Shown: piece by piece, positions 1-64,000 of the stretch | How positions within the stretch are numbered: position 1 is the stretch's first letter | How the letters are laid out: each line of letters begins with the position of its first letter | Assembly: GCA_958295985.1 (NCBI GenBank) | Contig: OY282432.1 | Location: 3,195,001-3,259,000, forward strand | DNA length: 64,000 nt | Direction of reading: 5' to 3' | From: an uncultured Candidatus Binatia bacterium | Lineage (GTDB): Bacteria; Desulfobacterota; Binatia; UBA9968; JAJDTQ01 | The notes under the pieces: model-generated | What the model was told of the DNA's origin: nothing | The model's input: the letters and a program-made list of their open reading frames with translations, nothing else | The model's database searches: none | Made by a program: the position numbers and the translations under genes

Positions 1-1206
1 CAGAAAGACGAACATGAGGAGGAAGGGAATCAGCAAGTGGCCCCTGACGAAAGTGAGCTTCACGAGCTGGTTCAGGAACAGGAAGCTTGCGCCCACGGTG
101 ATGATGTTGGCCACCACCAGGATCCACACCATGGCAAAGGTCACGTCCAGATGCTTGGTGAGCATCTCCGGGCCGGGGTTCAGCCCGACGATGAGAAAGG
201 CGCCGAGCAGAATCGCCATGGCGCTGCTGCCCGGGATGCCGAAGGCCACCGTGGGAATCAGGTTTCCCCCTTCCTTCGAATTGTTGGCGGCCCCGGGTCC
301 CAGCACCCCTTCCACCGCGCCCTTGCCGAACCGGCTCCTGTCTTTGGACGACTGCACCGCGTGGCCGTAAGCCAGCCACTGCGACACGCCGCCGCCAAGG
401 CCGGGCAAGGCGCCGATGAACGCTCCGATGAAACCGCAGCGCATGGTCAGGCCGAAGTGGCGGAAGGTGTCCTTGACCCCTTCCATCACCCCGGTGATCT
501 TCCCCACCTTGGCCTCGGCGATGCTGGTGCCGCGCACCGCCAGATCGATGATCTCCGGGATGGCGAAGAGTCCCACCACCACGGGGCCCAGACTCAGGCC
601 ATCCCAGAGATAGAGAGTTCCCAACGTATAACGCAGCGTCCCGGTCTGGGGATCGACGCCGATGGACGCCAGCATGAGCCCGATGCCGCCGCACAGGAGC
701 CCCTTGGTGAGCGACGACCCGCTCAGCGAGGCAATGAAAGTGATGCCCAGAATCGCCAGCATGAACAGTTCGGGAGAGCCGAAGAACAACACCAGCGGGC
801 GCATGATGGGAATCGCAAGGGCCAGGATCAGCGCGCCTTCGAGCCCCGCCACCAGCGAGCTCATGAGCGCTGCGCCCATGGCCCGGCCGGCCTCCCCATT
901 CTTGGTCATGGGGTAGCCGTCCATGATGGTGGCCGCGGCCGTGCCTTCTCCCGGGATGCCGAAGAGGATCGAGGTGAGGTCACCGGTGGTGCCGGTGATG
1001 GCGTGCATGCCCAGGAGAAAGGCAAAGGCCGAGATCGGCTCCCCGATCTTGTAGGCGAAGGGGAGCATCAGCGCCAGGGTGGCCAAGCCGCCCAGGCCGG
1101 GGAGAATCCCCACGATGAATCCCACCAACGCGCCCAGGAGCAGAAAGCCGAAGGCAGGCCAGGAGAGGACGTGAAGCAGTCCCTCTATGAAGGCGTCGAG
1201 CATCAT
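1..1206 (-). CDS. tctA: Tripartite tricarboxylate transporter, large permease subunit (TctA family), 3' end cut by window
   Basis: Large membrane subunit of a TTT secondary importer, which moves a carboxylate or similar anion using an ion gradient and a periplasmic binding protein. Read on the minus strand from ATG at 1206, the protein begins with a short hydrophobic N-terminus followed by the family's glycine-rich LPGLGG segment. Long hydrophobic stretches continue to the window edge. About 402 residues are visible of a usual ~500, with no stop before base 1. A GGAGG lies just upstream of the tandem ATG codons. It sits 10 bases after the binding-protein gene, so the operon order is tctB-tctC-tctA. 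Substrate cannot be told from sequence. Confidence 0.9.
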   Translation of the reverse strand, partial: MMLDAFIEGLLHVLSWPAFGFLLLGALVGFIVGILPGLGGLATLALMLPFAYKIGEPISAFAFLLGMHAITGTTGDLTSILFGIPGEGTAAATIMDGYPMTKNGEAGRAMGAALMSSLVAGLEGALILALAIPIMRPLVLFFGSPELFMLAILGITFIASLSGSSLTKGLLCGGIGLMLASIGVDPQTGTLRYTLGTLYLWDGLSLGPVVVGLFAIPEIIDLAVRGTSIAEAKVGKITGVMEGVKDTFRHFGLTMRCGFIGAFIGALPGLGGGVSQWLAYGHAVQSSKDRSRFGKGAVEGVLGPGAANNSKEGGNLIPTVAFGIPGSSAMAILLGAFLIVGLNPGPEMLTKHLDVTFAMVWILVVANIITVGASFLFLNQLVKLTFVRGHLLIPFLLMFVFL

Positions 1207-1216
1207 GGCCTGTCAG

Positions 1217-2275
1217 CTACCTCCCCAGGAGCCCCCTGACGCCGTCCACCACCTCTTTGGGCTGGCTTACGACGCTCTTGGCCACCTTCTGCAGCTCCTC
1301 GCCCCTCAGCAGCTTATAGGGTACCATCCGCCCCTTCTTCGCCTCGGCCGCCAACTCCGGGTCCTGCAAGGCCTTGGCGTAAGCGTCGCGCAACATCTTC
1401 ACGCGGTCTGCCGGTACACCCGGCGCGACACCGAACGGGCGCCCGAAGTCGCCGCTGGCGAAGATCACCTTGGACATGGCCCGGACCAGCTTCGGGGCAT
1501 TGTACTTGTCGAACAGCTCAGTGAGGGTGGGCACGTCCTTGAGCCTCGGATCCCGCTCCTGTCCACTCTGAGCGAGCTGCTTGACGAACTTGTTCTTGTG
1601 CCAGGTCAGATAGGGCTCCCGGCCGAAGTGCGGGGGAATGGTCATGCCACGGCAAAGCACCTCCCCTCGTTCCACCGCCAGATCGATCTCGCTGCCGCCG
1701 GGATAACCCATGACGAAATTGAAATTCGCTCCCACACCCTTCTCCAGGATCTTGCCCATGAGATAGCTGTTGCCCGCGGTCCCGGAGCTGCCGAGTCTGG
1801 CCGGGTCCTTCTTGTTCTTGATCAGGTCGTCGACGCTCTGGTATTTCGAGTCGCTGCGGCAGAAGAGCACCGAGTGGCTCACTTCCTGCGTGCCGATCCA
1901 CTGGAACTTGGCGATGTCGAAGCGCACCTCCTTCCGTCCTACGACCTGGTCCAGGTACAGTCCGGCCAACGGCATAACGAGGGAAGTGCCGTCCTGCTTG
2001 GCGATGTTGTAGGTGTAATTGGCGGCGATGAGTGAGCCCGCCCCGGGCATGTTCTGGACGATGATGTCGGGCTTCCCGGGAATATACTGGCCCATGTGCC
2101 GCGCGAACAGCCTCGCCCACCGGTCATAGAATCCACCCGGCGAGCAACAGACGAGGATGCGGATGGTCTTGCCCTCGTAAAAATCCTTGGCCCCGGCTTG
2201 GCCGGCGAAGCTCATGAATATGAACCCGGCCAGCAGCAGCACGGGAAGAGTTCGACAAATCGATCGCTTCGTCAT
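1217..2275 (-). CDS. tctC: Tripartite tricarboxylate transporter substrate-binding protein (TctC/Bug family)
   Basis: Periplasmic binding protein of the TTT importer, 352 residues. The start is ATG at 2275, preceded by GGGAGG; the open frame extends further upstream but only through tctB sequence. The N-terminus is a classic signal peptide: KR basic end, a hydrophobic core, and AGA cleavage near residue 28. The mature protein has the Bug-family opening (KTIRILVCCSPGGFYD) and the PGAGS motif near residue 80. Two TctC-type proteins occur in the window (see 27749-28738); this one belongs to a full three-part system. Bug proteins bind carboxylates, amides or aromatics, so the ligand stays open. 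Confidence 0.92.
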   Translation of the reverse strand: MTKRSICRTLPVLLLAGFIFMSFAGQAGAKDFYEGKTIRILVCCSPGGFYDRWARLFARHMGQYIPGKPDIIVQNMPGAGSLIAANYTYNIAKQDGTSLVMPLAGLYLDQVVGRKEVRFDIAKFQWIGTQEVSHSVLFCRSDSKYQSVDDLIKNKKDPARLGSSGTAGNSYLMGKILEKGVGANFNFVMGYPGGSEIDLAVERGEVLCRGMTIPPHFGREPYLTWHKNKFVKQLAQSGQERDPRLKDVPTLTELFDKYNAPKLVRAMSKVIFASGDFGRPFGVAPGVPADRVKMLRDAYAKALQDPELAAEAKKGRMVPYKLLRGEELQKVAKSVVSQPKEVVDGVRGLLGR

Positions 2276-2346
2276 GGCATACCTCCCTTGTTTGGCACCC
2301 AATGTTTTTTCTGACTCGCTTCTCTCGCCAGTGTACACATATCCAG

Positions 2347-2835
2347 TCAATCCAGACCCAGCCAGAGAAAGATCTTGCCGTCGGGAAACGGCAGCAAAAG
2401 CGTGCGCTCGAACAGCACGTAGTAAACCAGCCACGCCGAAGCCGTGAGTATCAGCGACATGGGCCATCCTTCCCTGGACTGCAACTTCAGATAGCCGAAC
2501 GTCATGGCCGCGATGGTGATGGAAAACCCGATGAGCCAGATGCCCGCCAGGAACCCCACGATCCAGGAAAGGATGGTGGCGGTGCGCCGCACCGCCACGG
2601 CCCGGTCGACGGTCTGCGTGAGCTGGAAGTCGGCAGGCGCGCTGTCCGAGACGCCCTCCGCTCTCGGTCCCCGGAGTTCCAGCACGATGTTGATAATCGC
2701 CAGGATGACCATGGGAAAACCGATGGCCCAAGGGTACAGACGGGCCTGCCAGCGCCAATCCCAAGCCTCCCATACCAGGTAGCCGAAGAAGACGAGGACC
2801 AGAAAGCTGAAGATCGTCCTGGGCGTCAGCCTCAC
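2347..2835 (-). CDS. tctB: Tripartite tricarboxylate transporter small permease subunit (TctB family)
   Basis: Small membrane subunit of the TTT importer, 162 residues, the usual TctB size. The start is a GTG at 2835. It shows four hydrophobic segments: residues ~8-25, ~35-50, and two closely spaced helices near 85-125 separated by a short loop, with a charged linker around residues 55-75. It lies between the amidohydrolase upstream (27-base gap) and tctC downstream, which supports one transcript for import plus hydrolysis. Assignment rests on size, topology and position rather than a strong motif. Confidence 0.85.
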   Translation of the reverse strand: MRLTPRTIFSFLVLVFFGYLVWEAWDWRWQARLYPWAIGFPMVILAIINIVLELRGPRAEGVSDSAPADFQLTQTVDRAVAVRRTATILSWIVGFLAGIWLIGFSITIAAMTFGYLKLQSREGWPMSLILTASAWLVYYVLFERTLLLPFPDGKIFLWLGLD

Positions 2836-2862
2836 GCGAAGACCCCGTTGCGGTGCACGCTG

Positions 2863-3870
2863 CTAGTTCCAGCCGTAGAGCGCCTTGGCGTTCTCTCCCA
2901 GGAACCTGGCCTTGAAGTCGTCGGAAATGTCCGTCCGTTCCTTGATGGTCTTGACCACGTTGGGGAACATCCCGTCCCAGTGCGGGTAGTCGGATGCGAA
3001 CACGATGTTCTTCTCGCCCACCCGCTCGATGCCGTAAGGCAGGCTCTCCTCCTCCGGCTCGGCCGCGTAGAACCAGTTCCCCGCCTTCAGGTACTCGCTG
3101 GGTTTGGCCTTGAGCAGCGGCGCTTCCGACTGCCGGTGCTCGTACTCCTCATCCATCCGGTCCATCCAGTAGGGCACCCAGCCGATGCCGCACTCCAGGA
3201 ACGCGATGCGCAGCTTCGGAAACCGCTCCGGCACGCCGCCGTACATCAACGCCGCGCAGTCCAGCATGGTCTCGAAGGGACGGCCGATGGTGTGCTTGAA
3301 CAGAAACGTGTCAAAACGGTTCTCGCCCGCGGGCCCGGAGCGCGAGTTGTGGATCAACAGCGGCACGTCGAGCCGCTCCAGCTCCTCGTAGATGGGCCAG
3401 AAGAGCTCCTGCCCCAGGTGGTCCTTCATGCCGAAGGTGCCCACCGTGATCCCCACCACCCCGAGCTTGGTCACCGCGCGGTTGACCTCCGCTACGGCCG
3501 CGGGCACGTCCTGGAAGGGTGCGACGCCGATGCCCTTGAGCCGTTCCGGGGCCTCGCCGCACATGCTGGAGATCCAATTGTTATAGGCGCGCGCGAAGGC
3601 TCCCGCGTAGGCCTTTTCCGGATGGCGGTTGACGTGGAACGCGCCCGTGGGAAACAGCACCGACACCTCGATCCCCTCGGTGTCCATGTCGCGCAGGCGC
3701 GTGGGAACGTCCGTGATGTTCATTCCCAGGGTGCCGAACATGCTGGAGTCCCACTCGTCCCTGGGCAGCAGCGAGCCCTCCCGCCGGTTCCAGGGGTCCT
3801 CCATGTGGGCGCGAATGTCCGCGTCCCGGTCCCTGACGTGTCCGTCGGCATCGATGATCTTGGCGTTCAT
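2863..3870 (-). CDS. Amidohydrolase-2 family metal-dependent hydrolase or decarboxylase
   Basis: TIM-barrel metal enzyme of the ACMSD/LigW-like branch, 335 residues, cytoplasmic. The N-terminal IDADGH motif (residues 6-11) supplies metal ligands. The conserved IHNS segment near residue 170 and the C-terminal FASDYPHWD motif near 292-300 are typical of the family. The start codon follows a strong AAGGAGG. Members hydrolyse cyclic amides or lactones, or decarboxylate aromatic acids without a redox cofactor. The gene leads into the TTT transporter genes, so the transported compound is probably its substrate or a precursor (inference). Confidence 0.88.
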   Translation of the reverse strand: MNAKIIDADGHVRDRDADIRAHMEDPWNRREGSLLPRDEWDSSMFGTLGMNITDVPTRLRDMDTEGIEVSVLFPTGAFHVNRHPEKAYAGAFARAYNNWISSMCGEAPERLKGIGVAPFQDVPAAVAEVNRAVTKLGVVGITVGTFGMKDHLGQELFWPIYEELERLDVPLLIHNSRSGPAGENRFDTFLFKHTIGRPFETMLDCAALMYGGVPERFPKLRIAFLECGIGWVPYWMDRMDEEYEHRQSEAPLLKAKPSEYLKAGNWFYAAEPEEESLPYGIERVGEKNIVFASDYPHWDGMFPNVVKTIKERTDISDDFKARFLGENAKALYGWN

Positions 3871-3969
3871 ATTACCTCCTTCGAGAGTCCTTCAAACCGA
3901 TTTCATGTTCCAGGGCAGACAACGGCGTTACGGTTCTTTCCCCCTGGCGTGGAGGATCCCTCCCTGCCT

Positions 3970-5007
3970 CTACGAGAACCTCACCTGCGCCGGGTTCAAC
4001 GCACCGTACCTGGCCTTGTTGGCGGTGATGTCCAGGGCTTCCAGCATCTTGTCGATGCCTTCCAGCTTGTGCGTGATCATGGGATCGATGTTGATGCGCT
4101 TCTGCGCCACCAGCCGTGCGGCAAGCGTCATTTCCCCGGGATGAGCCAGCTCCGGCGGGAACATGTAGGTCACCCTCTTGGCCCGGAGGTAGTTGAAGTC
4201 CAGGGTCACCGGCTCGTGGAAATGCGGGATGCTGAGCACCTTGCCGCCGGCGGCCACGCACGCCACCGCCTCCGACACGGTGGCGCCGCCGGACAGTCCC
4301 ATCTGCGGGCTGCCGCTGGCCGCCTCGATGACGAAGGGAATGCCCTTGCCGTGGCTCAGGTCCATGACCGCATCGACGACGTTCTCCGTGGAAGCGTCGA
4401 TGGTGACGTCGATCCCCAGTTCCCTGGCCAGCTCCAGTACCTCCGGTCTCATGTCGGTGCCGATGACCGTGTCCGCGCCCGCGGCCTTGGCTGCCTGGGC
4501 CGAGTTGAGCCCCATGACGCCCTGGCCCAGCACCAGCACCGTGTCCCCCAGCGTCACCCCCAGCACCTGGACGTTGTGAACGCAACTGGTGAGGGGTTGC
4601 AACGCCGATACCTCCCAGTCGCTGATGCCGTCGGGAATCTTGGCCAGCGCGTCCAACGGCACTGCCGCGTACTCGGAGAACAGGCCCGGGAAGTCCCGCC
4701 CGATGGTGCCGATCTCCGTGTGGGTGGCGCCCACCCGGTCGCCGCAGGCAAGACCGTAGGCATTGTCCTTCTCGATATCGACGATCTCGGCGCAGAACTC
4801 GTGGCCGAACAACGGCTCGGGACCCTGGGCCAGCTTCTTCTTGACCTTGTCGTAGCTGTTGGAGCGCTCGCCGTAGAAGAGCTGCACCTCGGTCACCGAG
4901 GGCTGCACCACCCGGGTCTTCAAAACCGCCCAGCCGGGACGGCTTTCAGGGTCCGGCAACTCCTCCAGCCGCATGTCTTTGAACGCGTGTGTCACCCAAC
5001 CCCGCAT
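3970..5007 (-). CDS. Medium-chain dehydrogenase/reductase (alcohol dehydrogenase-like), atypical zinc site
   Basis: MDR-superfamily NAD(P)-dependent oxidoreductase, 345 residues. The catalytic-domain GHE motif is at residues 68-70. A Rossmann fold begins near residue 165 with a glycine-rich GQGVMG turn followed by an acidic end of the second strand, suggesting NAD preference. Two deviations: where zinc-dependent members have Cys-Gly-Thr/Ser-Asp, this protein reads Ser-Val-Thr-Glu (residues 37-40), and the four-cysteine structural zinc lobe is absent. It may be zinc-poor or use another ligand set. The start has GGGAGG upstream. It is upstream of and co-directional with the amidohydrolase, about 100 bases apart. 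Confidence 0.85.
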   Translation of the reverse strand: MRGWVTHAFKDMRLEELPDPESRPGWAVLKTRVVQPSVTEVQLFYGERSNSYDKVKKKLAQGPEPLFGHEFCAEIVDIEKDNAYGLACGDRVGATHTEIGTIGRDFPGLFSEYAAVPLDALAKIPDGISDWEVSALQPLTSCVHNVQVLGVTLGDTVLVLGQGVMGLNSAQAAKAAGADTVIGTDMRPEVLELARELGIDVTIDASTENVVDAVMDLSHGKGIPFVIEAASGSPQMGLSGGATVSEAVACVAAGGKVLSIPHFHEPVTLDFNYLRAKRVTYMFPPELAHPGEMTLAARLVAQKRINIDPMITHKLEGIDKMLEALDITANKARYGALNPAQVRFS

Positions 5008-5300
5008 GGCGCTTCCCTCCCTTCGAAGACGTGACCCTCATCTTCCATGACAGCGAGCCCGAGTTGGATTGGAGCGGTCGTGTCCGGTTCAGGCGTCATG
5101 CAACCAAACCCGTGGGGAACGGCTGCTTCCGCTGACTAATAGTGAAAGCAGGGGGATTTTGCAAGGCGAAGCGGAACGGTGTTAGAGCGAAGCGGAGCGG
5201 TTCCGGCATGGGGATGCCGCAGCTTGCATGTTCACGGGCCGCGGTCTATGATGAGTCAACCCGGGCGTCGATCCTCCAGCGAGCAACTTTCACACACAAT
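5008..5300. other. Intergenic region before the CAT-anticodon tRNA
   Basis: No convincing gene on either strand. It lies between the minus-strand dehydrogenase and the plus-strand tRNA, so it should hold divergent promoters, but I see no clear -35/-10 pair. The 228 bases between the tRNA and the peptidase start at 5606 likewise hold nothing I can name apart from the peptidase ribosome binding site (AGGAGG at 5594-5599). Confidence 0.5.
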
Positions 5301-5377
5301 GGCGGTGTAGCTCAGTTGGTCAGAGCACGCGGCTCATATCCGCGTTGTCGCTGGTTCAAGTCCAGCCACCGCCACCA
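5301..5377 (+). tRNA. tRNA with CAT anticodon (elongator Met, or Ile2 with lysidine)
   Basis: A 77-base cloverleaf with encoded CCA. The acceptor stem GGCGGTG pairs with CACCGCC. The D-arm is GCTC/GAGC, the anticodon arm is CGCGG-loop-CCGCG with CAT in a CTCATAT loop, and the T-arm contains GGTTCAAGTCC. The anticodon fits elongator tRNA-Met or the lysidine-modified tRNA-Ile2. The variable and T-arm region somewhat resembles Ile2, so the amino acid is left open. An initiator tRNA is unlikely because position 1 pairs normally. Confidence 0.95.
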
Positions 5378-5605
5378 TTTCCTTCTCCTTCACACCTCCT
5401 TCACACGTCGGAACGGATCGCCGAGGCGCGGCGGACGGCACGATGGCCGGAGTGGGGATAATGGACCTGCCTGCCCGTTTCGTAGTAGACTCCCCGCGAG
5501 TTCGCCGTGTGAAGGGACAACGCCGGGCTCGCCCATGCTGCGGACGGCGGTACTGCTCTCAGCCTTGCAGCCAACGCGGCCGTCCCGGGACAGAGGAGGT
5601 ATTCC

Positions 5606-6784
5606 TTGATCGACAAGGCGCGTCTCAAGGACCGCGTGCTGGAGTTGGTGCGGATCGACAGCCTGTCCCGAAAGGAGCGGGCCATCGCGTTGCGTCTCGA
5701 GGAAATACTCGAAGAGTTGGGCGGCGCCGTTTTCATGGACGACGCGGGAGCCGCGGTAGGCGGCGAGGTGGGGAACCTCGTCGCCCACTTCGACGGCAAC
5801 GCGGCCGGCGCCGAGCCGATGCTGCTGTCGGCGCATATGGACACGGTGGCCCCGGGCGAGGGGGTGGCGCCGGTGGTGGACGGCGACGTGATCCGGAGCG
5901 ACGGGAGGACGGTGCTGGGCGGCGACGACAAGAGCGGCATCGCCGTCATCCTGGAAGTGCTACAGGCCGTGCGCGAGGAGGAGTTGCCCCACGGGCACAT
6001 CGACGTGGTTTTCACCATATGCGAGGAGGTGGGCCTGCTGGGCGCGAAGCATCTGGACCTGAGCCTCGTGCGGGCGAAAACCGGCCTCGTGCTCGACAGC
6101 GACTCCATCGGATTCCTCATCACCCAGGCGCCCGCGGTCAACCATCTGGAGTTCGAAGTTCACGGTCTGGAGGCCCACGCCGGGATCTGTCCCGAACGGG
6201 GGATCAGCGCGATTCAGGTGGCCGCCCGGGGTATCGCCGCCATGCCGCTCGGGCGCATCGACGAGGACACCACCGCCAACCTCGGCCTGGTGAGCGGCGG
6301 CACGGCCGTGAACATCGTGCCGAACCGGGTGACCCTCAAGGGCGAAGTGCGCAGCCACGACGAGGAGAAGCTCGAACGGCAGACCCAAGCCATGCTCGCG
6401 TGCCTGCAGGACGCCGCCGCCGGCGCCGCACTGGAGCTGGAGGGCCGCCTCCGTGAACCGCGCGTGGAATCCCGAATCCATCGGGAATACGACCGCATGG
6501 ACGTATCCCGTGAGTCCGGCATCGTCCAGCGCGTTCACGAGGCGGCGCACAACCTCGGGTTCGCCGTCGATACCGTCGCCAAGGGTGGCGGATGCGACGC
6601 CAACGTATTGAACAAGCGCGGCCTCCAGGTCGCCAACCTGGCCAGCGGCATGCGGGACATCCACACGGTCCATGAATGGCTCGATGTCAACGACCTCGTG
6701 ACCGCGGCCCGGATCATCCACGAGGTCGTTCGGCTGGAGGGATGCCGTCAAACATGCCTGGACGTGAGCTTGAAACGCTCCTGA
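5606..6784 (+). CDS. M20 family metallopeptidase (PepT-like)
   Basis: Cytoplasmic dinuclear zinc aminopeptidase or deacylase of the PepT-like M20 branch, 392 residues. It starts at TTG 5606, chosen because AGGAGG lies 6 bases upstream. Metal and catalytic residues are visible in order: His77-x-Asp79, Asp107 in GGDDKSG, the Glu140-Glu141 pair, the DSDS segment near residue 166, and the final His in GMRDIHTVHE near residue 350. The dimerisation lid lies between about residues 175 and 290. The next gene overlaps its 3' end, indicating co-transcription. Confidence 0.9.
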   Translation: MIDKARLKDRVLELVRIDSLSRKERAIALRLEEILEELGGAVFMDDAGAAVGGEVGNLVAHFDGNAAGAEPMLLSAHMDTVAPGEGVAPVVDGDVIRSDGRTVLGGDDKSGIAVILEVLQAVREEELPHGHIDVVFTICEEVGLLGAKHLDLSLVRAKTGLVLDSDSIGFLITQAPAVNHLEFEVHGLEAHAGICPERGISAIQVAARGIAAMPLGRIDEDTTANLGLVSGGTAVNIVPNRVTLKGEVRSHDEEKLERQTQAMLACLQDAAAGAALELEGRLREPRVESRIHREYDRMDVSRESGIVQRVHEAAHNLGFAVDTVAKGGGCDANVLNKRGLQVANLASGMRDIHTVHEWLDVNDLVTAARIIHEVVRLEGCRQTCLDVSLKRS

Positions 6785-8199
6785 AGGAAGACCGGGGTCA
6801 GTTTTTCGAGTTCATCAGCGCTTACGAACACAAGAAGCGCGGGGCTCAAACGAAGCGGCCTCGGGAGCTGGCCCGTGAGATCGCGCGCATCCTCGACGGC
6901 ATGGTCAACGCCGACGGCGGCGTGCTCCTCGTGGGCGTCGAGCCCGACAAGAGCCTCACCGGGCTCCCCTATTCCGACCAGGAGATCCGGGAGCTGGGCG
7001 AGGCGCCTCAGAACCTTCTCAACCCGCCACTGCCATCCCTGCACGAACGGATCGACCTCGGCAACCTGCTGCTGCTCCGATTCGAAGTAAGCCCCAACCT
7101 GGAGATCCGTCGCGTGGCCAGCGGCAGGACTTTCTACCGGATCGCCTCGGAGAACCCGGCGTTGGCGCCCGAGCAGATCCGGCTATTGAAAGACGCGAAG
7201 CGGTCGTACTCCTACGAGCGGCAACACATCCACCACGCGACCTGGGAAGACCTGGACGAATCGGCGCTGGAGTCGTTCGCGGAGCGCATGGATGCGCGGG
7301 ACGACCCCCGATCCTTGCTGACGCGCACGTACCATCTGGTTCGCGGCCCCGCGGACCATCCCGAGATTTCCATGGCCGCCCTGCTCCTGTTCGCCGGGGA
7401 GCCGACGAGATGGCACCCGCGCTGCGGCATCGATTTCGTCAAGTACGAGGGCACCGAGAGAGGTTACGGCGAGTCCCTGAACGTCGTCAAACGGGTGCGC
7501 ATCGACCGCCCCTTGTGGACCCTCATCGACGAGGCCGTGGGGCGCATCAAGGAGCACATCCGCGAGCGGATGGTGTTGCACGACCTGTTCTTCCGGGAGC
7601 GTCTGGAATACCCTTCCTTCGCCTGGCAGGAGGCCCTGGTCAATGCCGTCGCCCACCGGGACTACGCCCTCACCGGCGCGGAGACCGAAATCTGGATGTT
7701 CGACGACCGCCTGGAAGTGAGGAGTCCGGGCGCGCTGCCGGCGCCCGTCGCCGTGGATCACCTGAACCGGCAACAGCGGGTTCATTTCTCGCGCAACCCC
7801 CTGCTGGTGCGCACGCTGTCGGACCTGGGCTACATGCGCGAGATCGGCGAAGGCGTGCCGCGCATGTTCCAGGAGATGGAGCAAAACGCGCTTCGGCCGC
7901 CGGAGTTCTCCACCGAGGGTTTCTTTTTCACCGTCACGCTACGCAACACCCCCATCTACGACGATGAGACCCTCCGGTGGCTCGACCGCTTCGACCGCTC
8001 CCGCCTGAGCCTTCGCCAACAGCGACTGCTGGTGTACGCGCTGTCCCACGACAAGCTGCTTTCCACCGCCGACTACCAGCGCATCGCCGAGGTGGACCGC
8101 GACACCGCCTATCGCGACATCCGAAGCCTCGTCAAGATGGGCGTCCTCGCCCCGGTCAAGCCGAAGAGCCGGACCTATCGAGTTGTCGAGCAGATATGA
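6754..8199 (+). CDS. AlbA_2 domain / HATPase_c_4 ATP-binding regulator (RecG-like transcriptional regulator family)
   Basis: About 481 residues. The N-terminal ~130 residues are an AlbA_2 (Schlafen-type, putative DNA-binding) domain with the NADGGVLLVGVE segment. The middle carries a GHKL-type ATP-binding fold, HATPase_c_4, with the QEALVNAVAHRDY motif (near residue 295) and a glycine-rich GEGVPRM lid. The last ~60 residues form a winged helix-turn-helix that follows a DKLLSTADYQRI segment. Such proteins are annotated as ATP-dependent regulators or, wrongly, as RecG-like helicases. Starts at 6742 and 6754 are both in frame after GGAGGG at 6736; spacing is awkward for both. It overlaps the peptidase by 31 bases. 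Confidence 0.85.
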   Translation: MPGRELETLLKEDRGQFFEFISAYEHKKRGAQTKRPRELAREIARILDGMVNADGGVLLVGVEPDKSLTGLPYSDQEIRELGEAPQNLLNPPLPSLHERIDLGNLLLLRFEVSPNLEIRRVASGRTFYRIASENPALAPEQIRLLKDAKRSYSYERQHIHHATWEDLDESALESFAERMDARDDPRSLLTRTYHLVRGPADHPEISMAALLLFAGEPTRWHPRCGIDFVKYEGTERGYGESLNVVKRVRIDRPLWTLIDEAVGRIKEHIRERMVLHDLFFRERLEYPSFAWQEALVNAVAHRDYALTGAETEIWMFDDRLEVRSPGALPAPVAVDHLNRQQRVHFSRNPLLVRTLSDLGYMREIGEGVPRMFQEMEQNALRPPEFSTEGFFFTVTLRNTPIYDDETLRWLDRFDRSRLSLRQQRLLVYALSHDKLLSTADYQRIAEVDRDTAYRDIRSLVKMGVLAPVKPKSRTYRVVEQI

Positions 8200-9194
8200 G
8201 TGACGGATTCACCGAAGTCGCAAGGGTTGCCGGCGCGTACGTCGAAGCCCGAATCCTGCAGGCCGCGGTGGGGCTCGGGGTGTTCGACGCGCTGCGCGAC
8301 GAGGCCGCGGAAGCAACCGTGGTGGCAGCCGCCATCGGAACGGAGGCGCGCGCCACGGGGCTGCTGCTGGACGCGCTGGCAGCCATGGGGTTGCTGGACA
8401 AGCACGACGCTCGTTACCGTCTCAACAAGGTATCGGCAACTTACCTGGTGAGCGCTTCACCCAAGGATTTCAGCGGCATGATCCGCTTCGACGCCATCCT
8501 GTGGGACACTTGGGGCAAGCTGGAGGAAGCCGTCCGTTCCGGACGGCCCGGGCGCCCCCCGGACATGTACCAGACCGATGAAGCCGAGACCGGGATCTTC
8601 ATAGCCGCCATGGACTCGCTGGTGAAAGCGCGGGGCGACGCCGAGGTCGTGGCCGAGGCCCTGGACCTCGGGGACGCCAGACGGCTGCTGGACATCGGAC
8701 CCGGACCCGCCACCTACCCCATCGCCCTGTGCCGACGCTACCCGGCCCTTTGCGCCACCCTCTACGACCTGCCCGGGACTCTGCAAACGACCGAGCGCTA
8801 CGTCCGCGCATCGGGTGTGGCCGACCGTATCGAATGCATTGCCGGCGACTATCGCACGGACGCCATTCCCCGCGGCTACGACGTGGTTTTCCTGTCGAAC
8901 GTCATTCACGGTGAAAACGCGGAAACCAATGAGACCTTGATAGTGAACTTATCGAAATCATTGGTTTCCGGGGGCAGCCTTATCATCAAGGACCACGTTC
9001 TGGGAGGGAGCCGCACGGAGACCGCCGCGGGCACGGTCTTCAGTCTCCTGATGCTGCTGACGACGGACCGCGGGCGCTGCTACACGCTGGACGAGGTCCG
9101 CGGCTGGTTCGGACGCGCCGGTCTGGCGGATGCGGGTCGGGTGGAACTGCCTCCGCCACTGACCTCATCGCTGGTCATCGGACGCAAACCCTGA
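8196..9194 (+). CDS. SAM-dependent O-methyltransferase (Methyltransf_2 type) with N-terminal dimerisation domain
   Basis: 332-residue class I methyltransferase. Residues 1-100 form the winged-helix dimerisation domain seen in small-molecule O-methyltransferases (acetylserotonin, hydroxyneurosporene and polyketide enzymes). The SAM-binding LLDIGPGPATY motif lies near residue 166, followed by an acidic LYDLPG loop and a D-Y-R motif. FLSNVIHGE near 230 and the IIKDHVL segment near 265 match post-motif regions. The ATG overlaps the preceding gene's stop (ATGA), so it is translationally coupled to the AlbA_2 regulator. The acceptor molecule is unknown. Confidence 0.88.
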   Translation: MSDGFTEVARVAGAYVEARILQAAVGLGVFDALRDEAAEATVVAAAIGTEARATGLLLDALAAMGLLDKHDARYRLNKVSATYLVSASPKDFSGMIRFDAILWDTWGKLEEAVRSGRPGRPPDMYQTDEAETGIFIAAMDSLVKARGDAEVVAEALDLGDARRLLDIGPGPATYPIALCRRYPALCATLYDLPGTLQTTERYVRASGVADRIECIAGDYRTDAIPRGYDVVFLSNVIHGENAETNETLIVNLSKSLVSGGSLIIKDHVLGGSRTETAAGTVFSLLMLLTTDRGRCYTLDEVRGWFGRAGLADAGRVELPPPLTSSLVIGRKP

Positions 9195-9264
9195 GGGGGT
9201 CGGACACGGTCGAGGACGAAAAGGGCATCCGGGCCCATGGGACCCGATACCGGTGGATCGGAGA

Positions 9265-9423
9265 CTATTCCAGAACGGCCGAGGGAGAGATCTTGAAGGC
9301 TTTGTCCCGCACCTTGGTACGCGCCTGCTCGGTCCTGGCCCCCTTAAACTTCACACGCAGCTTGGCCAGGCTTTTCCGTCGCCTGCGCCGCCGTTTTATC
9401 TCCATGTTTCTCTGAAGAGGCAT
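9265..9423 (-). CDS. Small highly basic protein (DUF6800-like)
   Basis: A short (~46-52 residue) Arg/Lys-rich protein. A run of arginines is followed by KSLAKLR and a C-terminal KAFKISPSA ending. From memory this resembles the small DUF6800 family (basic RRRxRRKKLAKL core ending in RRISP); I cannot check it. Starts at 9423 and 9405 are both possible; neither has a good ribosome binding site. It lies 56 bases after the aldolase stop on the same strand. Confidence 0.55.
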   Translation of the reverse strand: MPLQRNMEIKRRRRRRKSLAKLRVKFKGARTEQARTKVRDKAFKISPSAVLE

Positions 9424-9478
9424 GACCGGGATGATTAACACAGGCATGCACGGGCCGCAAGCGAACGGATGCCCGTAG

Positions 9479-10402
9479 TCAGACGGCTTCTCCGGCGTAG
9501 ATCCGCATCACCTTGTCGAGCAGCGCGATGGCGTCGGGCTTGCTGCGCTGGAACGAGTTTCGCCCGATGATGGACCCGAATCCGCCCCCTTGGTGGATGG
9601 CGCGAATCTCCGACAGCAGCGCCTCGTCGGTGGTTGCGGGCCCACCCGAAAAGATCACGATGCGCCGCCCGTCGAAGGCCGACTGCACCACGTGACGGAT
9701 CCGGTCCGCGGGATCGGCAATGGGGACGCCTTCCTTCTCGTAGACCTTGCGCGCCGCCTCCTGCTCGATGTTCTCCCCGGGAAATTTCACCTTGATGATA
9801 TGGGCGCCGAGCTGCGCGGCGATCTGCGCGGCGTAGGCGCAGACGTCGATGGCCGTCTCTCCGGCCTTGCTGAGTCCCGAGCCCCTGGGATAGGACCAGA
9901 TCACCACGGCCAACCCGTTCTGCCTGGCCTCCTGGGCAATGGCGCGGATCTGCTGGTACATCTCGAAACGGTGCTCCGAACCGGGATAGATGGTGAAGCC
10001 CACGGCCACGCATCCCAGACGCAACGCGTCCGATACGCTGGAGGTGACCGCCTGCAGCGGGTCTTTCTCGTCGTTCAGCAGATCGTGGTTGTTGACCTTC
10101 AGAATGAGCGGGAGCTCACCGGCGAAATCCCGGGCTCCGGCCTCGATGAAGCCCAGCGGCGCCGCGTACGCGTTGCAGCCCGCATCCAGCGCCAGCTCGA
10201 AATGGTAACGCGGGTCATAGCCCGCGGGATTGGGGGCGAAGCTACGGCCCGGGCCGTGCTCGAAACCCTGATCCACGGGCAGGATCACGAACTTGCCGGT
10301 ACCGGCGAGCCGGCCGTGGTTGAGCATCCGGGCCAGATTCGTCAGAGTCCCGGGATTGTCGCTGCCGTACCAGCTCAGAACCTCTCGTACTCTCTCGGTC
10401 AT
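9479..10402 (-). CDS. Class I fructose-bisphosphate aldolase (DhnA/FbaB type)
   Basis: Archaeal/DhnA-type Schiff-base aldolase of 307 residues, interconverting fructose 1,6-bisphosphate with dihydroxyacetone phosphate and glyceraldehyde 3-phosphate. Visible features are the VDQGFEHGP active-site strand (near residue 43), a lysine in KVNNHD, the IIKVKFPGE strand that carries the Schiff-base lysine (near residue 205), and the phosphate-binding FSGGPA and GSIIGRN loops near the C-terminus. The ATG follows AGGAGG. It lies 22 bases after fructose-bisphosphatase, so the pair looks like a gluconeogenic operon. Confidence 0.93.
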   Translation of the reverse strand: MTERVREVLSWYGSDNPGTLTNLARMLNHGRLAGTGKFVILPVDQGFEHGPGRSFAPNPAGYDPRYHFELALDAGCNAYAAPLGFIEAGARDFAGELPLILKVNNHDLLNDEKDPLQAVTSSVSDALRLGCVAVGFTIYPGSEHRFEMYQQIRAIAQEARQNGLAVVIWSYPRGSGLSKAGETAIDVCAYAAQIAAQLGAHIIKVKFPGENIEQEAARKVYEKEGVPIADPADRIRHVVQSAFDGRRIVIFSGGPATTDEALLSEIRAIHQGGGFGSIIGRNSFQRSKPDAIALLDKVMRIYAGEAV

Positions 10403-10424
10403 CGCTCATCCTCCTCCGGCGGAC

Positions 10425-11417
10425 TCATCCTTCCGCCATGAACCGTTCATAAAGGGCGACGTTCTCAACGCTGCCGATGGCGATGGGCGTGCGCTGATGG
10501 ATGGCCTCCGGCATGACGTCCAGCAGCGGGCCCCGACCGGTACTGGCGGCGCCGCCCGCCTGCTCCGCCACGCACGCCAATGGTGCGCACTCGTAGAGGA
10601 GGCGCAGCTTGCCGTTACGGTTGCCGGGGTCCGCGGGATAGAAATACACGCCGCCGTCCAGAAGACAGCGGTGCAGATCGGCCACCAACGCACCCGTGTA
10701 CCTCAGGGAGTGGGGTCTGCCGCTGGGCTTGTCCTTTTCGGTGACGTGGTCCAGGTACTTGCGAACCCCCGGTTCCCAGTCGTTGTGACGCCCGACGTTG
10801 GCGCTGTAGACCGTCCCCTTGTGCGGACAGCGGATGTCCTCGTGGGACAGCATGAATTCCCCTACCCCTCGGTCGAGGGTGAACCCGTGAACGCCGCTGC
10901 CCGCGGTGTAGACCAGCACCGTGCTGGTGCCGTAGAGCACGTAACCGGCGCACACCAGCTCCGAGCCCTTCTGCAGGAACTCCTCCGCGGAAAGCTCTCC
11001 CATCCGGCTGCGCTGAAGTATTCCGAAGATGGTCCCGAGCGGGGCGTTGACGTCGGTATTGGACGAGCCGTCCAGGGGGTCCGTGCACAGCAAGTACCGG
11101 GCGTCCTCCGACGTGCTCATCACCACGGCCTCGCTGAGTTCCTCCGACGCGATGCCCGCCAACAGGCTACAGCCCTCGAAGGCATCCATCACGATCTCGT
11201 TGCTGATGACGTCAAGCTTCTTCTGCATGTCGCCGGTAGCGTTCTGGTCACCGGCCAGACCCAGCTTGCCGGCGAGAGCCGCCTGATCGATCTCCCGGGC
11301 GAGGATCTTTCCGGCAAAGGCCATGGGCTCCAGGAGCGAAGCCAACTCTCCGGCAGCGTCCTTGCGCCAATCCTCCTCCGCGCTGACATGGCGACTCAGT
11401 GTCGTGCCTGTGGCCAT
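10425..11417 (-). CDS. fbp: Fructose-1,6-bisphosphatase, class 1
   Basis: 330 residues, the standard length of class 1 enzymes. It hydrolyses fructose 1,6-bisphosphate to fructose 6-phosphate, an irreversible step of gluconeogenesis. The metal-binding TDPLDGSSNTDVN motif lies near residue 119, and the substrate-binding RYTGALVADLHR and GGVYFYPAD motifs follow near 255-275. ATG 11417 is preferred over GTG 11423 because GGGAG lies 8 bases upstream. A strong hairpin sits directly before that ribosome binding site. It is paired with the downstream class I aldolase. Confidence 0.96.
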   Translation of the reverse strand: MATGTTLSRHVSAEEDWRKDAAGELASLLEPMAFAGKILAREIDQAALAGKLGLAGDQNATGDMQKKLDVISNEIVMDAFEGCSLLAGIASEELSEAVVMSTSEDARYLLCTDPLDGSSNTDVNAPLGTIFGILQRSRMGELSAEEFLQKGSELVCAGYVLYGTSTVLVYTAGSGVHGFTLDRGVGEFMLSHEDIRCPHKGTVYSANVGRHNDWEPGVRKYLDHVTEKDKPSGRPHSLRYTGALVADLHRCLLDGGVYFYPADPGNRNGKLRLLYECAPLACVAEQAGGAASTGRGPLLDVMPEAIHQRTPIAIGSVENVALYERFMAEG

Positions 11418-11430
11418 CTTCACTACTCCC

Positions 11431-11455
11431 GACCTTCCCTGCTACAGGGAAGGTC
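11431..11455 (-). promoter_or_regulatory. Perfect 11-bp hairpin in the fbp leader
   Basis: GACCTTCCCTG and CAGGGAAGGTC form a perfect inverted repeat with a CTA loop. It ends one base before the GGGAG that serves fbp. A second inverted repeat (ACAACGCA / TGCGTTGT, about 11462-11493) lies immediately upstream. There is no T-run on the minus strand, so it is not a simple terminator. Control of fbp translation, mRNA stabilisation or a protein site are all possible. Confidence 0.5.
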
Positions 11456-11526
11456 TGAACAACGCAGCGCACTTGGCACCGGGTGCGTTGTGAACGACGT
11501 ACTTTGATCCGTGATGCGCCTCAAGG

Positions 11527-12084
11527 TCAGCCGTTTCCCCTGTTTGTTATCTTTTTCGGAAGAGCCTTGTCCGAATATCCATCCTGCTCTACTGCCAACA
11601 ATACAATCGGGTAGTCCTTCGCTTCCCGCAATTCCTGCTCGACGTAGCGAACGGCATAGCTGAAATTGGCAACACGGTCGGTCAACAGGAATTCGAACTC
11701 GTCGGATGGCACGACTATCGCACCGACATCGATATGGCTGTCTTGGAGGCTGTTGCGTATGTGGATGATATCCCGTGCAAGAAGATCGCTTCGCCCCGAA
11801 ACTTGGATCTCGACCCCTATTCTTGATACAATAGTCTCATTGTACCGAAATCTCTTGACCCAATCCACATCGCCGGACTTGGACTGAACCCAATCCTCGT
11901 ATTCGCCGAATCGATCGTCAATCATCTCGCGGACACGGCCTGCACCGTTCGCCTGTTTTTCATTGAGCACACGAATCTCTGTGGAAACAAGGATTTCCAG
12001 AAGCTCAAGAAAGATGTGTGACAGTCCGAGCCGACACACCTTGTCTCTCGATCCTCCGTAAAACCGCATCTTGCTTATCTTCAT
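11527..12084 (-). CDS. Probable type II restriction endonuclease (BglII/BstYI-like fold)
   Basis: 185 residues. It is paired with, and overlaps by 80 bases, an adenine/cytosine DNA methyltransferase, the usual type II arrangement. The middle reads as a nuclease core: an acidic VEIQVSGR strand (near residue 90), then a helix and an IDVGAIVVPS strand, and a later YPIVLLAV strand. That order recalls BglII/BstYI-type enzymes (VEVQF strand, IDVGIEIVP). Recognition site unknown. ATG 12084 was chosen over an in-frame TTG at 12102; GAGGGG lies 11 bases upstream. Base composition is visibly lower in GC than neighbours, consistent with transfer. Confidence 0.6.
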   Translation of the reverse strand: MKISKMRFYGGSRDKVCRLGLSHIFLELLEILVSTEIRVLNEKQANGAGRVREMIDDRFGEYEDWVQSKSGDVDWVKRFRYNETIVSRIGVEIQVSGRSDLLARDIIHIRNSLQDSHIDVGAIVVPSDEFEFLLTDRVANFSYAVRYVEQELREAKDYPIVLLAVEQDGYSDKALPKKITNRGNG

Positions 12085-12898
12085 GAGCGAACAACCCCTC
12101 AAACTCGAACCGGGGCTCTTGAGCAGGAAAGAGTGAATGGTTCTCCTTCATACGCTCCCGGATGTGGATGGAGTCATAGAGTTCGGCGCCTATCCAGTTA
12201 CGGTGAAGCTTCTCTGCTGCCTGGTATGTGGATCCTCCACCTCCGAAAGGGTCGAACACGACATCTCCCGGTTTCGTCGAAATGAGGATGGCTCTCTCGG
12301 GAATCACCATCTTCAATTCATTCACTCCCGGCCGGACCTTGAATTTCTTGTGCCGGTTGGGAGACGTGTCGGCCCAGAAGTCTGTCAAATTCACCCCCTT
12401 GGAGTTCATCTTGTTGCGGTGGCCGCCGTAGTCTCGGATTTCCTTGCCGCAGTGCCGGCAGGTTTCGATCGGTAAACGAAGCCGGTTGAATACCCGAGGG
12501 GGGCCTTTCGTGTAATACAGGAGAGCATAGTGTGCCGGATAGAGCTTGTGCCCGCGTGGATAAGTACCTTTCATGGTGAGCGCTATCCAGTGTCTGAAAT
12601 TCAGCCGCTCCCCCATGATCGGGGCAAACTGGACTGCAAGTTCCGGCGTAGCGTAGAGGAAAAACGCCCCACCCGGCTTCAAGATGCGGCAACACTCAAG
12701 TATCCACTTCCGGCACCAGGCCAGATAGTCGGTTCGCGCTACCGTATCGTTGTAACCATTCTTGTAGTCCTTACCCAGGTTGAAAGGGGGATCGGCAAAA
12801 ACGGTATCGACAACCTCTGACTTCATGTGCCCCACAATCTCAAGGCAATCTGCGTCATAGAGAATTCCGTGGTGCGTGGTCAGGACGGGTTGTTTCAC
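12005..12898 (-). CDS. Site-specific DNA methyltransferase (beta-class, N6-A or N4-C)
   Basis: About 297 residues from a GTG at 12898 with GGGAG upstream; the frame continues further but without good starts. The catalytic ADPPFNLG motif (motif IV) comes first, near residue 36, followed by GGAFFLYA. The SAM-binding region DPFGGGGST comes last, near residue 235. This motif order defines the beta class. Between them is a variable target-recognition segment containing CRHCGKEIRDYGGHRNK, possibly a small metal site. It is partnered with the downstream endonuclease to form a type II restriction-modification system. Confidence 0.88.
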   Translation of the reverse strand: MKQPVLTTHHGILYDADCLEIVGHMKSEVVDTVFADPPFNLGKDYKNGYNDTVARTDYLAWCRKWILECCRILKPGGAFFLYATPELAVQFAPIMGERLNFRHWIALTMKGTYPRGHKLYPAHYALLYYTKGPPRVFNRLRLPIETCRHCGKEIRDYGGHRNKMNSKGVNLTDFWADTSPNRHKKFKVRPGVNELKMVIPERAILISTKPGDVVFDPFGGGGSTYQAAEKLHRNWIGAELYDSIHIRERMKENHSLFPAQEPRFEFEGLFAHEDKQDAVLRRIERQGVSARTVTHLS

Positions 12899-13050
12899 CT
12901 GATGATCTCCCACCAGCCGTCTTGCTGGCCCTGACCGTAACTTGTGGCATGGCCCGCAGAAAGTCAATGCGCAAGCGGCCGACGACTTCTTCATGGGTCT
13001 GTTGATGACCGGAACGAATCCCGACGACAACCGGGGAGCGGTGGCCAGGG

Positions 13051-13068
13051 CGAAAGCGGGAATGACGG
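13051..13068. repeat. Dispersed intergenic repeat half-site
   Basis: CGAAAGCGGGAATGACGG, followed by a second CGCGGGAATGAGG. This is the same type of palindromic GTCATTCC / GCGGGAAT sequence found at 62431-62460, resembling the common dispersed intergenic repeat seen in many high-GC genomes. The rest of the gap 12899-13120 holds no gene. Confidence 0.5.
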
Positions 13069-13120
13069 AGGGAGGCGCGGGAATGAGGTCTTCCGGGAAC
13101 CGGCGCCCGTGTCGATTCCC

Positions 13121-13984
13121 TCACTCCGCCCGGCGCTGGGGGGCGCCCCATCCAAAGGGCAGATAGCGCAACGCGAGACCGGTGAGGATGAACCCGCCGC
13201 CGACGAAGGTTGCCGCCGAAGGCAACTCCCCTACCCAAAGGGCGACCCAAAGCGGATTGAGCACCGGCTCCACCAAAGAGATGAGCGACGCCTCCTGCAC
13301 GGATATGTGCTCGATGCTTCGGAAGAAGAAGAAGTGCGCGAACGCGAACTGGACCACACCCAGGCACGCCAGAGCCGCGAGCTCGGTCGCGGACACGGCG
13401 AGTTGCAGGTATGCAAAACCGAGCAGAGCAAGAGCCGCCACGAGGTTGTTGGCCAGCATCAGCGCGAAGGGGTCGAAGCCTCTGAGGAAGTGGAGGTTGA
13501 CGAAGTAAACCCCCAACATGAACCCGCTGCCGAGCCCCACGGTGACGCCCGGAAGGTCCTGCGTCCCCGCGGCAGCGCCGAATATGATGAGGATCCCGGC
13601 CATGCCGAGAAACAGCGTCAGAAGATCGGCGCGCGTGGCGCGCTCGCGAAACAACGAGTACAGCAACACGCAAACAAAGACCGGCGCGGTGTTCTGCAGC
13701 ACGATGGCGTTGGCCGCGGTGGTGAGCTTGGTGGCCCACACCAGCGAGCTGGTGGCCGCGGTAAACGCCAGACCGGGAAACAACAGACGCAGTTGCGGGC
13801 GCCATCCCCGTGTCCCCGCGAAGGGAATGAAGAAGAGCATGGCGAAGAACGCCCGATAGAAGGCAATGACAAGCGGGTGAAGCGCCAGCGACTTGATGAA
13901 GACTCCCGCCAGACTCCAGCAGAGCCCGGCGAGCAGCGCGAACAGCCTGCACCGATTGACGGACGACCGCGAGGGGCGTTCCAT
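13121..13984 (-). CDS. EamA/DMT-family transporter
   Basis: 287-residue drug/metabolite transporter, inner membrane, with ten predicted hydrophobic segments in two five-helix EamA repeats (about residues 10-140 and 150-280). The first repeat begins LLAGLCWSLAGVFIK and contains the conserved FYRAFFAM segment; the second ends in a GGGFILTG helix. Members export amino acids, metabolites or drugs; substrate not deducible. It stands alone between the restriction-modification pair and the ABC operon. The 216-base gap downstream of its start (13985-14200) holds nothing I recognise. Confidence 0.88.
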   Translation of the reverse strand: MERPSRSSVNRCRLFALLAGLCWSLAGVFIKSLALHPLVIAFYRAFFAMLFFIPFAGTRGWRPQLRLLFPGLAFTAATSSLVWATKLTTAANAIVLQNTAPVFVCVLLYSLFRERATRADLLTLFLGMAGILIIFGAAAGTQDLPGVTVGLGSGFMLGVYFVNLHFLRGFDPFALMLANNLVAALALLGFAYLQLAVSATELAALACLGVVQFAFAHFFFFRSIEHISVQEASLISLVEPVLNPLWVALWVGELPSAATFVGGGFILTGLALRYLPFGWGAPQRRAE

Positions 13985-14200
13985 GGCTGGTATCTGCGAA
14001 GCGACGGCGCCCGGGTCGAGCCCCCGGGATCATGGACACGCTCGGTCCGGGCCGCGGCCGTCATGCTGTCCGTGCCGTGCGGCCACGACCCAGGGGAAAT
14101 GCACGCATTGCCCCGGCTTTCGCTGCCATACTCCGCACCGGACCGACGGCAAGGGAGTCCCGGCGCCGGTCCGGCACGACTCGTTGTTTGGACCCGCCGG

Positions 14201-15205
14201 CTACGGGACGAACAGACCGTCGATGAAGGACTCCGCCTCCTTGGGGAAGATCCCCAGGCCGATGCCGTCCTTCAGGTACTGTTTCTGGTTCGCCAGGTTC
14301 TTCGCATTCGGCCACTTGAAATCAGCCGGAAGGAGGAAAGGCCTCACTCGCTTGTAGCCGAGGTCCACGACGTCCTTCCCTTCCAACCCGAAGATCTTCT
14401 TGGCGTACTTCCTGAAGTGATCCGGGTCGTTCTGTACACCGGCGATCATTTCCTGCCACGCGGCGCGTATCTTCCCGACCAGGGCGGGGTTCTCTTTCGC
14501 CCAGCTTTCCTGCGCTCCCACCCAGCCGAACAGATGGATGTCCTTGTTCAGGACCTGGGTGATCACGTCTCCCAGCTTGGCGATGGAGCGGTACTTTCCC
14601 GAGGCCAGCATCCTGGTCACGTGCGCTTCCCAATGCAGCGCGGCTTCCACGTCGCCCTTCTCCATCAACGCGATGATCGCCGCGGCGCCCAGCTTCTTGA
14701 GGTTGAAGTCCTTCTCGATGCTTACGCCCTGCTTCCTCATCATGAAATCGAACAGATTGTAAGCCGACGTCACTGCCTGTGGGACGGCTATCGACTTTCC
14801 CTTCAGGTCCATGATGGTCTTGTAAGGGGAGTCCTTGCGAACGAGGATGTAATTGTGCATCGTCCTCATGTAGGGCTGTACCAGCTTGAGGGGGATGCCT
14901 TTCATGTTGGCGCGCAAGGCAGACTCTACCGTAGCCAAACCCACGGGAATGGCGTTGATGGCGATGAGACGCTCGACGTTGGCCACGCCGCCCCAGCGCG
15001 GCTTGGCGATGAAGCCGTGCTTGCGGTCCAGCTTCTTGTCGATCATGTACTGGCCGCCGAGGCCGAAGACACCGCCGGAGGGCAGGCCGAACTCCACTAC
15101 CGGAAGGTCGGCGCTTAGAGCCGGCACGGACAGGCCCGGGGCGAACAGGAACAGGGCCGCGGCCAGGACAAGCGGACGAAACCGATTGATGCTCGTGATC
15201 TTCAT
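14201..15205 (-). CDS. NitT/TauT-type ABC transporter substrate-binding protein
   Basis: 334 residues with a signal peptide (basic start, hydrophobic core to about residue 25, ALSA cleavage). The mature protein has the NMT1/SsuA-like fold: an early LPSGG strand, IAINAIPVGLATVES, the LKGKSIAVPQAVTSAYN motif near 125-140, and EAALHWEAH near 185. Partner of the adjacent ATPase and permease. Its ATG overlaps the ATPase stop (ATGA) behind AGGAGG, so it is the last gene of the operon permease-ATPase-binding protein. Ligand unknown (sulfonates, nitrate, thiamine precursors and aromatics are known for the family). Confidence 0.88.
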   Translation of the reverse strand: MKITSINRFRPLVLAAALFLFAPGLSVPALSADLPVVEFGLPSGGVFGLGGQYMIDKKLDRKHGFIAKPRWGGVANVERLIAINAIPVGLATVESALRANMKGIPLKLVQPYMRTMHNYILVRKDSPYKTIMDLKGKSIAVPQAVTSAYNLFDFMMRKQGVSIEKDFNLKKLGAAAIIALMEKGDVEAALHWEAHVTRMLASGKYRSIAKLGDVITQVLNKDIHLFGWVGAQESWAKENPALVGKIRAAWQEMIAGVQNDPDHFRKYAKKIFGLEGKDVVDLGYKRVRPFLLPADFKWPNAKNLANQKQYLKDGIGLGIFPKEAESFIDGLFVP

Positions 15206-15975
15206 GTTTCCTCCTTCACCAGGTTGAGTATGGTTTCCAGCACTTCCTTCTTGAACTCGATGAACCGTGTGTCGTCGGTGTCCCGCTCCGAGGTCCGGAG
15301 GGGGTTATCGTAGACCGCGGCGATGCGCGCCGGTCTGGGGGAGAAGATCACGATCCGGTCTCCCATGTAGGCCGACTCTTCGACGTCATGTGTCACCAGC
15401 AACGCGGTCTGCCTCAACCTGGAGCATATCTGCAGGGTGTCCTCCCGCAACTGCCGGGCCGTAAGCTGATCGAGTTTGCTGTAGGGCTCATCCATCAACA
15501 GCACCTGCGGCTCGATCACCAGCCCGCGCGCCAGACCTACCCGTTGCCGCATCCCCCCGGACAGGTAGAGGGGGTACTGTTTGCGGAAGTCCGAGAGGCC
15601 CACCAGTGCGAGGTACTTGTCCAGCCGCTCGTCCCACTCATCGGCCGGTACTTCCATGCCCTTGAGGGCGAACTTCAGGTTGTCCTCCACCCTCTTCCAG
15701 TTGAGCAGCCTCGGGTCCTGGAACACGTAGCCCAACTGCGGGTGCGCCCGCTCCCCGTCCTCGCCCCCGGAGATGATCTCGACCCGCCCATGGTCGAGCC
15801 GCTCCAGACCGGTGATGATGTTCAGGAGCGTCGACTTGCCGCAGCCCGACGGCCCCAGCAACGCCGTGATGCCGTATTCCTTGGTGTCGAAGGACACGCC
15901 GTCCAGCACCAGCAACGGCGAGCCGTCCTCGCGTGAGAAATACTTGACCGCGCCGTCGATCTGTACGTACGCCAC
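15202..15975 (-). CDS. ABC transporter ATP-binding protein (NitT/TauT type)
   Basis: 257-residue nucleotide-binding subunit. Walker A GPSGCGKST is at residues 41-49, the Q-loop in GYVFQDPRLL, the signature LSGGMRQR near 140, Walker B VLLMDEP near 160, and the switch His in LLVTHDVEES. It starts with GTG overlapping the permease stop by one base. It drives the adjacent permease. Domain content and order match SsuB/TauB proteins. Confidence 0.95.
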   Translation of the reverse strand: MAYVQIDGAVKYFSREDGSPLLVLDGVSFDTKEYGITALLGPSGCGKSTLLNIITGLERLDHGRVEIISGGEDGERAHPQLGYVFQDPRLLNWKRVEDNLKFALKGMEVPADEWDERLDKYLALVGLSDFRKQYPLYLSGGMRQRVGLARGLVIEPQVLLMDEPYSKLDQLTARQLREDTLQICSRLRQTALLVTHDVEESAYMGDRIVIFSPRPARIAAVYDNPLRTSERDTDDTRFIEFKKEVLETILNLVKEET

Positions 15976-16841
15976 TATCGCCTCCAGGCCTCGACGCGCG
16001 GCCGCCAGCGGGTGACGCTACGCTCCAGGAAGCCGATCACACCGAACTCGATGAAGATCATCACGAGCAGGAACGTGATGGCCCATGCCAGCACCGCCTT
16101 CATCGAGAAGATGTCGAACCCGTGCATGACGCGATAACCGACGCCGTTGCTGAACCCGAACATCTCCACCAGGACCACGACTTTCCACGCAAGGCCGAGG
16201 CCGTACCGTATGGCGGCGAGGAGGTGCGACACGAGCTGGGGCAGGATCACGTCCACCAGCTTGGAATACACGCTGGCGTGGAAGGCGGTGCTCATGTCGA
16301 TGAGGTCTTTGTCCAGAGACTTGGTTCCCTGCCAGATGCTGATGGTCAGCATGGGAAAGATGGTCACGGCCACCGCGCTGTAGGCGCTGAACTCCGTGAG
16401 GCCGAAGAACATGATCATCATCAGGGCCCAGATGAGCCCCGGCATGGTCAGGCCCAGGATCACCGGAGGCTCGAAGAAGCTCTCCAGGTTCCTGAAGCTG
16501 CCCATGATGATTCCCAGGGGGATGCTCACCAGCATGGCGAAGCCGAAGCCCACGAAGACGCGCCACAGGGTGCTGCCCATGTTGTCGAAGAACTCGCCCG
16601 TCCTGATGATGCTGAACACCTCCACCAGCGTGTCCCATGGCTTCGGCACCAGACTGGGCGGGAAGAGCAGGCTGAGCAGCCACCACGCCACCAGCAGGAC
16701 CACGATGGAACCGACCCGAAGAGCCACGTCCCAACCGGTCTCGCTCAAGATGGAAGTGCTCTTGCGCGGTCCTCTGACCGTTTCCGTGTCGGGCGCCGCC
16801 ACGGGCCCCTGTCCGAGCGTCAGTTCCTCCTGTTTCGCCAT
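15975..16841 (-). CDS. ABC transporter permease (NitT/TauT type, BPD_transp_1)
   Basis: About 288 residues from ATG 16841 (GGAGA 9 bases upstream); a longer in-frame start at 16910 would add 23 poor residues. Six membrane segments follow a ~40-residue cytoplasmic N-terminus. The EAA loop that contacts the ATPase appears as an FHASVYSKLVDVILPQLVSHLLAAIR-like region around residue 200, with family residues in place. First gene of the three-gene importer operon. Confidence 0.92.
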   Translation of the reverse strand: MAKQEELTLGQGPVAAPDTETVRGPRKSTSILSETGWDVALRVGSIVVLLVAWWLLSLLFPPSLVPKPWDTLVEVFSIIRTGEFFDNMGSTLWRVFVGFGFAMLVSIPLGIIMGSFRNLESFFEPPVILGLTMPGLIWALMMIMFFGLTEFSAYSAVAVTIFPMLTISIWQGTKSLDKDLIDMSTAFHASVYSKLVDVILPQLVSHLLAAIRYGLGLAWKVVVLVEMFGFSNGVGYRVMHGFDIFSMKAVLAWAITFLLVMIFIEFGVIGFLERSVTRWRPRVEAWRR

Positions 16842-17008
16842 GGATGGTGTCTCCGTATACGACTGGATTCCGTGCGGATTCGCGAACCCGCGTATGGCGC
16901 AATGCACCAACGGTGCGACAATTCAGACTAACGTTCCAGCACGAGTGCGCCGATGTTAGTCGATCGCACCCGGACTGTCAAATAATGGACTCGTGTATGA
17001 TGGACCAG

Positions 17009-17171
17009 TGTGATGTCCTGCGTGAACGGTGGATAAGGTGCAGGTGTGCAGGACTTTTCGTCGCCGGCAAGGCGCGACAACGAGCAGCGGCCCATACCAC
17101 GCGAGGCGGAGCCACGCAGCCGACGGCGAAAAGGACCCGCAGGTTGTCCGCCGTTCATACAGGGCACCACA
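17009..17171. repeat. Structured repeat with terminal inverted repeats, copy A
   Basis: 163 bases bounded by imperfect ~24-bp inverted termini: TGTGATGTCCTG at the left, and TGTGGTGCCCTG when the right end is complemented. Inside is a second inverted pair (TTTTCGTCGCCGGC and GCCGACGGCGAAAA), so the whole unit can fold into one long hairpin. A homologous copy B lies at 56083-56271 with the same termini and a matching core (GCCGGCAAGG, CGAGCAG, CCACGCGAGG, CACGCAGCCG-like). Looks like a non-autonomous mobile repeat or structured RNA. The rest of the 380-base gap 16842-17221 contains nothing else I recognise. Confidence 0.75.
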
Positions 17172-17221
17172 CTCGGGTCTCCGTAAGGTCATATTCGGAT
17201 CGGGATGCCGCGGGGCATCCT

Positions 17222-18070
17222 TCAAGTGACGGCGAGCTCGCCGGCGGGGAGCCCGATGGCGGCCCGAGCCAGCCTGATCTGCTCTCGTGTGGTGATGACC
17301 CGGAATGACCGGGCGGTCTTGATGGCCCAGAACGTCTCTTCCTGGACCTCCCGGGTGGTGGCGTACTTCTTGAGGATGTCCAGCACGCCGCCGCCGTGAA
17401 GTTGATCCTTTGCCTGGTGGAGGCCGGCGTTCATCAGGGAGCCTTCCGGGATGCCGCAGAGCTTCTCCACCCGGTTGGCGCTCGCTGCCCAGGGGCCCTC
17501 GAACTCTCCCTTCTCGAGGTAGCCCCGCTTGACCGCCACCCGGATGCTCTCCAGGCCGCCCACCGCGGCATAACCGCCCTGCCACGTCAGCGTGCGGCTC
17601 AGGTTGTCCAGCGCGTGCATGCAGGCCATGAAGATCGGGGTGGGCTCGAAAGCCTCCGCCTCTTCGCGGGAGATGCCGAGCTGCCCGGAGTCGTAGTAGA
17701 GCACCTCGATGTGGCACATCCCGTCGGCGTCCGGATCGCTCACTTCCTCGTCCCAGCAGTCGTGCAGGATCTCGCGCCGGACGTCCTGGTACGGACACTT
17801 GGCGGCGATGTTCATCAGATAGCTGGGAAACATCTTGGCAAAGAAGCTGTGGTTCATCTGCCACACGCCGAAGTATCGCCTGGCCTTTTCGTGGTCGTTC
17901 AGGACCTCGTCGGGAAGCGGCGGGTGGTTCCGAAAGGCCCTCACGGCCTCGGCCTGGACCTGCAGGAACCGCGCTTCATACTCGTCCGGCGGAAGGGCCG
18001 CGGCGTCGGACTCCGAAGGGACGCGGAAGAACGTCTTGGTGGTAATGACATCCGTTTGGGTATCCGCCAT
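17222..18070 (-). CDS. Heme-oxygenase-like / PqqC-like iron-containing redox enzyme (HDO type)
   Basis: About 282 residues from ATG 18070 (codon 35 of a longer frame whose first part is unlikely to be coding). All-helical TenA/PqqC-like protein. A conserved WQMNHSFFAKMFPSYL region (near residue 70) and the HDCWDEE motif near 105 place His and Glu residues as expected for a metal-binding heme-oxygenase-like diiron enzyme. HIEVLYY and the MACMHALDNLS helix follow. Such proteins oxidise small molecules using O2. Divergent from, and ~200 bases apart from, Rieske oxygenase A, so likely functionally linked. A second, distinct family member is at 36004-36705. Confidence 0.7.
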   Translation of the reverse strand: MADTQTDVITTKTFFRVPSESDAAALPPDEYEARFLQVQAEAVRAFRNHPPLPDEVLNDHEKARRYFGVWQMNHSFFAKMFPSYLMNIAAKCPYQDVRREILHDCWDEEVSDPDADGMCHIEVLYYDSGQLGISREEAEAFEPTPIFMACMHALDNLSRTLTWQGGYAAVGGLESIRVAVKRGYLEKGEFEGPWAASANRVEKLCGIPEGSLMNAGLHQAKDQLHGGGVLDILKKYATTREVQEETFWAIKTARSFRVITTREQIRLARAAIGLPAGELAVT

Positions 18071-18269
18071 TTTACCGCTCCTCGATTCGAACCATACTGG
18101 TGCAAACGCCTGCACCGCCCGTATCAAAATGCCCGTAGCGTTGTCAACGACCGCTGGGAGGGGCCGGCACACTCTTTACTGCCCATGCGGGGATTGATAT
18201 ATCCGCTTTGCCAACCCGTTCGTCAGGCCCGGTGCGGCATCTCGCGCATGGTTGGCGAGGAGGATCATC

Positions 18270-19445
18270 ATGAGGAGCGCCCACGGTCTCAAGTTACCCG
18301 AGATAGACCCCGAACTCACTCGGGTGGGGCCGGGCACACCCTGTGGCGAGATGATGCGGCGGTACTGGCAGCCGGTGTGCCTGTCGGCCGACCTCACCGA
18401 CCTGCCCAGGCGCATCCGCATCCTCGGCGAGGACCTGGTGGCGTTCCGGGACGGGTGCGGACGCGCCGGGCTGCTGTTCTTCCGTTGCAGCCACCGGGGC
18501 ACGTCCCTGGAGTACGGGCGGGTGGAGCGGGACGGGTTGCGTTGCTGCTACCACGGCTGGCTCTACGACGTGGAGGGGCGCATTCTCGATATGCCGCTGG
18601 AACCTCCCGAAAGCACGGTGAAGGATCATCTTTGGCACCCCGCGTACCCGGTGCAGGAGTTCGGCGGACTGGTGTTCGCGTACATGGGACCGCTGGACGA
18701 AATGCCGCTCCTGCCCCGCTACGACGTGCTGCTGGCGGAGGGCGGCACGCTGACGGCTCGGTTCGGCCCTCGCGTGGGCGGAGCCCAGGACTGCAACTGG
18801 CTCCAGAGCGAGGAGAACCTCATGGACGCACTCCACGCGGTGTGGCTGCACACGGTCCACAGCGGAGCCCAGTTTCCCACTCAGGCCCATTCGACGCTGC
18901 CGGAACGCCTGGTCTACGAAGAGACCGACATCGGCATCCGCTTCGTCATGACCCGCCGACTGGAAGACGGGCGCTGGGCCGACGTCATCTGGGAGAACCT
19001 CATGCCGTTGAACGTGCACCTCACCTACACGGACGAGCCCGTGACCGAAAAGGTGAAGCAGGTGTCCTTCTGCGTTCCGGTGGACGATACCCATCAACTG
19101 GGGGCGACTATCCGGTGGCTGCCGGACGGCGCCGACCCTTCGGCCCTGTCGGGCCGCGAGAAGCTGGCTCCCGCGGGCCGGGGCCCCCGGGACTACGAGT
19201 ACAGCCAGCGCTATCCCGACGACAAGGAGGCCCAGGAGGGCCAGGGGGAGATCGTCGTCCACGCCATGGAGCACCACGTGAGTTCGGACGAAGGCGTGCT
19301 GCTCTTCCGCAAGATCCTCAAGACCGCCATCGACGACGTCAAGGCCGGGAGAGATCCCAAGGGGATCATCAGGGATCCCGACAAGGCCGCGTGTGTGACC
19401 ACCACCGCCGGCGCCGTGATACGCGAGGAGCGGGCCACCGCGTAA
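18270..19445 (+). CDS. Rieske 2Fe-2S aromatic-ring-hydroxylating oxygenase, large subunit (A)
   Basis: 391 residues, phthalate-4,5-dioxygenase-like. Rieske motifs: Cys73-x-His75 in CSHRGT and Cys93-x2-His region in CCYHGW (His95). The catalytic non-heme iron site lies in the MDALHAVWLHTVHSG segment near residue 190 (Asp bridge and two His). The start at ATG 18270 follows AGGAGG. No reductase is adjacent, so electrons probably come from a partner elsewhere. Nearly the same protein is encoded at 26505-27719 (oxygenase C), suggesting duplication. The next gene is a multi-rhodanese protein, 110 bases downstream. Confidence 0.92.
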   Translation: MRSAHGLKLPEIDPELTRVGPGTPCGEMMRRYWQPVCLSADLTDLPRRIRILGEDLVAFRDGCGRAGLLFFRCSHRGTSLEYGRVERDGLRCCYHGWLYDVEGRILDMPLEPPESTVKDHLWHPAYPVQEFGGLVFAYMGPLDEMPLLPRYDVLLAEGGTLTARFGPRVGGAQDCNWLQSEENLMDALHAVWLHTVHSGAQFPTQAHSTLPERLVYEETDIGIRFVMTRRLEDGRWADVIWENLMPLNVHLTYTDEPVTEKVKQVSFCVPVDDTHQLGATIRWLPDGADPSALSGREKLAPAGRGPRDYEYSQRYPDDKEAQEGQGEIVVHAMEHHVSSDEGVLLFRKILKTAIDDVKAGRDPKGIIRDPDKAACVTTTAGAVIREERATA

Positions 19446-19554
19446 CCCGACGGGCGGCTGCGCCCTCCGGCCCTGTCCGGCGCCGGGTGCCGGAGCCCCA
19501 AATGCGGCTCCGTTCACCGCGCGACGGACGTGACCTCGACAGAGGGAGACGGAC

Positions 19555-21162
19555 GTGAGCCATTCTTTCATCGATACTTCGACCCTACAGGCCCTGCTGG
19601 CCTCGGAAACCCTCTACGCCTGCATCGACGTGCGCGAACGCGGCGAATTTGCCAGGGCGCAGATCCCCGGGACCAGCCCGGTCAACCGCGGGGCGCTGGA
19701 AATCCGGCTGCCGGTGATGGCGCCGGACCGGCGTGTTCCCCTGGTGGCATGTTGCAACGACGGCCGCCGCAGCGAGCTCGCCGCAGAGACACTGACACGC
19801 ATGGGTTACACCGATGTCCGTGTCCTCTCGGGCGGCCTTGACGAGTGGCAGCGGCAGGGCTTGCCGGTGCGCTCCGGCTGGGGCGTCCACGGGAAGGAAT
19901 ACGGCGAACGGGTCGCCCACGACGACGCCGTCACCCACGTGAGCGCCCTTGAGCTGGCGCGCCGGCGCAACGCGGGTGAGGACGTGGTGGTGGTGGACGT
20001 ACGGTCGCGAGAGGAGTACCTGCGGGGACACGTGCCGGACACGTACCACATCCCCGGCGGCAATCTCCTGCTGGACGTGCCGCGGCTGCCGTTGGCGGAA
20101 GACACGACGCTGGTGGTGAGTTGCGCGGGCCGGACGCGCGGCATCCTGGGCGCAAAGATGCTGCACGACAACGGCTTCACGAACGTCTACGCCCTGGAGA
20201 ACGGCGTCATGGGGTGGTTCCTGGCCGGTGGCGACATCGCCTCCGGCCCGGGCAAAGAGGTGACCCGGGCGGCCTCGCCGTCCCGGTCGGCGCAGGTCCG
20301 GCAGGCCACCGACGCGCTCGCCGTGAAGGAACGCGTCCGCCGGTGCCCGCGCGACGCCTTCCGCGCCGTCTACGAGTCCGGCAAGGCATTCTACCTGCTG
20401 GACGTGCGGCTGCCCGAAGAATACGAAACGGGCCACATACCGCGCTCCATCCCGCTTCCGCTGGGGCAGATGGCACTGGTCCATGAGAACTTTCTCGCGG
20501 TGCGCGGGGCGCCCGTGTTCGTGGTCTCGGACGACGACCTGCGGCCGGTCTGGGCCGCCTCCCTGTTGCAGCATCTCGGCTTCCGCGACGTGGCGGTCCT
20601 CGACGGCGGCCTCCGGGGATGGGGCGACACCGGCCTCGCGCTGGAGCAGGGGGTTCCCGAGCCCGCGGTTTTCGGGTTGGAGAAAGCCCGAGCCCGCGCG
20701 ACCGTCATCGACGCGCCGGTGCTCCAGGCGCATCTCGAGTCGTCGTCCCCTGCGCTGGACGTTCGCAGCATCGGGGAATACGGTTTCGCCCACGTTCCGG
20801 GCGCCCGATGGCTTCCCCGCGGCCGCCTGGAACTGGACATCCGGAACGTGGCGCCGGAAAAGACCGCTCCGCTGGTTGTGATATGCGACAACGGTATCCG
20901 GTCCACGCTCGCGGCCGAGACGCTGCGGCAACTGGGCTACGCCGGCGTCCGGGTGCTCGAAGGCGGAACCCGGGCGTGGGAAAGCGGCGGCCGTGCGCTG
21001 GAAGACGGCTTGGCGGGGACCGGCGTCTCCACCGAGGATGCACAAGCCGACTTCGGCCACAGCGTCTGGAGCGGCGCCCTGGGAAAAACCCACCACGACA
21101 TGGAGCGATACCTTTCCTGGGAGATCGCTCTCGTCAAAGACCGGCCGCCCGCGCGGTCATGA
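19555..21162 (+). CDS. Four-domain rhodanese-like protein with one inactive domain
   Basis: 535 residues made of four rhodanese modules in tandem. Domain 1 has the active loop CNDGRRS with Cys67. Domain 2 has Cys190 in SCAGRTRG. Domain 3 has Ser325 (SDDDLRP) where the Cys should be. Domain 4 has Cys444 in CDNGIRS. Each module carries its D-V/I-R-x-x-x-E-[YF] CH2A motif. Rhodaneses move sulfane sulfur to thiol or cyanide acceptors. The start is GTG 19555 behind GAGGGAG. It follows the Rieske oxygenase, suggesting a role in iron-sulfur supply or sulfur handling (inference). Confidence 0.9.
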   Translation: MSHSFIDTSTLQALLASETLYACIDVRERGEFARAQIPGTSPVNRGALEIRLPVMAPDRRVPLVACCNDGRRSELAAETLTRMGYTDVRVLSGGLDEWQRQGLPVRSGWGVHGKEYGERVAHDDAVTHVSALELARRRNAGEDVVVVDVRSREEYLRGHVPDTYHIPGGNLLLDVPRLPLAEDTTLVVSCAGRTRGILGAKMLHDNGFTNVYALENGVMGWFLAGGDIASGPGKEVTRAASPSRSAQVRQATDALAVKERVRRCPRDAFRAVYESGKAFYLLDVRLPEEYETGHIPRSIPLPLGQMALVHENFLAVRGAPVFVVSDDDLRPVWAASLLQHLGFRDVAVLDGGLRGWGDTGLALEQGVPEPAVFGLEKARARATVIDAPVLQAHLESSSPALDVRSIGEYGFAHVPGARWLPRGRLELDIRNVAPEKTAPLVVICDNGIRSTLAAETLRQLGYAGVRVLEGGTRAWESGGRALEDGLAGTGVSTEDAQADFGHSVWSGALGKTHHDMERYLSWEIALVKDRPPARS

Positions 21163-21378
21163 AACAATCCGCCGATACCCCGGAATCGTCATCGTTTTCG
21201 TGTGGCCCTTGAAGGCCGTGGTGATTCCGGGCGGACCCGGTTGGAAACCATATTTCCCATATTTTCCTTTCATTTTCAGTTCCTTATCCAAAACATCCCT
21301 TCCGGTTGCCCGCGGTTGACGGACGGCCGGGCACGGTTGCATACTACCCTTGCGTGTGGGGACGGTGAGGGTAAAGCA

Positions 21379-21539
21379 ATGGCCGGAAAGCTCACCGCCG
21401 CCTTCGTCGAGAGCGCCCGCCACAGTGGACGCACCGGGCGGCCCGAGAAGCATTACGACGTGCACGGACTGCCAGGCAGTTCGTCCAGCGCCTCGTCGTC
21501 GCCGGCAAGAGGAGCGTTTACGGGCTTGGAGGATACCCC
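21379..21539 (+). pseudogene. Frameshifted N-terminal fragment of a tyrosine integrase (DUF4102 arm-binding domain)
   Basis: Starting at ATG 21379, one frame reads MAGKLTAAFVESA, then GRPEKHYDVHGL. After a one-base frame change it continues QFVQRLVVAGKRSVYGLGGYP. This is the arm-binding N-terminus of phage/ICE tyrosine recombinases (typically ...YxDxxGLxLRV...KxWVxRxxxxGKRRxxGLGxYP). The segment between GL and QF has been lost, and the catalytic domain is absent. It is a relic of a mobile element, and supports the reading of 21.2-22.9 kb as a region of decayed transferred DNA. Confidence 0.7.
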
Positions 21540-21555
21540 ATCAGGAGAGGAACGA

Positions 21556-21975
21556 ATGGGTGAGATATCGGCTTTGGTGGAACTGGAAAACACCGCCGAC
21601 CGCAACATCGCCAACGAAGGGTTGCGCGACGCATCCACGATTCGCCGCACGACGGTGGAGGGCGTGGTGGATACCGGCGCCGTCATGCTCGTTTTGCCGG
21701 AGAACGTCGTCGGTCGGCTAGGTCTTCAGCGGCAGCGCGAGGTGGTCGTGAGTTACGCGGACGAACGCAAGGAGACCCGCCCGGTGGCAGGGCCGGTGAC
21801 GGTCCACATTGGCAACCGCTTCATGATCACGGAATGCGTCGTCGGTCCGCCGCTCAGCGAGCCGCTAATCGGCCAGATCGTGCTTGAAGCGTTGGACCTG
21901 ATAGCCGACTGCACCAACCGCACGATTGCGCCGCGCCCAGAGTCGCCGGACAATCCCCTGCTGAAGTTGAAGTAA
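21556..21975 (+). CDS. Retropepsin-like aspartic protease family protein
   Basis: 139 residues, clan AA aspartic protease fold. The catalytic VDTGAVMLVLP motif is near residue 38, and the flap region and a final LIGQIVLEALDL strand match the family's second hydrophobic-hydrophobic-Gly element. The start ATG follows GGAGAGG. The function of such small bacterial proteins is unknown. A second one (35083-35526) lies in the window. It directly follows the integrase relic, so it may be passenger DNA of that element. Confidence 0.75.
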   Translation: MGEISALVELENTADRNIANEGLRDASTIRRTTVEGVVDTGAVMLVLPENVVGRLGLQRQREVVVSYADERKETRPVAGPVTVHIGNRFMITECVVGPPLSEPLIGQIVLEALDLIADCTNRTIAPRPESPDNPLLKLK

Positions 21976-22068
21976 TGCCAAAAGCGACAGCACGGGCTTC
22001 CCGGATTTCATCGCCAAGTCCGACATCGGTCTTGCACGCTTCGCTGGCTGATGTATGGGGTTGGCCTC

Positions 22069-22584
22069 ATGAAGAACGGCACGAAGCGGTGGCTTTACTT
22101 GCTGGCGGGTTCCGCCCTCTCTGCGAAGGAAATCAAGGACATGTGCGTTTGGCTTGCCAACGATGCGCCGGACGACATCGTGGCATCCGTGATGCAGTTG
22201 CGGCGCCAAGAACTGACGCTGTGGCCTGTCGCAGAAGGCGAGGCAAGGGCCGCAGCGTCGAAAGGTCGTCCTGCGAACTCTGATGCAGACTACGACGCGG
22301 CGGCTGAGATTGTGTTCATTCTAAGGACCGAATCTCACTTGACTGCACGCGAGGCGGCAGAACGGCTTGCCGCGGAGTTGGAGAGCGAGATGCGCCTTGG
22401 GTCCGAAGGGGACGACGTCACTTGCAACATTCCGGCCTACTCGAAGGAGTCCTTCCGAGCCTACGTTGGCAAGCTGCTCAAACACACGTCACCGCAGATG
22501 TTGCTCCATCTCGCGCATCGCATTAGGGACAGTGTTGTTGAAAGGCAGACATCGGCTTGGCCGCTACGGGCCAGCGCGAGCTAA
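22069..22584 (+). CDS. Hypothetical protein
   Basis: 171 residues; not recognised. It starts MKNGTKRWLYLLAG; the start is chosen for GGGG 5-10 bases upstream over an in-frame ATG at 22051. It is helical, with a charged middle rich in Ala/Glu (TAREAAERLAAELESEMRL) and a YSKESFRAYVGKLLKH segment near residue 135. No signal peptide or membrane helix. GC is lower than in surrounding genes. It sits 93 bases after the retropepsin-like gene in the probable scrap zone, so it may be acquired DNA. Confidence 0.55.
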   Translation: MKNGTKRWLYLLAGSALSAKEIKDMCVWLANDAPDDIVASVMQLRRQELTLWPVAEGEARAAASKGRPANSDADYDAAAEIVFILRTESHLTAREAAERLAAELESEMRLGSEGDDVTCNIPAYSKESFRAYVGKLLKHTSPQMLLHLAHRIRDSVVERQTSAWPLRASAS

Positions 22585-22682
22585 GCAGTGTCGCTAATAT
22601 AGTATTGAGTAAGTCGCTGCCGCCAGCCTCGCCCGGGCGCGTTCGACCTTATCGAGGATCTCTTCAAGGCGGGACGGAAGAC

Positions 22683-22810
22683 TGGAGCGTAGGTCGGGCG
22701 GTGCGGCTGGAACCGGCCTCGGGACTGGGGCTGTCGTTGCGCCTGGCGCCCTCGTATGGGTACACCGCAAGCGGCCTCTCACGGCTGTGGGAGCACGGCG
22801 TGGCAGGGAG
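22683..22810 (+). pseudogene. Remnant of an autotransporter-like beta-barrel domain
   Basis: One plus-strand frame reads AVRLEPASGLGLSLRLAPSYG followed by ASGLSRLWEHG. This resembles the repeated beta-barrel C-terminal region of large autotransporter-type proteins (RGLSLSLxPSxGAAxSGxxRLW). There is no start, no upstream passenger and no downstream barrel strands, so it is a fragment. The rest of the 286-base gap 22585-22870 holds nothing else. Confidence 0.4.
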
Positions 22811-22870
22811 CGGCGCCGGGGTCACCGGAGCCGGAACCACCGGCGCATCCCCGACCGCGCCGTTGGACAA

Positions 22871-23383
22871 TCAGGGCATCCTGCCCGGCAGATGATGAAA
22901 CATGTAGCCTCCTACGAGGCCCACCACCGGCGGCAGCGCCAGACTCGCCACGAAACGGACCAGGGATATTTCAAGCCCCAGTATGGGAACCTCCCAGATG
23001 ATGAGCCGGTGGACCCCGAGCAGGGACCACGCCGTCAGATAGGCGATGATGGGGCCGGCGCCGGCGCCGGAGTTGAGCAACGAAGCGACGATGGGAAAGT
23101 GCATGAACGGGCCGCCCGGAGTGAAGGTGCCGGCCGCGGTGCCGATCAAGAGCCCGCGCATGCCGGAGCCCTCCCCGATCCACTGGGATACCAGGTCCGC
23201 GGGTATGACGACCTGGATCAACCCCGCCACCGCGAAAGCGAAGATCATCTTCGGCAGCGTCGCCAGCAACAACTGGCCGCCGCTCGACAGACCGTCCAGC
23301 GCCCTCTGCATGCCGTGGCTATGAAGCACGAATACGCCGAAAACGGCGGCAGCCGTGAACATGAACCAAAAGCCGGCGTCCAT
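22871..23383 (-). CDS. Small permease-like integral membrane protein (ArsP/DUF318-like, half-length)
   Basis: 170 residues, about half the length of ArsP/UPF0718 permeases, with four or five hydrophobic segments. A helix at residues ~5-20, a LLLATLPKMIFAFAVAGLI helix, then the GEGSGMRGLLIG loop and a TPGGPFMHFPIVASLL segment resemble the C-terminal half of those permeases (where the motif is a G-T-P-type re-entrant loop). The start at 23383 has GGGGAGG upstream; 23434 is an alternative. It is divergent from Rieske oxygenase B, 188 bases apart. Substrate unknown. Confidence 0.65.
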   Translation of the reverse strand: MDAGFWFMFTAAAVFGVFVLHSHGMQRALDGLSSGGQLLLATLPKMIFAFAVAGLIQVVIPADLVSQWIGEGSGMRGLLIGTAAGTFTPGGPFMHFPIVASLLNSGAGAGPIIAYLTAWSLLGVHRLIIWEVPILGLEISLVRFVASLALPPVVGLVGGYMFHHLPGRMP

Positions 23384-23570
23384 ACCGAGCCTCCCCTTCT
23401 TGCGCGGTTTCTTGTGGATGCTGCGCTGTACCATCACGGGTTCGAATGCGTCGGACCGAAGCCTCGGAATACATCGACGGGTCCGGGAAACTTGACACAA
23501 ACGGGACAGCGATTGTAGTCATACATCGTGCCGTGCCGCCGGGCACGAAGACACCTGACGAGGACGCAAC

Positions 23571-24875
23571 ATGTTGAGCAAAGAGGACAACGAGGTTCTG
23601 ACCCGGGTCGGCCCTGGAACACCCATGGGCGAGTTGATGCGGCGCTACTGGGTGCCGGTAGTCCTGTCGAATGAGCTCCAGGCGGGAGGGCGGACCAAAC
23701 GGGTCCGGGTACTGGGCGAGAGCATGGTGGCCTTTCGGACTTCCCGGGGCGAGGCCGGTCTGCTGGGTGAGTACTGCTCCCATCGGCGGGTGTCGCTCTA
23801 TTTCGGCCGGGTGGAACGGGACGGCCTTCGGTGCTGTTACCACGGGTGGAAGTACGGGCTTGACGGGCGTTGCCTGGAAATGCCCAACGAAGCGCCGGAA
23901 ACCGACTTCAAACACGCCGTGAGGCATCCCGCCTACCCCTGCCGGGAGCACGGCGGGCTGGTCTGGGCGTTCATGGGCGATCCGGCGAAGTTGACCGGGC
24001 TGCCGGACTTCGAATGGCTGAACTTGCCGGACAACCAGCGGTTCATCTCCAAGTATTACCAGCACAGCAACTACTTCCAGGCCATGGAAGGCGGCATCGA
24101 TTCGAGCCACATCTCGTTCCTGCACGCCCCCCTGGACACGGCCGACCAGACCTCCCTCGATAACATCGAGAAGGCGGGGTTCGGCGTGGACACCGCGGTG
24201 GGAACCTCGGACCGCAGCCCCCGGTTCGAGGTGGTGGACACCGACTACGGGGTCATGATCGGCGCCCGCCGAAATATCGAGGACAACCGCTACTACTGGC
24301 GCATCACGCAGTTCATCATGCCCTTCTACACCATGCCGCCGCCCCAGGATGAGGACCCGATCCTCCATTCCCACGCATGGGTTCCGGCGGACGACGAGCA
24401 CCTGATCAACTGGACCATCACGTGGCACCCGACACGCCCGCTGAAGGAGGAAGAGCTGGTGTCCCTGAATACCGGTTTCAGCGCCCACATCACGGACTAC
24501 GGACCGCCCGTCAACGGACCTTACGGGGACATCCGGCCCGCCGCGGGCCCGTCCGGCGACTACGGCATGGATTGGGAGGCCCACCGGACGCGCATGTTCT
24601 GCGGCATACCCGGTTTCGGCATGCAGGACCGCGCCATGACCGAAAGCCAGGGCCCGATCTACGACCGTACCCTCGAACGCCTGGGCACCAGCGACTCCGC
24701 CATCATCCGGGTGCGCAAATGCCTCATCGACTCCGCCAGGATGATGCGGGAGGAGCAGACCGAGCCGCCGGGACTGGATCCCGCGCTCCACCGCATCCGC
24801 GCCGCTTCCGTCCGCTTACCCAAGGAAGCGGCGTGGGTCGAAGCAGTGAAGGATCAGGTCAACATTGCGCCGTAA
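23571..24875 (+). CDS. Rieske 2Fe-2S aromatic-ring-hydroxylating oxygenase, large subunit (B)
   Basis: 434 residues, phthalate-dioxygenase-like. Rieske ligands are Cys69-His71 (CSHRR) and Cys88/89-His91 (CCYHGW). The catalytic iron region is GGIDSSHISFLH near residue 178 (Asp and two His). It is more distant from oxygenases A and C than those two are from each other. No reductase or small subunit is adjacent. It heads an operon with a GlcG/HbpS-like protein and a short-chain dehydrogenase, a set that could oxygenate then dehydrogenate an aromatic substrate (inference). Confidence 0.92.
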   Translation: MLSKEDNEVLTRVGPGTPMGELMRRYWVPVVLSNELQAGGRTKRVRVLGESMVAFRTSRGEAGLLGEYCSHRRVSLYFGRVERDGLRCCYHGWKYGLDGRCLEMPNEAPETDFKHAVRHPAYPCREHGGLVWAFMGDPAKLTGLPDFEWLNLPDNQRFISKYYQHSNYFQAMEGGIDSSHISFLHAPLDTADQTSLDNIEKAGFGVDTAVGTSDRSPRFEVVDTDYGVMIGARRNIEDNRYYWRITQFIMPFYTMPPPQDEDPILHSHAWVPADDEHLINWTITWHPTRPLKEEELVSLNTGFSAHITDYGPPVNGPYGDIRPAAGPSGDYGMDWEAHRTRMFCGIPGFGMQDRAMTESQGPIYDRTLERLGTSDSAIIRVRKCLIDSARMMREEQTEPPGLDPALHRIRAASVRLPKEAAWVEAVKDQVNIAP

Positions 24876-24912
24876 GCGGGCGTATTCATTGCATAATGAG
24901 GAGGATCACACG

Positions 24913-25371
24913 TTGAGTTTTGGAATGAAACAGGCAAGGGCGCTGGTGGATGCAGGCATCCACGCGGCGGAGGAAAAAGGTTATCAGGTCACGGTGACGG
25001 TGGTGGACGGCAGCGGCAACTTCATGTGGGCGGGGCGCATGGACGGAACCAAATTCGTGGCGCCGGACATCGCCCGGGCCAAAGCCTACACCGCAGCCGC
25101 TTTCCGGCAGAGCACCGCGGTCCTGGAGGAGAAGGCAAACCCGAAACCGGTCTTCTACACCGGGGTCCAGGTGGTGCACGACGGGCGCATCGCCATCGGC
25201 CAGGGGGGGCTGCCCATCTGGGTCGGCGACGAGGTGGTGGGAGGCATCGGCGTGAGCGGCGCCGCGCCCCAGGAAGACGAGGAAGTGGCGGCCGCGGCAC
25301 TGGCGGTCGAGGGCTATACCGTCCCTGCGGCCGACGTGGCCACGCGGGCGGCCATGGGGCACTCAAGGTAG
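24913..25371 (+). CDS. GlcG/HbpS family protein (DUF336)
   Basis: 152 residues. The TTG at 24913 is chosen because AGGAGG lies 8 bases before it; the first ATG (24926) is too far. The family's two-part core is visible: VTVTVVDGSGNFMWAGRMDG, then a helix with AYTAAAFRQST, and a C-terminal GGLPIWVGDEVVGGIGVSGA strand pair. Some members bind heme or cobalamin; many are found beside oxidoreductases. It is placed between Rieske oxygenase B and an SDR on one transcript. Confidence 0.87.
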   Translation: MSFGMKQARALVDAGIHAAEEKGYQVTVTVVDGSGNFMWAGRMDGTKFVAPDIARAKAYTAAAFRQSTAVLEEKANPKPVFYTGVQVVHDGRIAIGQGGLPIWVGDEVVGGIGVSGAAPQEDEEVAAAALAVEGYTVPAADVATRAAMGHSR

Positions 25372-25378
25372 CCGAAGC

Positions 25379-26167
25379 GTGGCCCGCCTTCAGGGAAAAG
25401 TTGCGTTCATCACCGGCGGCGGAGGCGGCATCGGCGCGGCCACTGCCATGCTCTTTGCCGGGGAAGGCGCCGGGTTGGCCCTGGTGGACCGTGACGCCGC
25501 CGCGGCCGAGACCGCGGCCTCGGAGGTCCGCCGCCGGTTTCCTTCGGCGGACGTGTTGCCGGTGGCGGCCGACCTGAGCGACGAGGCGGAAACGCGCCGG
25601 GTGGTGGATGCCGCGGCGGCGCGCTTCGGCGGCCTGGACATCCTGGTCAACGTCGCCGGGATCCGCGTGTACGGCCCTCTGGCGGAGGCCGACGCCGGCA
25701 GTTGGGACTCCATCCTGGCGATCAATCTCATGGCCACCGTCCACTGTTGCAAGGCGGTCGTGCCCCTGCTCCGTTCACGGGGCCGCGGCAGCATCGTCAA
25801 CGTATCTTCGGTCTTCGGAGTCGCCGGGCGGGCGGGAATGGGGCAGTACGACGTGACCAAGGCCGCGGTGGTGAGTCTCAGCCGGACACTGGCCATTGAA
25901 GAGGTGGAACACGGGATTCGGGTGAACGCCGTCTGTCCCGGCCCCACCATCACCCCTTACCACATCGCGCGGGCCAAGGCCCGTGGCGTGAGCGAAGAGG
26001 AACTGCGCCGCACGGGCGCGCAGCACACGCTGATGAAACGCTGGGCGGAGCCCCGTGAGGTGGCCTGCGCCATCCTGTATCTCGCCGGCGACGAGTCGTC
26101 CTTCGTCACCGGCACGGCACTGGTGGTGGACGGCGGCGCCTCCGCGGCCGCCGGCGGCAGCTCGTAA
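25379..26167 (+). CDS. Short-chain dehydrogenase/reductase (SDR)
   Basis: 262-residue NAD(P)-dependent oxidoreductase. Cofactor motif TGGGGGIG at the N-terminus, an acidic VDRD end of the second strand (NAD preference), the NVAG motif, and the catalytic Ser/Tyr/Lys triad with YDVTK near residue 157. C-terminal FVTGTALVVDGG is standard. It starts with GTG seven bases after the GlcG/HbpS stop. A plausible next step after ring oxygenation, such as diol oxidation. Confidence 0.93.
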   Translation: MARLQGKVAFITGGGGGIGAATAMLFAGEGAGLALVDRDAAAAETAASEVRRRFPSADVLPVAADLSDEAETRRVVDAAAARFGGLDILVNVAGIRVYGPLAEADAGSWDSILAINLMATVHCCKAVVPLLRSRGRGSIVNVSSVFGVAGRAGMGQYDVTKAAVVSLSRTLAIEEVEHGIRVNAVCPGPTITPYHIARAKARGVSEEELRRTGAQHTLMKRWAEPREVACAILYLAGDESSFVTGTALVVDGGASAAAGGSS

Positions 26168-26182
26168 GTTCGGACCGCGGCG

Positions 26183-26533
26183 TCAGTCCGCCAGCGGCAC
26201 CACCGCAAAGACGTGGGGCTCGTCGCCGATGACCCGGCTGCGGTGCCCGCGGCCGGTCAGGTCATCGGCCAGCATGATGTCGCCGGCCTGAAACCGCCGC
26301 ACCTCACCGCCGCCGCATTCGATGTCCCATGCCCCCGAGAGGGTGAACAGGTACTGGCGCCGGGGCGCCGGATGCCAGTCCAGCAGCACGCCGGGCGGCA
26401 CCCGGCGCACGTTTACGCTCTTGGCGGCCCCCAGGGACGTGCTTTCCATCTGGCGGTCCGGCTCATACTTGAGGTCGAGTTCCTCGAAGTGGGATTCGCC
26501 GTCGTCACCGCTGTAGAGTCTCACTGTCTGCAT
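26183..26533 (-). CDS. Cupin-domain protein
   Basis: 116-residue single-domain beta-barrel protein. The cupin core runs over residues ~40-100. A PPGVLLDWHPAPRRQYLFTLSG segment stands in for motif 1, with one His and no clear second His. GDIMLADDLTGRGHRSR is motif 2. The sparse metal ligands make it a possible non-catalytic or sensing cupin. AGGAGG lies 5 bases before the ATG. Its start overlaps the 3' end of Rieske oxygenase C by 29 bases, and it converges with the SDR gene. Confidence 0.8.
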   Translation of the reverse strand: MQTVRLYSGDDGESHFEELDLKYEPDRQMESTSLGAAKSVNVRRVPPGVLLDWHPAPRRQYLFTLSGAWDIECGGGEVRRFQAGDIMLADDLTGRGHRSRVIGDEPHVFAVVPLAD

Positions 26534-27719
26534 ACCGCCTCCTTGTGTGCCCCTCTCCCTCTTTCCACACCACGGCCCCTGCCGTCGTCGGCACGCAGGC
26601 GGCCTTCAGAGGATCCCGTATGATACCCTTGGGATCCTCGTTCTGCTTTACCGCCTCGATGGCGGTCCGAAGTATCCTGCGGAACATCAGCACGCCTTCA
26701 TCCGACGTGACGTGATGCTCCAGCCGGTGGTTGGCGATTTCGCCCTGGCCTTCCTGGGCTTCCTTGTCGTCCGGGTAGCGCTGGCGATACTCGTAGCTCG
26801 TGTCCGACCTCCCGCCCGGCGCAAGCTTCGCGCGCCCGCTCAACAGGGTCTCGTCCTCGTCGGCCGGCATCCACCGGATGTTGGCCGACCTGACGTGCGT
26901 GTCGTCCACGGGAACGCAAAAGGAGACCTGGTTTACTTTGGTGGTCTTGAGCTCGTCCGTGTAGACCAGGTGAGCGTTCAAGGGCATGATCATTTCCCAT
27001 ATCAACTCGGCCCATTTGCCGCCCTCGATTTTCTGGGTCATGACGAAACGCATGCCCATTTCCGTCTCTTCGTACCTGAGCTCTTCCGGCAACGAAGTGA
27101 ACACCTGGGTGGGAAACTGGGAGCCGCTGTGAAGCGTATGCAGCCACACGGTGTGCAGCGCATCCATGAGGTTTTCCTCGGTTTGGAGCCAGTTGCAGTC
27201 GACCGATCCGCCTATCCTCGGGCCGAACCTGGCATGGTACTTTCCCCCCTCGTGTATCCAGGCATCGTACTTGGGCAACTCCGGCATCTTGTCCAACGGC
27301 CCCATGTAGGCAAAGACCAGGCCGCCGAACTCCTGCACCGGGTAACACGGGTGCTTGAGGTGATCCTTGACGGCGCTCCCCGAAGGTTCGAGGGGCATGT
27401 CCAGGATATGGCCCTCCACGTCGTACAGCCATCCGTGGTAGCAGCATCGTAACCCCTGCCTCTCGATGCCGCCGTACTCCAGGGAGGTGCCCCGGTGGCT
27501 ACAGCGAAAGAAGAGCAGGCCCGGCCGGCCTTCGCCGTCCCGGAAAGCCACGAGGTCTTCGCCCAGGATCTGGATGCGCTTGGGCAGTTCTCCCAGATCG
27601 CGAGAGAGGCACACCGGCTGCCAGTACCGGCGCATGAGCTCGCCGCACGGCGTGCCGGGACCTACGCGGGTCAACTCCGGATCGATCTCGGGAATCTTGA
27701 AGCCGTAGGCGCTTCTCAT
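26505..27719 (-). CDS. Rieske 2Fe-2S aromatic-ring-hydroxylating oxygenase, large subunit (C)
   Basis: 404 residues, a close relative of oxygenase A at 18270-19445: both begin MRSA-G-K-PEIDPELTRVGPG and share the CSHRGTSLEYG and CCYHGW Rieske motifs and the MDALHxVWLHTxHSG iron site. The ATG at 27719 matches the start of oxygenase A; an in-frame TTG at 27740 is less likely. It follows a TctC-type binding protein by 29 bases and overlaps the cupin gene, so import and oxygenation appear to be one operon. Confidence 0.92.
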   Translation of the reverse strand: MRSAYGFKIPEIDPELTRVGPGTPCGELMRRYWQPVCLSRDLGELPKRIQILGEDLVAFRDGEGRPGLLFFRCSHRGTSLEYGGIERQGLRCCYHGWLYDVEGHILDMPLEPSGSAVKDHLKHPCYPVQEFGGLVFAYMGPLDKMPELPKYDAWIHEGGKYHARFGPRIGGSVDCNWLQTEENLMDALHTVWLHTLHSGSQFPTQVFTSLPEELRYEETEMGMRFVMTQKIEGGKWAELIWEMIMPLNAHLVYTDELKTTKVNQVSFCVPVDDTHVRSANIRWMPADEDETLLSGRAKLAPGGRSDTSYEYRQRYPDDKEAQEGQGEIANHRLEHHVTSDEGVLMFRRILRTAIEAVKQNEDPKGIIRDPLKAACVPTTAGAVVWKEGEGHTRRRYADSETLQR

Positions 27720-27748
27720 GGTCACGGGCCGCCGGGACAAGCCGGCCG

Positions 27749-28738
27749 CTACTTCTTCGGGTGCAGCGACTCCCTGAACACGTCTCCATACTCGTCGATC
27801 AAGCCATAGAAGTCATCGAGCATGGTAACCCATTCCTGGCCGACGACAGGGTCCACCCTGGCTTTCATCTTCTTGAACCGGGACAGGACCTCCGGATCCT
27901 TCAACGCCGTATCGAATGCCTTTTGCAGAATGGCCAGCCGGTCCTTGGGCGTGCCCGGAGGGGCCGTGACCACACGGTGAGAGGCGAGCACGCTGAGCTG
28001 CGGATAGCCGAGCTCGCCTACGGTGGGAACTTCTGGATACCTGGAATCGCGCTCGTCCAGGTAGACCCACAACGCTCGCATGTCACCGTCCTCGACGAAC
28101 CGCATCTGGCCCGGCGAGTCCAGGCCGAGCGCCCGGGCGTGGCCTTCCCCTCTGACGATGCCCATGTTGGCGGCCGGAGCGCCGGAATAACCCAGGATGA
28201 ACTTCGCATTGAACTTCATGACATTGGCGGTCAAAAGGTTCGTGATCCACCCCGTGGCGCCGACCCCGGTGCCCGTGAGAAGGACCTCCTTGGCGTCCTG
28301 ATGATCCTTGAGACTGCGGAACGGTGTCTTGGCGCCCACGGCCCACACGTAAGGACCGGACGATATCTGTCCGAGCCAGGAGAATTCCCTCAACTTGTAG
28401 GCCGGCTTGGGCCGGCCAAACAGCTCGGATACGATGGCCCCGGGGATATTGACGGTGGCGATGGTATAGCCGTCGGGCTTGGCGCTCCAGGTGAGGTTCC
28501 AGGCGATGTTCCCTCCGGCGCCCGGCCGGTTCCTGATAATGATGTTGACGCCGAGGGCCTTCTTCATCCCGATGCTCATGGCCCGGCTGTGTAGATCGAA
28601 ACCGCCCGCGGGTGAGTAGGGAATCAGCCACGTTATCGTCTTGCTCGGGAATGGGTCTGCCGCCAGCGCGTGGTGCGCCGGGACGGTCATCCCAAGGACG
28701 GCCAACAGAGAAACAACTCTGATCACGTTACGCAACAT
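27749..28738 (-). CDS. Tripartite tricarboxylate transporter substrate-binding protein (TctC/Bug), orphan
   Basis: 329 residues, with signal peptide (AHHALAADPFPS cleavage region near residue 30). The Bug opening KTITWLIPYSPAGGFD and the RPGAGGN motif near 75 are present. No TctA/TctB genes are adjacent. Orphan Bug proteins are common and may share permeases; here the operon pairs it with Rieske oxygenase C and a cupin, hinting that the bound ligand is an aromatic or acid substrate of the oxygenase. ATG 28738 follows AGGAGG. The gap 28739-28959 upstream holds no feature I can name. Confidence 0.9.
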   Translation of the reverse strand: MLRNVIRVVSLLAVLGMTVPAHHALAADPFPSKTITWLIPYSPAGGFDLHSRAMSIGMKKALGVNIIIRNRPGAGGNIAWNLTWSAKPDGYTIATVNIPGAIVSELFGRPKPAYKLREFSWLGQISSGPYVWAVGAKTPFRSLKDHQDAKEVLLTGTGVGATGWITNLLTANVMKFNAKFILGYSGAPAANMGIVRGEGHARALGLDSPGQMRFVEDGDMRALWVYLDERDSRYPEVPTVGELGYPQLSVLASHRVVTAPPGTPKDRLAILQKAFDTALKDPEVLSRFKKMKARVDPVVGQEWVTMLDDFYGLIDEYGDVFRESLHPKK

Positions 28739-28959
28739 CGGACACCTCCTTGCCTGTGCCAATTCTACTCACGATCGCTCTTGCCATCCGGCTGTACCGC
28801 TGTCTTCCGCTACCTTGTACCTCCGAAGTTTCCATAGCCTCGCACACGCCCGGCGCGCCTGTCAACGGAAACAGGACCAAGACGGTGTCCCGGAGAGGCG
28901 CTGACGGCAAGGCTGATCGCAGGACGCGCGGGCGGTGAAGGGGCCATGAGGAGACGGGA

Positions 28960-29583
28960 TCACGCGTGGTCTTTGAAGTAGCCCAGATCCCCCTGCCCTT
29001 CGCGCAGGATCTCGATGGTGTCGTTGGCGAGCGAGATCACGCTGGAGGCCTGGACCGGGAGGGTGCCGCATTCCATGATGAGGTCTACCCTGTGCCCGAA
29101 AATCCGTTCCAGATCGGCCGGGTTGGTAACGACTTCCTCGTTACTCTCGTTGGCGCTGGTGCTGACCACGGGATTGCCGAGCTGCTCCACCAGCGCCAGC
29201 GGCACCGGGTGGTCCGGAATCCGGATGCCCACGGTCTTCTGCTTGGATTGCAGCACCCGGGGGGTCTCCTTGGTGGCGGCCAGCACGAAGGTATAGGGTC
29301 CGGGAAGGAACCGCTTCAGGATGCGGTGCACGAAGTTCGACACGTGCCCGTACCGGCTCACCTGGACCAGATCGGAGCACACGAACGACATCGGCTTGTT
29401 GGCGTCGCGCCCCTTGATGCGGCGGATGCGTTCCACCGCGGCCTTGCTGGTGACGTCGCAGCCCAGGCCGTAGATGGTGTCCGTAGGGTAGACGATGACG
29501 CCGTCGCGCTTCAGTACCTCGACGGCGCGGTCCACGTGCCGGCCCTTCAGATGCCGGGGATCGATGCTCAGAGTGGTAGCCAT
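28960..29583 (-). CDS. Sua5/YciO/YrdC-family protein (YciO-like branch)
   Basis: 207 residues, the size of YciO. The N-terminal VIVYPTDTIYGLGC motif and the following KGRDANKPMSF correspond to the nucleotide/threonine site of threonylcarbamoyl-AMP synthases (TsaC). The middle (PGPYTFVL, PRVLQSKQKTVGIRIPDHP) and the STSAN motif follow. The LPGPYTF and PRVLQSKQKT stretches look more like YciO than TsaC, so a full tRNA t6A role is not certain. It lies 24 bases after the OCD-family gene. Confidence 0.85.
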   Translation of the reverse strand: MATTLSIDPRHLKGRHVDRAVEVLKRDGVIVYPTDTIYGLGCDVTSKAAVERIRRIKGRDANKPMSFVCSDLVQVSRYGHVSNFVHRILKRFLPGPYTFVLAATKETPRVLQSKQKTVGIRIPDHPVPLALVEQLGNPVVSTSANESNEEVVTNPADLERIFGHRVDLIMECGTLPVQASSVISLANDTIEILREGQGDLGYFKDHA

Positions 29584-29607
29584 GGCGGTTTCCCGGAACC
29601 GATCGTC

Positions 29608-30690
29608 TCAGGGCGAGGAAACGTCCGTGCGCCGGGTCATGAACAGGTCGGCGGGAAGCCGGGTGCCCAGCTTCCGCTTCCTGGCCTCCTCCAACACCAG
29701 GTGCCCGATGGCGGCGAACTGGATGCCCATGCCGCAGTTGTTGTTGTGATGGGTGATCTCCGAGGCGGTGGTGCGTCCGGCGATGGCGCCGATGACAAGG
29801 TCGCCGAGCTCGTGGATCTGTTCCCAGCCGATGACGCCCTTGCGCAGCGGCGACATCAGTTCCGGCTGCTCATCAATCTCCACCTGCTCCTTGGAGTTCA
29901 CCACGATGAGGTCGCAGTTCTCGATGGCGGCGTCGTCCAGCTCCCGGCGCTTGTCGAACCAGTCGGGGCCGATCATGGAAACGAGATGCGTGCCGGGCTC
30001 CAGCCAGTCGCCGTCGAACACCGGGTCGCCGGAGTTGGTGGCCGTGACCACGATGTCCGAGCCTCGCACCACGTCTTGGGGATGCCGCACGGCCCTTGCC
30101 TTGACGCCGTAACGTTGGGTCACCTCTTTGGCAAAGCGCTGGCGGTTCTCCTCCCGCAGCGAAAACACCTTGACCTCCTGAATCTTCCGCACCGCGCACA
30201 GGGCGGACACCTGACCGTGGGCCTGGGCGCCGCTGCCGAAGATGCCCAGCACCGACGCGTCCTCCCGGGCCAGATACTTTGCCGCCACCCCGCTGGTGGC
30301 GCCTACCCGAAGCGCCGACAGGTAGTGGTCGTGCACGATCCCCTTGAGGACACGGTCCTCGATGCTGAACAGCAGCACGAAGCCGGCGAAGTCCCCCGGG
30401 AACTCCATGCGGCTCGCGCCCTCTACGTTGCGAAACCGGATCCGCGACGAATCGAGCCGCACCGCCGCGGTGTCGAAGGCCGGCACCGCCCCGGGAATGA
30501 CGTTGAGCCAGTACCACGTGCGCTCCAGGCCCTCCAGCGGCATATGCAGCCGGCGCCGGGGAATCCCCTCGGCGACCTTGCGGCCAAGTTCCCGAAATGC
30601 CGTCTCCACGGCCTCCACGACCTCTCCCATGTCGAGGAGACCCTCCATGTCCTCGTTGGTCAGGACCAGCACGTCCTCGTCAGCCATCAT
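29608..30690 (-). CDS. Ornithine cyclodeaminase / mu-crystallin family protein (OCD copy 1)
   Basis: 360 residues. NAD(P)-dependent family whose members make proline, form or reduce imines, or act on amino acids such as alanine or ectoine precursors. Visible: substrate-side MEFPGDFAGFVLLFS, the conserved LRVGATSGVAAKYLAR helix with a substrate-binding Arg, a Rossmann GIFGSGAQA turn near residue 153, and the DIVVTATNS strand near 217. Five related genes occur in this window (also 41082, 43008, 45239, 63766). The exact reaction cannot be set from sequence. Confidence 0.88.
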   Translation of the reverse strand: MMADEDVLVLTNEDMEGLLDMGEVVEAVETAFRELGRKVAEGIPRRRLHMPLEGLERTWYWLNVIPGAVPAFDTAAVRLDSSRIRFRNVEGASRMEFPGDFAGFVLLFSIEDRVLKGIVHDHYLSALRVGATSGVAAKYLAREDASVLGIFGSGAQAHGQVSALCAVRKIQEVKVFSLREENRQRFAKEVTQRYGVKARAVRHPQDVVRGSDIVVTATNSGDPVFDGDWLEPGTHLVSMIGPDWFDKRRELDDAAIENCDLIVVNSKEQVEIDEQPELMSPLRKGVIGWEQIHELGDLVIGAIAGRTTASEITHHNNNCGMGIQFAAIGHLVLEEARKRKLGTRLPADLFMTRRTDVSSP

Positions 30691-30870
30691 GAACCCCTTG
30701 CCTGTCTGTCTTCCGGAGCTTCCACCCGGACCGCCGCGCGGGCCAATCTCGAACCCGACGACTTCAGGTTATGAGTTTGGTTTAATGTAGCGACACACAT
30801 GCGCTGGCGTAAGATAGAGTGCAAAGAAACAGATAGTTAGCGGGATTTTTATCGCGCTGACCTATGCCTC

Positions 30871-30933
30871 GATGCGCCTTGACTTGCTTTCCACAGGTTA
30901 CCTATAAGGTGCCGTGTGGAGGACTGCAAGAGG
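30871..30933. repeat. Left imperfect direct repeat flanking the SIR2 defence gene (in a 481-base gene-free gap)
   Basis: A 63-base unit that aligns without gaps to 35006-35068, identical at about 42 positions by eye. Both contain a hairpin bounded by GCRCCTT and AAGGTGC, followed at the end by TGCAAG(A/G)GG. The two copies are co-oriented and 4.1 kb apart, with only the DSR1-like gene between them. The remainder of the gap 30691-31171 is lower in GC, probably carries the promoter of the defence gene, and shows no gene. Confidence 0.65.
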
Positions 30934-31171
30934 TAATGCGCTGTGACCAGGATCACCAAGCGGACCGTCCCGGAGGCTTGAAAGTGGGCTTGAAACGGCA
31001 ACATGGATATGGACCTGCCATCCGCAGCCTCCTGCAACCGTCGTAATCGGCTGCTTGAGCCTGGACCGCGCTCCGGCCGGGACGACGCGAAGCAGCTCAT
31101 CGAGTCATAAAAACGCCCAAACGGAATCACGTCCGCGTTCCGCCGGGGAAAGCAGGAAGGTTGGTCTCGGC

Positions 31172-34100
31172 ATGCCTGAACTTGTAGCCAACGGCCCACC
31201 CATCCCGGCACATCTCATGAATGAGATGGACAGCGGCAGGGTGGTTTTCTTCTGTGGGGCAGGCGTTTCAGCGGGTCCAGGCTCCGGGCTTCCCGGCTTC
31301 GCCAGCCTCGTACAGCATGTGTACAGGGTGAACCGCATGGAACCCGACGAGGTCGAGCGGGAAGCCCTGGACCTCGATGAGCAGAACCTCGACCGTCGGC
31401 GGCCGAATTTCGACAGGGCACTCGGCCTGCTGGAGAGGCCGGAACGCTTGGGAGCGCAGGCCCTGCGCCGTAGCGTTGTCAAGCGTCTTTCAGCACCGCC
31501 AACGGGGACGCTCGACCTCCATGAAGCCCTGATCGCGCTGTCGCGGAGCGAACGGGGCGTTCGTCTGGTCACCACCAATTTCGACAACCGGTTCGTCGAA
31601 ACTGGGCTGGTCGAACAACTGGTCGACGCCGCTCCCAAGCTCCCGCTGCCAAAGCCGCATAACTGGTCGAGCCTCGTGCATTTGCATGGCCGGGTCCGTC
31701 CGGACGATGACGGCTCGGCCCTCGTCCTCACCGCAGCAGATTTCGGGCGGGCGTACCTGACGGAGCAATGGGCGGCACGGTTCGTAACCGAATTATTCCG
31801 CGAATTCACCGTGGTCTTCGTCGGATACAGCATCGGCGATCCCGTGATGAGCTACATGGTTGATGCTCTTGCCGCGGAACGCGCCAAGGGCGCCCGATTC
31901 GCGATGGCCTATGCCTTCGCCGATCACGACGGCACGGATACGGGCCGTCGAAAGGCACGGGATGGATGGCTCGCGAAGAATGTCGAGCCAATTCTCTACG
32001 ACAGGAGAGACGACCACGGGCTTCTCGGAGACACTCTGATCGAGTGGGCGCGGGTCCGAAGCGACCCGTACCAAGCTCGTTCCCGGATCGCGCTCAACGA
32101 AATGTCCAAGCTGCCGGCCGGGCCGAACGATCCGGTGGTGGAACGCGTCACATGGGCATTACAGGACCCTGTTGCCGCGCAAGCTCTGGCCGATGCGCAT
32201 CCTGTCGTGGACGAAGATGATTTTCCAAAGGTCGAGAGGTGGCTTGAGGTGTTCGCCGAAAAGGGATTGATGCGTTGCGCCGCAGCCGACGCAAACCTGG
32301 GTGCAGGAGATCAGGACCCCACATATGTGCGGCTGGTGGACAGTGGATTCCAGTCACAGAATCCTCAAACCCTGGATACGGTGAGGTGGCACCTTGCGCG
32401 GTGGATGGCTCGCCATCTGCACGTGCCCCAGCTCCTCGCCTGGGTTATTCGGAGCGGCGGACACCTGCATCCCGGTCTTCGACAGCAAGTTCAGAGCGGC
32501 TTGGCCGATTCCGACTTGAACGTTCCTTCCAGGCTCCGGCTCCTTTGGACCGTCTTATCTAACCATGAACCGATCAACCACTGGAGGTATCTCCGGACTG
32601 CCGATCGTTATTCAGCGGCGGCCTCGGAGTCCGAGCGCCGCCGCATCGAGGATGAAGCGATCGCGAGCATCGCTCTGCGTCTCGTCGTGCGGCCCGGCCC
32701 CGCCTCGCGACTGGCCTTCCGGCAGTATTCTGACGAGGGACACGGGGCAATGCGGCCGTTGGATGCATGCGGCCATCTCGAACTGGTGTCCGGGGACGAA
32801 AATTCCTGGCATCGGCTTGAGGGGATACTGAAAGACACCGCCGTTCTCTCACGGCATGCGGAGACGCTGACGGGTTACCTTGAGCAAGCGCTGGCACTGG
32901 CGGCGGAGGATGATAACGTCTATACGTACTCTCTTTACCGTCCTTCGATCTCGGCACACGATCAGAATCGGGGTCGCGACGGTTGGACCCGCCTCATAGA
33001 TCTCGTCCGCGATAGTTACTCCGCGCTAACTGTCGTAGACCGTGCCCGTGGAGACAACCTGATTCGCCGTTGGGTGCTGTCCGGGCAACCCTTGTTCAAG
33101 AGGCTTGCCCTTCACGCTCTTGCCGAGAACGCCAAGTCCGATATACGGCTTGCGAGGAAGCTCCTCGTCGCGGGTCGCAAGCCCGGCGTATGGGAACGGG
33201 AGCTGCGCCGCGAAGTGCTGCGGTTCTTTAGGTTGGCTGGGTCACGCATGCCGCGCGACCTGCGCACCGAGGTCGTGCGCGTCATTCATGCTGGTCCGAA
33301 AACCAAACCAGCAAAAACGGTGTCCAACTACGCCGAGACGATTCGACACGAGAAGGCGTTACGCCTCCACAAGCTGACTGTCTCCGGCGCGCGGCTCGAC
33401 AAAAAATCAAGGGCATTGGCCAAAGAAACGGAACCAGACGCGGAAGGTGTTCTCGACGAGCGCGACGACGACGAGCGCGACGAGTTCCTGGTATGGATCG
33501 GCAAAGCACAGTCGGTCGGCGAGGAGCAGTTAGCACCCAAAAATCTGCTCGATGGATCGGTTGTCGATGTCGAGGCCTCGCTTCTAAACGAAAAAATAGG
33601 GCGCAATGGATTTCGAGGGCTTGTTCTTGTGCAGCCTGTCAAGGCCGCTTCCGCGCTGCGGCGTCTCGCAAAGCGAAAAGAGTGGCCCGCGACGTTCTGG
33701 CAGGTTTTCCTGTGGTCTCTCTCCGAGTTGCACGCAAAGCCGAAGAACAATGCCAGGTTGCAGGGCTACGTTGCTCGGATGCTTACCAGCGCACCGGATG
33801 GACTGTTCGCGGGAGTGGGTTCCGCTGCCGCGGATTTCGTAATGGATCTGGCGGCGGACTACGGAACCGATCAAGAACAGGAGTTAGGGACGCTTTGGAC
33901 GAAGGCCTGGAGCGTAATTGACAGGAGTCGGCCGGACACCGGCGATCTTGATGATCCGCTCACGGACGCCCTGAACCATGCGGCGGGAAAACTGGCGGAA
34001 GCGGCGCTGATCCGATTGTGGAAGTATCAACCGGAGGTTGGCGGGGGCTTGCCGCGACCAGTCCGCCCGTACTTCGATGCGATCGCCGATGATCCGAATG

Positions 34101-34876
34101 GACAACTCGGTCGCGTTATGTTGGCAACAAGGTTGTACGACTTGTTTGCAATTGATCGAGGTTGGGTTGGAGAACATCTGATCCCGCTTCTCAGTCTTCA
34201 GTCCTCGGAGGAAGCAAGGGGCCTGTGGTCGGCATATGGATGGTCGCCAATCGTCGGACCCGACCTTCTTCGAGCGTTCAAGGGGCCGTTTCTTGAATTT
34301 CTGCGTGACGGCGACGAACACGGTCCAAAAAAGAACAATCTCACGAACCAGTTCATGACGGTCTGTCTCGAAGCACCGAACGAATTGACCATGGACGAGA
34401 TCCGTGGCGTCGTCGGATCGTTGTCGGAGGAAGCCCTCGAGACCGTGCTCGGTAGCCTGAAGCTTCGTCTTGGAGGTGACCCGGCCGAGCGGAAGAAGAT
34501 TTGGTACGACAAGGTGCATCCGTGGCTTCGGGACTATTGGCCGACGGCGGCCGTTCGCAATACGGCTGCGACGTCGAAGGCGATGCTGGACATGCTCGCG
34601 GAGTGCGGCAATGCGTTTCCGGACGCGGCCGCCTGGTCGTTGGATTATTTGCGGCCCCTGGAAGGGCAAGGTCTCTACCGTCTTGACGAACATAAACACG
34701 CAGAGCAGCATCCGGGTTCGATGCTTCAGGTTCTCGACAGAGTGGTAAGTGCGGACAACCTTCCTGGTCATCAAAAGCATACGCTTCGTACAATTCTTGA
34801 TGCACTGAGGACCGCAAGACCCAACTTGACTTCCGACGCCCGGTTTCGAAGGTTATACGGGTTCGCCACTCGATAA
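31172..34876 (+). CDS. Defence-associated SIR2 protein (DSR1-like, probable DUF4020 C-terminus)
   Basis: 1234 residues. The N-terminal ~280 residues are a SIR2-type NAD-binding domain: GAGVS at 29-33, TTNFD at 134-138, LHG with catalytic-type His172, and YSIGDP at 219-224. The remaining ~950 residues are a long helical region without enzymatic motifs, fitting the DUF4020/repeat C-terminus of DSR1 anti-phage proteins. In that family the SIR2 domain depletes NAD+ on phage sensing, causing abortive infection (established for DSR2 and related Sir2 systems). ATG 31172 was chosen; AGGAAGG is upstream. GC is lower than neighbours and imperfect direct repeats flank the gene. Confidence 0.85.
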   Translation: MPELVANGPPIPAHLMNEMDSGRVVFFCGAGVSAGPGSGLPGFASLVQHVYRVNRMEPDEVEREALDLDEQNLDRRRPNFDRALGLLERPERLGAQALRRSVVKRLSAPPTGTLDLHEALIALSRSERGVRLVTTNFDNRFVETGLVEQLVDAAPKLPLPKPHNWSSLVHLHGRVRPDDDGSALVLTAADFGRAYLTEQWAARFVTELFREFTVVFVGYSIGDPVMSYMVDALAAERAKGARFAMAYAFADHDGTDTGRRKARDGWLAKNVEPILYDRRDDHGLLGDTLIEWARVRSDPYQARSRIALNEMSKLPAGPNDPVVERVTWALQDPVAAQALADAHPVVDEDDFPKVERWLEVFAEKGLMRCAAADANLGAGDQDPTYVRLVDSGFQSQNPQTLDTVRWHLARWMARHLHVPQLLAWVIRSGGHLHPGLRQQVQSGLADSDLNVPSRLRLLWTVLSNHEPINHWRYLRTADRYSAAASESERRRIEDEAIASIALRLVVRPGPASRLAFRQYSDEGHGAMRPLDACGHLELVSGDENSWHRLEGILKDTAVLSRHAETLTGYLEQALALAAEDDNVYTYSLYRPSISAHDQNRGRDGWTRLIDLVRDSYSALTVVDRARGDNLIRRWVLSGQPLFKRLALHALAENAKSDIRLARKLLVAGRKPGVWERELRREVLRFFRLAGSRMPRDLRTEVVRVIHAGPKTKPAKTVSNYAETIRHEKALRLHKLTVSGARLDKKSRALAKETEPDAEGVLDERDDDERDEFLVWIGKAQSVGEEQLAPKNLLDGSVVDVEASLLNEKIGRNGFRGLVLVQPVKAASALRRLAKRKEWPATFWQVFLWSLSELHAKPKNNARLQGYVARMLTSAPDGLFAGVGSAAADFVMDLAADYGTDQEQELGTLWTKAWSVIDRSRPDTGDLDDPLTDALNHAAGKLAEAALIRLWKYQPEVGGGLPRPVRPYFDAIADDPNGQLGRVMLATRLYDLFAIDRGWVGEHLIPLLSLQSSEEARGLWSAYGWSPIVGPDLLRAFKGPFLEFLRDGDEHGPKKNNLTNQFMTVCLEAPNELTMDEIRGVVGSLSEEALETVLGSLKLRLGGDPAERKKIWYDKVHPWLRDYWPTAAVRNTAATSKAMLDMLAECGNAFPDAAAWSLDYLRPLEGQGLYRLDEHKHAEQHPGSMLQVLDRVVSADNLPGHQKHTLRTILDALRTARPNLTSDARFRRLYGFATR

Positions 34877-35005
34877 TAGCTTATCGTTGGGACGAAACAG
34901 GATGGAGTGCCGCGTGACGTGTCTGGTGTCGGTACAAAAAACGGAGAAGTCCATGCACCGAAAGACATCCATTATGGGAATTCTCTCTACGCTGTGATGC
35001 GCCCC

Positions 35006-35068
35006 GATGCACCTTGATTGGCTCCCTTGAGGCACCCTGTAAGGTGCCCGATATCGGGTTGCAAGGGG
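35006..35068. repeat. Right imperfect direct repeat flanking the SIR2 defence gene
   Basis: Partner of 30871-30933. It carries a perfect 7-bp inverted pair (GCACCTT at 35009-35015, AAGGTGC at 35041-35047) where the left copy has one G-T-type change. It ends 15 bases before the retropepsin-like gene's 3' end. It could be a duplicated target or attachment site, or two members of a dispersed hairpin family. Confidence 0.65.
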
Positions 35069-35082
35069 AATTATATAGCAGT

Positions 35083-35526
35083 TTATCCAGGTGGGCTGGA
35101 AAGGGTCACGGTTCCAACGTTCCCATTGTAAACAAGGGTGAACGCCCGTAGGAATGTTCTGCCAATCAGAGCCTGATGGGGTTGCCCACCGGCGACCAAA
35201 TGAACACCGGAGAACCTACCGTACGTTGTGAAGTTCAGGGCCGGAACATGGATTTGCGCGAGATGTATATTGACCTCGGCACTCCCATGAACGCCCGAAA
35301 CCAGATCCCTATCGACGATCGGAAGCTTTAACGTTGCGGCAAGGGTGGAATCTATACAGCTTTGGGTTGCTCCGGTATCAACTAAGGCTGGGTATTGCGT
35401 CTCTGGCAAATTTGGGTGGCCTTGGTCAGGCTTGAAGTGCGGATCAAAGCCAATCGATACCCACAGAGTGGGTCCAAATTTTACCAACTGATTCTGATTA
35501 GGAAAGCCGCACTCAACCTTCGACAT
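35083..35526 (-). CDS. Retropepsin-like aspartic protease family protein
   Basis: 147 residues from ATG 35526 (a longer frame begins at 35574). The catalytic LVDTGATQSCID motif is near residue 53, with a later flap-like YGRFSGVHLV and a final QALIGRTFLRAF strand, as in clan AA proteases. The start overlaps the preceding small gene by 14 bases, so they are coupled. Biological role of these pairs unknown. It has the lower GC of the neighbouring defence gene, suggesting shared origin. Confidence 0.78.
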   Translation of the reverse strand: MSKVECGFPNQNQLVKFGPTLWVSIGFDPHFKPDQGHPNLPETQYPALVDTGATQSCIDSTLAATLKLPIVDRDLVSGVHGSAEVNIHLAQIHVPALNFTTYGRFSGVHLVAGGQPHQALIGRTFLRAFTLVYNGNVGTVTLSSPPG

Positions 35527-35761
35527 TAACGGGCCTGTAAACCACTGAAGCCGGGAGAGACGTAGGTGGTGCACCGATTTCTCTGATCAGATACGGCCCT
35601 CGACCGAACCGTTGCACCGCTTCCGCCGCCGCTACCTCAAATGACTCATATGTCCCAACGAGTTGCTCGTCATGGACAAGAACCCACTCCCCCAGGTGTT
35701 CAGTCTCAAGATCGCTACGCAGGTTCTCGTAGGCGGCAATTTCCTTTTTGAGGGTGCTCAT
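35513..35761 (-). CDS. Small protein coupled to a retropepsin-like protease
   Basis: 82 residues from ATG 35761 (GGGGAGG upstream; a longer frame starts at 35791). Reads as alpha-beta: an N-terminal amphipathic helix (KKEIAAYENLRSDLETEHLG), then WVLVHDEQLVGTYESF, a helix rich in Ala, and GPYLIREIG. This layout matches small proteins often found directly before bacterial retropepsin-like genes, where they may be substrates, inhibitors or partners. No membrane segment. Assignment of function is not possible. Confidence 0.7.
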   Translation of the reverse strand: MSTLKKEIAAYENLRSDLETEHLGEWVLVHDEQLVGTYESFEVAAAEAVQRFGRGPYLIREIGAPPTSLPASVVYRPVNVEG

Positions 35762-35898
35762 GGCTGCCTCCCCTATTTGCGATTCCCACATACGGGAAAG
35801 GAACCCCCTTCTGTGCGCGGGAATCCAGCCTTGTCAACTCCTTTGGCGCATTCTTTTGATCTTAGATTTACCACATTTTCTCTTGACAAGCAGCCTGT

Positions 35899-35929
35899 TA
35901 ACCTGAACTTCCTGTCGAAGTTCAGGTTA
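35899..35929. promoter_or_regulatory. Perfect 13-bp inverted repeat, possible operator
   Basis: TAACCTGAACTTC, a five-base spacer CTGTC, then GAAGTTCAGGTTA. A third half-site, GAAGTTCAGG, follows at 35936-35945. It lies upstream of the minus-strand small-protein/protease pair and downstream of the convergent 36004 gene's stop. On the minus strand TTGTCA and TAAGAT follow within 40 bases. A repeated half-site with symmetry fits a repressor site; it has no T-run. Inference only. Confidence 0.45.
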
Positions 35930-36003
35930 GCAAGGAAGTTCAGGAGTATGGGCAGAACACGCATCGTATTCAAGGGTGCGACCGCCGTTTCGACGAATCG
36001 AGG

Positions 36004-36705
36004 TTACGAGTCGGTGGGCGTGTCGTCGTCCTTGCCGTGGAGGGCATACCAGTAGATGCCGTTCATGTAGCGCCAACGCCGGACGGTGGCGTCGCGCACG
36101 GCTTCGATGGCCTGTTGCCGAAGCTCCGGGGTGTCGCAGTACTTCTCCACCAGCGCGAGTCCCTTGGAGCCGTGCAGCGCGTCCGCCTCGATGTGCTCCT
36201 CGAAGAAGCGAATCTCTCTGGCGCCGGAGGCATAGCCGTAGTGGTCCCTGAGGGCCGGTACGACCTTCTCGCAGATGCCGAGGAACTGGGACTCCAGGCC
36301 CACGAACATGGCTGCCAGCGCCGCCTGCCAGCGCCGCTGGTAAACCACCCGCCAGCCCCAGTTCTGCAACCCCTCGGTACTGGGCAGCACCGGATACCCG
36401 TCCACGCAGTCCCTGGGCAGGCCGCTGGCGCCGACGTAGTCCTTCAGCATGTCGAGATGCCGGTCGTCGGGATTTTCCTCGTCGCCGAGGTTCTCGTAGA
36501 GAAACGCCTTGGCGTCGCGGTAAGGGACCTGCGAGGCCTCGTAGGCCATCCAGTCCAGATAGTCGCTGACGTAGTGGTAGTGCTGGGTGCAGTAGATGGC
36601 CGTCTGCTCGGGGGTCAGTTCGCCCCGCGCCCACTTTTCGAAGAATGGGTGGTCCCGGCTGTGCTTCGCATCCCGGACCGCAATCAATTCGTCGCCAAAA
36701 CCCAT
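36004..36705 (-). CDS. PqqC/TenA-like heme-oxygenase-fold protein (possible diiron oxygenase)
   Basis: 233 residues, all-helical. It starts with an HPFFEKWARGELTPEQ helix typical of PqqC/TenA proteins, then QHYHYVSDYLDWMAYEA, with His/Glu placed as metal ligands. E-N-L-G-D-E-E near residue 72, the EEHIEADALHG motif near 168, and ATVRRWRYMNGIYW near the end complete the pattern of HDO-type enzymes (E-H-E-H ligands). It is the last gene of the run 38460-36004, after a UbiD decarboxylase and an unknown small protein, so it probably acts on the product of that route (inference). Confidence 0.75.
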   Translation of the reverse strand: MGFGDELIAVRDAKHSRDHPFFEKWARGELTPEQTAIYCTQHYHYVSDYLDWMAYEASQVPYRDAKAFLYENLGDEENPDDRHLDMLKDYVGASGLPRDCVDGYPVLPSTEGLQNWGWRVVYQRRWQAALAAMFVGLESQFLGICEKVVPALRDHYGYASGAREIRFFEEHIEADALHGSKGLALVEKYCDTPELRQQAIEAVRDATVRRWRYMNGIYWYALHGKDDDTPTDS

Positions 36706-36722
36706 GACGCCATCCTCGCCGG

Positions 36723-37043
36723 CTAGGCGGGTCCCGTTTCCGCGGCCCGACGCAGCGCTCCGTAGAAGTCCCGGTACGGGATGCCGGCGATCTCCTGGGG
36801 CATCTCCCGGACGATCTCGACGGTGTAGGACCCCGGCAGCACCACGCCCACCACGGTGCGGACCGCGAGCCGGTCACCCGGGCCGCCGTCCTTGTGAACG
36901 ATGCCCACCACGTGCCTGATCCCGTACTTGCCGCGACCCGGTCTCAGGTCCCGCAAGACCAGGGGCGCCTCGACGCCGGGCTGGAGGTCCCCCGGCCTGC
37001 GCACGAAGGTGTCCCAGACCCGCGGCTCACTGCTTGAAGCCAT
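36723..37043 (-). CDS. Hypothetical protein coupled to UbiD
   Basis: 106 residues; not recognised. It overlaps the end of the UbiD gene by 17 bases and stops 17 bases before the PqqC-like gene, so it is translated in the same operon. Beta-rich: RHVVGIVHKDGG, then a VVGVVLPGSYTVEIV hairpin, and a C-terminal helix. It has no cysteines, so it is not a VdcD/BsdD-type zinc subunit. High-GC codon use matches its neighbours, which supports it being real. Confidence 0.6.
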   Translation of the reverse strand: MASSSEPRVWDTFVRRPGDLQPGVEAPLVLRDLRPGRGKYGIRHVVGIVHKDGGPGDRLAVRTVVGVVLPGSYTVEIVREMPQEIAGIPYRDFYGALRRAAETGPA

Positions 37044-38460
37044 ACTCGCTCCAGTTCTTCAGCACCTTCTCCTGCAGCTCCTTGGAGAAGATCGAATCCA
37101 GGGTCGCCTTCACCGGCGTCTCCCACTCCCGCGACCATTCCCCGGGCCAGGTGCAGTCGTACAGGACCGTGGCGCCCTTCTGTGTCGCCCGCTCCGCCTG
37201 GCTGTAGCAGGGCGTCAGCGTATTGGCCCGCCCCTCGTAGTGGATCACGTGGATGCCGTTGGCCGGGTGGCACTTGGTGGAGAAGGCATGGAGGACCTTT
37301 CCCATATCGAACACGTCGGTGTCGGTATCCACCAGGAAGAGCTTCGAGAGCAGCGCCCGGCGCGAGGTCAGCACCTGAAGCACCTTCCTGGCCACTTCCT
37401 GGCCGCCGTAGTCCACGCTCATGACCGCCAGATGCACGGCGCCCTCCGGCGGCACGTACACGTCCCGCACCGGCACCCCGTGGCGCTCGAGCCGTCGCTT
37501 GATGGCCAAGGCCCCGGACAGCGCGGTTACCGTCGAGCTGTCATCCTTGTAACCGGTGGCGTCGACCGTGAGCACGGGCTTCTCCCGGTGGGTGATGGCG
37601 GTGGTCCGAAACAGGATGCCGTTGCCCATCTCCCCGGTGCGGTAGCCCGGGTACTCCCCGTAAGGCCCCTCCAACCCCACCCGGTCGGGCAGCACTTCGC
37701 CCTCGATGACGATCTCGGAACGGGCCGGCGCCAGAAGATCGCTGGTCTCGCAACGGACCATCTCCACCGGCCTGCCGCGCAGACCTCCGGCCAGGCTCGC
37801 CTCGTCGCCACCAAGGGCGTAGGTGGCGGCCGCGGCAAAGTGCGAGAGCGGGTCCGTGCCGATGGCGATGGCCAAGGGCATGGGCTTCCCCTTGACGACG
37901 TAGTGCTCCTGAAAGACCTTGCCCAGGTGGCTCGTGGGCCTCGGGAAGCCGGTCAGATGATGCGCGTCGTAGACCATGAAGCGGTACATGCCCCAGTTGA
38001 CCCAGCCGCTGTCCACGTCCTTCGAGATGACCAGATCCCAGGTGCCCAGGTAACGCCCGCCGTCGCCGTCGTGAAGCATGGGGGTGGGCAGGTCGAAGAG
38101 GTCGGCGTCGGACCCCTTGCGTATGACCTGTTTGCACGGCGCCTCCGTCACCTCCACCGGTTCGATGGGGTTCGCCTCCCCCTTCTCGTAGGCTTCGTAG
38201 ATCTCACGCACCGTGGCCGTGGGCGCGAGCCCCAGCGCGATGGCGATGCGGCGCCAGGTGGCCACCGGATTGACGAACACCGTGACCTCGTCCAGGTAGT
38301 CCGAGACGCGCTTGAACCACACCGCCGGACCGTCCTTCTCGCAGGCCAGCCGGCTGATGGCCCCGAGCTCCAGGTCCCAGCTCACCTCCTTCTCCACCTC
38401 CACGAGGTCGCCGGACTGCCGGAGCGCCTCGATGAAGCTGCGGTTGTCGTCGAAAGTCAT
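37027..38460 (-). CDS. UbiD-family decarboxylase (prFMN-dependent)
   Basis: About 477 residues from ATG 38460. UbiD enzymes use prenylated FMN to decarboxylate or carboxylate unsaturated and aromatic acids. Family segments: GAISRLACEKDGPAV near residue 30; the region around residue 150 with MHYxx-type ligands reads WVNWGMYRFMVYD; the VRDVYVPPEGAVHLAVMSV and FLVDTDTDVFDMGKV blocks follow near 330-380. No UbiX flavin prenyltransferase is seen in the window, so prFMN must come from elsewhere. It heads a run with a small unknown gene and a PqqC-like protein. Confidence 0.88.
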   Translation of the reverse strand: MTFDDNRSFIEALRQSGDLVEVEKEVSWDLELGAISRLACEKDGPAVWFKRVSDYLDEVTVFVNPVATWRRIAIALGLAPTATVREIYEAYEKGEANPIEPVEVTEAPCKQVIRKGSDADLFDLPTPMLHDGDGGRYLGTWDLVISKDVDSGWVNWGMYRFMVYDAHHLTGFPRPTSHLGKVFQEHYVVKGKPMPLAIAIGTDPLSHFAAAATYALGGDEASLAGGLRGRPVEMVRCETSDLLAPARSEIVIEGEVLPDRVGLEGPYGEYPGYRTGEMGNGILFRTTAITHREKPVLTVDATGYKDDSSTVTALSGALAIKRRLERHGVPVRDVYVPPEGAVHLAVMSVDYGGQEVARKVLQVLTSRRALLSKLFLVDTDTDVFDMGKVLHAFSTKCHPANGIHVIHYEGRANTLTPCYSQAERATQKGATVLYDCTWPGEWSREWETPVKATLDSIFSKELQEKVLKNWSEYGFKQ

Positions 38461-38545
38461 GATGCAAAACGTAAGGTGCCGGCCATTCGATTGCAAGCGG
38501 GCGCGCGATGGCCGGCGCGGCGTCCGCCCTTGCAGACGCGGCGCC

Positions 38546-39703
38546 CTACCCCGGGCCTTCATCGAGGGCGATGAGGGTGAAGACCTTCTTCATCTCCTGT
38601 TTCCTGAACCTGGCGGACAGGCGGCGCATCACCTCGCCCTTGTTCTCGGACAGCTTGATGCCCACCTTGCGGTATTCGGCCATCACCCGGCTCTTGAACT
38701 CCATCTCTTCACGCACCGTGGCGATGCACTCGTCGATGCACGTCCTGAACCGCTCGATGTCATCGTCGGCGTACTCCTCCGACAGGAGCGGATAGAGCGT
38801 CTCGTAGGTCAGCACGTCCTGGGTCTCGAACAGGTTCCAGCAGGTGGCGGTCACCGCGGCCTTGTTGATGCCGGCTACCCAGTGCACCTCCTCCACCGAT
38901 TCGGGCTTGCACTTGAACAGCACGGTGTCGCCGTCCCGCGTGCGCACGTACCACACGGCGCCCTCGACGCCGGCGATCTTGCCGTCCTCCGCCGGCCGGT
39001 TGCCGCTATCGAGTCTTTGACGAATCGCGCCGTACTCGGCCACCGGGTCCCTCGCCGCGGCCAGGGTGCCGTACAGGGTCGCCACCGGAACCCCCCGGCT
39101 GTCGAGGACCGACGGCGGCCGCGGTCTTCCCCCTTCGCCGACGCCGAACAGCAGCACGCAGTCCAGGGGTTCCTCGTAAAGGATGAGATGGGTGTTGCGC
39201 CTGCCGTAGAGCTCGAAGCCGAGGGCGCAGCCGTTGATCTCCACCAGCTCCGGGATCACCGGATAGCGGAGCAGCATCTCCCGCCACATGTCCAGGAACG
39301 CGCCGAACCGCCCGTTGCGCAACACCGGGGAAAGACGGAGCTTGTAGGTCCGATAACGGCGGCCCTGGGCGTCACGATAGGCGTAGGCCAGCACATTCGT
39401 ACCGTCGTATTTCTCGAAGATCTCGATGGCGCGGAGGGGCGGGAAGTCGAACCGGCCTTGCCGGTCGAAGGGGTAGTGCAGCTTGGGCGTGGCAAAGACG
39501 AGCTGCGGAGCGGGTTCCTCGTTCACGTGGGTGACCGCCAGCGCCCCGTACCGGTGGTCCGGCCTGGTGGACAGAAAGCCTCGCAGGGCGACGTCATTGA
39601 ACGGATCGACGACGTCGAACTCCTGGAGCCATTTGGCGTCCAGGGACAGGCTCCGGGTTGCGATGTCCAGGTCTTCCACAGTTATCTTCGTACCGGAAAA
39701 CAT
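38546..39703 (-). CDS. ATP-dependent RNA ligase-like protein
   Basis: 385 residues with the covalent nucleotidyltransferase motif set. Motif I is Lys98-x-Asp-Gly-Thr-Asn (KYDGTN), the adenylated lysine. Motif III/IIIa is GFELYG at 162-167. Motif IV is Glu247-Gly in VEGAVWYVR. Motif V is FKCKP at 263-267. An N-terminal FATPKLHYPF strand resembles Rnl-type RNA ligases, and the C-terminal ~110 residues are helical. Such enzymes seal RNA ends. It sits alone among catabolic genes with no polynucleotide kinase or RtcB partner, so its role (repair or defence) is open. Confidence 0.75.
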   Translation of the reverse strand: MFSGTKITVEDLDIATRSLSLDAKWLQEFDVVDPFNDVALRGFLSTRPDHRYGALAVTHVNEEPAPQLVFATPKLHYPFDRQGRFDFPPLRAIEIFEKYDGTNVLAYAYRDAQGRRYRTYKLRLSPVLRNGRFGAFLDMWREMLLRYPVIPELVEINGCALGFELYGRRNTHLILYEEPLDCVLLFGVGEGGRPRPPSVLDSRGVPVATLYGTLAAARDPVAEYGAIRQRLDSGNRPAEDGKIAGVEGAVWYVRTRDGDTVLFKCKPESVEEVHWVAGINKAAVTATCWNLFETQDVLTYETLYPLLSEEYADDDIERFRTCIDECIATVREEMEFKSRVMAEYRKVGIKLSENKGEVMRRLSARFRKQEMKKVFTLIALDEGPG

Positions 39704-39736
39704 CGGGTCCGCAACCCTTCGTTCGCCGCGCGCATC

Positions 39737-41071
39737 TCACGGCTCCCTCCGGTCCCGTATGCGCCGCACCTTGATGCGGTCCTCCACGCCCAGGGAGCGG
39801 CCCAGCTCGCCGGGCGACAGGAGCACGGCCTCCATGGTGAGATTCGTCGCCACCTTGAGCTCCCGCTCCAGCCTTCGCTTGATCTCCGCGCCGGCGCCGC
39901 AGCCGGGCCGCATCTCCACCTCCACCGTCAACGCGTCCTGCTGTCCCGCGCGGTCCACCGTGACCCGGTATTCCCGGGTGAGCTGCGGCAGACGCTCCAG
40001 CGCGCTCTCCACCGAGGTGGGATAGAACGGGATGCCGCTGACCTTGACCATGTCACTCAGGCGGCCCCTGAGCTTGGAGATGCGCCGGAAGCTGCGGCCG
40101 CAGCCGCAGTCGCCCTCGATGAACGCGCACAGGTCCTCGATGTTGTAGCGGATCACCGGCGCCGCCTCCTTGAAAAGACAGGTGACCACCAGCACGCCCT
40201 CGCGGCCCGGCGGCACGGGCTCGTGAGTGGCCGGGTCGAGCACCTCGAAGATGTATGCGTCCTCGTTGACGTGGTAGCCGTCCCGTTCCTCGCACTCGAA
40301 GGACGGGGAGCCGGTCTCCACACTGCCGAAATTGTCGTAGGCAGCCACGCCCCAGCGGCTCTCGATGGCGCGTCGGGCCGGCTCGGTCATGGTCTCGGCG
40401 GTATGGATCGTGCGGCGCAGGCGAAAGTCCTTCCTGAGGTCGAATCCCTGCCGCTCGGCCACGTCGGCGAGGTGGAGCACGTAGGACGGCGTTCCCGCCA
40501 GCACGGTGACGCCCCAGTCCCGCGCGATCTTTACCTGCCGCTCGCTCGGGGTGACGCTGCCGCTGCCCGTGGGCACCACCAGAGCCCCGAGCCGCATGGC
40601 GCCCTCGGAGGCGGTGAATCCCACGATGAACAAGGTGTAGGCGAAGACGACCTGGAGGATGTCCCCTTCCCTCACGCCCTGGGCGTGGAGGCGCCGGCTC
40701 CACAGCCGGGCGATGATGTCCCAGTCGTTACGGGTGAAGAAGAAGGGCTTGGGATTGCCCGAGGTGCCCGAGCTTGCCTGGACCCGCACCGCGGCAAAGT
40801 CGCCCTGGTAGTCGCCAAAGGGCGGGTGGAGCCGCAGGCTGTCCTCGAAGTCGCTCTTGCGGATCACCGGGAGCTTGCGGATGTCGGCCGCGGTACGGAT
40901 GTCCTCGGGCTCGACCCCGGACGCCTTCCAGCGCTCGCGGTAGAAGGGAATATGCTCCCAGGACCGCCGGACCAGCGCCGCCAGACGCTCTCCCTGCATT
41001 CGACGGATGGCTTCCGGCGCCGCGGTCTCGATCTTCAGGCTTTCCGGAGCGCTGGGGTACATCTCCGCCAC
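39737..41071 (-). CDS. Phenylacetate-CoA ligase-like adenylate-forming enzyme (PaaK family)
   Basis: 444 residues from GTG 41071 (AAGGA upstream; an ATG at 41062 is also possible). ATP-binding P-loop SSGTSGNPK is at residues 100-108. The N-terminal IPFYRERW is typical of PaaK. A later AYDNFGSVETGSPSFECEE segment contributes the substrate and adenylate pocket, and a KLRGRLSDMVKVSG hinge near 340 precedes the C-terminal domain. It activates an aromatic or other carboxylic acid to its CoA thioester. Co-directional with OCD copy 2, 10 bases apart. Confidence 0.87.
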   Translation of the reverse strand: MAEMYPSAPESLKIETAAPEAIRRMQGERLAALVRRSWEHIPFYRERWKASGVEPEDIRTAADIRKLPVIRKSDFEDSLRLHPPFGDYQGDFAAVRVQASSGTSGNPKPFFFTRNDWDIIARLWSRRLHAQGVREGDILQVVFAYTLFIVGFTASEGAMRLGALVVPTGSGSVTPSERQVKIARDWGVTVLAGTPSYVLHLADVAERQGFDLRKDFRLRRTIHTAETMTEPARRAIESRWGVAAYDNFGSVETGSPSFECEERDGYHVNEDAYIFEVLDPATHEPVPPGREGVLVVTCLFKEAAPVIRYNIEDLCAFIEGDCGCGRSFRRISKLRGRLSDMVKVSGIPFYPTSVESALERLPQLTREYRVTVDRAGQQDALTVEVEMRPGCGAGAEIKRRLERELKVATNLTMEAVLLSPGELGRSLGVEDRIKVRRIRDRREP

Positions 41072-41081
41072 GGAACGATCC

Positions 41082-42149
41082 TTATGGGTGTATCGTCTCC
41101 AGAAACCAGTCCGTGGGGATCTCCCTGCCCAGGCCCTCCTGCTTGGCCAGCTCCAGGACCCTGGCCCCCACCGCGGCAAACTGGATGCCCATGCCCACGT
41201 TGTTCTTGTAGACGGTGATGTCGGCGTCCCGGGCTCGCCCCCTGGCCTCGCCAACCATGAGCTTGCCCAGCTCGTGGATCTTGTCCCAGCCGAACACGCC
41301 GGCCTCGATGGGCTCCAGCAGGTCGGGATGGCCGGCATACTCGGACTGGGCGCGGGAGTTGATGACGATCACGTCGGCCCGGCGCAGCGTCACCTCGTCC
41401 AGCTCGATGCGCTTGACCGACTCGTCGCTGTTCACGATGGAGCCCACGTGCGTGCCCTCGTCCAGCCATTCCCCCTCGAACGTGGGCTCGTTCGTATTGG
41501 TGGCCGACATGACGATATCCGAGCCGGCGACAACGTCCCTGGGATCGTCCATGGCCGCCACCGGCAAACCCAGCCTTTCGCTCCAATCCGAGGCGAATGC
41601 CCGCCGGTGCTCCGGGTTGGGGCTGAAGACCTTGACCCTGTCCAGCTTTCGGACCTTGGAGATGGCTTCGATGTGCGCTCCCGCCTGAAGGCCCGAGCCG
41701 AACAACCCCAGCACGCGGGCGTCCTCCCGGGCCAGGTACTTGACTCCCAGGGCGCTGGTGGCCCCCACCCGGGTCTTCTGCAGGAATCCGTCCTGGATGA
41801 TCGCCAGGGGCTCACCCGTTTCGAGGCTGAAAAGCTGGATCAGGCCCACGAACTTCTTCCCCGCGGCCGCCGGGACCTTCTCCTGCCGTACCCGCCCGGA
41901 AACCGTCGGGAAGTGAACGATGTCCGAGGAGAGCCGCAGGGCCATGACGCCGAAGCGGGGAACTGCGCCGTTCATGGTCTTGAGACGGTAGGAGCGCCTG
42001 GAGCTTTCCAAAGAGACGTACGTGTGGGTACGGAGCTGGTTGACCGCGATCTCCCGGCCCAGATCCTGGAACGCCTGCTCCACGGCCTCCAGGCAGACGT
42101 CCATGGAGAGGACCTTCTCGACCTCGTCGTTGTTCAGGATATGGGTCAT
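41082..42149 (-). CDS. Ornithine cyclodeaminase / mu-crystallin family protein (OCD copy 2)
   Basis: 355 residues. Conserved VGLIQLFSLETGEPLAI strand, TRVGATSALGVKYLAR helix, Rossmann GLFGSGLQAGAH near residue 147 and DIVMSATNTNEP near 211. Closer in layout to copies 1 and 4 than to copy 3. The start is ATG 42149. Its stop is 10 bases before the CoA ligase, suggesting that imine or amino-acid chemistry and CoA activation belong to one pathway. The reaction is not assignable. Confidence 0.88.
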   Translation of the reverse strand: MTHILNNDEVEKVLSMDVCLEAVEQAFQDLGREIAVNQLRTHTYVSLESSRRSYRLKTMNGAVPRFGVMALRLSSDIVHFPTVSGRVRQEKVPAAAGKKFVGLIQLFSLETGEPLAIIQDGFLQKTRVGATSALGVKYLAREDARVLGLFGSGLQAGAHIEAISKVRKLDRVKVFSPNPEHRRAFASDWSERLGLPVAAMDDPRDVVAGSDIVMSATNTNEPTFEGEWLDEGTHVGSIVNSDESVKRIELDEVTLRRADVIVINSRAQSEYAGHPDLLEPIEAGVFGWDKIHELGKLMVGEARGRARDADITVYKNNVGMGIQFAAVGARVLELAKQEGLGREIPTDWFLETIHP

Positions 42150-42220
42150 CGCCGCGTCGTCCTCCCGGTCCGGCTATCGTCGCGCCTCCGTTGGAGAGCA
42201 GCGCACAGGCGGCGGCCCGT

Positions 42221-42787
42221 TCACGCCTGCGGCTCGATGAGCGTCACCGCACCGGTTTCCACGTTGTAGCGCCGGCGCAGGATCCGGTTGAGGTCCGCGC
42301 TCAGGAACCGGAAGACCACGGCGGGCGTTTCCGCGGCATGGGTCGAATGGATCTGGCCCGTGAGGTAGGGGTAGACCACGCCCGGCCCCAGCTTGTGGAC
42401 CTCCTCCGCGCGCAGGTCCGCCCTGTCGGCGCTCCTGCCGTCATCGGTGCGCTGGTAGAGGGTAATCTCCGTGAGTCCCTGATAGGCGCCGTAGACCACC
42501 CAGCAAGGCCCGTGGTCGTGGGGCAGGTTGCCGTGCCCCTGCGGGTGCACGTGTCCCATCTGGATGAAGCCGTAGTCCGGATCCCGGTAGAGCTCCCTGG
42601 ACGGGTCCGCGTCACGGATGATCTCGGCCATCCAGGGGTCGTCCGGACGGGTGGACGCGAACATCCGCTCCATGGCCGACTTCACCTTGAAGGGCAACTC
42701 CGCATCCTGACTGTCTCTCCAAAGAGAGCGAACCTCCTCGATGTAACGGTCGAACGTATGGCCCGTTGTCGCCGGATCAAGCGCCAT
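42221..42787 (-). CDS. Cysteine-dioxygenase-like cupin (double-stranded beta-helix metalloprotein)
   Basis: 188 residues. The central MGHVHPQGHGNLPHDHGPCWVVYGAYQG stretch (residues ~75-105) shows the His-x-His and iron-site pattern of the cysteine/thiol dioxygenase and related cupin group. STHAAETPAVVFRFLS supplies the later His. The N-terminal helix region is typical too. It may oxidise a thiol or act on another small acid. The 72 bases to OCD copy 2 suggest co-transcription. Confidence 0.7.
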   Translation of the reverse strand: MALDPATTGHTFDRYIEEVRSLWRDSQDAELPFKVKSAMERMFASTRPDDPWMAEIIRDADPSRELYRDPDYGFIQMGHVHPQGHGNLPHDHGPCWVVYGAYQGLTEITLYQRTDDGRSADRADLRAEEVHKLGPGVVYPYLTGQIHSTHAAETPAVVFRFLSADLNRILRRRYNVETGAVTLIEPQA

Positions 42788-43007
42788 TTCACACCTCCTT
42801 GGTGGTGCCTGGGACCTCTGTCTGCCCCTGCGTGGCCATCGTCGTCGGGATTAGTTGGCGGGATTATACAGCAACACCGTGGGGAATCACAGCGGCCGAA
42901 AGTGCGCTGGAGTGCGGCGGCGCCAACTTGACAACCCCGGACCCTTCGGGGATGATCGGCGCTTCCTGGCACAGAAAAGGCAACCGCCGCTTTCCACCGG
43001 AGCTTTC

Positions 43008-44123
43008 ATGATACTCGCCATCGACAACGCCGAAGCGCAGCGTCTCCTCGACATGGAACTCAGCATGTCGGCCCTCGAGGAAGCCTATCGGGATCTCGGC
43101 ACGGGGGCCTCCATCACGAGTCCCCGAATCGACCTCCTCACGCCCGATTCCTACGTGGACGGCGACGGCAACACGCTGCCGGGCGCCCACAGCCTGAAGA
43201 CCATGTCGGCGGCCACCCGGAAGTACGCGGCCATTCGATTCCTCACGGACAAGCTCTTCTGGCAAGAGCGCAACGGCAACTTTCGCCGCGACCGGACCCC
43301 GGGGACCAGACGGGCCCACAGCGTGACACGGGGGTTATTGCTCCTGTTCAGCGTGGAGACCGGCGACCTGCTTGCCCTCGTCAGCGAAGGACACATACGC
43401 AATCTCCGCGTGGGAGCGGCCGCGGGCTTGGCGGCCAGACACCTTGCCCGGACCGACGCCTCCACCCTCGGCGTGCTCGGCACCGGCTTCATGGCGCGCG
43501 CGCACCTGGACGCCATGCTGAAAGCAATGAAGGGTATCGAGTCGGTTCGGGTTTTCAGCCCCAACCCTGAGCACAGGCAGCGCTTCGTCGAGGACTCGCG
43601 GGGGGAGGGACGCCCGGAGACGGTGGCGGTGGACAGCCCGGAGAACGCCGTCCGCGGAAGCGAGATCGTCGTCGTCGCAACCAACGCCCTCACGCCGGTG
43701 ATCCAAACCGGCTGGCTGGAGCCCGGGATGTACGTGTGCTCGGTACGCCACTGCGAGATCGCACCGGAGACTTTCGGCCGTTTCGATATTCTCGCGGTCA
43801 ACTCCAAGGAGAATCTGGGACCCACGACCTTCGTGGCCAGGAACGCGAAGGGGCCGCTGCCGGAGCAGGTCTTGCTGGATATAGACAAGGGTTATCCTCC
43901 CGGCGACGCCGTGGAGATCGACTGGGGTCATGCCCCCGACCTGCCGGACCTCCTGCTCGAGCGTCACCCGGGCCGGACGGACCCGGCGCAGGTCGCCTGC
44001 TTCAACAACAGCGTCGGTTTCGGGCTTCAGTTCGCCGCCCTGGCAGGGAAGGTCTACGAAGCGGCCGTGAGCCGGGGAGCCGGACGGGAAGTCCCCGACG
44101 ACGTGTTTCCCGATCTGTTCTAA
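43008..44123 (+). CDS. Ornithine cyclodeaminase / mu-crystallin family protein (OCD copy 3)
   Basis: 371 residues from ATG 43008 (GGAG 6 bases upstream; a longer frame from 42855 adds unlikely sequence). It has the family LLLFSVETGDLLALVSEGHIRNLRVGAAAGLAARHLAR region, Rossmann VLGTGFMARAHL near residue 155 and EIVVVATNALTP near 218. It is the only plus-strand OCD gene in the 36-46 kb block; more divergent from copies 1, 2 and 4. It lies opposite the 42221-42787 gene, start-to-start about 220 bases apart. Confidence 0.87.
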   Translation: MILAIDNAEAQRLLDMELSMSALEEAYRDLGTGASITSPRIDLLTPDSYVDGDGNTLPGAHSLKTMSAATRKYAAIRFLTDKLFWQERNGNFRRDRTPGTRRAHSVTRGLLLLFSVETGDLLALVSEGHIRNLRVGAAAGLAARHLARTDASTLGVLGTGFMARAHLDAMLKAMKGIESVRVFSPNPEHRQRFVEDSRGEGRPETVAVDSPENAVRGSEIVVVATNALTPVIQTGWLEPGMYVCSVRHCEIAPETFGRFDILAVNSKENLGPTTFVARNAKGPLPEQVLLDIDKGYPPGDAVEIDWGHAPDLPDLLLERHPGRTDPAQVACFNNSVGFGLQFAALAGKVYEAAVSRGAGREVPDDVFPDLF

Positions 44124-44142
44124 CACCGCGTCGATTCGGCCT

Positions 44143-45159
44143 TCAGACCTCGACGGCGGGCGGCGGAACCAGGGGGGCTCGATGGGCTCGGTCCAGGCCC
44201 AGCAACCCGGCTGCCGTGCCGCCCATGATCGCGTCCTTCTCGGCGTCGGTCAACGGCAGGCCCCGGATGGCGTCGATGTACTCCCGGAGGGCTGTCATGC
44301 CCTTGCCCGTGTCAGTGCTGACCCCGGTGAAGTCCTGGGGGTAGTCGGTGGCGAACACCAGCCGGTCGGGCCTGATCCCCTGAAGCGCGCAGCCCAGGGC
44401 CGTGGCGCCCCCCTCGAAGCCCGCCATGTCGAAATAGAGCATGTCGAAGTAGTGCTCGAAGGGCTTGTCCAGGGTGCCGAAGCGGTAGGCCTTGGCCACC
44501 AGGCGGTCCTTGACGCCGGCGATTCCGCCGCCGAAGTGGCCGATAACGAACTTGAGGTTCGGGAACCGCTCCAGCACGCCTCCGGCCACGATGCGGGTGG
44601 CGGCTACGGCCAGGTCCACCTCGCGCCCCAGGATGCGGGCCAGATCGTAGTCCATGAGCAGCTCATAGCCCTCGGGGACCATGGCCGGATGAACGAAGAT
44701 GGGCACGTCGAGGGCGCTGACCTTTTCGTAGAACGGATAGATTTGCTCCGAGTCCAGGGGCAGGCCCCGGAACTGGGAGGTGGTGGCGACGCCGTGGAGC
44801 CCCAACTCGCCGATGGCCCGGTCGAACTCGGCCATGGCCGGCGGGCCGCCCAGCAGCGGCGCCTGGGCCAGTCCGACGAAGCGTCCGGGGAAGCGGCGTT
44901 GCAGTTCCGCCAGGGAATCGTTGATGGTGCGGTTGTCCTCGAGGGTCGCGTCCCAGCCCAGCAGACACGACAACACCGAGACGTCCACTCCGGCGTCGTC
45001 CATGTCCCGGAGTTGCATCTCGGCATCGTAGAGCCGGGCGTGCATGGTCAACCGCGGCACGCCCGTATCCAGCTTGGCGAACAACGGCTCTTCGGAGTAG
45101 AGCCCGTGCTTCTTTGCGATTTCCCTGGGCACGTAGTGATGCTGGAAATCGACGATCAT
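44143..45159 (-). CDS. Amidohydrolase-2 family metal-dependent hydrolase or decarboxylase
   Basis: 338 residues from ATG 45159 (AGGA 4 bases upstream). The N-terminal VDFQHHYVP motif contains the paired His metal ligands. KFVIGHFGGG near 205 and FATDYPQDF near 275 match the ACMSD-type branch. A C-terminal hydrophobic tail ends RAPLVPPPAV. It follows OCD copy 4 on the same strand, 79 bases apart. Possible decarboxylation or ring-opening of an aromatic or heterocyclic acid (inference from family). Confidence 0.88.
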   Translation of the reverse strand: MIVDFQHHYVPREIAKKHGLYSEEPLFAKLDTGVPRLTMHARLYDAEMQLRDMDDAGVDVSVLSCLLGWDATLEDNRTINDSLAELQRRFPGRFVGLAQAPLLGGPPAMAEFDRAIGELGLHGVATTSQFRGLPLDSEQIYPFYEKVSALDVPIFVHPAMVPEGYELLMDYDLARILGREVDLAVAATRIVAGGVLERFPNLKFVIGHFGGGIAGVKDRLVAKAYRFGTLDKPFEHYFDMLYFDMAGFEGGATALGCALQGIRPDRLVFATDYPQDFTGVSTDTGKGMTALREYIDAIRGLPLTDAEKDAIMGGTAAGLLGLDRAHRAPLVPPPAVEV

Positions 45160-45238
45160 GAAATCCTCGCGACGTTGGAGAGAACCGGGCCGGTGGAACG
45201 GGCCTCCGACAGGGACGCACTGCGCACCGACGCTCGGC

Positions 45239-46327
45239 CTACGGAGAAGGCGAAAAGCCCTTGTCCAGCCACTCGCCCAGGTCTGCGCCAAACCACTCGG
45301 TGGGGAGCTCGCGGCCCAGGCCCTTCTTCTTGCAGGCCTCGTAGATCACCGCGCCCGCGGCGGCGAACTGGATGCCTACGCCGGTATTGCTCTTGTAGTA
45401 GATGAGCTCGTCGTCGTTCTTGCGCCCGGGATTCCGGCCGATGAGGACCTCTCCCAGCTCGCAGATCTTGTCCCAGCCGATCTTTCCTTCGTCGATGAGA
45501 TCGAGCATCTCCCTTTGCTGGTTGTGAAGCGACGTCTCCCGGTTGTTGAGCACGATCAACCCGGCCCGGGTGAAGGTGGTCTCATCCGCCTCGGTACGGC
45601 GGTGCACGCCGTCGCTGTTGACGATGGTGGTGACGAGCTGGCCGGGCGCCAGCCACTCCCCGTCGAACACGGGCGCGCTGGCGTTGGTGGCGCACATGAT
45701 GATGTCCGCGCCGTCCACCACGGCCCTGGCATTGTCCACCGGACGTACCTGGATGTCGAGCTTGCCGGTCATCTCCATGGCGAACCGTTCCCGGTGCTCG
45801 CGGGTGACGCTGTAGACGCGTACTTCCCGCACGTCCCGCACCGCGCAGATGGCGGCGAGGTTCTGCTCCGCTTCGTTGCCCGAGCCGAACAGCCCCACCA
45901 CCCGGCTGTCCTCCCGGGACAACGACCGGGTGGCTACGCCGGTGGTGGCGCCGACCCGTATGGAGGACAGACTGAAGTCGTGGATGATGGCCAGGGGCTC
46001 GGCGCTCTCAAGGCTGAACAGCAGCACGAAACCCCAACTCCGCCGCGCGGGGTACGGGTAGTCCATGCGTTTGAGACCGTCGACCATCCGCTCCCGGACC
46101 ACCATGGAGTCATAGCGGAGCGCCGCGACCCCGGAGCTCGGCACCGCGCCGGGGATGATGTTGGCCATGTAGCCGTCGGAATCGCGGTCCGGCGGCACCT
46201 TGTACCGTGTACGGGGCTTGTTGACCGCGACGCCACGGGCCTCCTCGGCAAAGGCGCGCTCCATGTCGTCGATGATGTCCTCTACCCGGAGCACCTGCTT
46301 CACGTCCGGGTCGGTGATCAACAGCAT
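45239..46327 (-). CDS. Ornithine cyclodeaminase / mu-crystallin family protein (OCD copy 4)
   Basis: 362 residues from ATG 46327 (GGGGAG upstream). It has the WGFVLLFSLESAEPLAI strand, the SSIRVGATTGVATRSLSR helix, Rossmann VGLFGSGNEAEQNL near residue 150 and DIIMCATNASAP near 213. FNNRETSLHNQQ-like segment and a KSNTGVGIQFAAAGAVIYE C-terminal helix match the family. First gene of a pair with an amidohydrolase. Confidence 0.88.
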   Translation of the reverse strand: MLLITDPDVKQVLRVEDIIDDMERAFAEEARGVAVNKPRTRYKVPPDRDSDGYMANIIPGAVPSSGVAALRYDSMVVRERMVDGLKRMDYPYPARRSWGFVLLFSLESAEPLAIIHDFSLSSIRVGATTGVATRSLSREDSRVVGLFGSGNEAEQNLAAICAVRDVREVRVYSVTREHRERFAMEMTGKLDIQVRPVDNARAVVDGADIIMCATNASAPVFDGEWLAPGQLVTTIVNSDGVHRRTEADETTFTRAGLIVLNNRETSLHNQQREMLDLIDEGKIGWDKICELGEVLIGRNPGRKNDDELIYYKSNTGVGIQFAAAGAVIYEACKKKGLGRELPTEWFGADLGEWLDKGFSPSP

Positions 46328-46579
46328 TGGCAACTCCCCTCTCGGTCCTCGACGGCCGAATCGAACCGGCACGCAACCGGCAAACCGGGATGCACTCGGG
46401 CGCCGGACGCTCCAGCGTCACGACGCTCTTCCCATGACGAAGTGCAACGTCTATCAGATCGGAGCCCGTGTGACGAGGAGGCGCCGCCTCGTCCGGCTTG
46501 CCCGCCGACGCGCCCCTCTGATAGACTTCGCTGAGCAGTCCGGTTGGAATCCAACCGTTGTTCATGCATGGACGAGCGC

Positions 46580-46655
46580 GAGCCGTTAGCTCAGCAGGTA
46601 GAGCATCTGCCTTTTAAGCAGAGGGTCGCCGGTTCGATCCCGGCACGGCTCACCA
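46580..46655 (+). tRNA. tRNA-Lys (TTT)
   Basis: 76-base cloverleaf with encoded CCA. Acceptor GAGCCGT pairs with ACGGCTC, D-arm GCTC/GAGC, anticodon stem TCTGC/GCAGA with loop CTTTTAA giving anticodon TTT, and T-arm CCGGTTCGATCCCGG. It stands 43 bases from the end of hsdR, so the type I restriction island begins next to it. tRNA 3' ends are common integration sites. Confidence 0.97.
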
Positions 46656-46698
46656 ATAAAATCAAAAGCGTTGGCCAGCCTGGTGAATCGCCGCATGC

Positions 46699-49600
46699 TC
46701 ATCCGTACGTTTCCCCGCCCAGAACTTCGACGACCTCCGCGATAACTTGCAATTGTCCCTCCTCCGCGCCCGTAAGAACGATGGGCGCGAAATCTCTGTT
46801 GACGGGTCTGAGCGTAATTTTCGTATGGCGCCAAGAGTCTCCGTCGCCCGCCTTCTCGCTCTGGTAACGCTTGACGGTGTACCGCTGCCCGCTCTCCGGG
46901 TCAGTGGCGTCGCGCATCTGCACGAGCACCGTTTTCCCTTGGCGCGCGCCCTCTACGGGCGCCGCAAAGAGGCAGTGCGCACCATCAGGAATGCGCGGCG
47001 CCATGGACCTGCCGACCACCTGGGCGACGAACATGCCGCGACGGAGACGGCGTGTGGTCTCGACCGCTACCCACGCAAAATCATCGTCGTCAATTTGTTG
47101 GGGATCGCTGAATGCGCCCGCGGCGGCTTTGAGAGGCACAAGAGGCACGCAGGTCACGTAGCGCTCCTCTGGTTGGGGCTCGACGACCCGCAGGCGCGGC
47201 GGCAATGTAGCGAGCTCCGCCTGCTCCGACGCTTGGCCAACATCGTTGCCTTTCAGGCGTCGATACGCTTCCGACGACATCCATTCCATCACGGTGTTCT
47301 GAAAAGCCGCATCGTTCATGAAGCGGACGAAAATGCCTTCGTTCTGGTCCATGCGTTCGACAAAGAGATTCTCCAGCAACCCCTTGAACACCAACTCGAA
47401 CTTGTCGCCCGGGTTAACCGCCGCCGCCTGCCGCACCCTGTCGTCGGCCATCGCCGCTTCGACGATCTGGTCGAAGAAAAGCTGATCCGCCTGGTTGAAG
47501 TCCGTGCCGAATCGCTCGTTCAAAGCGTCGATGAGTTGCGAGAGCGGCACCGGCTGCGGGCGCACCATGCCGCTGCCGACCTCCGTTGGCCCGTCGAGCG
47601 GCCGGGCCTCGCCGTTTTGAAGCGCGATGGACCCCTCGCTGATCTTCTGCAAGCGGTAGTAATCGAGCCGTACCTCGTCATCGAACCGGTACGCCGGCCC
47701 GCTCTTGCGACGCGGCAGCTTTGCCGCGAGATGGCGGAGGAACACGTACAGCCGCTCGAGATCCGAGTCCTGGTACGGAATCACCTGACTCAGAAACGCA
47801 TAGAGGTTCAAGAACGCCTGCAGCTTGCCGCGCCAGTCTTCCGCCGCTTCCTCGTTTGCGTCCCGGCGGGCAGCGAAGCGCGATACGGCCGGATCGATGG
47901 CGGCGTTCATGGTGCGGTGATCCGCTGCGCTCTGCCGCTGCTTGGGCGCAAAATAGACACCGCAGAACCGCTCGACCTCTTCGTCCAGGTAAACGCCTGA
48001 AGCGTCCAGTTCGCCCTTGATTGCGTACATGCGGGCGGGGTCCACTTCCTCGCCCATCTCGGCGCCTTCGTAATAGGTCTTGAAGGCTTCCTGAATCTCC
48101 TCCCGGTCGTTGACGAAGTCGAGCACGAAGGTGTCTTCCTTGCGTGGATGAACCCGGTTCAGCCGTGACAGCGTCTGCACGGCCTGAATGCCCGCCAGCC
48201 GCTTGTCGACGTACATCGTGTGCAGGAGCGGTTGATCGAAGCCGGTCTGATACTTCTCTGCAACCAGCAGCACCTGATATTCCTGCGTCGCGAACTTTTC
48301 CGGCAACGCCTTCTCGGAGAGGCCGTGGTTCATGCCCGGCTCGGTATAGGTGACGCCGGCGAGCTTGTCGTCCTCCACGGCGCCCGAGAAGGCCACCAGC
48401 GACTTGATGGCGTACCCCTTTTTCTGAATGTAGCGGTCGAAGTTCTGCTTGTAGCGAACCGCTTCGAGGCGCGACCCTGTCACCACCATCGCCTTGGCTC
48501 GGCCGCCGATTCTGTGCCGGGTGACCGCGTGGAAATGTTCCACTATCACCGCGGTTTTCTGCGCAATGTTGTACGGGTGCAGCCTCATGAACCGCGCCAA
48601 CGCTTGCGCCGCCTTCTTGCGCTCGACATTGGGGTCGTCGTCGCACGCCTTGAGCAGGTTGAAATACGTCTTGTAGGTCGTGTAGGACTTCAGCACGTCG
48701 AGGATGAATCCTTCCTCGATCGCCTGGCGCATGGTGTAGCGGTGCACGGGCCGCCCATCGCGGCCGAACACGGCCAGCGTCTTGTGCTTGGGCGTGGCGG
48801 TGAAGGCGAAGAAACTCAGGTTCGCCTGCTTGCCGCGCTTGGCCATGCTGCGAAACAACGCCTCCAGGTCTTCCCGGCCTTCCTCTGCCGCTCGCTGTCT
48901 GGCCGCTTTGCGCAGCGCTTCGCCACCGAGCACTTCCTTGAGGTCGGCCGCCGCCTCGCCGCCCTGAGAGCTGTGGGCTTCGTCGACGATCACGGCGCAA
49001 CGCCGGGTGGCGAGCGTCCCCGTTCCGGTGGCGCCGCGTTCCTCGGCCATCTTGAGCAACTGACGCGAGACGAACGGGAATTTTTGCAGGGTGGTGATGA
49101 TCACCGGCACCGCATTCTCAAGCGCTTCAGCGAGTTGCCGCGAGTTGTCGTCGATCCGCTGCACGACGCCGCGCTTGTGCTCGAACTGGTAGATGGTGTC
49201 CTGGAGTTGCTGGTCCAGCACGACGCGATCCGTCACCACGATCACGCTATCGAAGACGCGCTCGTTGGCGGCGTCGTGCAGGGACGCGAGACGATGCGTC
49301 AGCCAGCCGATCGTGTTGCTCTTGCCGCTCCCCGCCGAATGCTCGATGAGGTAGTTGTTGCCCACGCCCTCGCGGCGCGCGGCGGCTACCAGCGTACGCA
49401 CCGCCTCAAGCTGATGGTAGCGGGGGAAGATCATCGACTCGGTCGGGACCCTGCGGCCGTGATCGTCGCGCTTCTCTTCGATCTGCAAGTGAATGAAACG
49501 GGCGAGGATGTCGAGCAGGCTGTCGCGCTGCAGCGCCTCTTCCCACAGGTAGGCGGTACGGTAGGTACGTCCCGCCGCATCAGGTGGGTTCCCGGCGACT

Positions 49601-50253
49601 CCGTTGCAACCCCTGTCGAAGGGCAGAAAGCGCGTCGCTTGGCCGGCCAGGCGCGTGGTCATGAGCACCGATTCGGTATCCACCGCAAAATGCACCAGCG
49701 CGCGTCGCTTGAAGACGAAGATCGGCTCGCGCGGCTCGCGGTCCCGCTGGTACTGGCGCACCGCATCCTCCACCCGCTGGCCTGTCAGCGGGTTCTTCAG
49801 TTCCAGCGTCACGACGGGGATGCCGTTCAGGCTCAGCGTGACGTCCAGCGACTGTTCGGAACGCGGCGAAAAGTGGAGTTGGCGGGTCAGCCCCAGACGG
49901 TTGGCCGCGTAGCGGGATTCAAGCTCGGGATTCAACTCGTGCGCCGCCTTGAAGTACGCGGCGCGCAGCGTTCGCCCGTAGCACTTGAACCCGTGCCGCA
50001 GGGTCGCAAGCGCGCCGTTGGCGTCCATCCACTTGCAAAGATCGGTAAGGATCTGCTCGCCGGTCCTGGCGCCGTGCAGCGCTTCGAGCTTCTCCCACGC
50101 CTGCGGTTGCGTTTCGCGGATGAAGGCGAGAACCACATCGGGAAAAATGGCGCGCTCGCGGTCGAAGCCGTCCCCCGCTATCGAGACGTACCCGTTCTCC
50201 AGCAGGTGGGCTTCAATGACGGCTTCAAAGGCGGCTTCGCTCGTGTGCTTCAT
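46699..50253 (-). CDS. hsdR: Type I restriction enzyme HsdR subunit fused to a C-terminal S24 (LexA-like) peptidase domain
   Basis: 1184 residues. The N-terminal nuclease core shows Asp137 and Glu151-x-Lys153 in TLELKNP (PD-ExK). Superfamily 2 motor: Walker A AGSGKS at 307-312, DEAH at 424-427, and SLSRLNR-type motif VI near residue 745. From about residue 1060 an S24 peptidase-like domain follows: [13 protein letters not shown] with candidate nucleophile Ser1083, and YTVKRY with Lys1128, spaced like LexA/UmuD. HsdR cuts DNA after translocation in unmodified contexts. The extra domain suggests autocleavage or controlled release. Start ATG 50253; a small ORF overlaps it. Confidence 0.9.
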
Positions 50254-50381
50254 GTCATCTCCGTCCCCGGATGCGCAACTCTTCCACGATTCATAGTTGG
50301 CCGTCGAGTACTGAGCGGGAGAATGCCATGAGGAAGCGCGCCAACCTCGCGTTCGACGATTGCGGTCAACGGACTGTTCAT
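50250..50381 (-). CDS. Possible small ORF overlapping hsdR start
   Basis: 43 codons from ATG 50381 ending in a TGA that overlaps the hsdR ATG (ATGA), with GGAAAGGA upstream. The overlap suggests coupled translation, a leader for hsdR. The composition is basic and unremarkable and there is no recognised domain; it may be chance. The rest of the 204-base gap between the DUF6575-like gene and hsdR shows nothing else. Confidence 0.3.
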
Positions 50382-50457
50382 GCCGTGCTTTCCTTTCCGT
50401 CGGTTCCGATCACACCCTCAGCTACGTCTGTCATTGCACGCACTACCCGCTCTACAC

Positions 50458-51618
50458 CTACAACCTCTCCTGTCGATTGAGATGCAGGACATGTTTCTCT
50501 TCGCCAATGATGCTGACTTCCTCTATCTCGTCATCGCAGTAGAACCTGTACGAGCCGCCCACTTCCAGTCCGTCCAGGCTCGGACCTCCGTCTCCGATCT
50601 TTCCCGAACGTGCGCCTTCAGCCGTGAGCAACCCCCACATGCCAGTGTTTCGATTGAATTTCTCGAACGTACCTTCCAGGGTAATCGGTTCACTCCCGAG
50701 CTTATGGACGTGCGACAACACTTCGACCAGTGGCGCGGCCTGCCTTTCCGCCACCCCGCGAATGGTCGGCTGCTCCGAGTTCGGCAAGGCCCACGAATAG
50801 TGAACTCCGGTTTGCGTCTCTCTCAAGAAGCGCAAGAATTTCAGATAGGCTCCCGCCAAGTGCCCGCGATTAGCCTCGATCACGGCAAGCGTGTCGTCGG
50901 GACTAGCGGCGTGCTCGAACAGCCTGTCCACTCGGGGAAGCGCGGTTGCGATCTCACTCTCGCCAAGAAGGTTGAGAGTACCTGCGGCTTCGAAAAGGAC
51001 GCGAAACGAGCCGGCCGCAGCGGGGACGACGACATCGAGCAGGTCTTGGTTCGGTTGCCAGTGGGCAAGCGGGTTCTCCTTCCGCATTTCCCTATGCGCT
51101 TTCCTGACCATCGTCTGCACGTGCTGAAGCAGCTCTGCAAGATTACCCGCACGGATACGATGCTGCGTAGCCGCCTCGGGGGGTTCGGCGACAACTTCCA
51201 GAACGAGGTTGTTACGTTGCCGGGCTTCCTTGACCAAGCCGTCCGAAGGCCTGTCGTGGAGCAGGAAGCCGGGGTCGGGAAGCATCCCACTGTCCAGGAG
51301 CGAACCGGTCAACCGCTCAAGATGCAGCGGACCGTCAATACCAACCGATGTCGTTGCGGTGTAGTGTTCGTCCTCTTCGGAACCCACCAGCAGGGAGCGC
51401 AGGTCGATCTCGCCGCCGCGGAACAGTCGTAGCTGCTCCGGAGCCACACCGACAACGAGATAGCGCTCACGTCCTTCGCCTGGGGGCGGCTCGGAGAGGG
51501 AGCGTGCATCGGGTTCCACCGCCACTGCCGCGTAGTGGCCTCCGATGGCGTCACGGGCTTCGAACACCTGGGGGCCGTCGTAGTAGAACAGCGTGCCCTT
51601 ATAGTGAACCGACTTCAT
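50458..51618 (-). CDS. Accessory protein in type I restriction locus (DUF6575-like, with C-terminal beta-rich domain)
   Basis: 386 residues from ATG 51618 (GGAGG 4 bases upstream). It opens with YKGTLFYYDGPQVFEARD, a beta-rich segment recalled from the DUF6575 family, followed by YLVVGVAPEQLRLF. The middle is helical (GNLAELLQHVQTMVRKAH), and the C-terminus has an OB-like LEGTFEKFNRNTGMWGLL stretch, then YRFYCDDEIEE. No catalytic motifs. It lies between the 95-codon gene and hsdR, co-directional. A regulator or protection factor for the restriction enzyme is possible, inferred from position only. Confidence 0.6.
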   Translation of the reverse strand: MKSVHYKGTLFYYDGPQVFEARDAIGGHYAAVAVEPDARSLSEPPPGEGRERYLVVGVAPEQLRLFRGGEIDLRSLLVGSEEDEHYTATTSVGIDGPLHLERLTGSLLDSGMLPDPGFLLHDRPSDGLVKEARQRNNLVLEVVAEPPEAATQHRIRAGNLAELLQHVQTMVRKAHREMRKENPLAHWQPNQDLLDVVVPAAAGSFRVLFEAAGTLNLLGESEIATALPRVDRLFEHAASPDDTLAVIEANRGHLAGAYLKFLRFLRETQTGVHYSWALPNSEQPTIRGVAERQAAPLVEVLSHVHKLGSEPITLEGTFEKFNRNTGMWGLLTAEGARSGKIGDGGPSLDGLEVGGSYRFYCDDEIEEVSIIGEEKHVLHLNRQERL

Positions 51619-51701
51619 GACGCCTCCACGGCGCATTGGCCAAGAATGTCGTACCGCGCAAACGGCCACCACGTGTGATGTGACCGCGCCCCTCGGTCCG
51701 C

Positions 51702-51989
51702 TCAATCCTGCCGTGCCGTAAGTCGTACGCTGCATAAGAGCCGCCCCCGCAAGGCCGGGAGCTTTAATGCGCGCCTCCCGTCTTCCGGTCGAGCGTAGAC
51801 GGACAAACCGCGCGCTTGGCACTCCGTGACCCCCTGAAACGGCTGCGAGGGATTCTCCGCGCGCTGCGACCGAAAGTCCTGCTCCGTTGGAGGGTTCGTC
51901 CTCACCAAGCGAAACACTTGCCGAGGTTCGCTGATTTCCTCGGCGGTCTCTGGCGGACACCCATCCGGCAGCGGCTCTCGATAGGTCAC
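51702..51989 (-). CDS. Small protein translationally coupled to HsdS
   Basis: 95 residues from GTG 51989, which overlaps the hsdS stop (GTGA). Sequence reads EEISEPRQVFRLVRTNPPTEQDF, then a GVTECQARGLSVYARPED segment and a LPALRGRLLCSVRL end. I recall this as a small conserved family found downstream of type I specificity genes, but cannot check. No motif suggests an enzyme. Coupling to hsdS implies a fixed ratio with the specificity subunit. Confidence 0.65.
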   Translation of the reverse strand: MTYREPLPDGCPPETAEEISEPRQVFRLVRTNPPTEQDFRSQRAENPSQPFQGVTECQARGLSVYARPEDGRRALKLPALRGRLLCSVRLTARQD

Positions 51990-53296
51990 GCTGCCCTCCC
52001 GAGGTCTACCTGGCCGGTGACGGCGGCGGCGATGAGAGCGGCGCGGCGCTCTTTGAGTAGTTTGATAGTTCGTTCGGTTGCCACATTCAACGCGTGAAGC
52101 TTGTCTGTCTCCAGAGAGACATGAGCGATGATCGTTCGCTGTTCCTCGATTGGGGGCGCCGGGTAGCGAACAATTCGCAGCTTCTCAGCGGGTAAGTGTT
52201 GAATGGTGGAAGCAGAAGACTGCAACGCAAACTGGCCGGAATCTACAATAGCTCGCATGACAAGAACAAAGAACGCGGGCTCATCCTCACCCCCAATGGG
52301 GCGAAGGCGGTGGAGCGCCTTCTGGTAGTAACACTCTGGATATGTGTCATCCCAGAGCGCACATCTCCCTACCTCCCCGCCCTCACAGACAAGAATGTCG
52401 CCGACTCGCAAGGCGTATCTACGTCGGTCCTCTTCGTCAAAGTCCATCTTGGGCAAGTCCGCGGTGTTGATTGCTCCCCACTGGACATCGACGTTTCTGA
52501 GGTACGGAGCTAGGTGTCCTCCTCTTATCCTCTTCTCGTCGAGCATCTTCCCCAACTGAACCACAAAGCGAGCATAGACAGGTGGAGTCTCCCAATGCGC
52601 CGGGATTTGCCCCAGCCAGGGGATGCCGGAGTCGCGCAACGGAACGCAGGGATCGAGGCCTCTGGTGACGGCGCGGATAATGAGCGCCTGCCGTTTCTCG
52701 GCCAACAGAGCGAGCACCCGCTCCTTCGCCGCCACCAAAGCATCCAGCCGCGCCGTCTCGCGGTCGAGGTAGTCGGCGATGGCGCGCTGTTGCGGGAGCG
52801 ACGGAACCGGGACCAGAAGATTAGCGTACTTCTCTCCGTTGACATTCCCAATAGTGGCCTCGATGACAGCAGATCCCAACCATTGCTGAAAACCTGGAGA
52901 CTTTGTGATGTAAAAGAGCCATCGAGGGGAATCGGGATCTCGAAGAGTGTACCTGACCAAATAGCCGGCGTAGGCGCATAGCCCGTCCTCAGGTTGATAA
53001 ACGTAGGCTCTCCCAACAGTCCCGCTTCGTGAAATTAGGAAGTCCCCTTCCGAGAGTATGTAGTCCTTAACGATGTCTGCGGGAACGAATACACCACCTT
53101 CGTTCAAGGTCCCATCATCCTGAATGTCGGTGGTTCTCAAGAATCGAACGCCATCATTCTCATAGACTTCGGCTGCGACATTTGCTCCGTAGAGGGAAGA
53201 GCGACTACATAGGTATTTCAGTGGCAAGGAGCGCCATCCCGTCGGAATAGGTCCAAACGACCATTCGCGCGAGGATGCGGGGCTTGCAGTGTTCAC
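51986..53296 (-). CDS. hsdS: Type I restriction-modification specificity subunit HsdS
   Basis: 436 residues from GTG 53296 overlapping the hsdM stop (GTGA). It has two target-recognition halves: N-terminal TRD to ~190 with a GDFLISRSGTVGRAYVY stretch, then the conserved spacer helix VPSLPQQRAIADYLDRETARLDALVAAK. The second TRD (GDILVCEGGEVGRCALW) is followed by PPIEEQRTIIAHVSLETDKLHAL. Each half recognises part of a bipartite site and helices set the spacing. It pairs with HsdM. Confidence 0.93.
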   Translation of the reverse strand: MNTASPASSREWSFGPIPTGWRSLPLKYLCSRSSLYGANVAAEVYENDGVRFLRTTDIQDDGTLNEGGVFVPADIVKDYILSEGDFLISRSGTVGRAYVYQPEDGLCAYAGYLVRYTLRDPDSPRWLFYITKSPGFQQWLGSAVIEATIGNVNGEKYANLLVPVPSLPQQRAIADYLDRETARLDALVAAKERVLALLAEKRQALIIRAVTRGLDPCVPLRDSGIPWLGQIPAHWETPPVYARFVVQLGKMLDEKRIRGGHLAPYLRNVDVQWGAINTADLPKMDFDEEDRRRYALRVGDILVCEGGEVGRCALWDDTYPECYYQKALHRLRPIGGEDEPAFFVLVMRAIVDSGQFALQSSASTIQHLPAEKLRIVRYPAPPIEEQRTIIAHVSLETDKLHALNVATERTIKLLKERRAALIAAAVTGQVDLGRAA

Positions 53297-55278
53297 GCCG
53301 TCACCTCCCGCAACAGTCGCATGATCTCCTCCTCCGCCTGCCTTAGATCCGCGTCGATCACCTCCAGAGGCCGCGGCGGCGTGTACGTGTAGAAATGGCG
53401 GTTGAAGTTGATCTCGTAGCCGGCCTTGTCCTTGGTTCTGTCCATCCAGGCGTCGGGCACGTGGGGACGAACCTCGCGCTCGAAATAGGCGTCGATGTCG
53501 TCCTTGAGCGGCACGGTCTCGAAGTCGCGCAACTCGGTATCCGGCTCGTAGCCGCTCGTCCGCCCATCCATCCTGACCGGCTCGGCCTCGGCATCTTTCT
53601 GCGTGAAGACATCTCGGAAGAGCCTCTGTTCTACCTTCTTCCAGCGAGATTGACGCTCGTGCAGGAGAGCGGCAATACGCTCCCACGTTGCATTCCAGTC
53701 GCGCACCGGTTCCCGGCCTAACGTCTTGTCAATGGCCTGCACGTCGTCGAGCAGGTGCGGGCAGGCATCGAGAAAACGGCTCTTGTCTTCGATGGTCATC
53801 TGATAGCGCAGGCGCAGGGGCCGCTCGACGGTGACGCGGGTGTAGCCAAAGTCGGCGTTGTCGAAGCGCTTTGAGCGGTCATTGTCCTCAAAGCGGCCGT
53901 AGAGGCGCACGATCTCCTCGATTTGCGCCGCCGCCAGGTGCCGCCGCTTGTCGCCCAGGCTGCGCTTGTTGTCCGCGCTGCCGCCAAGGGTCCACAGGTC
54001 GCGCGCGTCCAGGAGTTGAACCCTGCCCTTGCGGCGGCCCGCCTTGCGGTTCGTGACGATCCAGATGTAGGTGCCGATGCCGGTGTTGTAGAACATCTGC
54101 TCCGGCAGCGCGATGACGGCCTCCAGCCAGTCGTTCTCGATGATCCATTTGCGAATGTTGCTCTCGCCCGAGTCGGCGCCGCCGGTGAAGAGCGGCGAAC
54201 CGCTGAAGACGATGGCGAGCCGGGAGCCGTGCTTGTGTTCCGCCGGCCGTACGGGTTCGCGCTTGTGCCACATGTGCTGCAGAAAGAGCAGCGAACCGTC
54301 GTTCACGCGCGGCAGCCCGGCGCCGAAACGGCCGTCGAAGCCGCGTTGATCGTGCTCCTGCCGGATCTCCTTCTGCTGCCGTTTCCAATCCACGCCGAAG
54401 GGCGGATTGGTGAGGAAGTAATCGAAGGTCTCGCCCGCGAACCGGTCCTCGGTCAGGCTGTCGCCGTGCCGGACGTTGGCGCCGCTGCCGTTGTGGTCCA
54501 CCTGCTTCATGAGCATGTCGGAGGCGGCGGTGGCGAAGGCGCGGGGGTTGTAGTCCTGCCCGTAGACGAAAAGCCGCGCCGCCCCGTGGTGCTCGCGCAG
54601 GTAGTTCTGCGCCTCCGCCAGCATGCCACCGGTGCCGCAGGCCGGGTCGAGCAGCTTGCGGACGACGCCGGGCGTGGCCAGCAGTTGGTCGTCCTCGATG
54701 AACAGGATGCTCACCATCAGCCGGATGACGTCGCGCGGCGTGAAGTGGTCGCCGGCGGTCTCGTTGGCCAATTCGTTGAAGCGGCGGATCAGGTTCTCGA
54801 AGATGAGGCCCATTTGCTCGTTCGGCACCGTATCCGGGTGCAGGTCGACGTCGGCGAACTTGGAAATGACGAGGTAGATGAGGTTCGCCTCGCCCATCCG
54901 TTCGATTTCGTTCTCGAACTCGAAGAATTCAAAGATGTCGCGCACGTTCTTCGAGAAACCATTGATATAGCTGACCAAGTGCCTTGCGACGTTGTCCGGA
55001 TCCCCCTTGAGCTTCTCGAAATCAAGGGGGGAGCGGTTGTGAAAGCGCTGTCCGGCAGCCCGGTTCAACCGCAGGTCCAGAGCCTCGCCATCGAGCTTGC
55101 CGCGGCGTCTCTCGTATTCGGCCAGCACCTCGGCTTTCGATGGGGCAAGCACGCAGTCGAACCGGCGCAGCACCGTCATGGGCAACATGACGCGCTCGTA
55201 CTGCGGTGGCCGGTAGGGGCCGCGCAGCAGATCGGCAATCTGCCAGATCAGGTTCGCAAAGTAGCTGTGGTCAGGCAT
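53293..55278 (-). CDS. hsdM: Type I restriction-modification DNA methyltransferase HsdM
   Basis: 661 residues. The N-terminal ~150 residues form the helical domain; the SAM-binding DPACGTGGMLAEAQ motif is near residue 213 and the catalytic NPPFG near 288. It methylates adenine in the HsdS target and protects host DNA from HsdR. A long C-terminal region binds HsdS. It heads the operon hsdM-hsdS-small gene-accessory gene-hsdR. The gap 55279-55553 upstream contains a short open stretch (AIAEFWRRLDQGTIDPFYLF) without a start, not called as a gene. Confidence 0.93.
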   Translation of the reverse strand: MPDHSYFANLIWQIADLLRGPYRPPQYERVMLPMTVLRRFDCVLAPSKAEVLAEYERRRGKLDGEALDLRLNRAAGQRFHNRSPLDFEKLKGDPDNVARHLVSYINGFSKNVRDIFEFFEFENEIERMGEANLIYLVISKFADVDLHPDTVPNEQMGLIFENLIRRFNELANETAGDHFTPRDVIRLMVSILFIEDDQLLATPGVVRKLLDPACGTGGMLAEAQNYLREHHGAARLFVYGQDYNPRAFATAASDMLMKQVDHNGSGANVRHGDSLTEDRFAGETFDYFLTNPPFGVDWKRQQKEIRQEHDQRGFDGRFGAGLPRVNDGSLLFLQHMWHKREPVRPAEHKHGSRLAIVFSGSPLFTGGADSGESNIRKWIIENDWLEAVIALPEQMFYNTGIGTYIWIVTNRKAGRRKGRVQLLDARDLWTLGGSADNKRSLGDKRRHLAAAQIEEIVRLYGRFEDNDRSKRFDNADFGYTRVTVERPLRLRYQMTIEDKSRFLDACPHLLDDVQAIDKTLGREPVRDWNATWERIAALLHERQSRWKKVEQRLFRDVFTQKDAEAEPVRMDGRTSGYEPDTELRDFETVPLKDDIDAYFEREVRPHVPDAWMDRTKDKAGYEINFNRHFYTYTPPRPLEVIDADLRQAEEEIMRLLREVTA

Positions 55279-55449
55279 CTGTCCGTGCCAGAGAAGAGGT
55301 AGAACGGATCAATGGTTCCCTGGTCCAATCGACGCCAGAACTCGGCGATGGCAAGACGCGGCACGCGGTCACTCTTCCAATAAAGCGATGGTCAGCCAGG
55401 CGGCGCAGCGATCGGCAAACTGCCGCGCCAGCAGGGCCAAGGCGGCCTC

Positions 55450-55459
55450 GGCTCACCAT
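55450..55459. repeat. Possible att-like copy of the tRNA-Lys 3' end
   Basis: CGGCTCACCA here is identical to the last ten bases of tRNA-Lys (46646-46655), with a looser match to the left (GGCNNCGGCTCACCA in both). It lies just beyond hsdM, at the other side of the type I restriction locus from the tRNA. It would define a unit of about 8.8 kb if it is an attachment site. No integrase is inside. A short match; chance is not excluded. Confidence 0.4.
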
Positions 55460-55553
55460 CAGTTCGGTACCCATGCAGAGCGGACACGGGCAGGTTTGAA
55501 ACCCGCCCGTACGCGGGCGATGAGGTTCTCAAGGCGAACGCCGCGCGCTCCGG

Positions 55554-55991
55554 TCAGGTCAGCGTCCACTCCTGTCCGTCGATCGGGTCGCCGTCGACGC
55601 ACACGTAGTCCATCTCGTCTTCCGTGCGGGCGTTGTCGCCCGAGGCATCGACTCGCCGGACGTCTTTCCGATCGGCCTTGTAGGCGGCGAAGCGCAGCAA
55701 CGCCAGCGGCGTGTCGCCGGTGCTCTCGAACTGGTAGTAGTGGCCTTCGGGCAAGAGGATCCCTTCACCCTTCCCGAGCACGGTGCGGTTCGCGTCCTTG
55801 TCGAAGAACGTCGCCTCCCCGTCCAGCACAACGAACATGTGGTCTTCACCTGGGTGGGTATGAAGCTTGTTCTTCCTGCCGGGCGCATAGTAGTTGAGAC
55901 CGCTCATCAGGACGTCGGTCCGCACCAGCGGCATGTGGCTTCGGCCGCCGGTGATGCAGGGTGTCTTGACGGAAAAGGTTTGCGCGCTCAT
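55554..55991 (-). CDS. Cupin-domain protein
   Basis: 145 residues from ATG 55991 (AAGGAGG upstream). Classic cupin: YYAPGRKNKLHTHPGEDHMFVVLDG with the first metal ligand set (H-T-H, then E), and GILLPEGHYYQFES for motif 2 with the last His. All metal residues are present, so it may bind iron or manganese. It stands alone, convergent with hsdM's upstream gap. Could be a small-acid isomerase or dioxygenase; not decidable. Confidence 0.85.
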   Translation of the reverse strand: MSAQTFSVKTPCITGGRSHMPLVRTDVLMSGLNYYAPGRKNKLHTHPGEDHMFVVLDGEATFFDKDANRTVLGKGEGILLPEGHYYQFESTGDTPLALLRFAAYKADRKDVRRVDASGDNARTEDEMDYVCVDGDPIDGQEWTLT

Positions 55992-56082
55992 GGGCTTCCT
56001 CCTTGGGAACGGTTGATGCACTGCGGTGTCTCCTTACACGCCTACCCCCATTCCGATGGGAATTTCAAGGTCCGTTGGCGAG

Positions 56083-56271
56083 TGTGGTGTCCTGTCCCGC
56101 AAATAACTGTGCTAAGATGCGCAGGACTTCTGGTTGCCGGCAAGGTTCGTTGCCGGCAAGGCGGGACGACGAGCAGTGGCCAGACACCACGCGAGGAGGA
56201 GCAACGCAGCCGGCGGCAAAGAGGATCGGCAGATTAGCGCAGTTCGCAGTTATTGGCGGGACAGGACACCA
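56083..56271. repeat. Structured repeat with terminal inverted repeats, copy B
   Basis: About 189 bases. Ends are TGGTGTCCTGTCCCGC and its complement, continuing as AATAACTG on both sides: a near-perfect ~24-bp inverted pair. The core repeats that of copy A (17009-17171), including a GGTTGCCGGC / GCCGGCGGC arm where bases differ from copy A in ways that keep pairing. It contains a duplicated GTTGCCGGCAAGG. The right end stops 11 bases before the phosphatase gene. Together with 55992-56082 it fills the gap; nothing else is seen. Confidence 0.75.
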
Positions 56272-56282
56272 GGATTGGCAGG

Positions 56283-56924
56283 ATGGATGCAACCTACGTC
56301 ATCGTGGTGCGGCACGGCGAAACCCATTGGAACATCGAGGGGCGGCGGCAGGGCCACCTGGACAGCACCCTCACGGGAAAGGGATATGCTCAGGCGAAAG
56401 CGCTGTCCGAACGGTTCACCCCCGAGAGTTGCAACGCGATCTACAGCAGCGACCTCGGCCGCGCCCTGGAGACCGCCCGCATCATCGCGGAGCGAACCGG
56501 TCATGAGGTCATTGCCGACAGCCGCCTGCGCGAGCGCAACCTCGGCATCTTCCAGGGGCTCAACGGCGACGAGATCCGCGAGCGCTACCCCGTGGAATAC
56601 GAGCAGCATCGCAACGGCGGGGCCGAGCACGCGGTGCCTTCCGGAGAGAGCTTCCGGGCGCAGACCGAGCGGAACATGCTGTGCCTGGAGGAGCTGGCGC
56701 AAGGGCACGCCGGCGAGAGCATCATGGTGGTCACCCACGGCGGCGTCCTGAGCGCCCTGTTCCGGCACACCCTCGCCATCTCGCTGGACGCGCCCCGGCG
56801 CTTCTCGTTCAAGAACGCCAGCGTCAACCTCTTCAAGTACCAGGACGGGATCTGGGGACTGGAAACCTGGGGCGACGTCACCCACCTGACTGAGTTGGGC
56901 ACCCTTGATCTGTCGTACTTCTGA
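56283..56924 (+). CDS. Histidine phosphatase superfamily protein (phosphoglycerate mutase-like)
   Basis: 213 residues from ATG 56283. The RHGE motif is near residue 9 with catalytic His; WNxExRxQG follows. YSSDLGRALETA near 65 gives the second Arg, and VVTHGGVLSA near 155 the second His. The family includes phosphoglycerate mutases, alpha-ribazole phosphatases and broad phosphatases; no cobalamin genes are nearby, so ribazole phosphatase is not favoured. Starts just after structured repeat B. Confidence 0.92.
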   Translation: MDATYVIVVRHGETHWNIEGRRQGHLDSTLTGKGYAQAKALSERFTPESCNAIYSSDLGRALETARIIAERTGHEVIADSRLRERNLGIFQGLNGDEIRERYPVEYEQHRNGGAEHAVPSGESFRAQTERNMLCLEELAQGHAGESIMVVTHGGVLSALFRHTLAISLDAPRRFSFKNASVNLFKYQDGIWGLETWGDVTHLTELGTLDLSYF

Positions 56925-57023
56925 CCCACTGCGACACGCGGCTCGTTCCCTCGACGAAGCGCGGCCCCGCGAATTGACAGGCCACAGGTGATCGGATACT
57001 CGTTCCCATTCCACGAGGGCGAC

Positions 57024-57905
57024 ATGGCAGAAGACAAATCGGCCGGGGCGAGGTTTCGCCGGGCGGTGAGCGAGGAATCCCCGCTCCAGATCGTCGGCGC
57101 CATCAATGCCTACTGCGCGTTGCTGGCCCAGCGGCAGGGCTTCCGTGCCCTCTACCTGTCCGGAGCGGGGGTTGCCAACGCGTCCTTCGCCCAGCCCGAC
57201 CTCGGCATCACCACCCTGAACGACGTGCTCGAAGACGTGCGGCGGATCACCGCGGCGAGTCCGTTGCCGCTGCTGGTGGACGTGGACACCGGCTGGGGCA
57301 CGGCCTTCAACATCTCCCGCACCATACGCGAGATGATCCGGGCCCAGGCCGGGGCGGTCCACATGGAGGACCAGGTCCAGGCCAAACGGTGCGGCCACCG
57401 CCCCAACAAGCAGATCGTCTCCGCCGGCGAGATGGTGGACCGCATCAAGGCGGCCGCCGACGGCCGGACCGACGACCAGTTCGTGATCATGGCCCGCACC
57501 GATGCCTTCGCCAACGAGGGACGGGAGGCCGCCCTGGAACGGGTGCGCCGCTACGTGGAGGCCGGGGCGGACATGATCTTCCCGGAAGCCGTGCACACGC
57601 TGGAGGACTACCGCGCCTTCTGTCAGGGCGTGGACGTGCCGGTGCTGGCCAACATGACCGAGTTCGGCCGCACGCCGCTGTTCGGCGTGGACGAGCTGCG
57701 AGCGGCCGGGGTCGGGCTTGTGCTCTACCCGCTGTCGGCGTTTCGCGCCATGAGCCAAACCGCCATGGACGTCTACCGCACGATTCGCGAGGACGGCACC
57801 CAGAACGGTTTGACGGACCGGATGCAGACTCGCGAGCAGCTCTACGACGTGTTGGGCTACCACGACTACGAGGAGAAGCTGGACGCCCTGTTCAGCAGGG
57901 AATAG
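57024..57905 (+). CDS. prpB: Isocitrate lyase/PEP mutase-superfamily enzyme, methylisocitrate lyase-like (PrpB)
   Basis: 293 residues from ATG 57024 (GAGG upstream). The [12 protein letters not shown] segment and [12 protein letters not shown] carry metal/substrate residues. The catalytic KRCGHRPNK loop is near residue 118, matching PrpB rather than PEP mutase. It cleaves 2-methylisocitrate to pyruvate and succinate in propionate catabolism. The downstream prpD-like gene supports this; a methylcitrate synthase (PrpC) is not in the window. Oxaloacetate decarboxylase-type function is the main alternative. Confidence 0.85.
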
Positions 57906-57926
57906 TCTCCAAATCCGGCTCCCGCC

Positions 57927-59405
57927 ATGAGCAACACTTCCGTGCGCGACGCCCAACGGCCCCGGCCCGACGCGGTTCTCTCCGACATGGCCGCCTATTC
58001 CCTCACCCGCGGAGCGTTCTCGGACGAAGCCCGGGAGACGGCGCGCCTGTGTCTCATGGACAGCCTGGGCTGCGCCCTGGCGGCGCTGGAGTTCCCGGCG
58101 TGCACCCGGCTGCTGGGACCGGTGGTGCCCGGCGCGGTCATGCCGGGAGGCGCCCGGGTGCCCGGCACGGCCTGGGAGCTCGAACCGGTCCAGGCCGCCT
58201 TCAACATCGGCGCCATGATCCGCTGGCTCGATTTCAACGACACTTTTCTGGCGGCCGAGTGGGGGCATCCCTCGGACAACCTCGGCGCCATCCTGGCGGT
58301 GGCGGACTACCTCGACCGGCGCGCCGGAGACAACCGCGGCGTCACCATGGGCGACGTGCTGACGGGCATGATCAAGGCGCACGAGATCCAGGGCGTCATC
58401 GCCCTGGAGAACGGCTTCAACCGGGTCGGCCTGGACCACGTCCTGCTGGTGCGGGTGGCCAGCACCGCGGTGGTGACGGCCATGCTCGGCGGCGACCGGG
58501 AGCAGGTGGTGAACGCCTTGTCCAACGCCTGGATCGACGGCGGCGCCCTCCGGACCTACCGGCACGCGCCCAATACCGGATCGCGCAAGAGCTGGGCCGC
58601 GGGCGACGCCGCCAGCCGCGCCGTACGGCTGGGCCTGATGGCGCTCCAGGGAGAGATGGGCTATCCATCGGCGCTGTCGGCCAAGGGCTGGGGCTACTAT
58701 GACGTGCTGTTCGGTGGCCGCCCGTTTTCGTTCAGCCAACCCTACGGCAGCTACGTCATGGAGAACGTCCTGTTCAAGATCTCCTTTCCCGCGGAGTTCC
58801 ACGCCCAGACCGCGGTGGAGGCCGCGCTGGAGCTTCACGGCGCGGTCAGGGACCGGCTCGATGACATCGAGCGCATCGTCATCGAGACCCAGGAAGCCGG
58901 CTCCCGGATCATCGACAAGACCGGACCGCTGGACAACCCCGCAGACCGGGACCACTGCATCCAGTACATGGTGGCGGTTCCGCTGATCCACGGCCGGCTC
59001 ACCGCCCGGGACTACGAGGACGAAGTCGCCCGGGACCCGCGCATCGACGCGCTGCGGGAAAAGATGGAGGTCCGGGAGAACCCGGAGTTTACGGTTGATT
59101 ACATGGACCCGGACAAACGGGCCATCGGCAACGCCGTTCAGGTCCACTTCACGGACGGCGGGGCCACCGCGCGCGTGGAGGTGCCCTACCCCATCGGCCA
59201 CCGGCGGCGGCGAAGCGAGGGAGTGCCGCTCCTGCAGGAGAAATTCGAACGCCACCTCGCCTCGCGTTTCTCCCGGGACCGGTGCGAGACGATCCTCGAG
59301 GCCTGCTCTTCCCTGGACACCCTGGAGCGGACGCGGGTGAGCGCCTTCATGGACCACTGGGTGGCTGCGGACGAAGACGGACCCGTGGAAGGAGACTTCG
59401 AATGA
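57927..59405 (+). CDS. prpD: MmgE/PrpD family protein, 2-methylcitrate dehydratase-like
   Basis: 492 residues. PrpD hydrates/dehydrates methylcitrate. Visible: [24 protein letters not shown] (residues ~95-115), the [15 protein letters not shown] helix, and the C-terminal [18 protein letters not shown] strand typical of the family. It starts 21 bases after prpB and overlaps the following FAH gene (ATGA). The MmgE/PrpD family also includes iminodisuccinate and aconitate-decarboxylase-type enzymes; gene context favours methylcitrate. Confidence 0.87.
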
Positions 59406-60202
59406 GGTGGTGCAGATTCCAGCGGGACGGCAACACGGGATTCGGGATCATCGACGACGCGGACACCGTCACCGTCATTGCCGGCAGTCCCTTCGGCAAC
59501 TACGCCGTTACCGGCGAAACCCATGCGCTGGGCGACGTCAAGCTGCTGGCGCCCGTGGTGCCACCGACCTTCTATGCCGCCGGCGTCAACTACCGCGAGC
59601 ACGTGACCTATGCCGCGTCCCTGCGCGGCGAGGAACCCGTGTTCCCCAGGGAACCTCACGTAGGGTACCGGGCGGTCAACGCTCTCGTGGCCCACGACGA
59701 CCCCATCGTCATCCCGCGCGACGCTTCTGAACAGGTTCAATATGAGGGCGAGCTGGTGGCGGTCATCGGCCGGAAGTGCCGGGACGTGCCGGAGGACGAG
59801 GCCCTGGACTACGTGTTCGGCTACACCATCGGCAACGACGTGAGCGAACGCGCCTGGCAGAAGTCCGACCGGACCCTGTGGCGGGCCAAGAACAGCGACA
59901 CGTTCAAGCCCATGGGTCCCTGGATCGTCACCGACCTCGACCCGGACGACCTGCACGTCACCATCACGCTCAACCACCGGGTGGTGGGCGAATACGACGT
60001 CCGGACCGCCATCTTCGGCGTGGCCCGCTACATCAGCGCCATGAGCCGCTACATGACCCTGGTGCCGGGGGACGTGCTGTGGATGGGCACCGACGGCGCC
60101 ACCGAGAACATGAAGGACGGCGACGTGGTGGCGGTGGAAATCAGCGACATCGGCACGCTGCGCAATCCCGTCCGGCGGGAAGCCGGCGCGGACGGCGGGT
60201 AG
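59402..60202 (+). CDS. Fumarylacetoacetate hydrolase family protein
   Basis: 266 residues from ATG 59402, coupled to prpD (ATGA). FAH-fold C-C hydrolase/decarboxylase/isomerase. VNYREHV near the active site, [10 protein letters not shown] with metal Glu, [15 protein letters not shown], and [19 protein letters not shown] near the end complete the pattern. Members hydrolyse fumarylpyruvate or similar, or decarboxylate oxaloacetate. Its place with prpB/prpD suggests a linked acid-degradation route. Confidence 0.9.
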
Positions 60203-60255
60203 GCCCCGCCTCCGTCCTGGCCGCTTGCGACCGTTCCCCGGGTGCGAGGGCTTCG

Positions 60256-60969
60256 ATGTCCGAACTCTTCCTCATCTTCATGACCTTCCTGGCCTCCACC
60301 ACCGCCGCGGTGGTGGGGCTCGGCGGCGGCATCCTGCTCATCTCGGTCATGCCCGGACTGATCCCGACGTTCGCCATCATACCGGTGCACGGCATGGTCC
60401 AGATCTTCAGCAACCTCACACGGACGCTGTTCGGGCTGCGCCACGTGGTGTGGTCCTTCTTCGCGCCCTTTCTCGTGGGCGCCGTGCTGGGAGCGTCCCT
60501 GGGCTCGATGGTACTGGTGGACATCCGTTCCGAGCACCTGCCGGTGGTCCTCGGCTCCTTCATCCTGGTCATCACCTGGGCTCCTGCTCTCGGGAACGTC
60601 CCGCGGATACCGGGCAGGTTCGGCATCCTGGGTGCGTTGCAGACCTTCCTCTCGCTGTTCGTCGGGGTGGTGGGACCTCTCAGCATGCCCTTTCTGATGC
60701 GCGAGGACCTGCCTCGGGACCGTCTGGTGATCACGCACGCAGTGCAAATGACCGCGGTGCACGTCATCAAGGTGACGACGTTCTTCTTGCTTGGATTCGC
60801 CTTTGCGCCATACCTTTATCTGATGGCAGGCATGATCCTGAGCGCGACCCTCGGTTCCTACGTGGGCACCCGTTGGCGCGCGCGGGTGCCGGAGGCGCTG
60901 TTCCGGAAGATCCTCAAATGGGTCATCACGCTCCTGGCGTTGCGGTTGATCCTGCGCGTGGGGCTTTAA
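60256..60969 (+). CDS. Sulfite exporter TauE/SafE family protein
   Basis: 237 residues from ATG 60256 (GAGGG 6 bases upstream). Eight hydrophobic segments with the family AVVGLGGGILLISVMPG motif near the N-terminus and a second GxxxGxxGP-like GVVGPLSMPFL near residue 140. TauE/SafE proteins export sulfite, sulfoacetate or other anions. 53 bases after the FAH gene, so probably the last gene of that operon. Confidence 0.88.
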   Translation: MSELFLIFMTFLASTTAAVVGLGGGILLISVMPGLIPTFAIIPVHGMVQIFSNLTRTLFGLRHVVWSFFAPFLVGAVLGASLGSMVLVDIRSEHLPVVLGSFILVITWAPALGNVPRIPGRFGILGALQTFLSLFVGVVGPLSMPFLMREDLPRDRLVITHAVQMTAVHVIKVTTFFLLGFAFAPYLYLMAGMILSATLGSYVGTRWRARVPEALFRKILKWVITLLALRLILRVGL

Positions 60970-61003
60970 CACCGTAGCGCCGGAAAGGAGGCGATGAAGA
61001 GCC

Positions 61004-62392
61004 ATGACGAAGGAACGCATCAAGGACCTGCTGGACCGCGGCGCCCCGGGAGAGGACGTGACCGTGGAGGGGTGGCTGCGGACCGTCCGTCACAGCAAGA
61101 ACGTCTCTTTCCTCGACGTCTCCGACGGGTCGTGCATGTCCGGGATCCAGGCGGTGGCCGCGCCGGAGCTGGCCAACTACGAGGCCGAAGTCCGCAAACT
61201 CACCACCGGCTGCTGCGTGCGCGTGGCGGGCCGGCTGGCGGAGTCGCCGGGCAAAGGTCAGCGCTACGAGATACAGGCCGGGAGCGTCGAGGTGGTCGGC
61301 CACGCCGACGACGACTACCCGCTCCAGAAAAAGCGCCACAGCTTCGAGTTCCTGCGCACCCTCGGGCACCTGCGCATGCGCACCAACACCTTCGGCGCGG
61401 TGATGCGGGTGCGGAACGCCGCCGCCCACGCCATCCACGGGTTTTTTCAGGAACGCGGCTTCATCCACCTCCACTCGCCCATCATCACCCTCTCCGACTG
61501 CGAGGGCGCCGGCGAAATGTTCCGGGTCTCCACCCTGGACCCCGACCGGACGCCGCGCACCGAATCCGGCGCCGTTGACTACTCCCGGGACTTCTTCGGC
61601 AAGGAGGCCCGGCTCACGGTGTCCGGGCAGCTCGAAGCGGAGATCGCCGCCCTGGCCCTGAGCAACGTCTACACCTTCGGGCCGACGTTCCGCTCGGAGA
61701 ACTCCAACACCAGCCGGCACCTGGCGGAGTTCTGGATGGTGGAGCCGGAAATGGCGTTCTGCGACATCCAGGGGGACATGGACCTGGCCGAGGCGTTTCT
61801 CAAGCACCTCGCCAAGGGCGTGTTGGAAAGCTGTCCTGACGACATGGCCTTCTTCAACGAGCGCATCGACAAGACGGTGCTGGAGACTCTCACCGATATC
61901 GTGGACCAGCCCTTCGAGCGCATGACCTATACCGAGGCGGTGGCAATACTCGAACGTTCCGGGCGCTCCTTCGAGTATCCGGTGTCCTGGGGCGTCAACC
62001 TCCAGAGCGAGCATGAGCGGTACCTCGTGGAAGAACACGTGGGGCGGCCGGTGATGGTGATCGACTATCCCAAGGAGATCAAGGCCTTCTACATGTATCT
62101 CAACGACGACGAGCGGACGGTAGCGGCCATGGACGTGTTGGTGCCCAAGATAGGTGAGATCATCGGCGGCTCGCAGCGGGAGCACCGCCTCGACCAGCTC
62201 CGGCAACGGATCAACGAGTGCGGCCTGCCCGAGGACGAGTACTGGTGGTACCTGGAGTTGCGGCGCTACGGCTCCGCGCCCCACGCCGGCTTCGGCCTCG
62301 GCTTCGAGCGCCTGGTCCAGTTCATGACCGGCCTGGGAAACATCCGCGACGTCATCCCCTTCCCACGGGTCCCGGGCTTCGCGGAGTTCTGA
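61004..62392 (+). CDS. asnS: Asparaginyl-tRNA synthetase
   Basis: 462 residues, class II aminoacyl-tRNA synthetase. An N-terminal OB anticodon-binding domain (to ~110) precedes the catalytic core. Class II motif 2 [25 protein letters not shown] is near residue 225; motif 3 [15 protein letters not shown] is at the C-terminus. It charges tRNA-Asn with asparagine. AGGAGG lies upstream; an overlapping ATG at 60994 is in another frame. Housekeeping gene, useful as a phylogenetic marker for the host. Confidence 0.96.
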
Positions 62393-62430
62393 CGGACCGG
62401 CAATGCCCGATTCGGTCATTCCCGCCCCCT

Positions 62431-62460
62431 CCGTCATTCCGGCGGAAGCGGGAATCCGGG
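62431..62460. repeat. Dispersed intergenic palindromic repeat
   Basis: GTCATTCCGGCGGAAGCGGGAATCCGGG, preceded by a second GTCATTCCCGCC at 62415. The arms GATTCCCGC/GCGGGAATC pair. Same family as the half-site at 13051. It is a common type of repeat in high-GC genomes and lies in the 186-base gap between asnS and the M24 peptidase. Confidence 0.55.
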
Positions 62461-62578
62461 AGCGGAGGGACCGGGGCACTACCACCGCCGCACCCCTCGC
62501 CAGGCAGATTTGCGGCACCCAATGAACCTTTGGTATGCTCCCCGCTTTCAGCCACAACCCCAACCCGGAGGCTCCCGG

Positions 62579-63712
62579 ATGATCGAAGCGCCGTTCCCAC
62601 AGGAAGAGTACCAATCACGTCACCAGCAGGTTCAGCGGCTCATGGAGCGGGACGGGCTGGACCTCGTCGTGGCGTCGGCCCGCGACAACTTCTGGTATTT
62701 CACCGGCTTGGTCAGCTATCAGTTCGACCACCTGATGCGGCCCGAGATCTGCTTCATCCCCAGGGAGGGCAAACCCTTCGCATTGGTGTACGGCAATAAC
62801 AAGACCAAGGCGGAGGCCCTGCCGTGGTTCGGCGAGGTGCGCAGCTACGTGGACGTGCCCTTTCCGCGGGAGATGCTGAGCGAGTTCCTGACCGACATGG
62901 GCTACGGTTCCGCCAGGGTGGGCTTCGAGCTGGACGACGACCAGCGGCTGGGCTTCCCGGTCAACTATCTCACGCAGCTCACCGAGGCGCTGCCCAAGGC
63001 CAGGATCGAGGACGGGTCCGCGGCGCTCACCGAGCAGCGGCTGTTCAAGAGCCCGCGGGAGATGGAGAACATGCGGCAGGCCTGCGACATCTCCGTGCGT
63101 GCCTTCGACCGCATCCTGCCCGACCTCAAGGCCGGGGTCACCCGGCGGGAAGTGGCCGAACGCCTCTACATCGCCATGATCGAGGAAGGCGCCCACCCGC
63201 GCCATCCCGGCTTCCTCATGCTGAACGCCTCCACCCAGTACGACGAACGGCGCTACGAGAAAGGCGATCGCATGATCGCGGACTTCGGCGCGTGTTACGA
63301 GGGCTACTACGGCGACATCACCCGCATGGCGATCTTCGGCGCGCCGAGTGCCGACCAGACCAGGGAGCACGGGCTGGCGCTGCACCTGATCCGGGAATGC
63401 GTCAAGGTCATGAAGCCCGGGACCCCCATCAGCGAAATACCGCGAGTTGCCAACGCCGAGCTGACGAAAAACGGTTACCCCGAGGTGGCGAGCCCCAAAC
63501 GCATCGGACACGGCATCGGCATGGCCCGGGCCGAACCCCCGTCCATCAGCGAGGCCGAGGTCCGGACCGTGGAGGCGGGCATGGTGCTGGCCATCGAGCC
63601 CAAAGTGCGCATCCCGGGCGCCTCGGTCCACCTGGAAGAGGACGTATTCATCACCGCGGACGGGGCCGAGCCGCTGACCGCGGGAGCCGAACGGCTCAAC
63701 GTCATCGAATAA
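62579..63712 (+). CDS. M24 family metallopeptidase (Xaa-Pro dipeptidase/creatinase-like)
   Basis: 377 residues from ATG 62579 (GGAGG upstream). The N-terminal ~130-residue creatinase domain precedes a pita-bread metallopeptidase. Metal ligands: Asp in MIADFGACYEGYYGDITRM (two Asp, 11 apart), His in RIGHGIG, and Glu in AIEPKV and EEDVF. All five are present, so it should be active. It cleaves Xaa-Pro bonds or an analogous amide. Precedes an OCD-family gene by 53 bases. Confidence 0.92.
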   Translation: MIEAPFPQEEYQSRHQQVQRLMERDGLDLVVASARDNFWYFTGLVSYQFDHLMRPEICFIPREGKPFALVYGNNKTKAEALPWFGEVRSYVDVPFPREMLSEFLTDMGYGSARVGFELDDDQRLGFPVNYLTQLTEALPKARIEDGSAALTEQRLFKSPREMENMRQACDISVRAFDRILPDLKAGVTRREVAERLYIAMIEEGAHPRHPGFLMLNASTQYDERRYEKGDRMIADFGACYEGYYGDITRMAIFGAPSADQTREHGLALHLIRECVKVMKPGTPISEIPRVANAELTKNGYPEVASPKRIGHGIGMARAEPPSISEAEVRTVEAGMVLAIEPKVRIPGASVHLEEDVFITADGAEPLTAGAERLNVIE

Positions 63713-63765
63713 CCGCCACGCCGGGCCGCAGGGCCCGACCCAGGAGGCGATAGCCGGGGAACGCC

Positions 63766-64000
63766 ATGGCCAACGGAATCCTTTATCTGTCCAACGATGA
63801 CGTGAAGCGACTGCTCGACTTGGGCGAGGCCATCGACATCGTCAAGGCCGCGCTGCAGGACCACAGCGCCGGGCGCGTGGGCTGGTCCGTGCCCGAGGAC
63901 CTGGCGGTCAAGCCCGAGGAGGGATGGCAGTACTGGGTCACCGGCTGCTCACTCGACGCCGCCGCCGGATTCCGCTTCCGCGCCATCAAGGCCGCGGGCG
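63766..64000 (+). CDS. Ornithine cyclodeaminase / mu-crystallin family protein (OCD copy 5), cut by window
   Basis: Only the first 78 residues are visible. It starts MANGILYLSNDDVKRLLDLGEAIDIVKAAL, the usual N-terminal helix with D-V-x-x-L-L-D. GWSVPEDLAVKP and YWVTGC follow; FRFRAIKAAG at the edge is the family substrate region. ATG 63766 follows AGGAGGCGAT by about 17 bases; an alternative start is not seen. It directly follows the M24 peptidase, so peptide or amide cleavage and OCD chemistry may be linked. Confidence 0.8.
   Translation, partial: MANGILYLSNDDVKRLLDLGEAIDIVKAALQDHSAGRVGWSVPEDLAVKPEEGWQYWVTGCSLDAAAGFRFRAIKAAG

Follow-up and report, generated by a model that had tools for sequence, protein, structure and literature searches.

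The question raised by this locus is which of its neighbouring genes belong to a conserved unit and what that unit may do. The window, a stretch of 64,000 nucleotides from an uncultured Candidatus Binatia bacterium, had first been read from the sequence alone, and this preliminary description joined ornithine cyclodeaminase (OCD) family genes, a CoA ligase, a cupin, an amidohydrolase, UbiD and a PqqC-like enzyme into a possible degradative route for an amino-aromatic or sulfur-containing compound. Taking it as the starting point, we followed it up by profile, structure and gene-order comparison across relatives, the sample being 35 genomes of this Binatia order.

Gene content and conservation of the locus

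All genes named at the outset are open reading frames at the positions assigned to them, with family support from profile searches and, in part, from fold matches, and together they lie inside 10.3 kb. The features of the locus are as follows.

36004..36705, minus strand: haem-oxygenase-like di-iron enzyme (CADD/PqqC-like, PqqC/TENA-like), PF14518 2.5e-25; variable
36723..37043, minus strand: gamma-subunit-like small protein of 106 aa, 17-nt overlap with UbiD; core
37027..38460, minus strand: UbiD-family prFMN (de)carboxylase, PF01977/20695/20696; core
38546..39703, minus strand: RNA-ligase-like protein, motifs KYDGT, ELYG, EGAVW and FKCKP found by eye; variable passenger
39737..41071 (GTG start) or 39737..41062 (ATG start), minus strand: PaaK-type aryl-CoA ligase, PF14535 and PF00501; core
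41082..42149, minus strand: OCD/mu-crystallin family enzyme (copy 2), PF02423 9.5e-48
42221..42787, minus strand: thiol-dioxygenase-type cupin, by profile match to 8vni and fold match
43008..44123, plus strand: OCD/mu-crystallin family enzyme (copy 3), PF02423 2e-32
44143..45159, minus strand: ACMSD-like Amidohydro_2 protein, PF04909 4.8e-31, best solved match ACMSD (83 bits)
44192..44195, no strand: scar of a 1.9 kb deletion, from DNA alignment to four relatives
45239..46327, minus strand: OCD/mu-crystallin family enzyme (copy 4), PF02423 8.4e-43

Three of these genes had been omitted from the initial set: the plus-strand OCD copy 3, which divides that set into two minus-strand units, and, in the downstream part, the RNA-ligase-like gene and the gamma-like small protein. 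The distance of 10 bases reported between the PaaK-like ligase and OCD copy 2 is correct if the ligase starts at the GTG at 41071. Besides the deletion, this spacing is a second difference between the window's copy and the relatives, none of which shares it, an example of how eye-catching neighbours in a single genome can mislead.

Within the genus the genes are not scattered: the cluster is found in eight of nine genomes, including that of the window, and in the ninth (G115, 76% complete) only the RNA-ligase-like gene was seen among the cluster genes. The idea of a conserved degradative cluster stands to the extent that a cluster is conserved in the genus and is likely catabolic; its membership is another matter, as the gene set originally grouped differs from the conserved unit.

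A conserved core of UbiD, a gamma-like protein and a CoA ligase

In all 17 genomes with an orthologue of this UbiD, the gamma-like gene adjoins it and an acyl-CoA ligase stands beside the pair. The ligase is of the PaaK type and adjoins UbiD in 16 of them, the exception being G136, where a different AMP-binding ligase comes after gamma. For the window's ligase, the nearest solved relative is PaaK (4r1l, 265 bits), and PaaK-type domains are present, although the score against the NCBIfam PaaK equivalog reaches 294 of the 646.3 bits needed. Only two PF14535 genes occur in the window's genome, one of which is the cluster ligase.

The best NCBIfam match of UbiD is phenyl_P_alpha, at 378 bits and under the equivalog cut-off of 564.6. 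Residues R160, E264, E269, N155, H178 and E220 are invariant in 12 of 12 sequences and represent the catalytic R-E-E of prFMN enzymes and the metal ligands, roles that we presume to carry over from Fdc1 via the alignment. The window's genome has one flavin prenyltransferase UbiX (TIGR00421, 234.7 bits), and UbiX is found over the cut-off in 32 of 34 genomes.

For the orthologues of the small protein, homology to the gamma subunit of phenylphosphate carboxylase is clear from profile matches, with TIGR02725 (phenyl_P_gamma) matching 13 of 13 (best 2.1e-12) and PF09662 matching 12 of 13 (best 1.3e-10); the window's own copy reaches neither curated cut-off, with 16 of 25 bits in Pfam and 19.5 of 135.55 bits in NCBIfam. 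A search for solved relatives returned one match, to an unrelated carboxylase subunit (E 0.83), which was ignored. The gamma-like gene is single in the window's genome, and of the 38 UbiD genes there only the one at 37027–38460 is accompanied by it. All 26 gamma-like matches in 34 genomes belong to two UbiD-gamma sets, including one (G108:C548) whose contig begins inside gamma, so that its UbiD is out of view. For the second paralogue, an AMP-binding CoA ligase comes next in eight of nine loci (Pfam was run on one of them), and at the ninth the contig ends. Among the ten cluster ORFs scanned with Pfam there is neither a beta subunit (a second UbiD) nor a HAD-type delta subunit, both of which belong to the operon of phenylphosphate carboxylase.

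A second module and its deletion in the window

Across the order, OCD copy 4 is the one repeatedly associated with the core: its orthologues (72–73%) adjoin core genes in G122, G130, G137 and G120. In all seven other genus members with the locus it is followed by the amidohydrolase, a ferredoxin and a flavoprotein. Outside the genus, the distant genome G122 alone has this complete set joined to the core; in G120 and G132, both fragmented assemblies, the amidohydrolase, ferredoxin and flavoprotein lie on other contigs than the core.

The window's copy has lost the ferredoxin and the flavoprotein through the 1.9 kb deletion. At the scar the alignment arms meet with a 4-nt overlap, the corresponding positions being 5106 and 7003 in the relative L105 and 2711 and 4615 in L020. 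Below about 44195 the C-terminus of the amidohydrolase derives from the deleted flavoprotein, whose last codons have been fused to it. The deletion shows that the second module is dispensable in this genome or that the window's copy is decaying. Since the two redox genes were lost and variable genes gained, this copy may run in part only, or may use another of the genome's flavoproteins. ACMSD carries an HxH metal motif at its N-terminus; the amidohydrolase has QHH at this place in the window and in four of four relatives read.

Genes with variable linkage

PF02423 scores over its cut-off in all three cluster OCD proteins, none of which reaches an NCBIfam equivalog cut-off. Copy 3 is found in eight of eight genus members with the cluster and copy 2, whose nearest solved relative is pyrroline-2-carboxylate reductase (6t3e, 143 bits), in four of eight.

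The cupin has no Pfam or NCBIfam match. Its thiol-dioxygenase-like nature, proposed initially, was confirmed by a profile match to mercaptosuccinate dioxygenase (8vni, E 1.9e-8) and by its AlphaFold model (pLDDT 90), for which 8vni and other thiol dioxygenases rank first (fold match TM 0.79). Thiol dioxygenases bind iron through an HxH...H pattern, and the PHDH and IH histidines of the cupin (H90, H92 and H147) are invariant in 16 of 16 sequences; the modelled fold and the ligand pattern are those of the CDO/3MDO/MSDO enzymes.

The RNA-ligase-like gene lies between PaaK and UbiD in six of eight genus members; it is missing there in G113 and G111 and is located elsewhere in family f3, so it was rejected as a core pathway enzyme. 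PF09414 matched two of nine members at best with E 0.065, outside the cut-off, and the AlphaFold model (pLDDT 52) was unusable. The PqqC-like enzyme scores 87.5 bits against TIGR04305, below the cut-off. Within the genus it is unique to the window's genome, and it was rejected as a pathway member; orthologues of 66–74% occur in 12 genomes of another family.

Alternative explanations

That the cupin, the OCDs, PaaK, the amidohydrolase, UbiD and the PqqC-like enzyme form one route for a sulfur-containing or amino-aromatic compound, as initially suggested, now appears unlikely. The compactness of the locus and the presence of a thiol-dioxygenase-type cupin in the cluster of all eight genus members speak for it, as does the action of OCD family enzymes on imino and amino acids. 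Outside the genus, however, the cupin is found elsewhere: it accompanies PaaK-UbiD in none of 15 contexts examined, which excludes it from the core there, and adjoins a metallo-beta-lactamase-fold gene in nine of the 15 (a call made from N-terminal sequence, with Pfam/NCBIfam run on one, L095). In one context, that of G120, its neighbour is the second UbiD-gamma-ligase unit. The distribution of OCD copy 2 and of the PqqC-like gene also speaks against a single route. A sulfur-containing substrate therefore depends on the cupin, a loosely linked gene, and an amino-aromatic one solely on the OCD family name.

The neighbourhood could also be fortuitous, given how crowded this genome is with such families: its 4.29 Mb encode 98 Amidohydro_2, 38 UbiD and 29 OCD genes. 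An OCD gene has a UbiD gene within 3 kb in two of 29 cases (random expectation 1.63) and within 5 kb in four of 29 (2.61); at 10 kb the count is ten of 29 (p 0.045, uncorrected and among nine tests). Because single families are so abundant and OCD-UbiD proximity is not above random at 3–5 kb, co-location alone proves little, and genome-wide proximity of OCD, UbiD and amidohydrolase genes was discarded as evidence of linkage. Unlike co-location, conservation in relatives does argue against chance: eight genus members keep the gene order, and 17 genomes have the core. A chance neighbourhood is very unlikely overall and disfavoured for the core, but it may yet account for the cupin gene, the PqqC-like gene and the RNA-ligase-like gene. 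Equally improbable is a biosynthetic cassette like those for bagremycin and ferroverdin, in which a UbiD (BagN/FevL) works together with a PaaK-type synthetase (BagE/FevW) on aromatic amino-hydroxy acids. NCBIfam matches to BagN_FevL (266 bits) and BagE_FevW (151 bits) exist, but they are far under the cut-offs of 1000 and 800 and also under the phenyl_P_alpha and PaaK scores, and the NMT1-type substrate-binding proteins that G122 and G137 encode close to the cluster, with a CoA-transferase in G122, point to uptake and breakdown.

Proposed function and relation to known systems

The explanation that we consider probable is that UbiD, gamma and the CoA ligase form a conserved two-step acid-handling module, joined in this genus to the OCD4 module. 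UbiD with its small gamma subunit, resembling the alpha and gamma part of phenylphosphate carboxylase, would attach CO2 to an aromatic or heteroaromatic ring or release it from one, and the neighbouring AMP-forming ligase would make or supply the acyl-CoA; carboxylation or decarboxylation coupled to CoA activation of an acid of this type is the favoured chemistry. OCD4, the ACMSD-like amidohydrolase, the ferredoxin and the FAD flavoprotein probably act on the same compound in redox, hydrolytic or decarboxylating, and imine-reducing steps. Gene content, conserved gene order, intact UbiD active-site residues, the one UbiX and the deletion scar are direct observations; from them we infer a single pathway for both modules, the direction of the UbiD reaction and the substrate class.

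In the phenol pathway of Thauera aromatica, phenylphosphate carboxylase works with a 4-hydroxybenzoate-CoA ligase (PMC6114531). The cluster shares with that system a UbiD scoring best to alpha, a gamma-like protein and a CoA ligase partner, but has one UbiD instead of alpha and beta, lacks delta, has its ligase directly adjacent and shows no phenylphosphate synthase, while OCD, amidohydrolase, ferredoxin and flavoprotein genes are joined to it. Phthalate and isophthalate CoA ligases are likewise paired with phthaloyl- or isophthaloyl-CoA decarboxylase (PMC13040137), again a CoA ligase coupled to a UbiD-type decarboxylase; the cluster UbiD matches Fdc1 with 240 bits, far above the 60 bits for phthaloyl-CoA decarboxylase, and the cluster has gamma. 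Within the literature collection searched, nothing joined Binatota with UbiD, ornithine cyclodeaminase with UbiD in one gene cluster, or UbiD with sponge symbionts; the main text of the Binatota genome paper contains no use of decarboxylase, amidohydrolase, aromatic or cyclodeaminase (PMC8262859).

More tentatively, this Binatia order could have in UbiD-gamma-CoA ligase a minimal and self-contained unit for handling CO2. It would be a relative of phenylphosphate carboxylase that has one UbiD and needs neither beta nor delta nor phosphorylation, and that has come to work with three or more different CoA ligases for different ring acids, in genomes where one UbiX would serve dozens of divergent UbiD paralogues. 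The window's genome has 38 divergent UbiD genes and one UbiX. The conserved gene set offers a way to test how an uncultured lineage so rich in UbiD genes uses prFMN chemistry, and a simple alpha and gamma system for probing the role of the phenylphosphate carboxylase gamma subunit.

Two further genes have characterized relatives. The cupin has the fold and histidine pattern of mercaptosuccinate, 3-mercaptopropionate and cysteine dioxygenases at about 20% identity, and the amidohydrolase belongs to the same family as ACMSD and related Amidohydro_2 decarboxylases, differing from ACMSD in its QHH motif and, in the window, in its altered tail.

Organization of the locus

As the preliminary description noted, the named genes lie together as a cluster in the window, which spans G000:C1:3195001-3259000. 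All but one of the genes listed here are on the minus strand:

46327-45239, minus strand: OCD4, first in transcription order
45159-44143, minus strand: amidohydrolase, second in transcription order, 3' of OCD4
43008-44123, plus strand: OCD on the opposite strand, between the amidohydrolase and the cupin
42787-42221, minus strand: cupin, beyond the plus-strand OCD
42149-41082, minus strand: OCD copy 2, between the cupin and the PaaK-type ligase
41071 or 41062 (start) to 39737, minus strand: PaaK-type CoA ligase
39703-38546, minus strand: RNA-ligase-like protein, between the PaaK-type ligase and UbiD
38460-37027, minus strand: UbiD
37043-36723, minus strand: 106-aa gamma-like protein, overlapping UbiD by 17 nt
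36705-36004, minus strand: PqqC/CADD-like di-iron enzyme, last of the minus-strand run

The cupin and plus-strand OCD genes are divergent, and the 220 bp gap between them holds a promoter-like match for the plus-strand gene. Promoter-like matches in the region number 4 versus 1.2 expected from shuffles (consensus match only), and terminator-like matches are at chance level (5 versus 4.7 expected).

The conserved core

Judged from gene order in related genomes, this is a conserved cluster with a UbiD-gamma-CoA ligase core, of which the window holds a modified copy. The comparison covered 18 genomes, namely the 17 of 35 order genomes with a UbiD orthologue (at least 68% identity) and the genus member G115, which has none. 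The gamma-like gene adjoins UbiD in all 17, and a PaaK orthologue (at least 62%) does so in 16, including six genus members with the RNA-ligase-like gene alone between them; in the remaining genome, G136, the gene after gamma is an AMP-binding ligase other than PaaK. A gamma profile search of 34 order genomes gave 26 matches, the 17 strong ones falling exactly in the genomes with the UbiD orthologue. Among the nine weaker loci, gamma is adjoined by a second UbiD paralogue in eight and by an AMP-binding ligase in eight, the missing neighbours corresponding to contig ends (locus L200 begins within gamma and L198 stops just past it). Scanning 84,980 species genomes with an alignment of the PaaK-like ligase, by strict conserved peptide patterns that may miss distant relatives, returned 21 loci: 12 at 62–92% identity, in records titled Candidatus Binatia or Deltaproteobacteria, and nine at no more than 36%.

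The UbiD of the cluster is a full three-domain protein. Among solved structures it comes closest to Fdc1 (240 bits) and PA0254 (229 bits), with phthaloyl-CoA decarboxylase at only 60 bits; its best NCBIfam model is phenylphosphate carboxylase alpha (378 bits, under the cut-off of 564.6). Residues aligned to the Fdc1 catalytic Arg-Glu-Glu and metal ligands are conserved without exception in the 12 orthologues compared. The 106-aa protein and its orthologues match TIGR02725, phenylphosphate carboxylase gamma (13 of 13; best 2.1e-12, window copy 7.4e-4), and PF09662 (12 of 13; best 1.3e-10, window copy 0.014). The nearest solved proteins to the PaaK-type ligase are phenylacetate-CoA ligases (265 bits).

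Within the window's genome this trio is special, since 38 UbiD genes are accompanied by one gamma-like gene and two PaaK-type ligases. All 38 are full-length proteins and they are diverse: median pairwise identity is 28%, and just 4 of the 703 pairs exceed 60%. The exact Arg-Glu-Glu is kept by 29 of them. With up to 20 scored of the 16 to 125 first-look candidates per order genome, UbiD genes were found in 35 of 35 order genomes versus 7 of 108 other genomes of the class; UbiX, sought in 34 order genomes, exceeded the cut-off as a single copy in 32. Alongside its UbiD genes, the 4.29 Mb genome carries one UbiX, 29 OCD and 98 Amidohydro_2 genes.

Differences between the window's genome and its relatives

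The proposal of a single degradative route is partly supported: the cluster is conserved, with UbiD-gamma-CoA ligase as its core. The 10-base spacing of the PaaK-like ligase and OCD copy 2, true of the window, is not shared by the relatives. That spacing is specific to the window's genome because all seven other genus members with the locus have a STAS-domain gene between OCD (or cupin) and PaaK, six of them also a 112-aa gene (G116 gave no match to it); both are missing between OCD and PaaK in the window. This pair is a possible regulator lost from the window's genome. The STAS-domain gene and the unassigned 112-aa gene of other genus members can be seen at L020:7867-8106 and L021:11624-11959. 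OCD copy 2 itself is absent from four relatives (G112, G109, G114 and G110).

In the window, the amidohydrolase runs ...LLGLD and continues with RAHRAPLVPPPAVEV, the end of which matches the C-terminus of the flavoprotein in relatives. DNA alignment to the genomes G113 and G116 breaks at window positions 44192-44195, with a 4-nt overlap and 1.90 kb skipped.

None of the other eight genus genomes has an orthologue of the PqqC-like gene (best match 35%); orthologues at 66–74% occur in 12 genomes of f3, another family. In six of the eight genus members with the locus, PaaK and UbiD are separated by the RNA-ligase-like gene, which is on another contig in G113 and was not found in G111. Its family has members in 15 genomes out of 148 from the class, one match being marginal, and gave no Pfam, NCBIfam or PDB match at default thresholds; in three f3 genomes the gene has an SNF2-type helicase gene nearby (one of these helicases was run against Pfam).

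The second module

OCD4, the amidohydrolase (ACMSD-like by best solved match), a ferredoxin and a fumarate-reductase-type FAD flavoprotein form a second module in all seven other genus members with the locus, on a second contig in G111. Among other order genomes, G122, from another family, has it complete beside PaaK-UbiD-gamma; G120 has a PaaK fragment after it and G132 has the module without OCD4, in each case on a different contig from UbiD; in G130 and G137, OCD4 alone adjoins PaaK. Ten of the 34 order genomes have a flavoprotein orthologue (at least 69%); the window's genome has none (best match 31%).

Three tandem OCD genes lie elsewhere in the window's genome (L152:4870-8198; G000:C1:3125870-3129198), about 5–7 kb from a UbiD, and G120 (locus L150) has a similar OCD run ahead of its OCD4 module.

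Possible function

OCD family enzymes reduce cyclic imines, and the nearest solved protein to OCD copy 2 is pyrroline-2-carboxylate reductase; the OCDs, amidohydrolase and flavoprotein may therefore act on a nitrogen-containing ring. The ring acid that UbiD, gamma and the ligase would handle need not be phenolic. In known pathways, UbiD enzymes and the CoA ligases next to them work in either of two orders: according to PMC6114531, phenol is converted via phenylphosphate carboxylase to the acid, with activation after, and according to PMC13040137, an already activated acid is decarboxylated in phthalate and isophthalate degradation. The gamma homology would favour the former, with UbiD making the acid before CoA activation. 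PMC6114531 also describes alpha, beta and gamma together as exchanging CO2 with 4-hydroxybenzoate, phenylphosphate requiring delta; unlike phenylphosphate carboxylase, the window cluster has neither beta nor delta.

The cupin and neighbouring elements

The cupin has a thiol-dioxygenase fold (profile match and AlphaFold model), with orthologues (at least 58%) in 26 of 35 order genomes. Outside the genus, contexts were examined in 15 of the 18 genomes bearing an orthologue, and none had it beside PaaK-UbiD-gamma; in one, G120, it adjoins the unit of the second UbiD paralogue with gamma and a ligase. On these contexts, the link of the thiol dioxygenase to the cluster is local, with hints that the cupin drifts among related gene sets. 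A PqqC-like gene lies within about 9 kb of it in four genomes (G133, G134, G122 and G123). Outside the genus, the cupin often adjoins a metallo-beta-lactamase-fold protein and a flavin reductase (L095:6235-8563 and similar loci); the former matches GloB and the sulfur dioxygenase Blh at L095.

On one side of the cluster, a type I restriction-modification island (46656-55546, about 8.9 kb) starts at the 3' end of tRNA-Lys (46580-46655), a site where G113 has 631 nt and G111 107 nt. On the other, lower-GC DNA (0.602) at 31055-34876 encodes a protein of 1273 aa that has a SIR2-like domain and may serve in defence, and a retropepsin-like gene (35083-35574) adjoins it.

Follow-up and report, generated by a model that had tools for sequence, protein, structure and literature searches.

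A LexA-like S24 peptidase tail on a Type I restriction subunit of Candidatus Binatia and on other restriction motors

One gene of an uncultured Candidatus Binatia bacterium, lying in a stretch of 64,000 nucleotides (contig OY282432.1, hereafter the window), encodes a complete Type I HsdR up to about residue 1003, followed by a short linker and a full S24 domain. Judged by its residues, this tail is apparently a catalytically intact LexA-like autopeptidase. Both domains are well known, yet their combination, its wide distribution and the existence of a module common to motor-type restriction enzymes appear to be undescribed: in a search of open-access texts, none described an S24 domain attached to HsdR or to the other motors discussed below.

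The hsdR-S24 gene and its operon

The reading frame of hsdR-S24 starts with ATG and runs uninterrupted over its 1184 codons (Table 1). Its product has the HSDR_N nuclease and SF2 motor domains of an HsdR and is encoded together with hsdM and hsdS. It matches the PADLOC REase_I profile (E 1.4e-37), and its match to NCBIfam TIGR00348 scores below the cut-off of that family. The nuclease residues D137, E151 and K153 are invariant in 28 homologues, and the motifs for ATP-dependent translocation and cleavage are intact, the activity itself being putative. The protein resembles the HsdR of EcoR124I and EcoKI in its HSDR_N nuclease, SF2 motor, domain-3-like region and HsdM and HsdS partner genes. EcoR124I HsdR (PDB 2w00, 1038 aa) matches it weakly and over residues of the HsdR body only. 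An AlphaFold model of the full-length protein, built with 28 homologues, is too poor for placing the tail on the motor (pLDDT 50.1, pTM 0.28).

Table 1. Features of the hsdR-S24 operon, with window coordinates
Feature	Position	Strand	Evidence
tRNA-Lys(ttt), adjoining the hsdR stop; may mark an island boundary	46580..46655	+	
hsdR-S24, 1184 aa; Type I R subunit ending in an S24 peptidase domain	46699..50253	-	Pfam, PADLOC
S24/LexA-like tail, residues 1019-1184	46702..47199	-	Pfam, AlphaFold model, conservation
Lys1128 codon, predicted general base	46870..46872	-	81/81 conservation (best 80 of 540 + window copy)
Ser1083 codon, predicted nucleophile	47005..47007	-	81/81 conservation (best 80 of 540 + window copy)
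Candidate autocleavage site Ala1045/Gly1046 in PLKAAAGAF	47116..47121	-	Conservation; cleavage inferred
T1R_D3-like second motor domain, residues 652-712	48118..48300	-	Pfam
SWI2/SNF2 motor (SWI2_SNF2), residues 280-524; SAGSGKSN Walker A, DEAH box	48682..49416	-	Pfam
HSDR_N endonuclease region, residues 116-205 (D137...E151-L-K153)	49639..49908	-	Pfam
Slot ORF between hsdS and hsdR, ~386 aa, start chosen at MKSVHY	50458..51618	-	Homologues in same slot, L053 and L078
hsdS specificity subunit, GTG start overlapping hsdM stop	51986..53296	-	Methylase_S 1.1e-12, PADLOC Specificity_I 1.9e-90
hsdM methyltransferase, 661 aa	53293..55278	-	N6_Mtase 6.6e-53, HsdM_N, PADLOC MTase_I 849 bits

The operon of the window is ordered hsdM, hsdS, slot ORF, hsdR-S24, and homologous operons follow the order hsdM, hsdS, variable slot, hsdR. 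The slot ORF of the window has no Pfam, PADLOC or NCBIfam match. Elsewhere the slot holds an AAA ATPase, an ImmA/IrrE-type gene (Peptidase_M78), an ORF of the window's type, or a HATPase with a cytosine-methyltransferase-like gene. The Peptidase_M78 proteins, found beside hsdR-S24 in about 12 homologous operons, have around 385 residues and are encoded immediately upstream of hsdR-S24 (e.g. L040:8809-9966); a Peptidase_M78 gene likewise precedes a tail-less HsdR in L157. In a Binatia relative (L061:2491-5474, the same as L039:3-2986), genes for a HATPase_c_3 protein and, by eye, a cytosine-methyltransferase-like protein lie between hsdS and hsdR-S24, and this Type I operon thus looks as if it held a second modification enzyme. 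Slot genes are also present in the operon of a tail-less HsdR from Ketogulonicigenium, so that tailed HsdRs are not alone in having a slot.

The operon block has a GC content of 61.9%, against 66.2-66.4% in its flanks. This low value and the adjoining tRNA-Lys are consistent with an acquired island. We found no att repeat of the tRNA-Lys end within the window.

The S24 tail

The first-pass annotation of this DNA had placed an S24 domain at the C-terminus of HsdR and proposed Ser1083 (in GRSM) and Lys1128 (in YTVKRY) as its catalytic pair. Pfam Peptidase_S24 indeed matches residues 1038-1175 above its cut-off (29.1 bits against 23.3, E 8.7e-7), over positions 2-116 of the 116 in the profile, and both residues lie at the positions given. 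That annotation had missed the AAAG at residues 1043-1046, whose Gly1046 lies 37 residues before Ser1083 and which is a candidate for the expected Ala-Gly cleavage site.

The predicted structure points in the same direction. Modelled alone with 57 aligned relatives, the tail gives a much better model (pLDDT 84.7, pTM 0.81) than the full-length protein, and Foldseek returns lambda CI and LexA as best PDB matches with probability 1.00. Structural alignment gives Z 12.6 with Thermotoga LexA (3k2z) and Z 12.3 with E. coli LexA (1jhh), with UmuD' and signal peptidases ranking lower; residues 9-162 of the model align on LexA 69-198, a range that covers the cleavage region. LexA and CI entries solved bound to RecA (8gmu, 8gms, 8trg) are among the matches. 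The tail is thus predicted to adopt the LexA fold and shares with LexA, lambda CI and UmuD the Ser-Lys dyad and the Ala-Gly site 37 residues before Ser. Unlike LexA, it comes without a DNA-binding domain, its N-terminal partner is a restriction motor of 1000 residues, and the stretch from Ser to Lys is longer. Pfam finds no N-terminal HTH or wHTH in the 1184 residues of HsdR-S24, and we discard the idea of a LexA- or CI-like transcription repressor, which would bear a DNA-binding domain where this S24 sits on HsdR. In profile comparison, the LexA-like protein of the same genome matches the tail weakly (69%), with gaps past the Ser stretch.

We scanned one genome per species (84,980 species) for relatives of the tail, found 540 places encoding them and kept the best 80, which together with the window copy make a conservation set of 81. 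Within these best 80 of 540 plus the window, Ser1083 is present in 81/81, a count that is partly selected because the Ser-Met pair belongs to one of the two search patterns. Lys1128 and the AAG of the cleavage site belong to neither pattern and their counts are hence unbiased: in the same set, Lys1128, A1044, A1045 and F1048 are found in 81/81 and G1046 in 80/81. These residues are also retained in 11 further, more divergent tails (42-75% identity to that of the window). In most close pairs the tail has a dN/dS of about 0.10-0.15, against 0.05-0.10 for the HsdR body, which indicates that it evolves under purifying selection.

Distribution and mobility of the tail

In 43 of the best 80 of the 540 places, the tail belongs to an HsdR. 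About 33 of these HsdRs are full length, and their bodies share 76-86% identity with that of the window. Overall, we count about 35 independent full-length HsdR-S24 genes at this identity in at least eight phyla. Two tailed relatives come from genomes of the window's own class, Candidatus Binatia, one of them (G007) being on the same contig as L061; the other carriers belong to Acidobacteriota, Pseudomonadota, Myxococcota, Gemmatimonadota, Thermodesulfobacteriota, Rhodothermota and Spirochaetota. Nearly all these genomes are metagenome-assembled, and that of the window has an estimated contamination of 6.6%. The possibility, raised at first, that the joint between the domains was a frame error can be put aside, since body and tail share one frame in each of about 35 independent assemblies. 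Together with the purifying selection on both parts, this recurrence across phyla leaves a sequencing or assembly artefact with practically no credibility.

The architecture had also been described as unusual on HsdR. This holds for plasmid-borne HsdRs, since none of the HsdR matches in 72,556 plasmid records has an S24 tail; it does not hold for environmental lineages, where the architecture recurs. The single tailed record in those plasmids is a Schlafen-type helicase of Halomonas, whose two parts are encoded in frames that overlap. No phage record matched the S24 tail, and viral contigs gave one weak match of 35% among the matches listed.

Tail-less HsdR relatives with 73-83% identity terminate around residue 1003-1020, immediately ahead of the point where the tail would start. 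They are found on the Ketogulonicigenium conjugative plasmid (75%), in several Binatia (73-76%) and in Acidobacteriota (74-83%). In a survey of 396 Acidobacteriota genomes, the 3' end could be judged for 14 HsdRs with at least 74% identity, ten tailed and four tail-less. One gain and one loss of the tail suffice to account for the tree of HsdR bodies. Strict monophyly of the tailed HsdRs is rejected (p-AU 0.0006), because a tail-less HsdR, L156, is nested among them at 83% identity. We read L156 as a loss within the tailed clade, which implies that the tail is dispensable. As tail-less relatives stop where the tail begins, the tail is an addition to a complete HsdR; once cut, the R subunit would remain whole and end in a new C-terminus.

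The tail is not restricted to HsdR. The first-pass annotation had mentioned S24 domains at the end of helicases, and such proteins exist even in the genome of the window. With tail identities of 42-80%, hosts include YprA/MrfA-type helicases of about 1980 residues (21 loci among the best 80 of 540, besides one in the window's own genome), Type ISP enzymes (Type_ISP_C), Eco57I-type methylases, Type III Res, Schlafen group 3 helicases, other HsdR families, an XRE-HTH repressor and a PIN-like N-terminus. Non-motor hosts are few: XRE-HTH, the PIN-like N-terminus and methylase-only fragments. Bodies and tails can be strongly mismatched. The HsdR body of L069 is 36% identical to that of the window and its tail 71%, whereas L082 and L107 share 95% identity in their bodies (dS 0.28) and 71% in their tails (dS 1.31). 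Hence, a tail can be transferred without its body. On the tail tree, 14 changes are required to account for the host labels, though many of its forks are weak. The tail is a mobile module common to motor-type restriction enzymes.

Some of these hosts deserve description. The YprA/MrfA-type helicase of the window's own genome (L011:5771-11707, 1978 aa; DEAD, Helicase_C, MZB, S24) has a tail 63% identical to that of HsdR-S24 on a motor of a different family. It lies beside a gene for an Eco57I-type methylase of 1839 aa (L011:12655-18174), both at about 1,975,770-1,988,170 of contig C1, and this pair recurs across several phyla. In L049:6654-9398, an EcoEI-type HsdR has S24 at residues 65-213, ahead of the motor; its genome, G007, also encodes a C-terminally tailed HsdR. 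The XRE-HTH repressors of L100:8662-9495 and L109:8662-9498, with tails 66-67% identical, lie downstream of genes that resemble, by eye, those for subunits of respiratory complex I and not those of defence systems. In L058:8770-9453, a PIN-like stretch (just under the cut-off of Pfam PIN) is in frame with the tail, and may be a fusion to a truncated gene. A distant HsdR family (L142, L143 and L144; 44-47% identical) has a different C-terminal extension, by eye of AlbA_2/Schlafen type (GESKTLEFKSTLRW...GGDLLIGV). The C-terminus of HsdR seems, on these sequences, to be a hot spot for domain addition.

Possible roles of the tail

Motor-type restriction enzymes endanger their host when repair creates unmodified sites, and the hosts of the tail are mainly such enzymes, a class whose translocation is potentially self-destructive. 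The first reading of the sequence had suggested that RecA might release, activate or silence the motor through the tail, an idea that is plausible given the conservation of Ser, Lys and cleavage site. We infer a built-in OFF switch, in which damage would provoke RecA-dependent self-cleavage and the motor would be shut off, probably through a degron exposed at ...AAA; we would put this a little short of an even chance. Repair of a damaged chromosome would create unmethylated host sites while RecA-ssDNA filaments accumulate. These filaments would bind the tail and provoke self-cleavage at the candidate site, leaving the motor with a free C-terminus ...PLKAAA. Proteases of the ClpXP type could recognise and destroy this product, as they do LexA fragments, so that the motor would be degraded or at least silenced. 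The methylation activity of M2S would survive. The same genome encodes RecA, a LexA-like repressor and ClpX. The mechanism is modelled on two precedents: ClpXP degrades EcoKI HsdR during restriction alleviation, through a degron that could not be found (PMC4231737), and LexA-like proteins have ClpXP degrons adjoining their autocleavage sites (PMC5742171). As proposed here, the window HsdR would share with EcoKI a proteolytic shut-down when host DNA is endangered, but EcoKI involves no self-cleavage whereas the window HsdR has a built-in candidate autopeptidase that would expose the degron. The AAA residues may also be kept for cleavage alone rather than as a degron. Two further points weigh against the switch: the tail is dispensable, as L156 shows, and a few of its hosts are not motors.

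Other readings keep the fold and change the trigger, the direction or the role of cleavage. The tail might switch the motor off in response to translocation state, unmodified host sites, a slot partner of ImmA/IrrE type, or heat and general stress. The LexA-like IrvR escapes RecA dependence (PMC7101444), hence RecA is not the sole possible trigger, and EcoKI alleviation does not require the SOS response (PMC11109961), so that damage control without an S24 tail exists; the ImmA/IrrE-type genes of about 12 homologous operons would fit such a cue, and they count for the RecA-triggered reading too. Yet, LexA and CI structures, several of them RecA-bound, are among the closest to the tail, and its pairing with many slot genes and unrelated hosts argues for one common trigger. 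We consider a cue other than RecA unlikely. The direction could also be reversed, with a tail that inhibits the motor and removes itself upon damage, for example that caused by phages, releasing an HsdR as active as the tail-less relatives. Phage infection can induce SOS, and these relatives, which end at the tail start, keep the operon, so that the body alone is presumably active. But SOS also follows host damage that makes unmethylated sites, at which point turning restriction on would amount to self-destruction. Moreover, cleavage would leave a terminal ...AAA, which is degron-like and not stabilising, and a default OFF state would be of little benefit to systems protected by a methylase. 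Such an ON switch is, in our opinion, distinctly unlikely.

S24 domains dimerise, and LexA and CI do so through theirs. The tail could thus have a structural role, dimerising or docking to tether two R subunits or a partner, with cleavage being incidental; HsdR indeed acts as two copies in R2M2S (PMC12707154). Docking would require neither Ser, Lys nor cleavage loop, but these are kept in 80-81 of 81 tails across unrelated hosts (best 80 of 540 and the window), and we regard a mainly structural role as quite improbable.

The damage-triggered OFF switch might extend beyond Type I systems. A mobile, RecA-responsive, self-cleaving module could have been added repeatedly to Type I, ISP, III and YprA-helicase motors and to Schlafen-type helicases as a shared damage-triggered shut-off. 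Restriction alleviation, to date seen in Type I systems alone, would then exist in a general form. We hold this extension tentatively, as possible rather than probable. Other Type I families alleviate by other means (PMC12707154), and why alleviation is unseen in other classes of restriction-modification systems has been asked before (PMC4231737).

It has long been asked how restriction motors avoid destroying the chromosome of their own cell once it is damaged. HsdR-S24 offers an answer that can be tested outside the EcoKI lineage: changing Ser1083 alone should uncouple damage from restriction. The spread of the tail over unrelated restriction motors suggests that a link from defence to the DNA-damage response is widespread among uncultured bacteria. 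The S24 tail also provides a sequence handle for finding restriction systems wired in this way.
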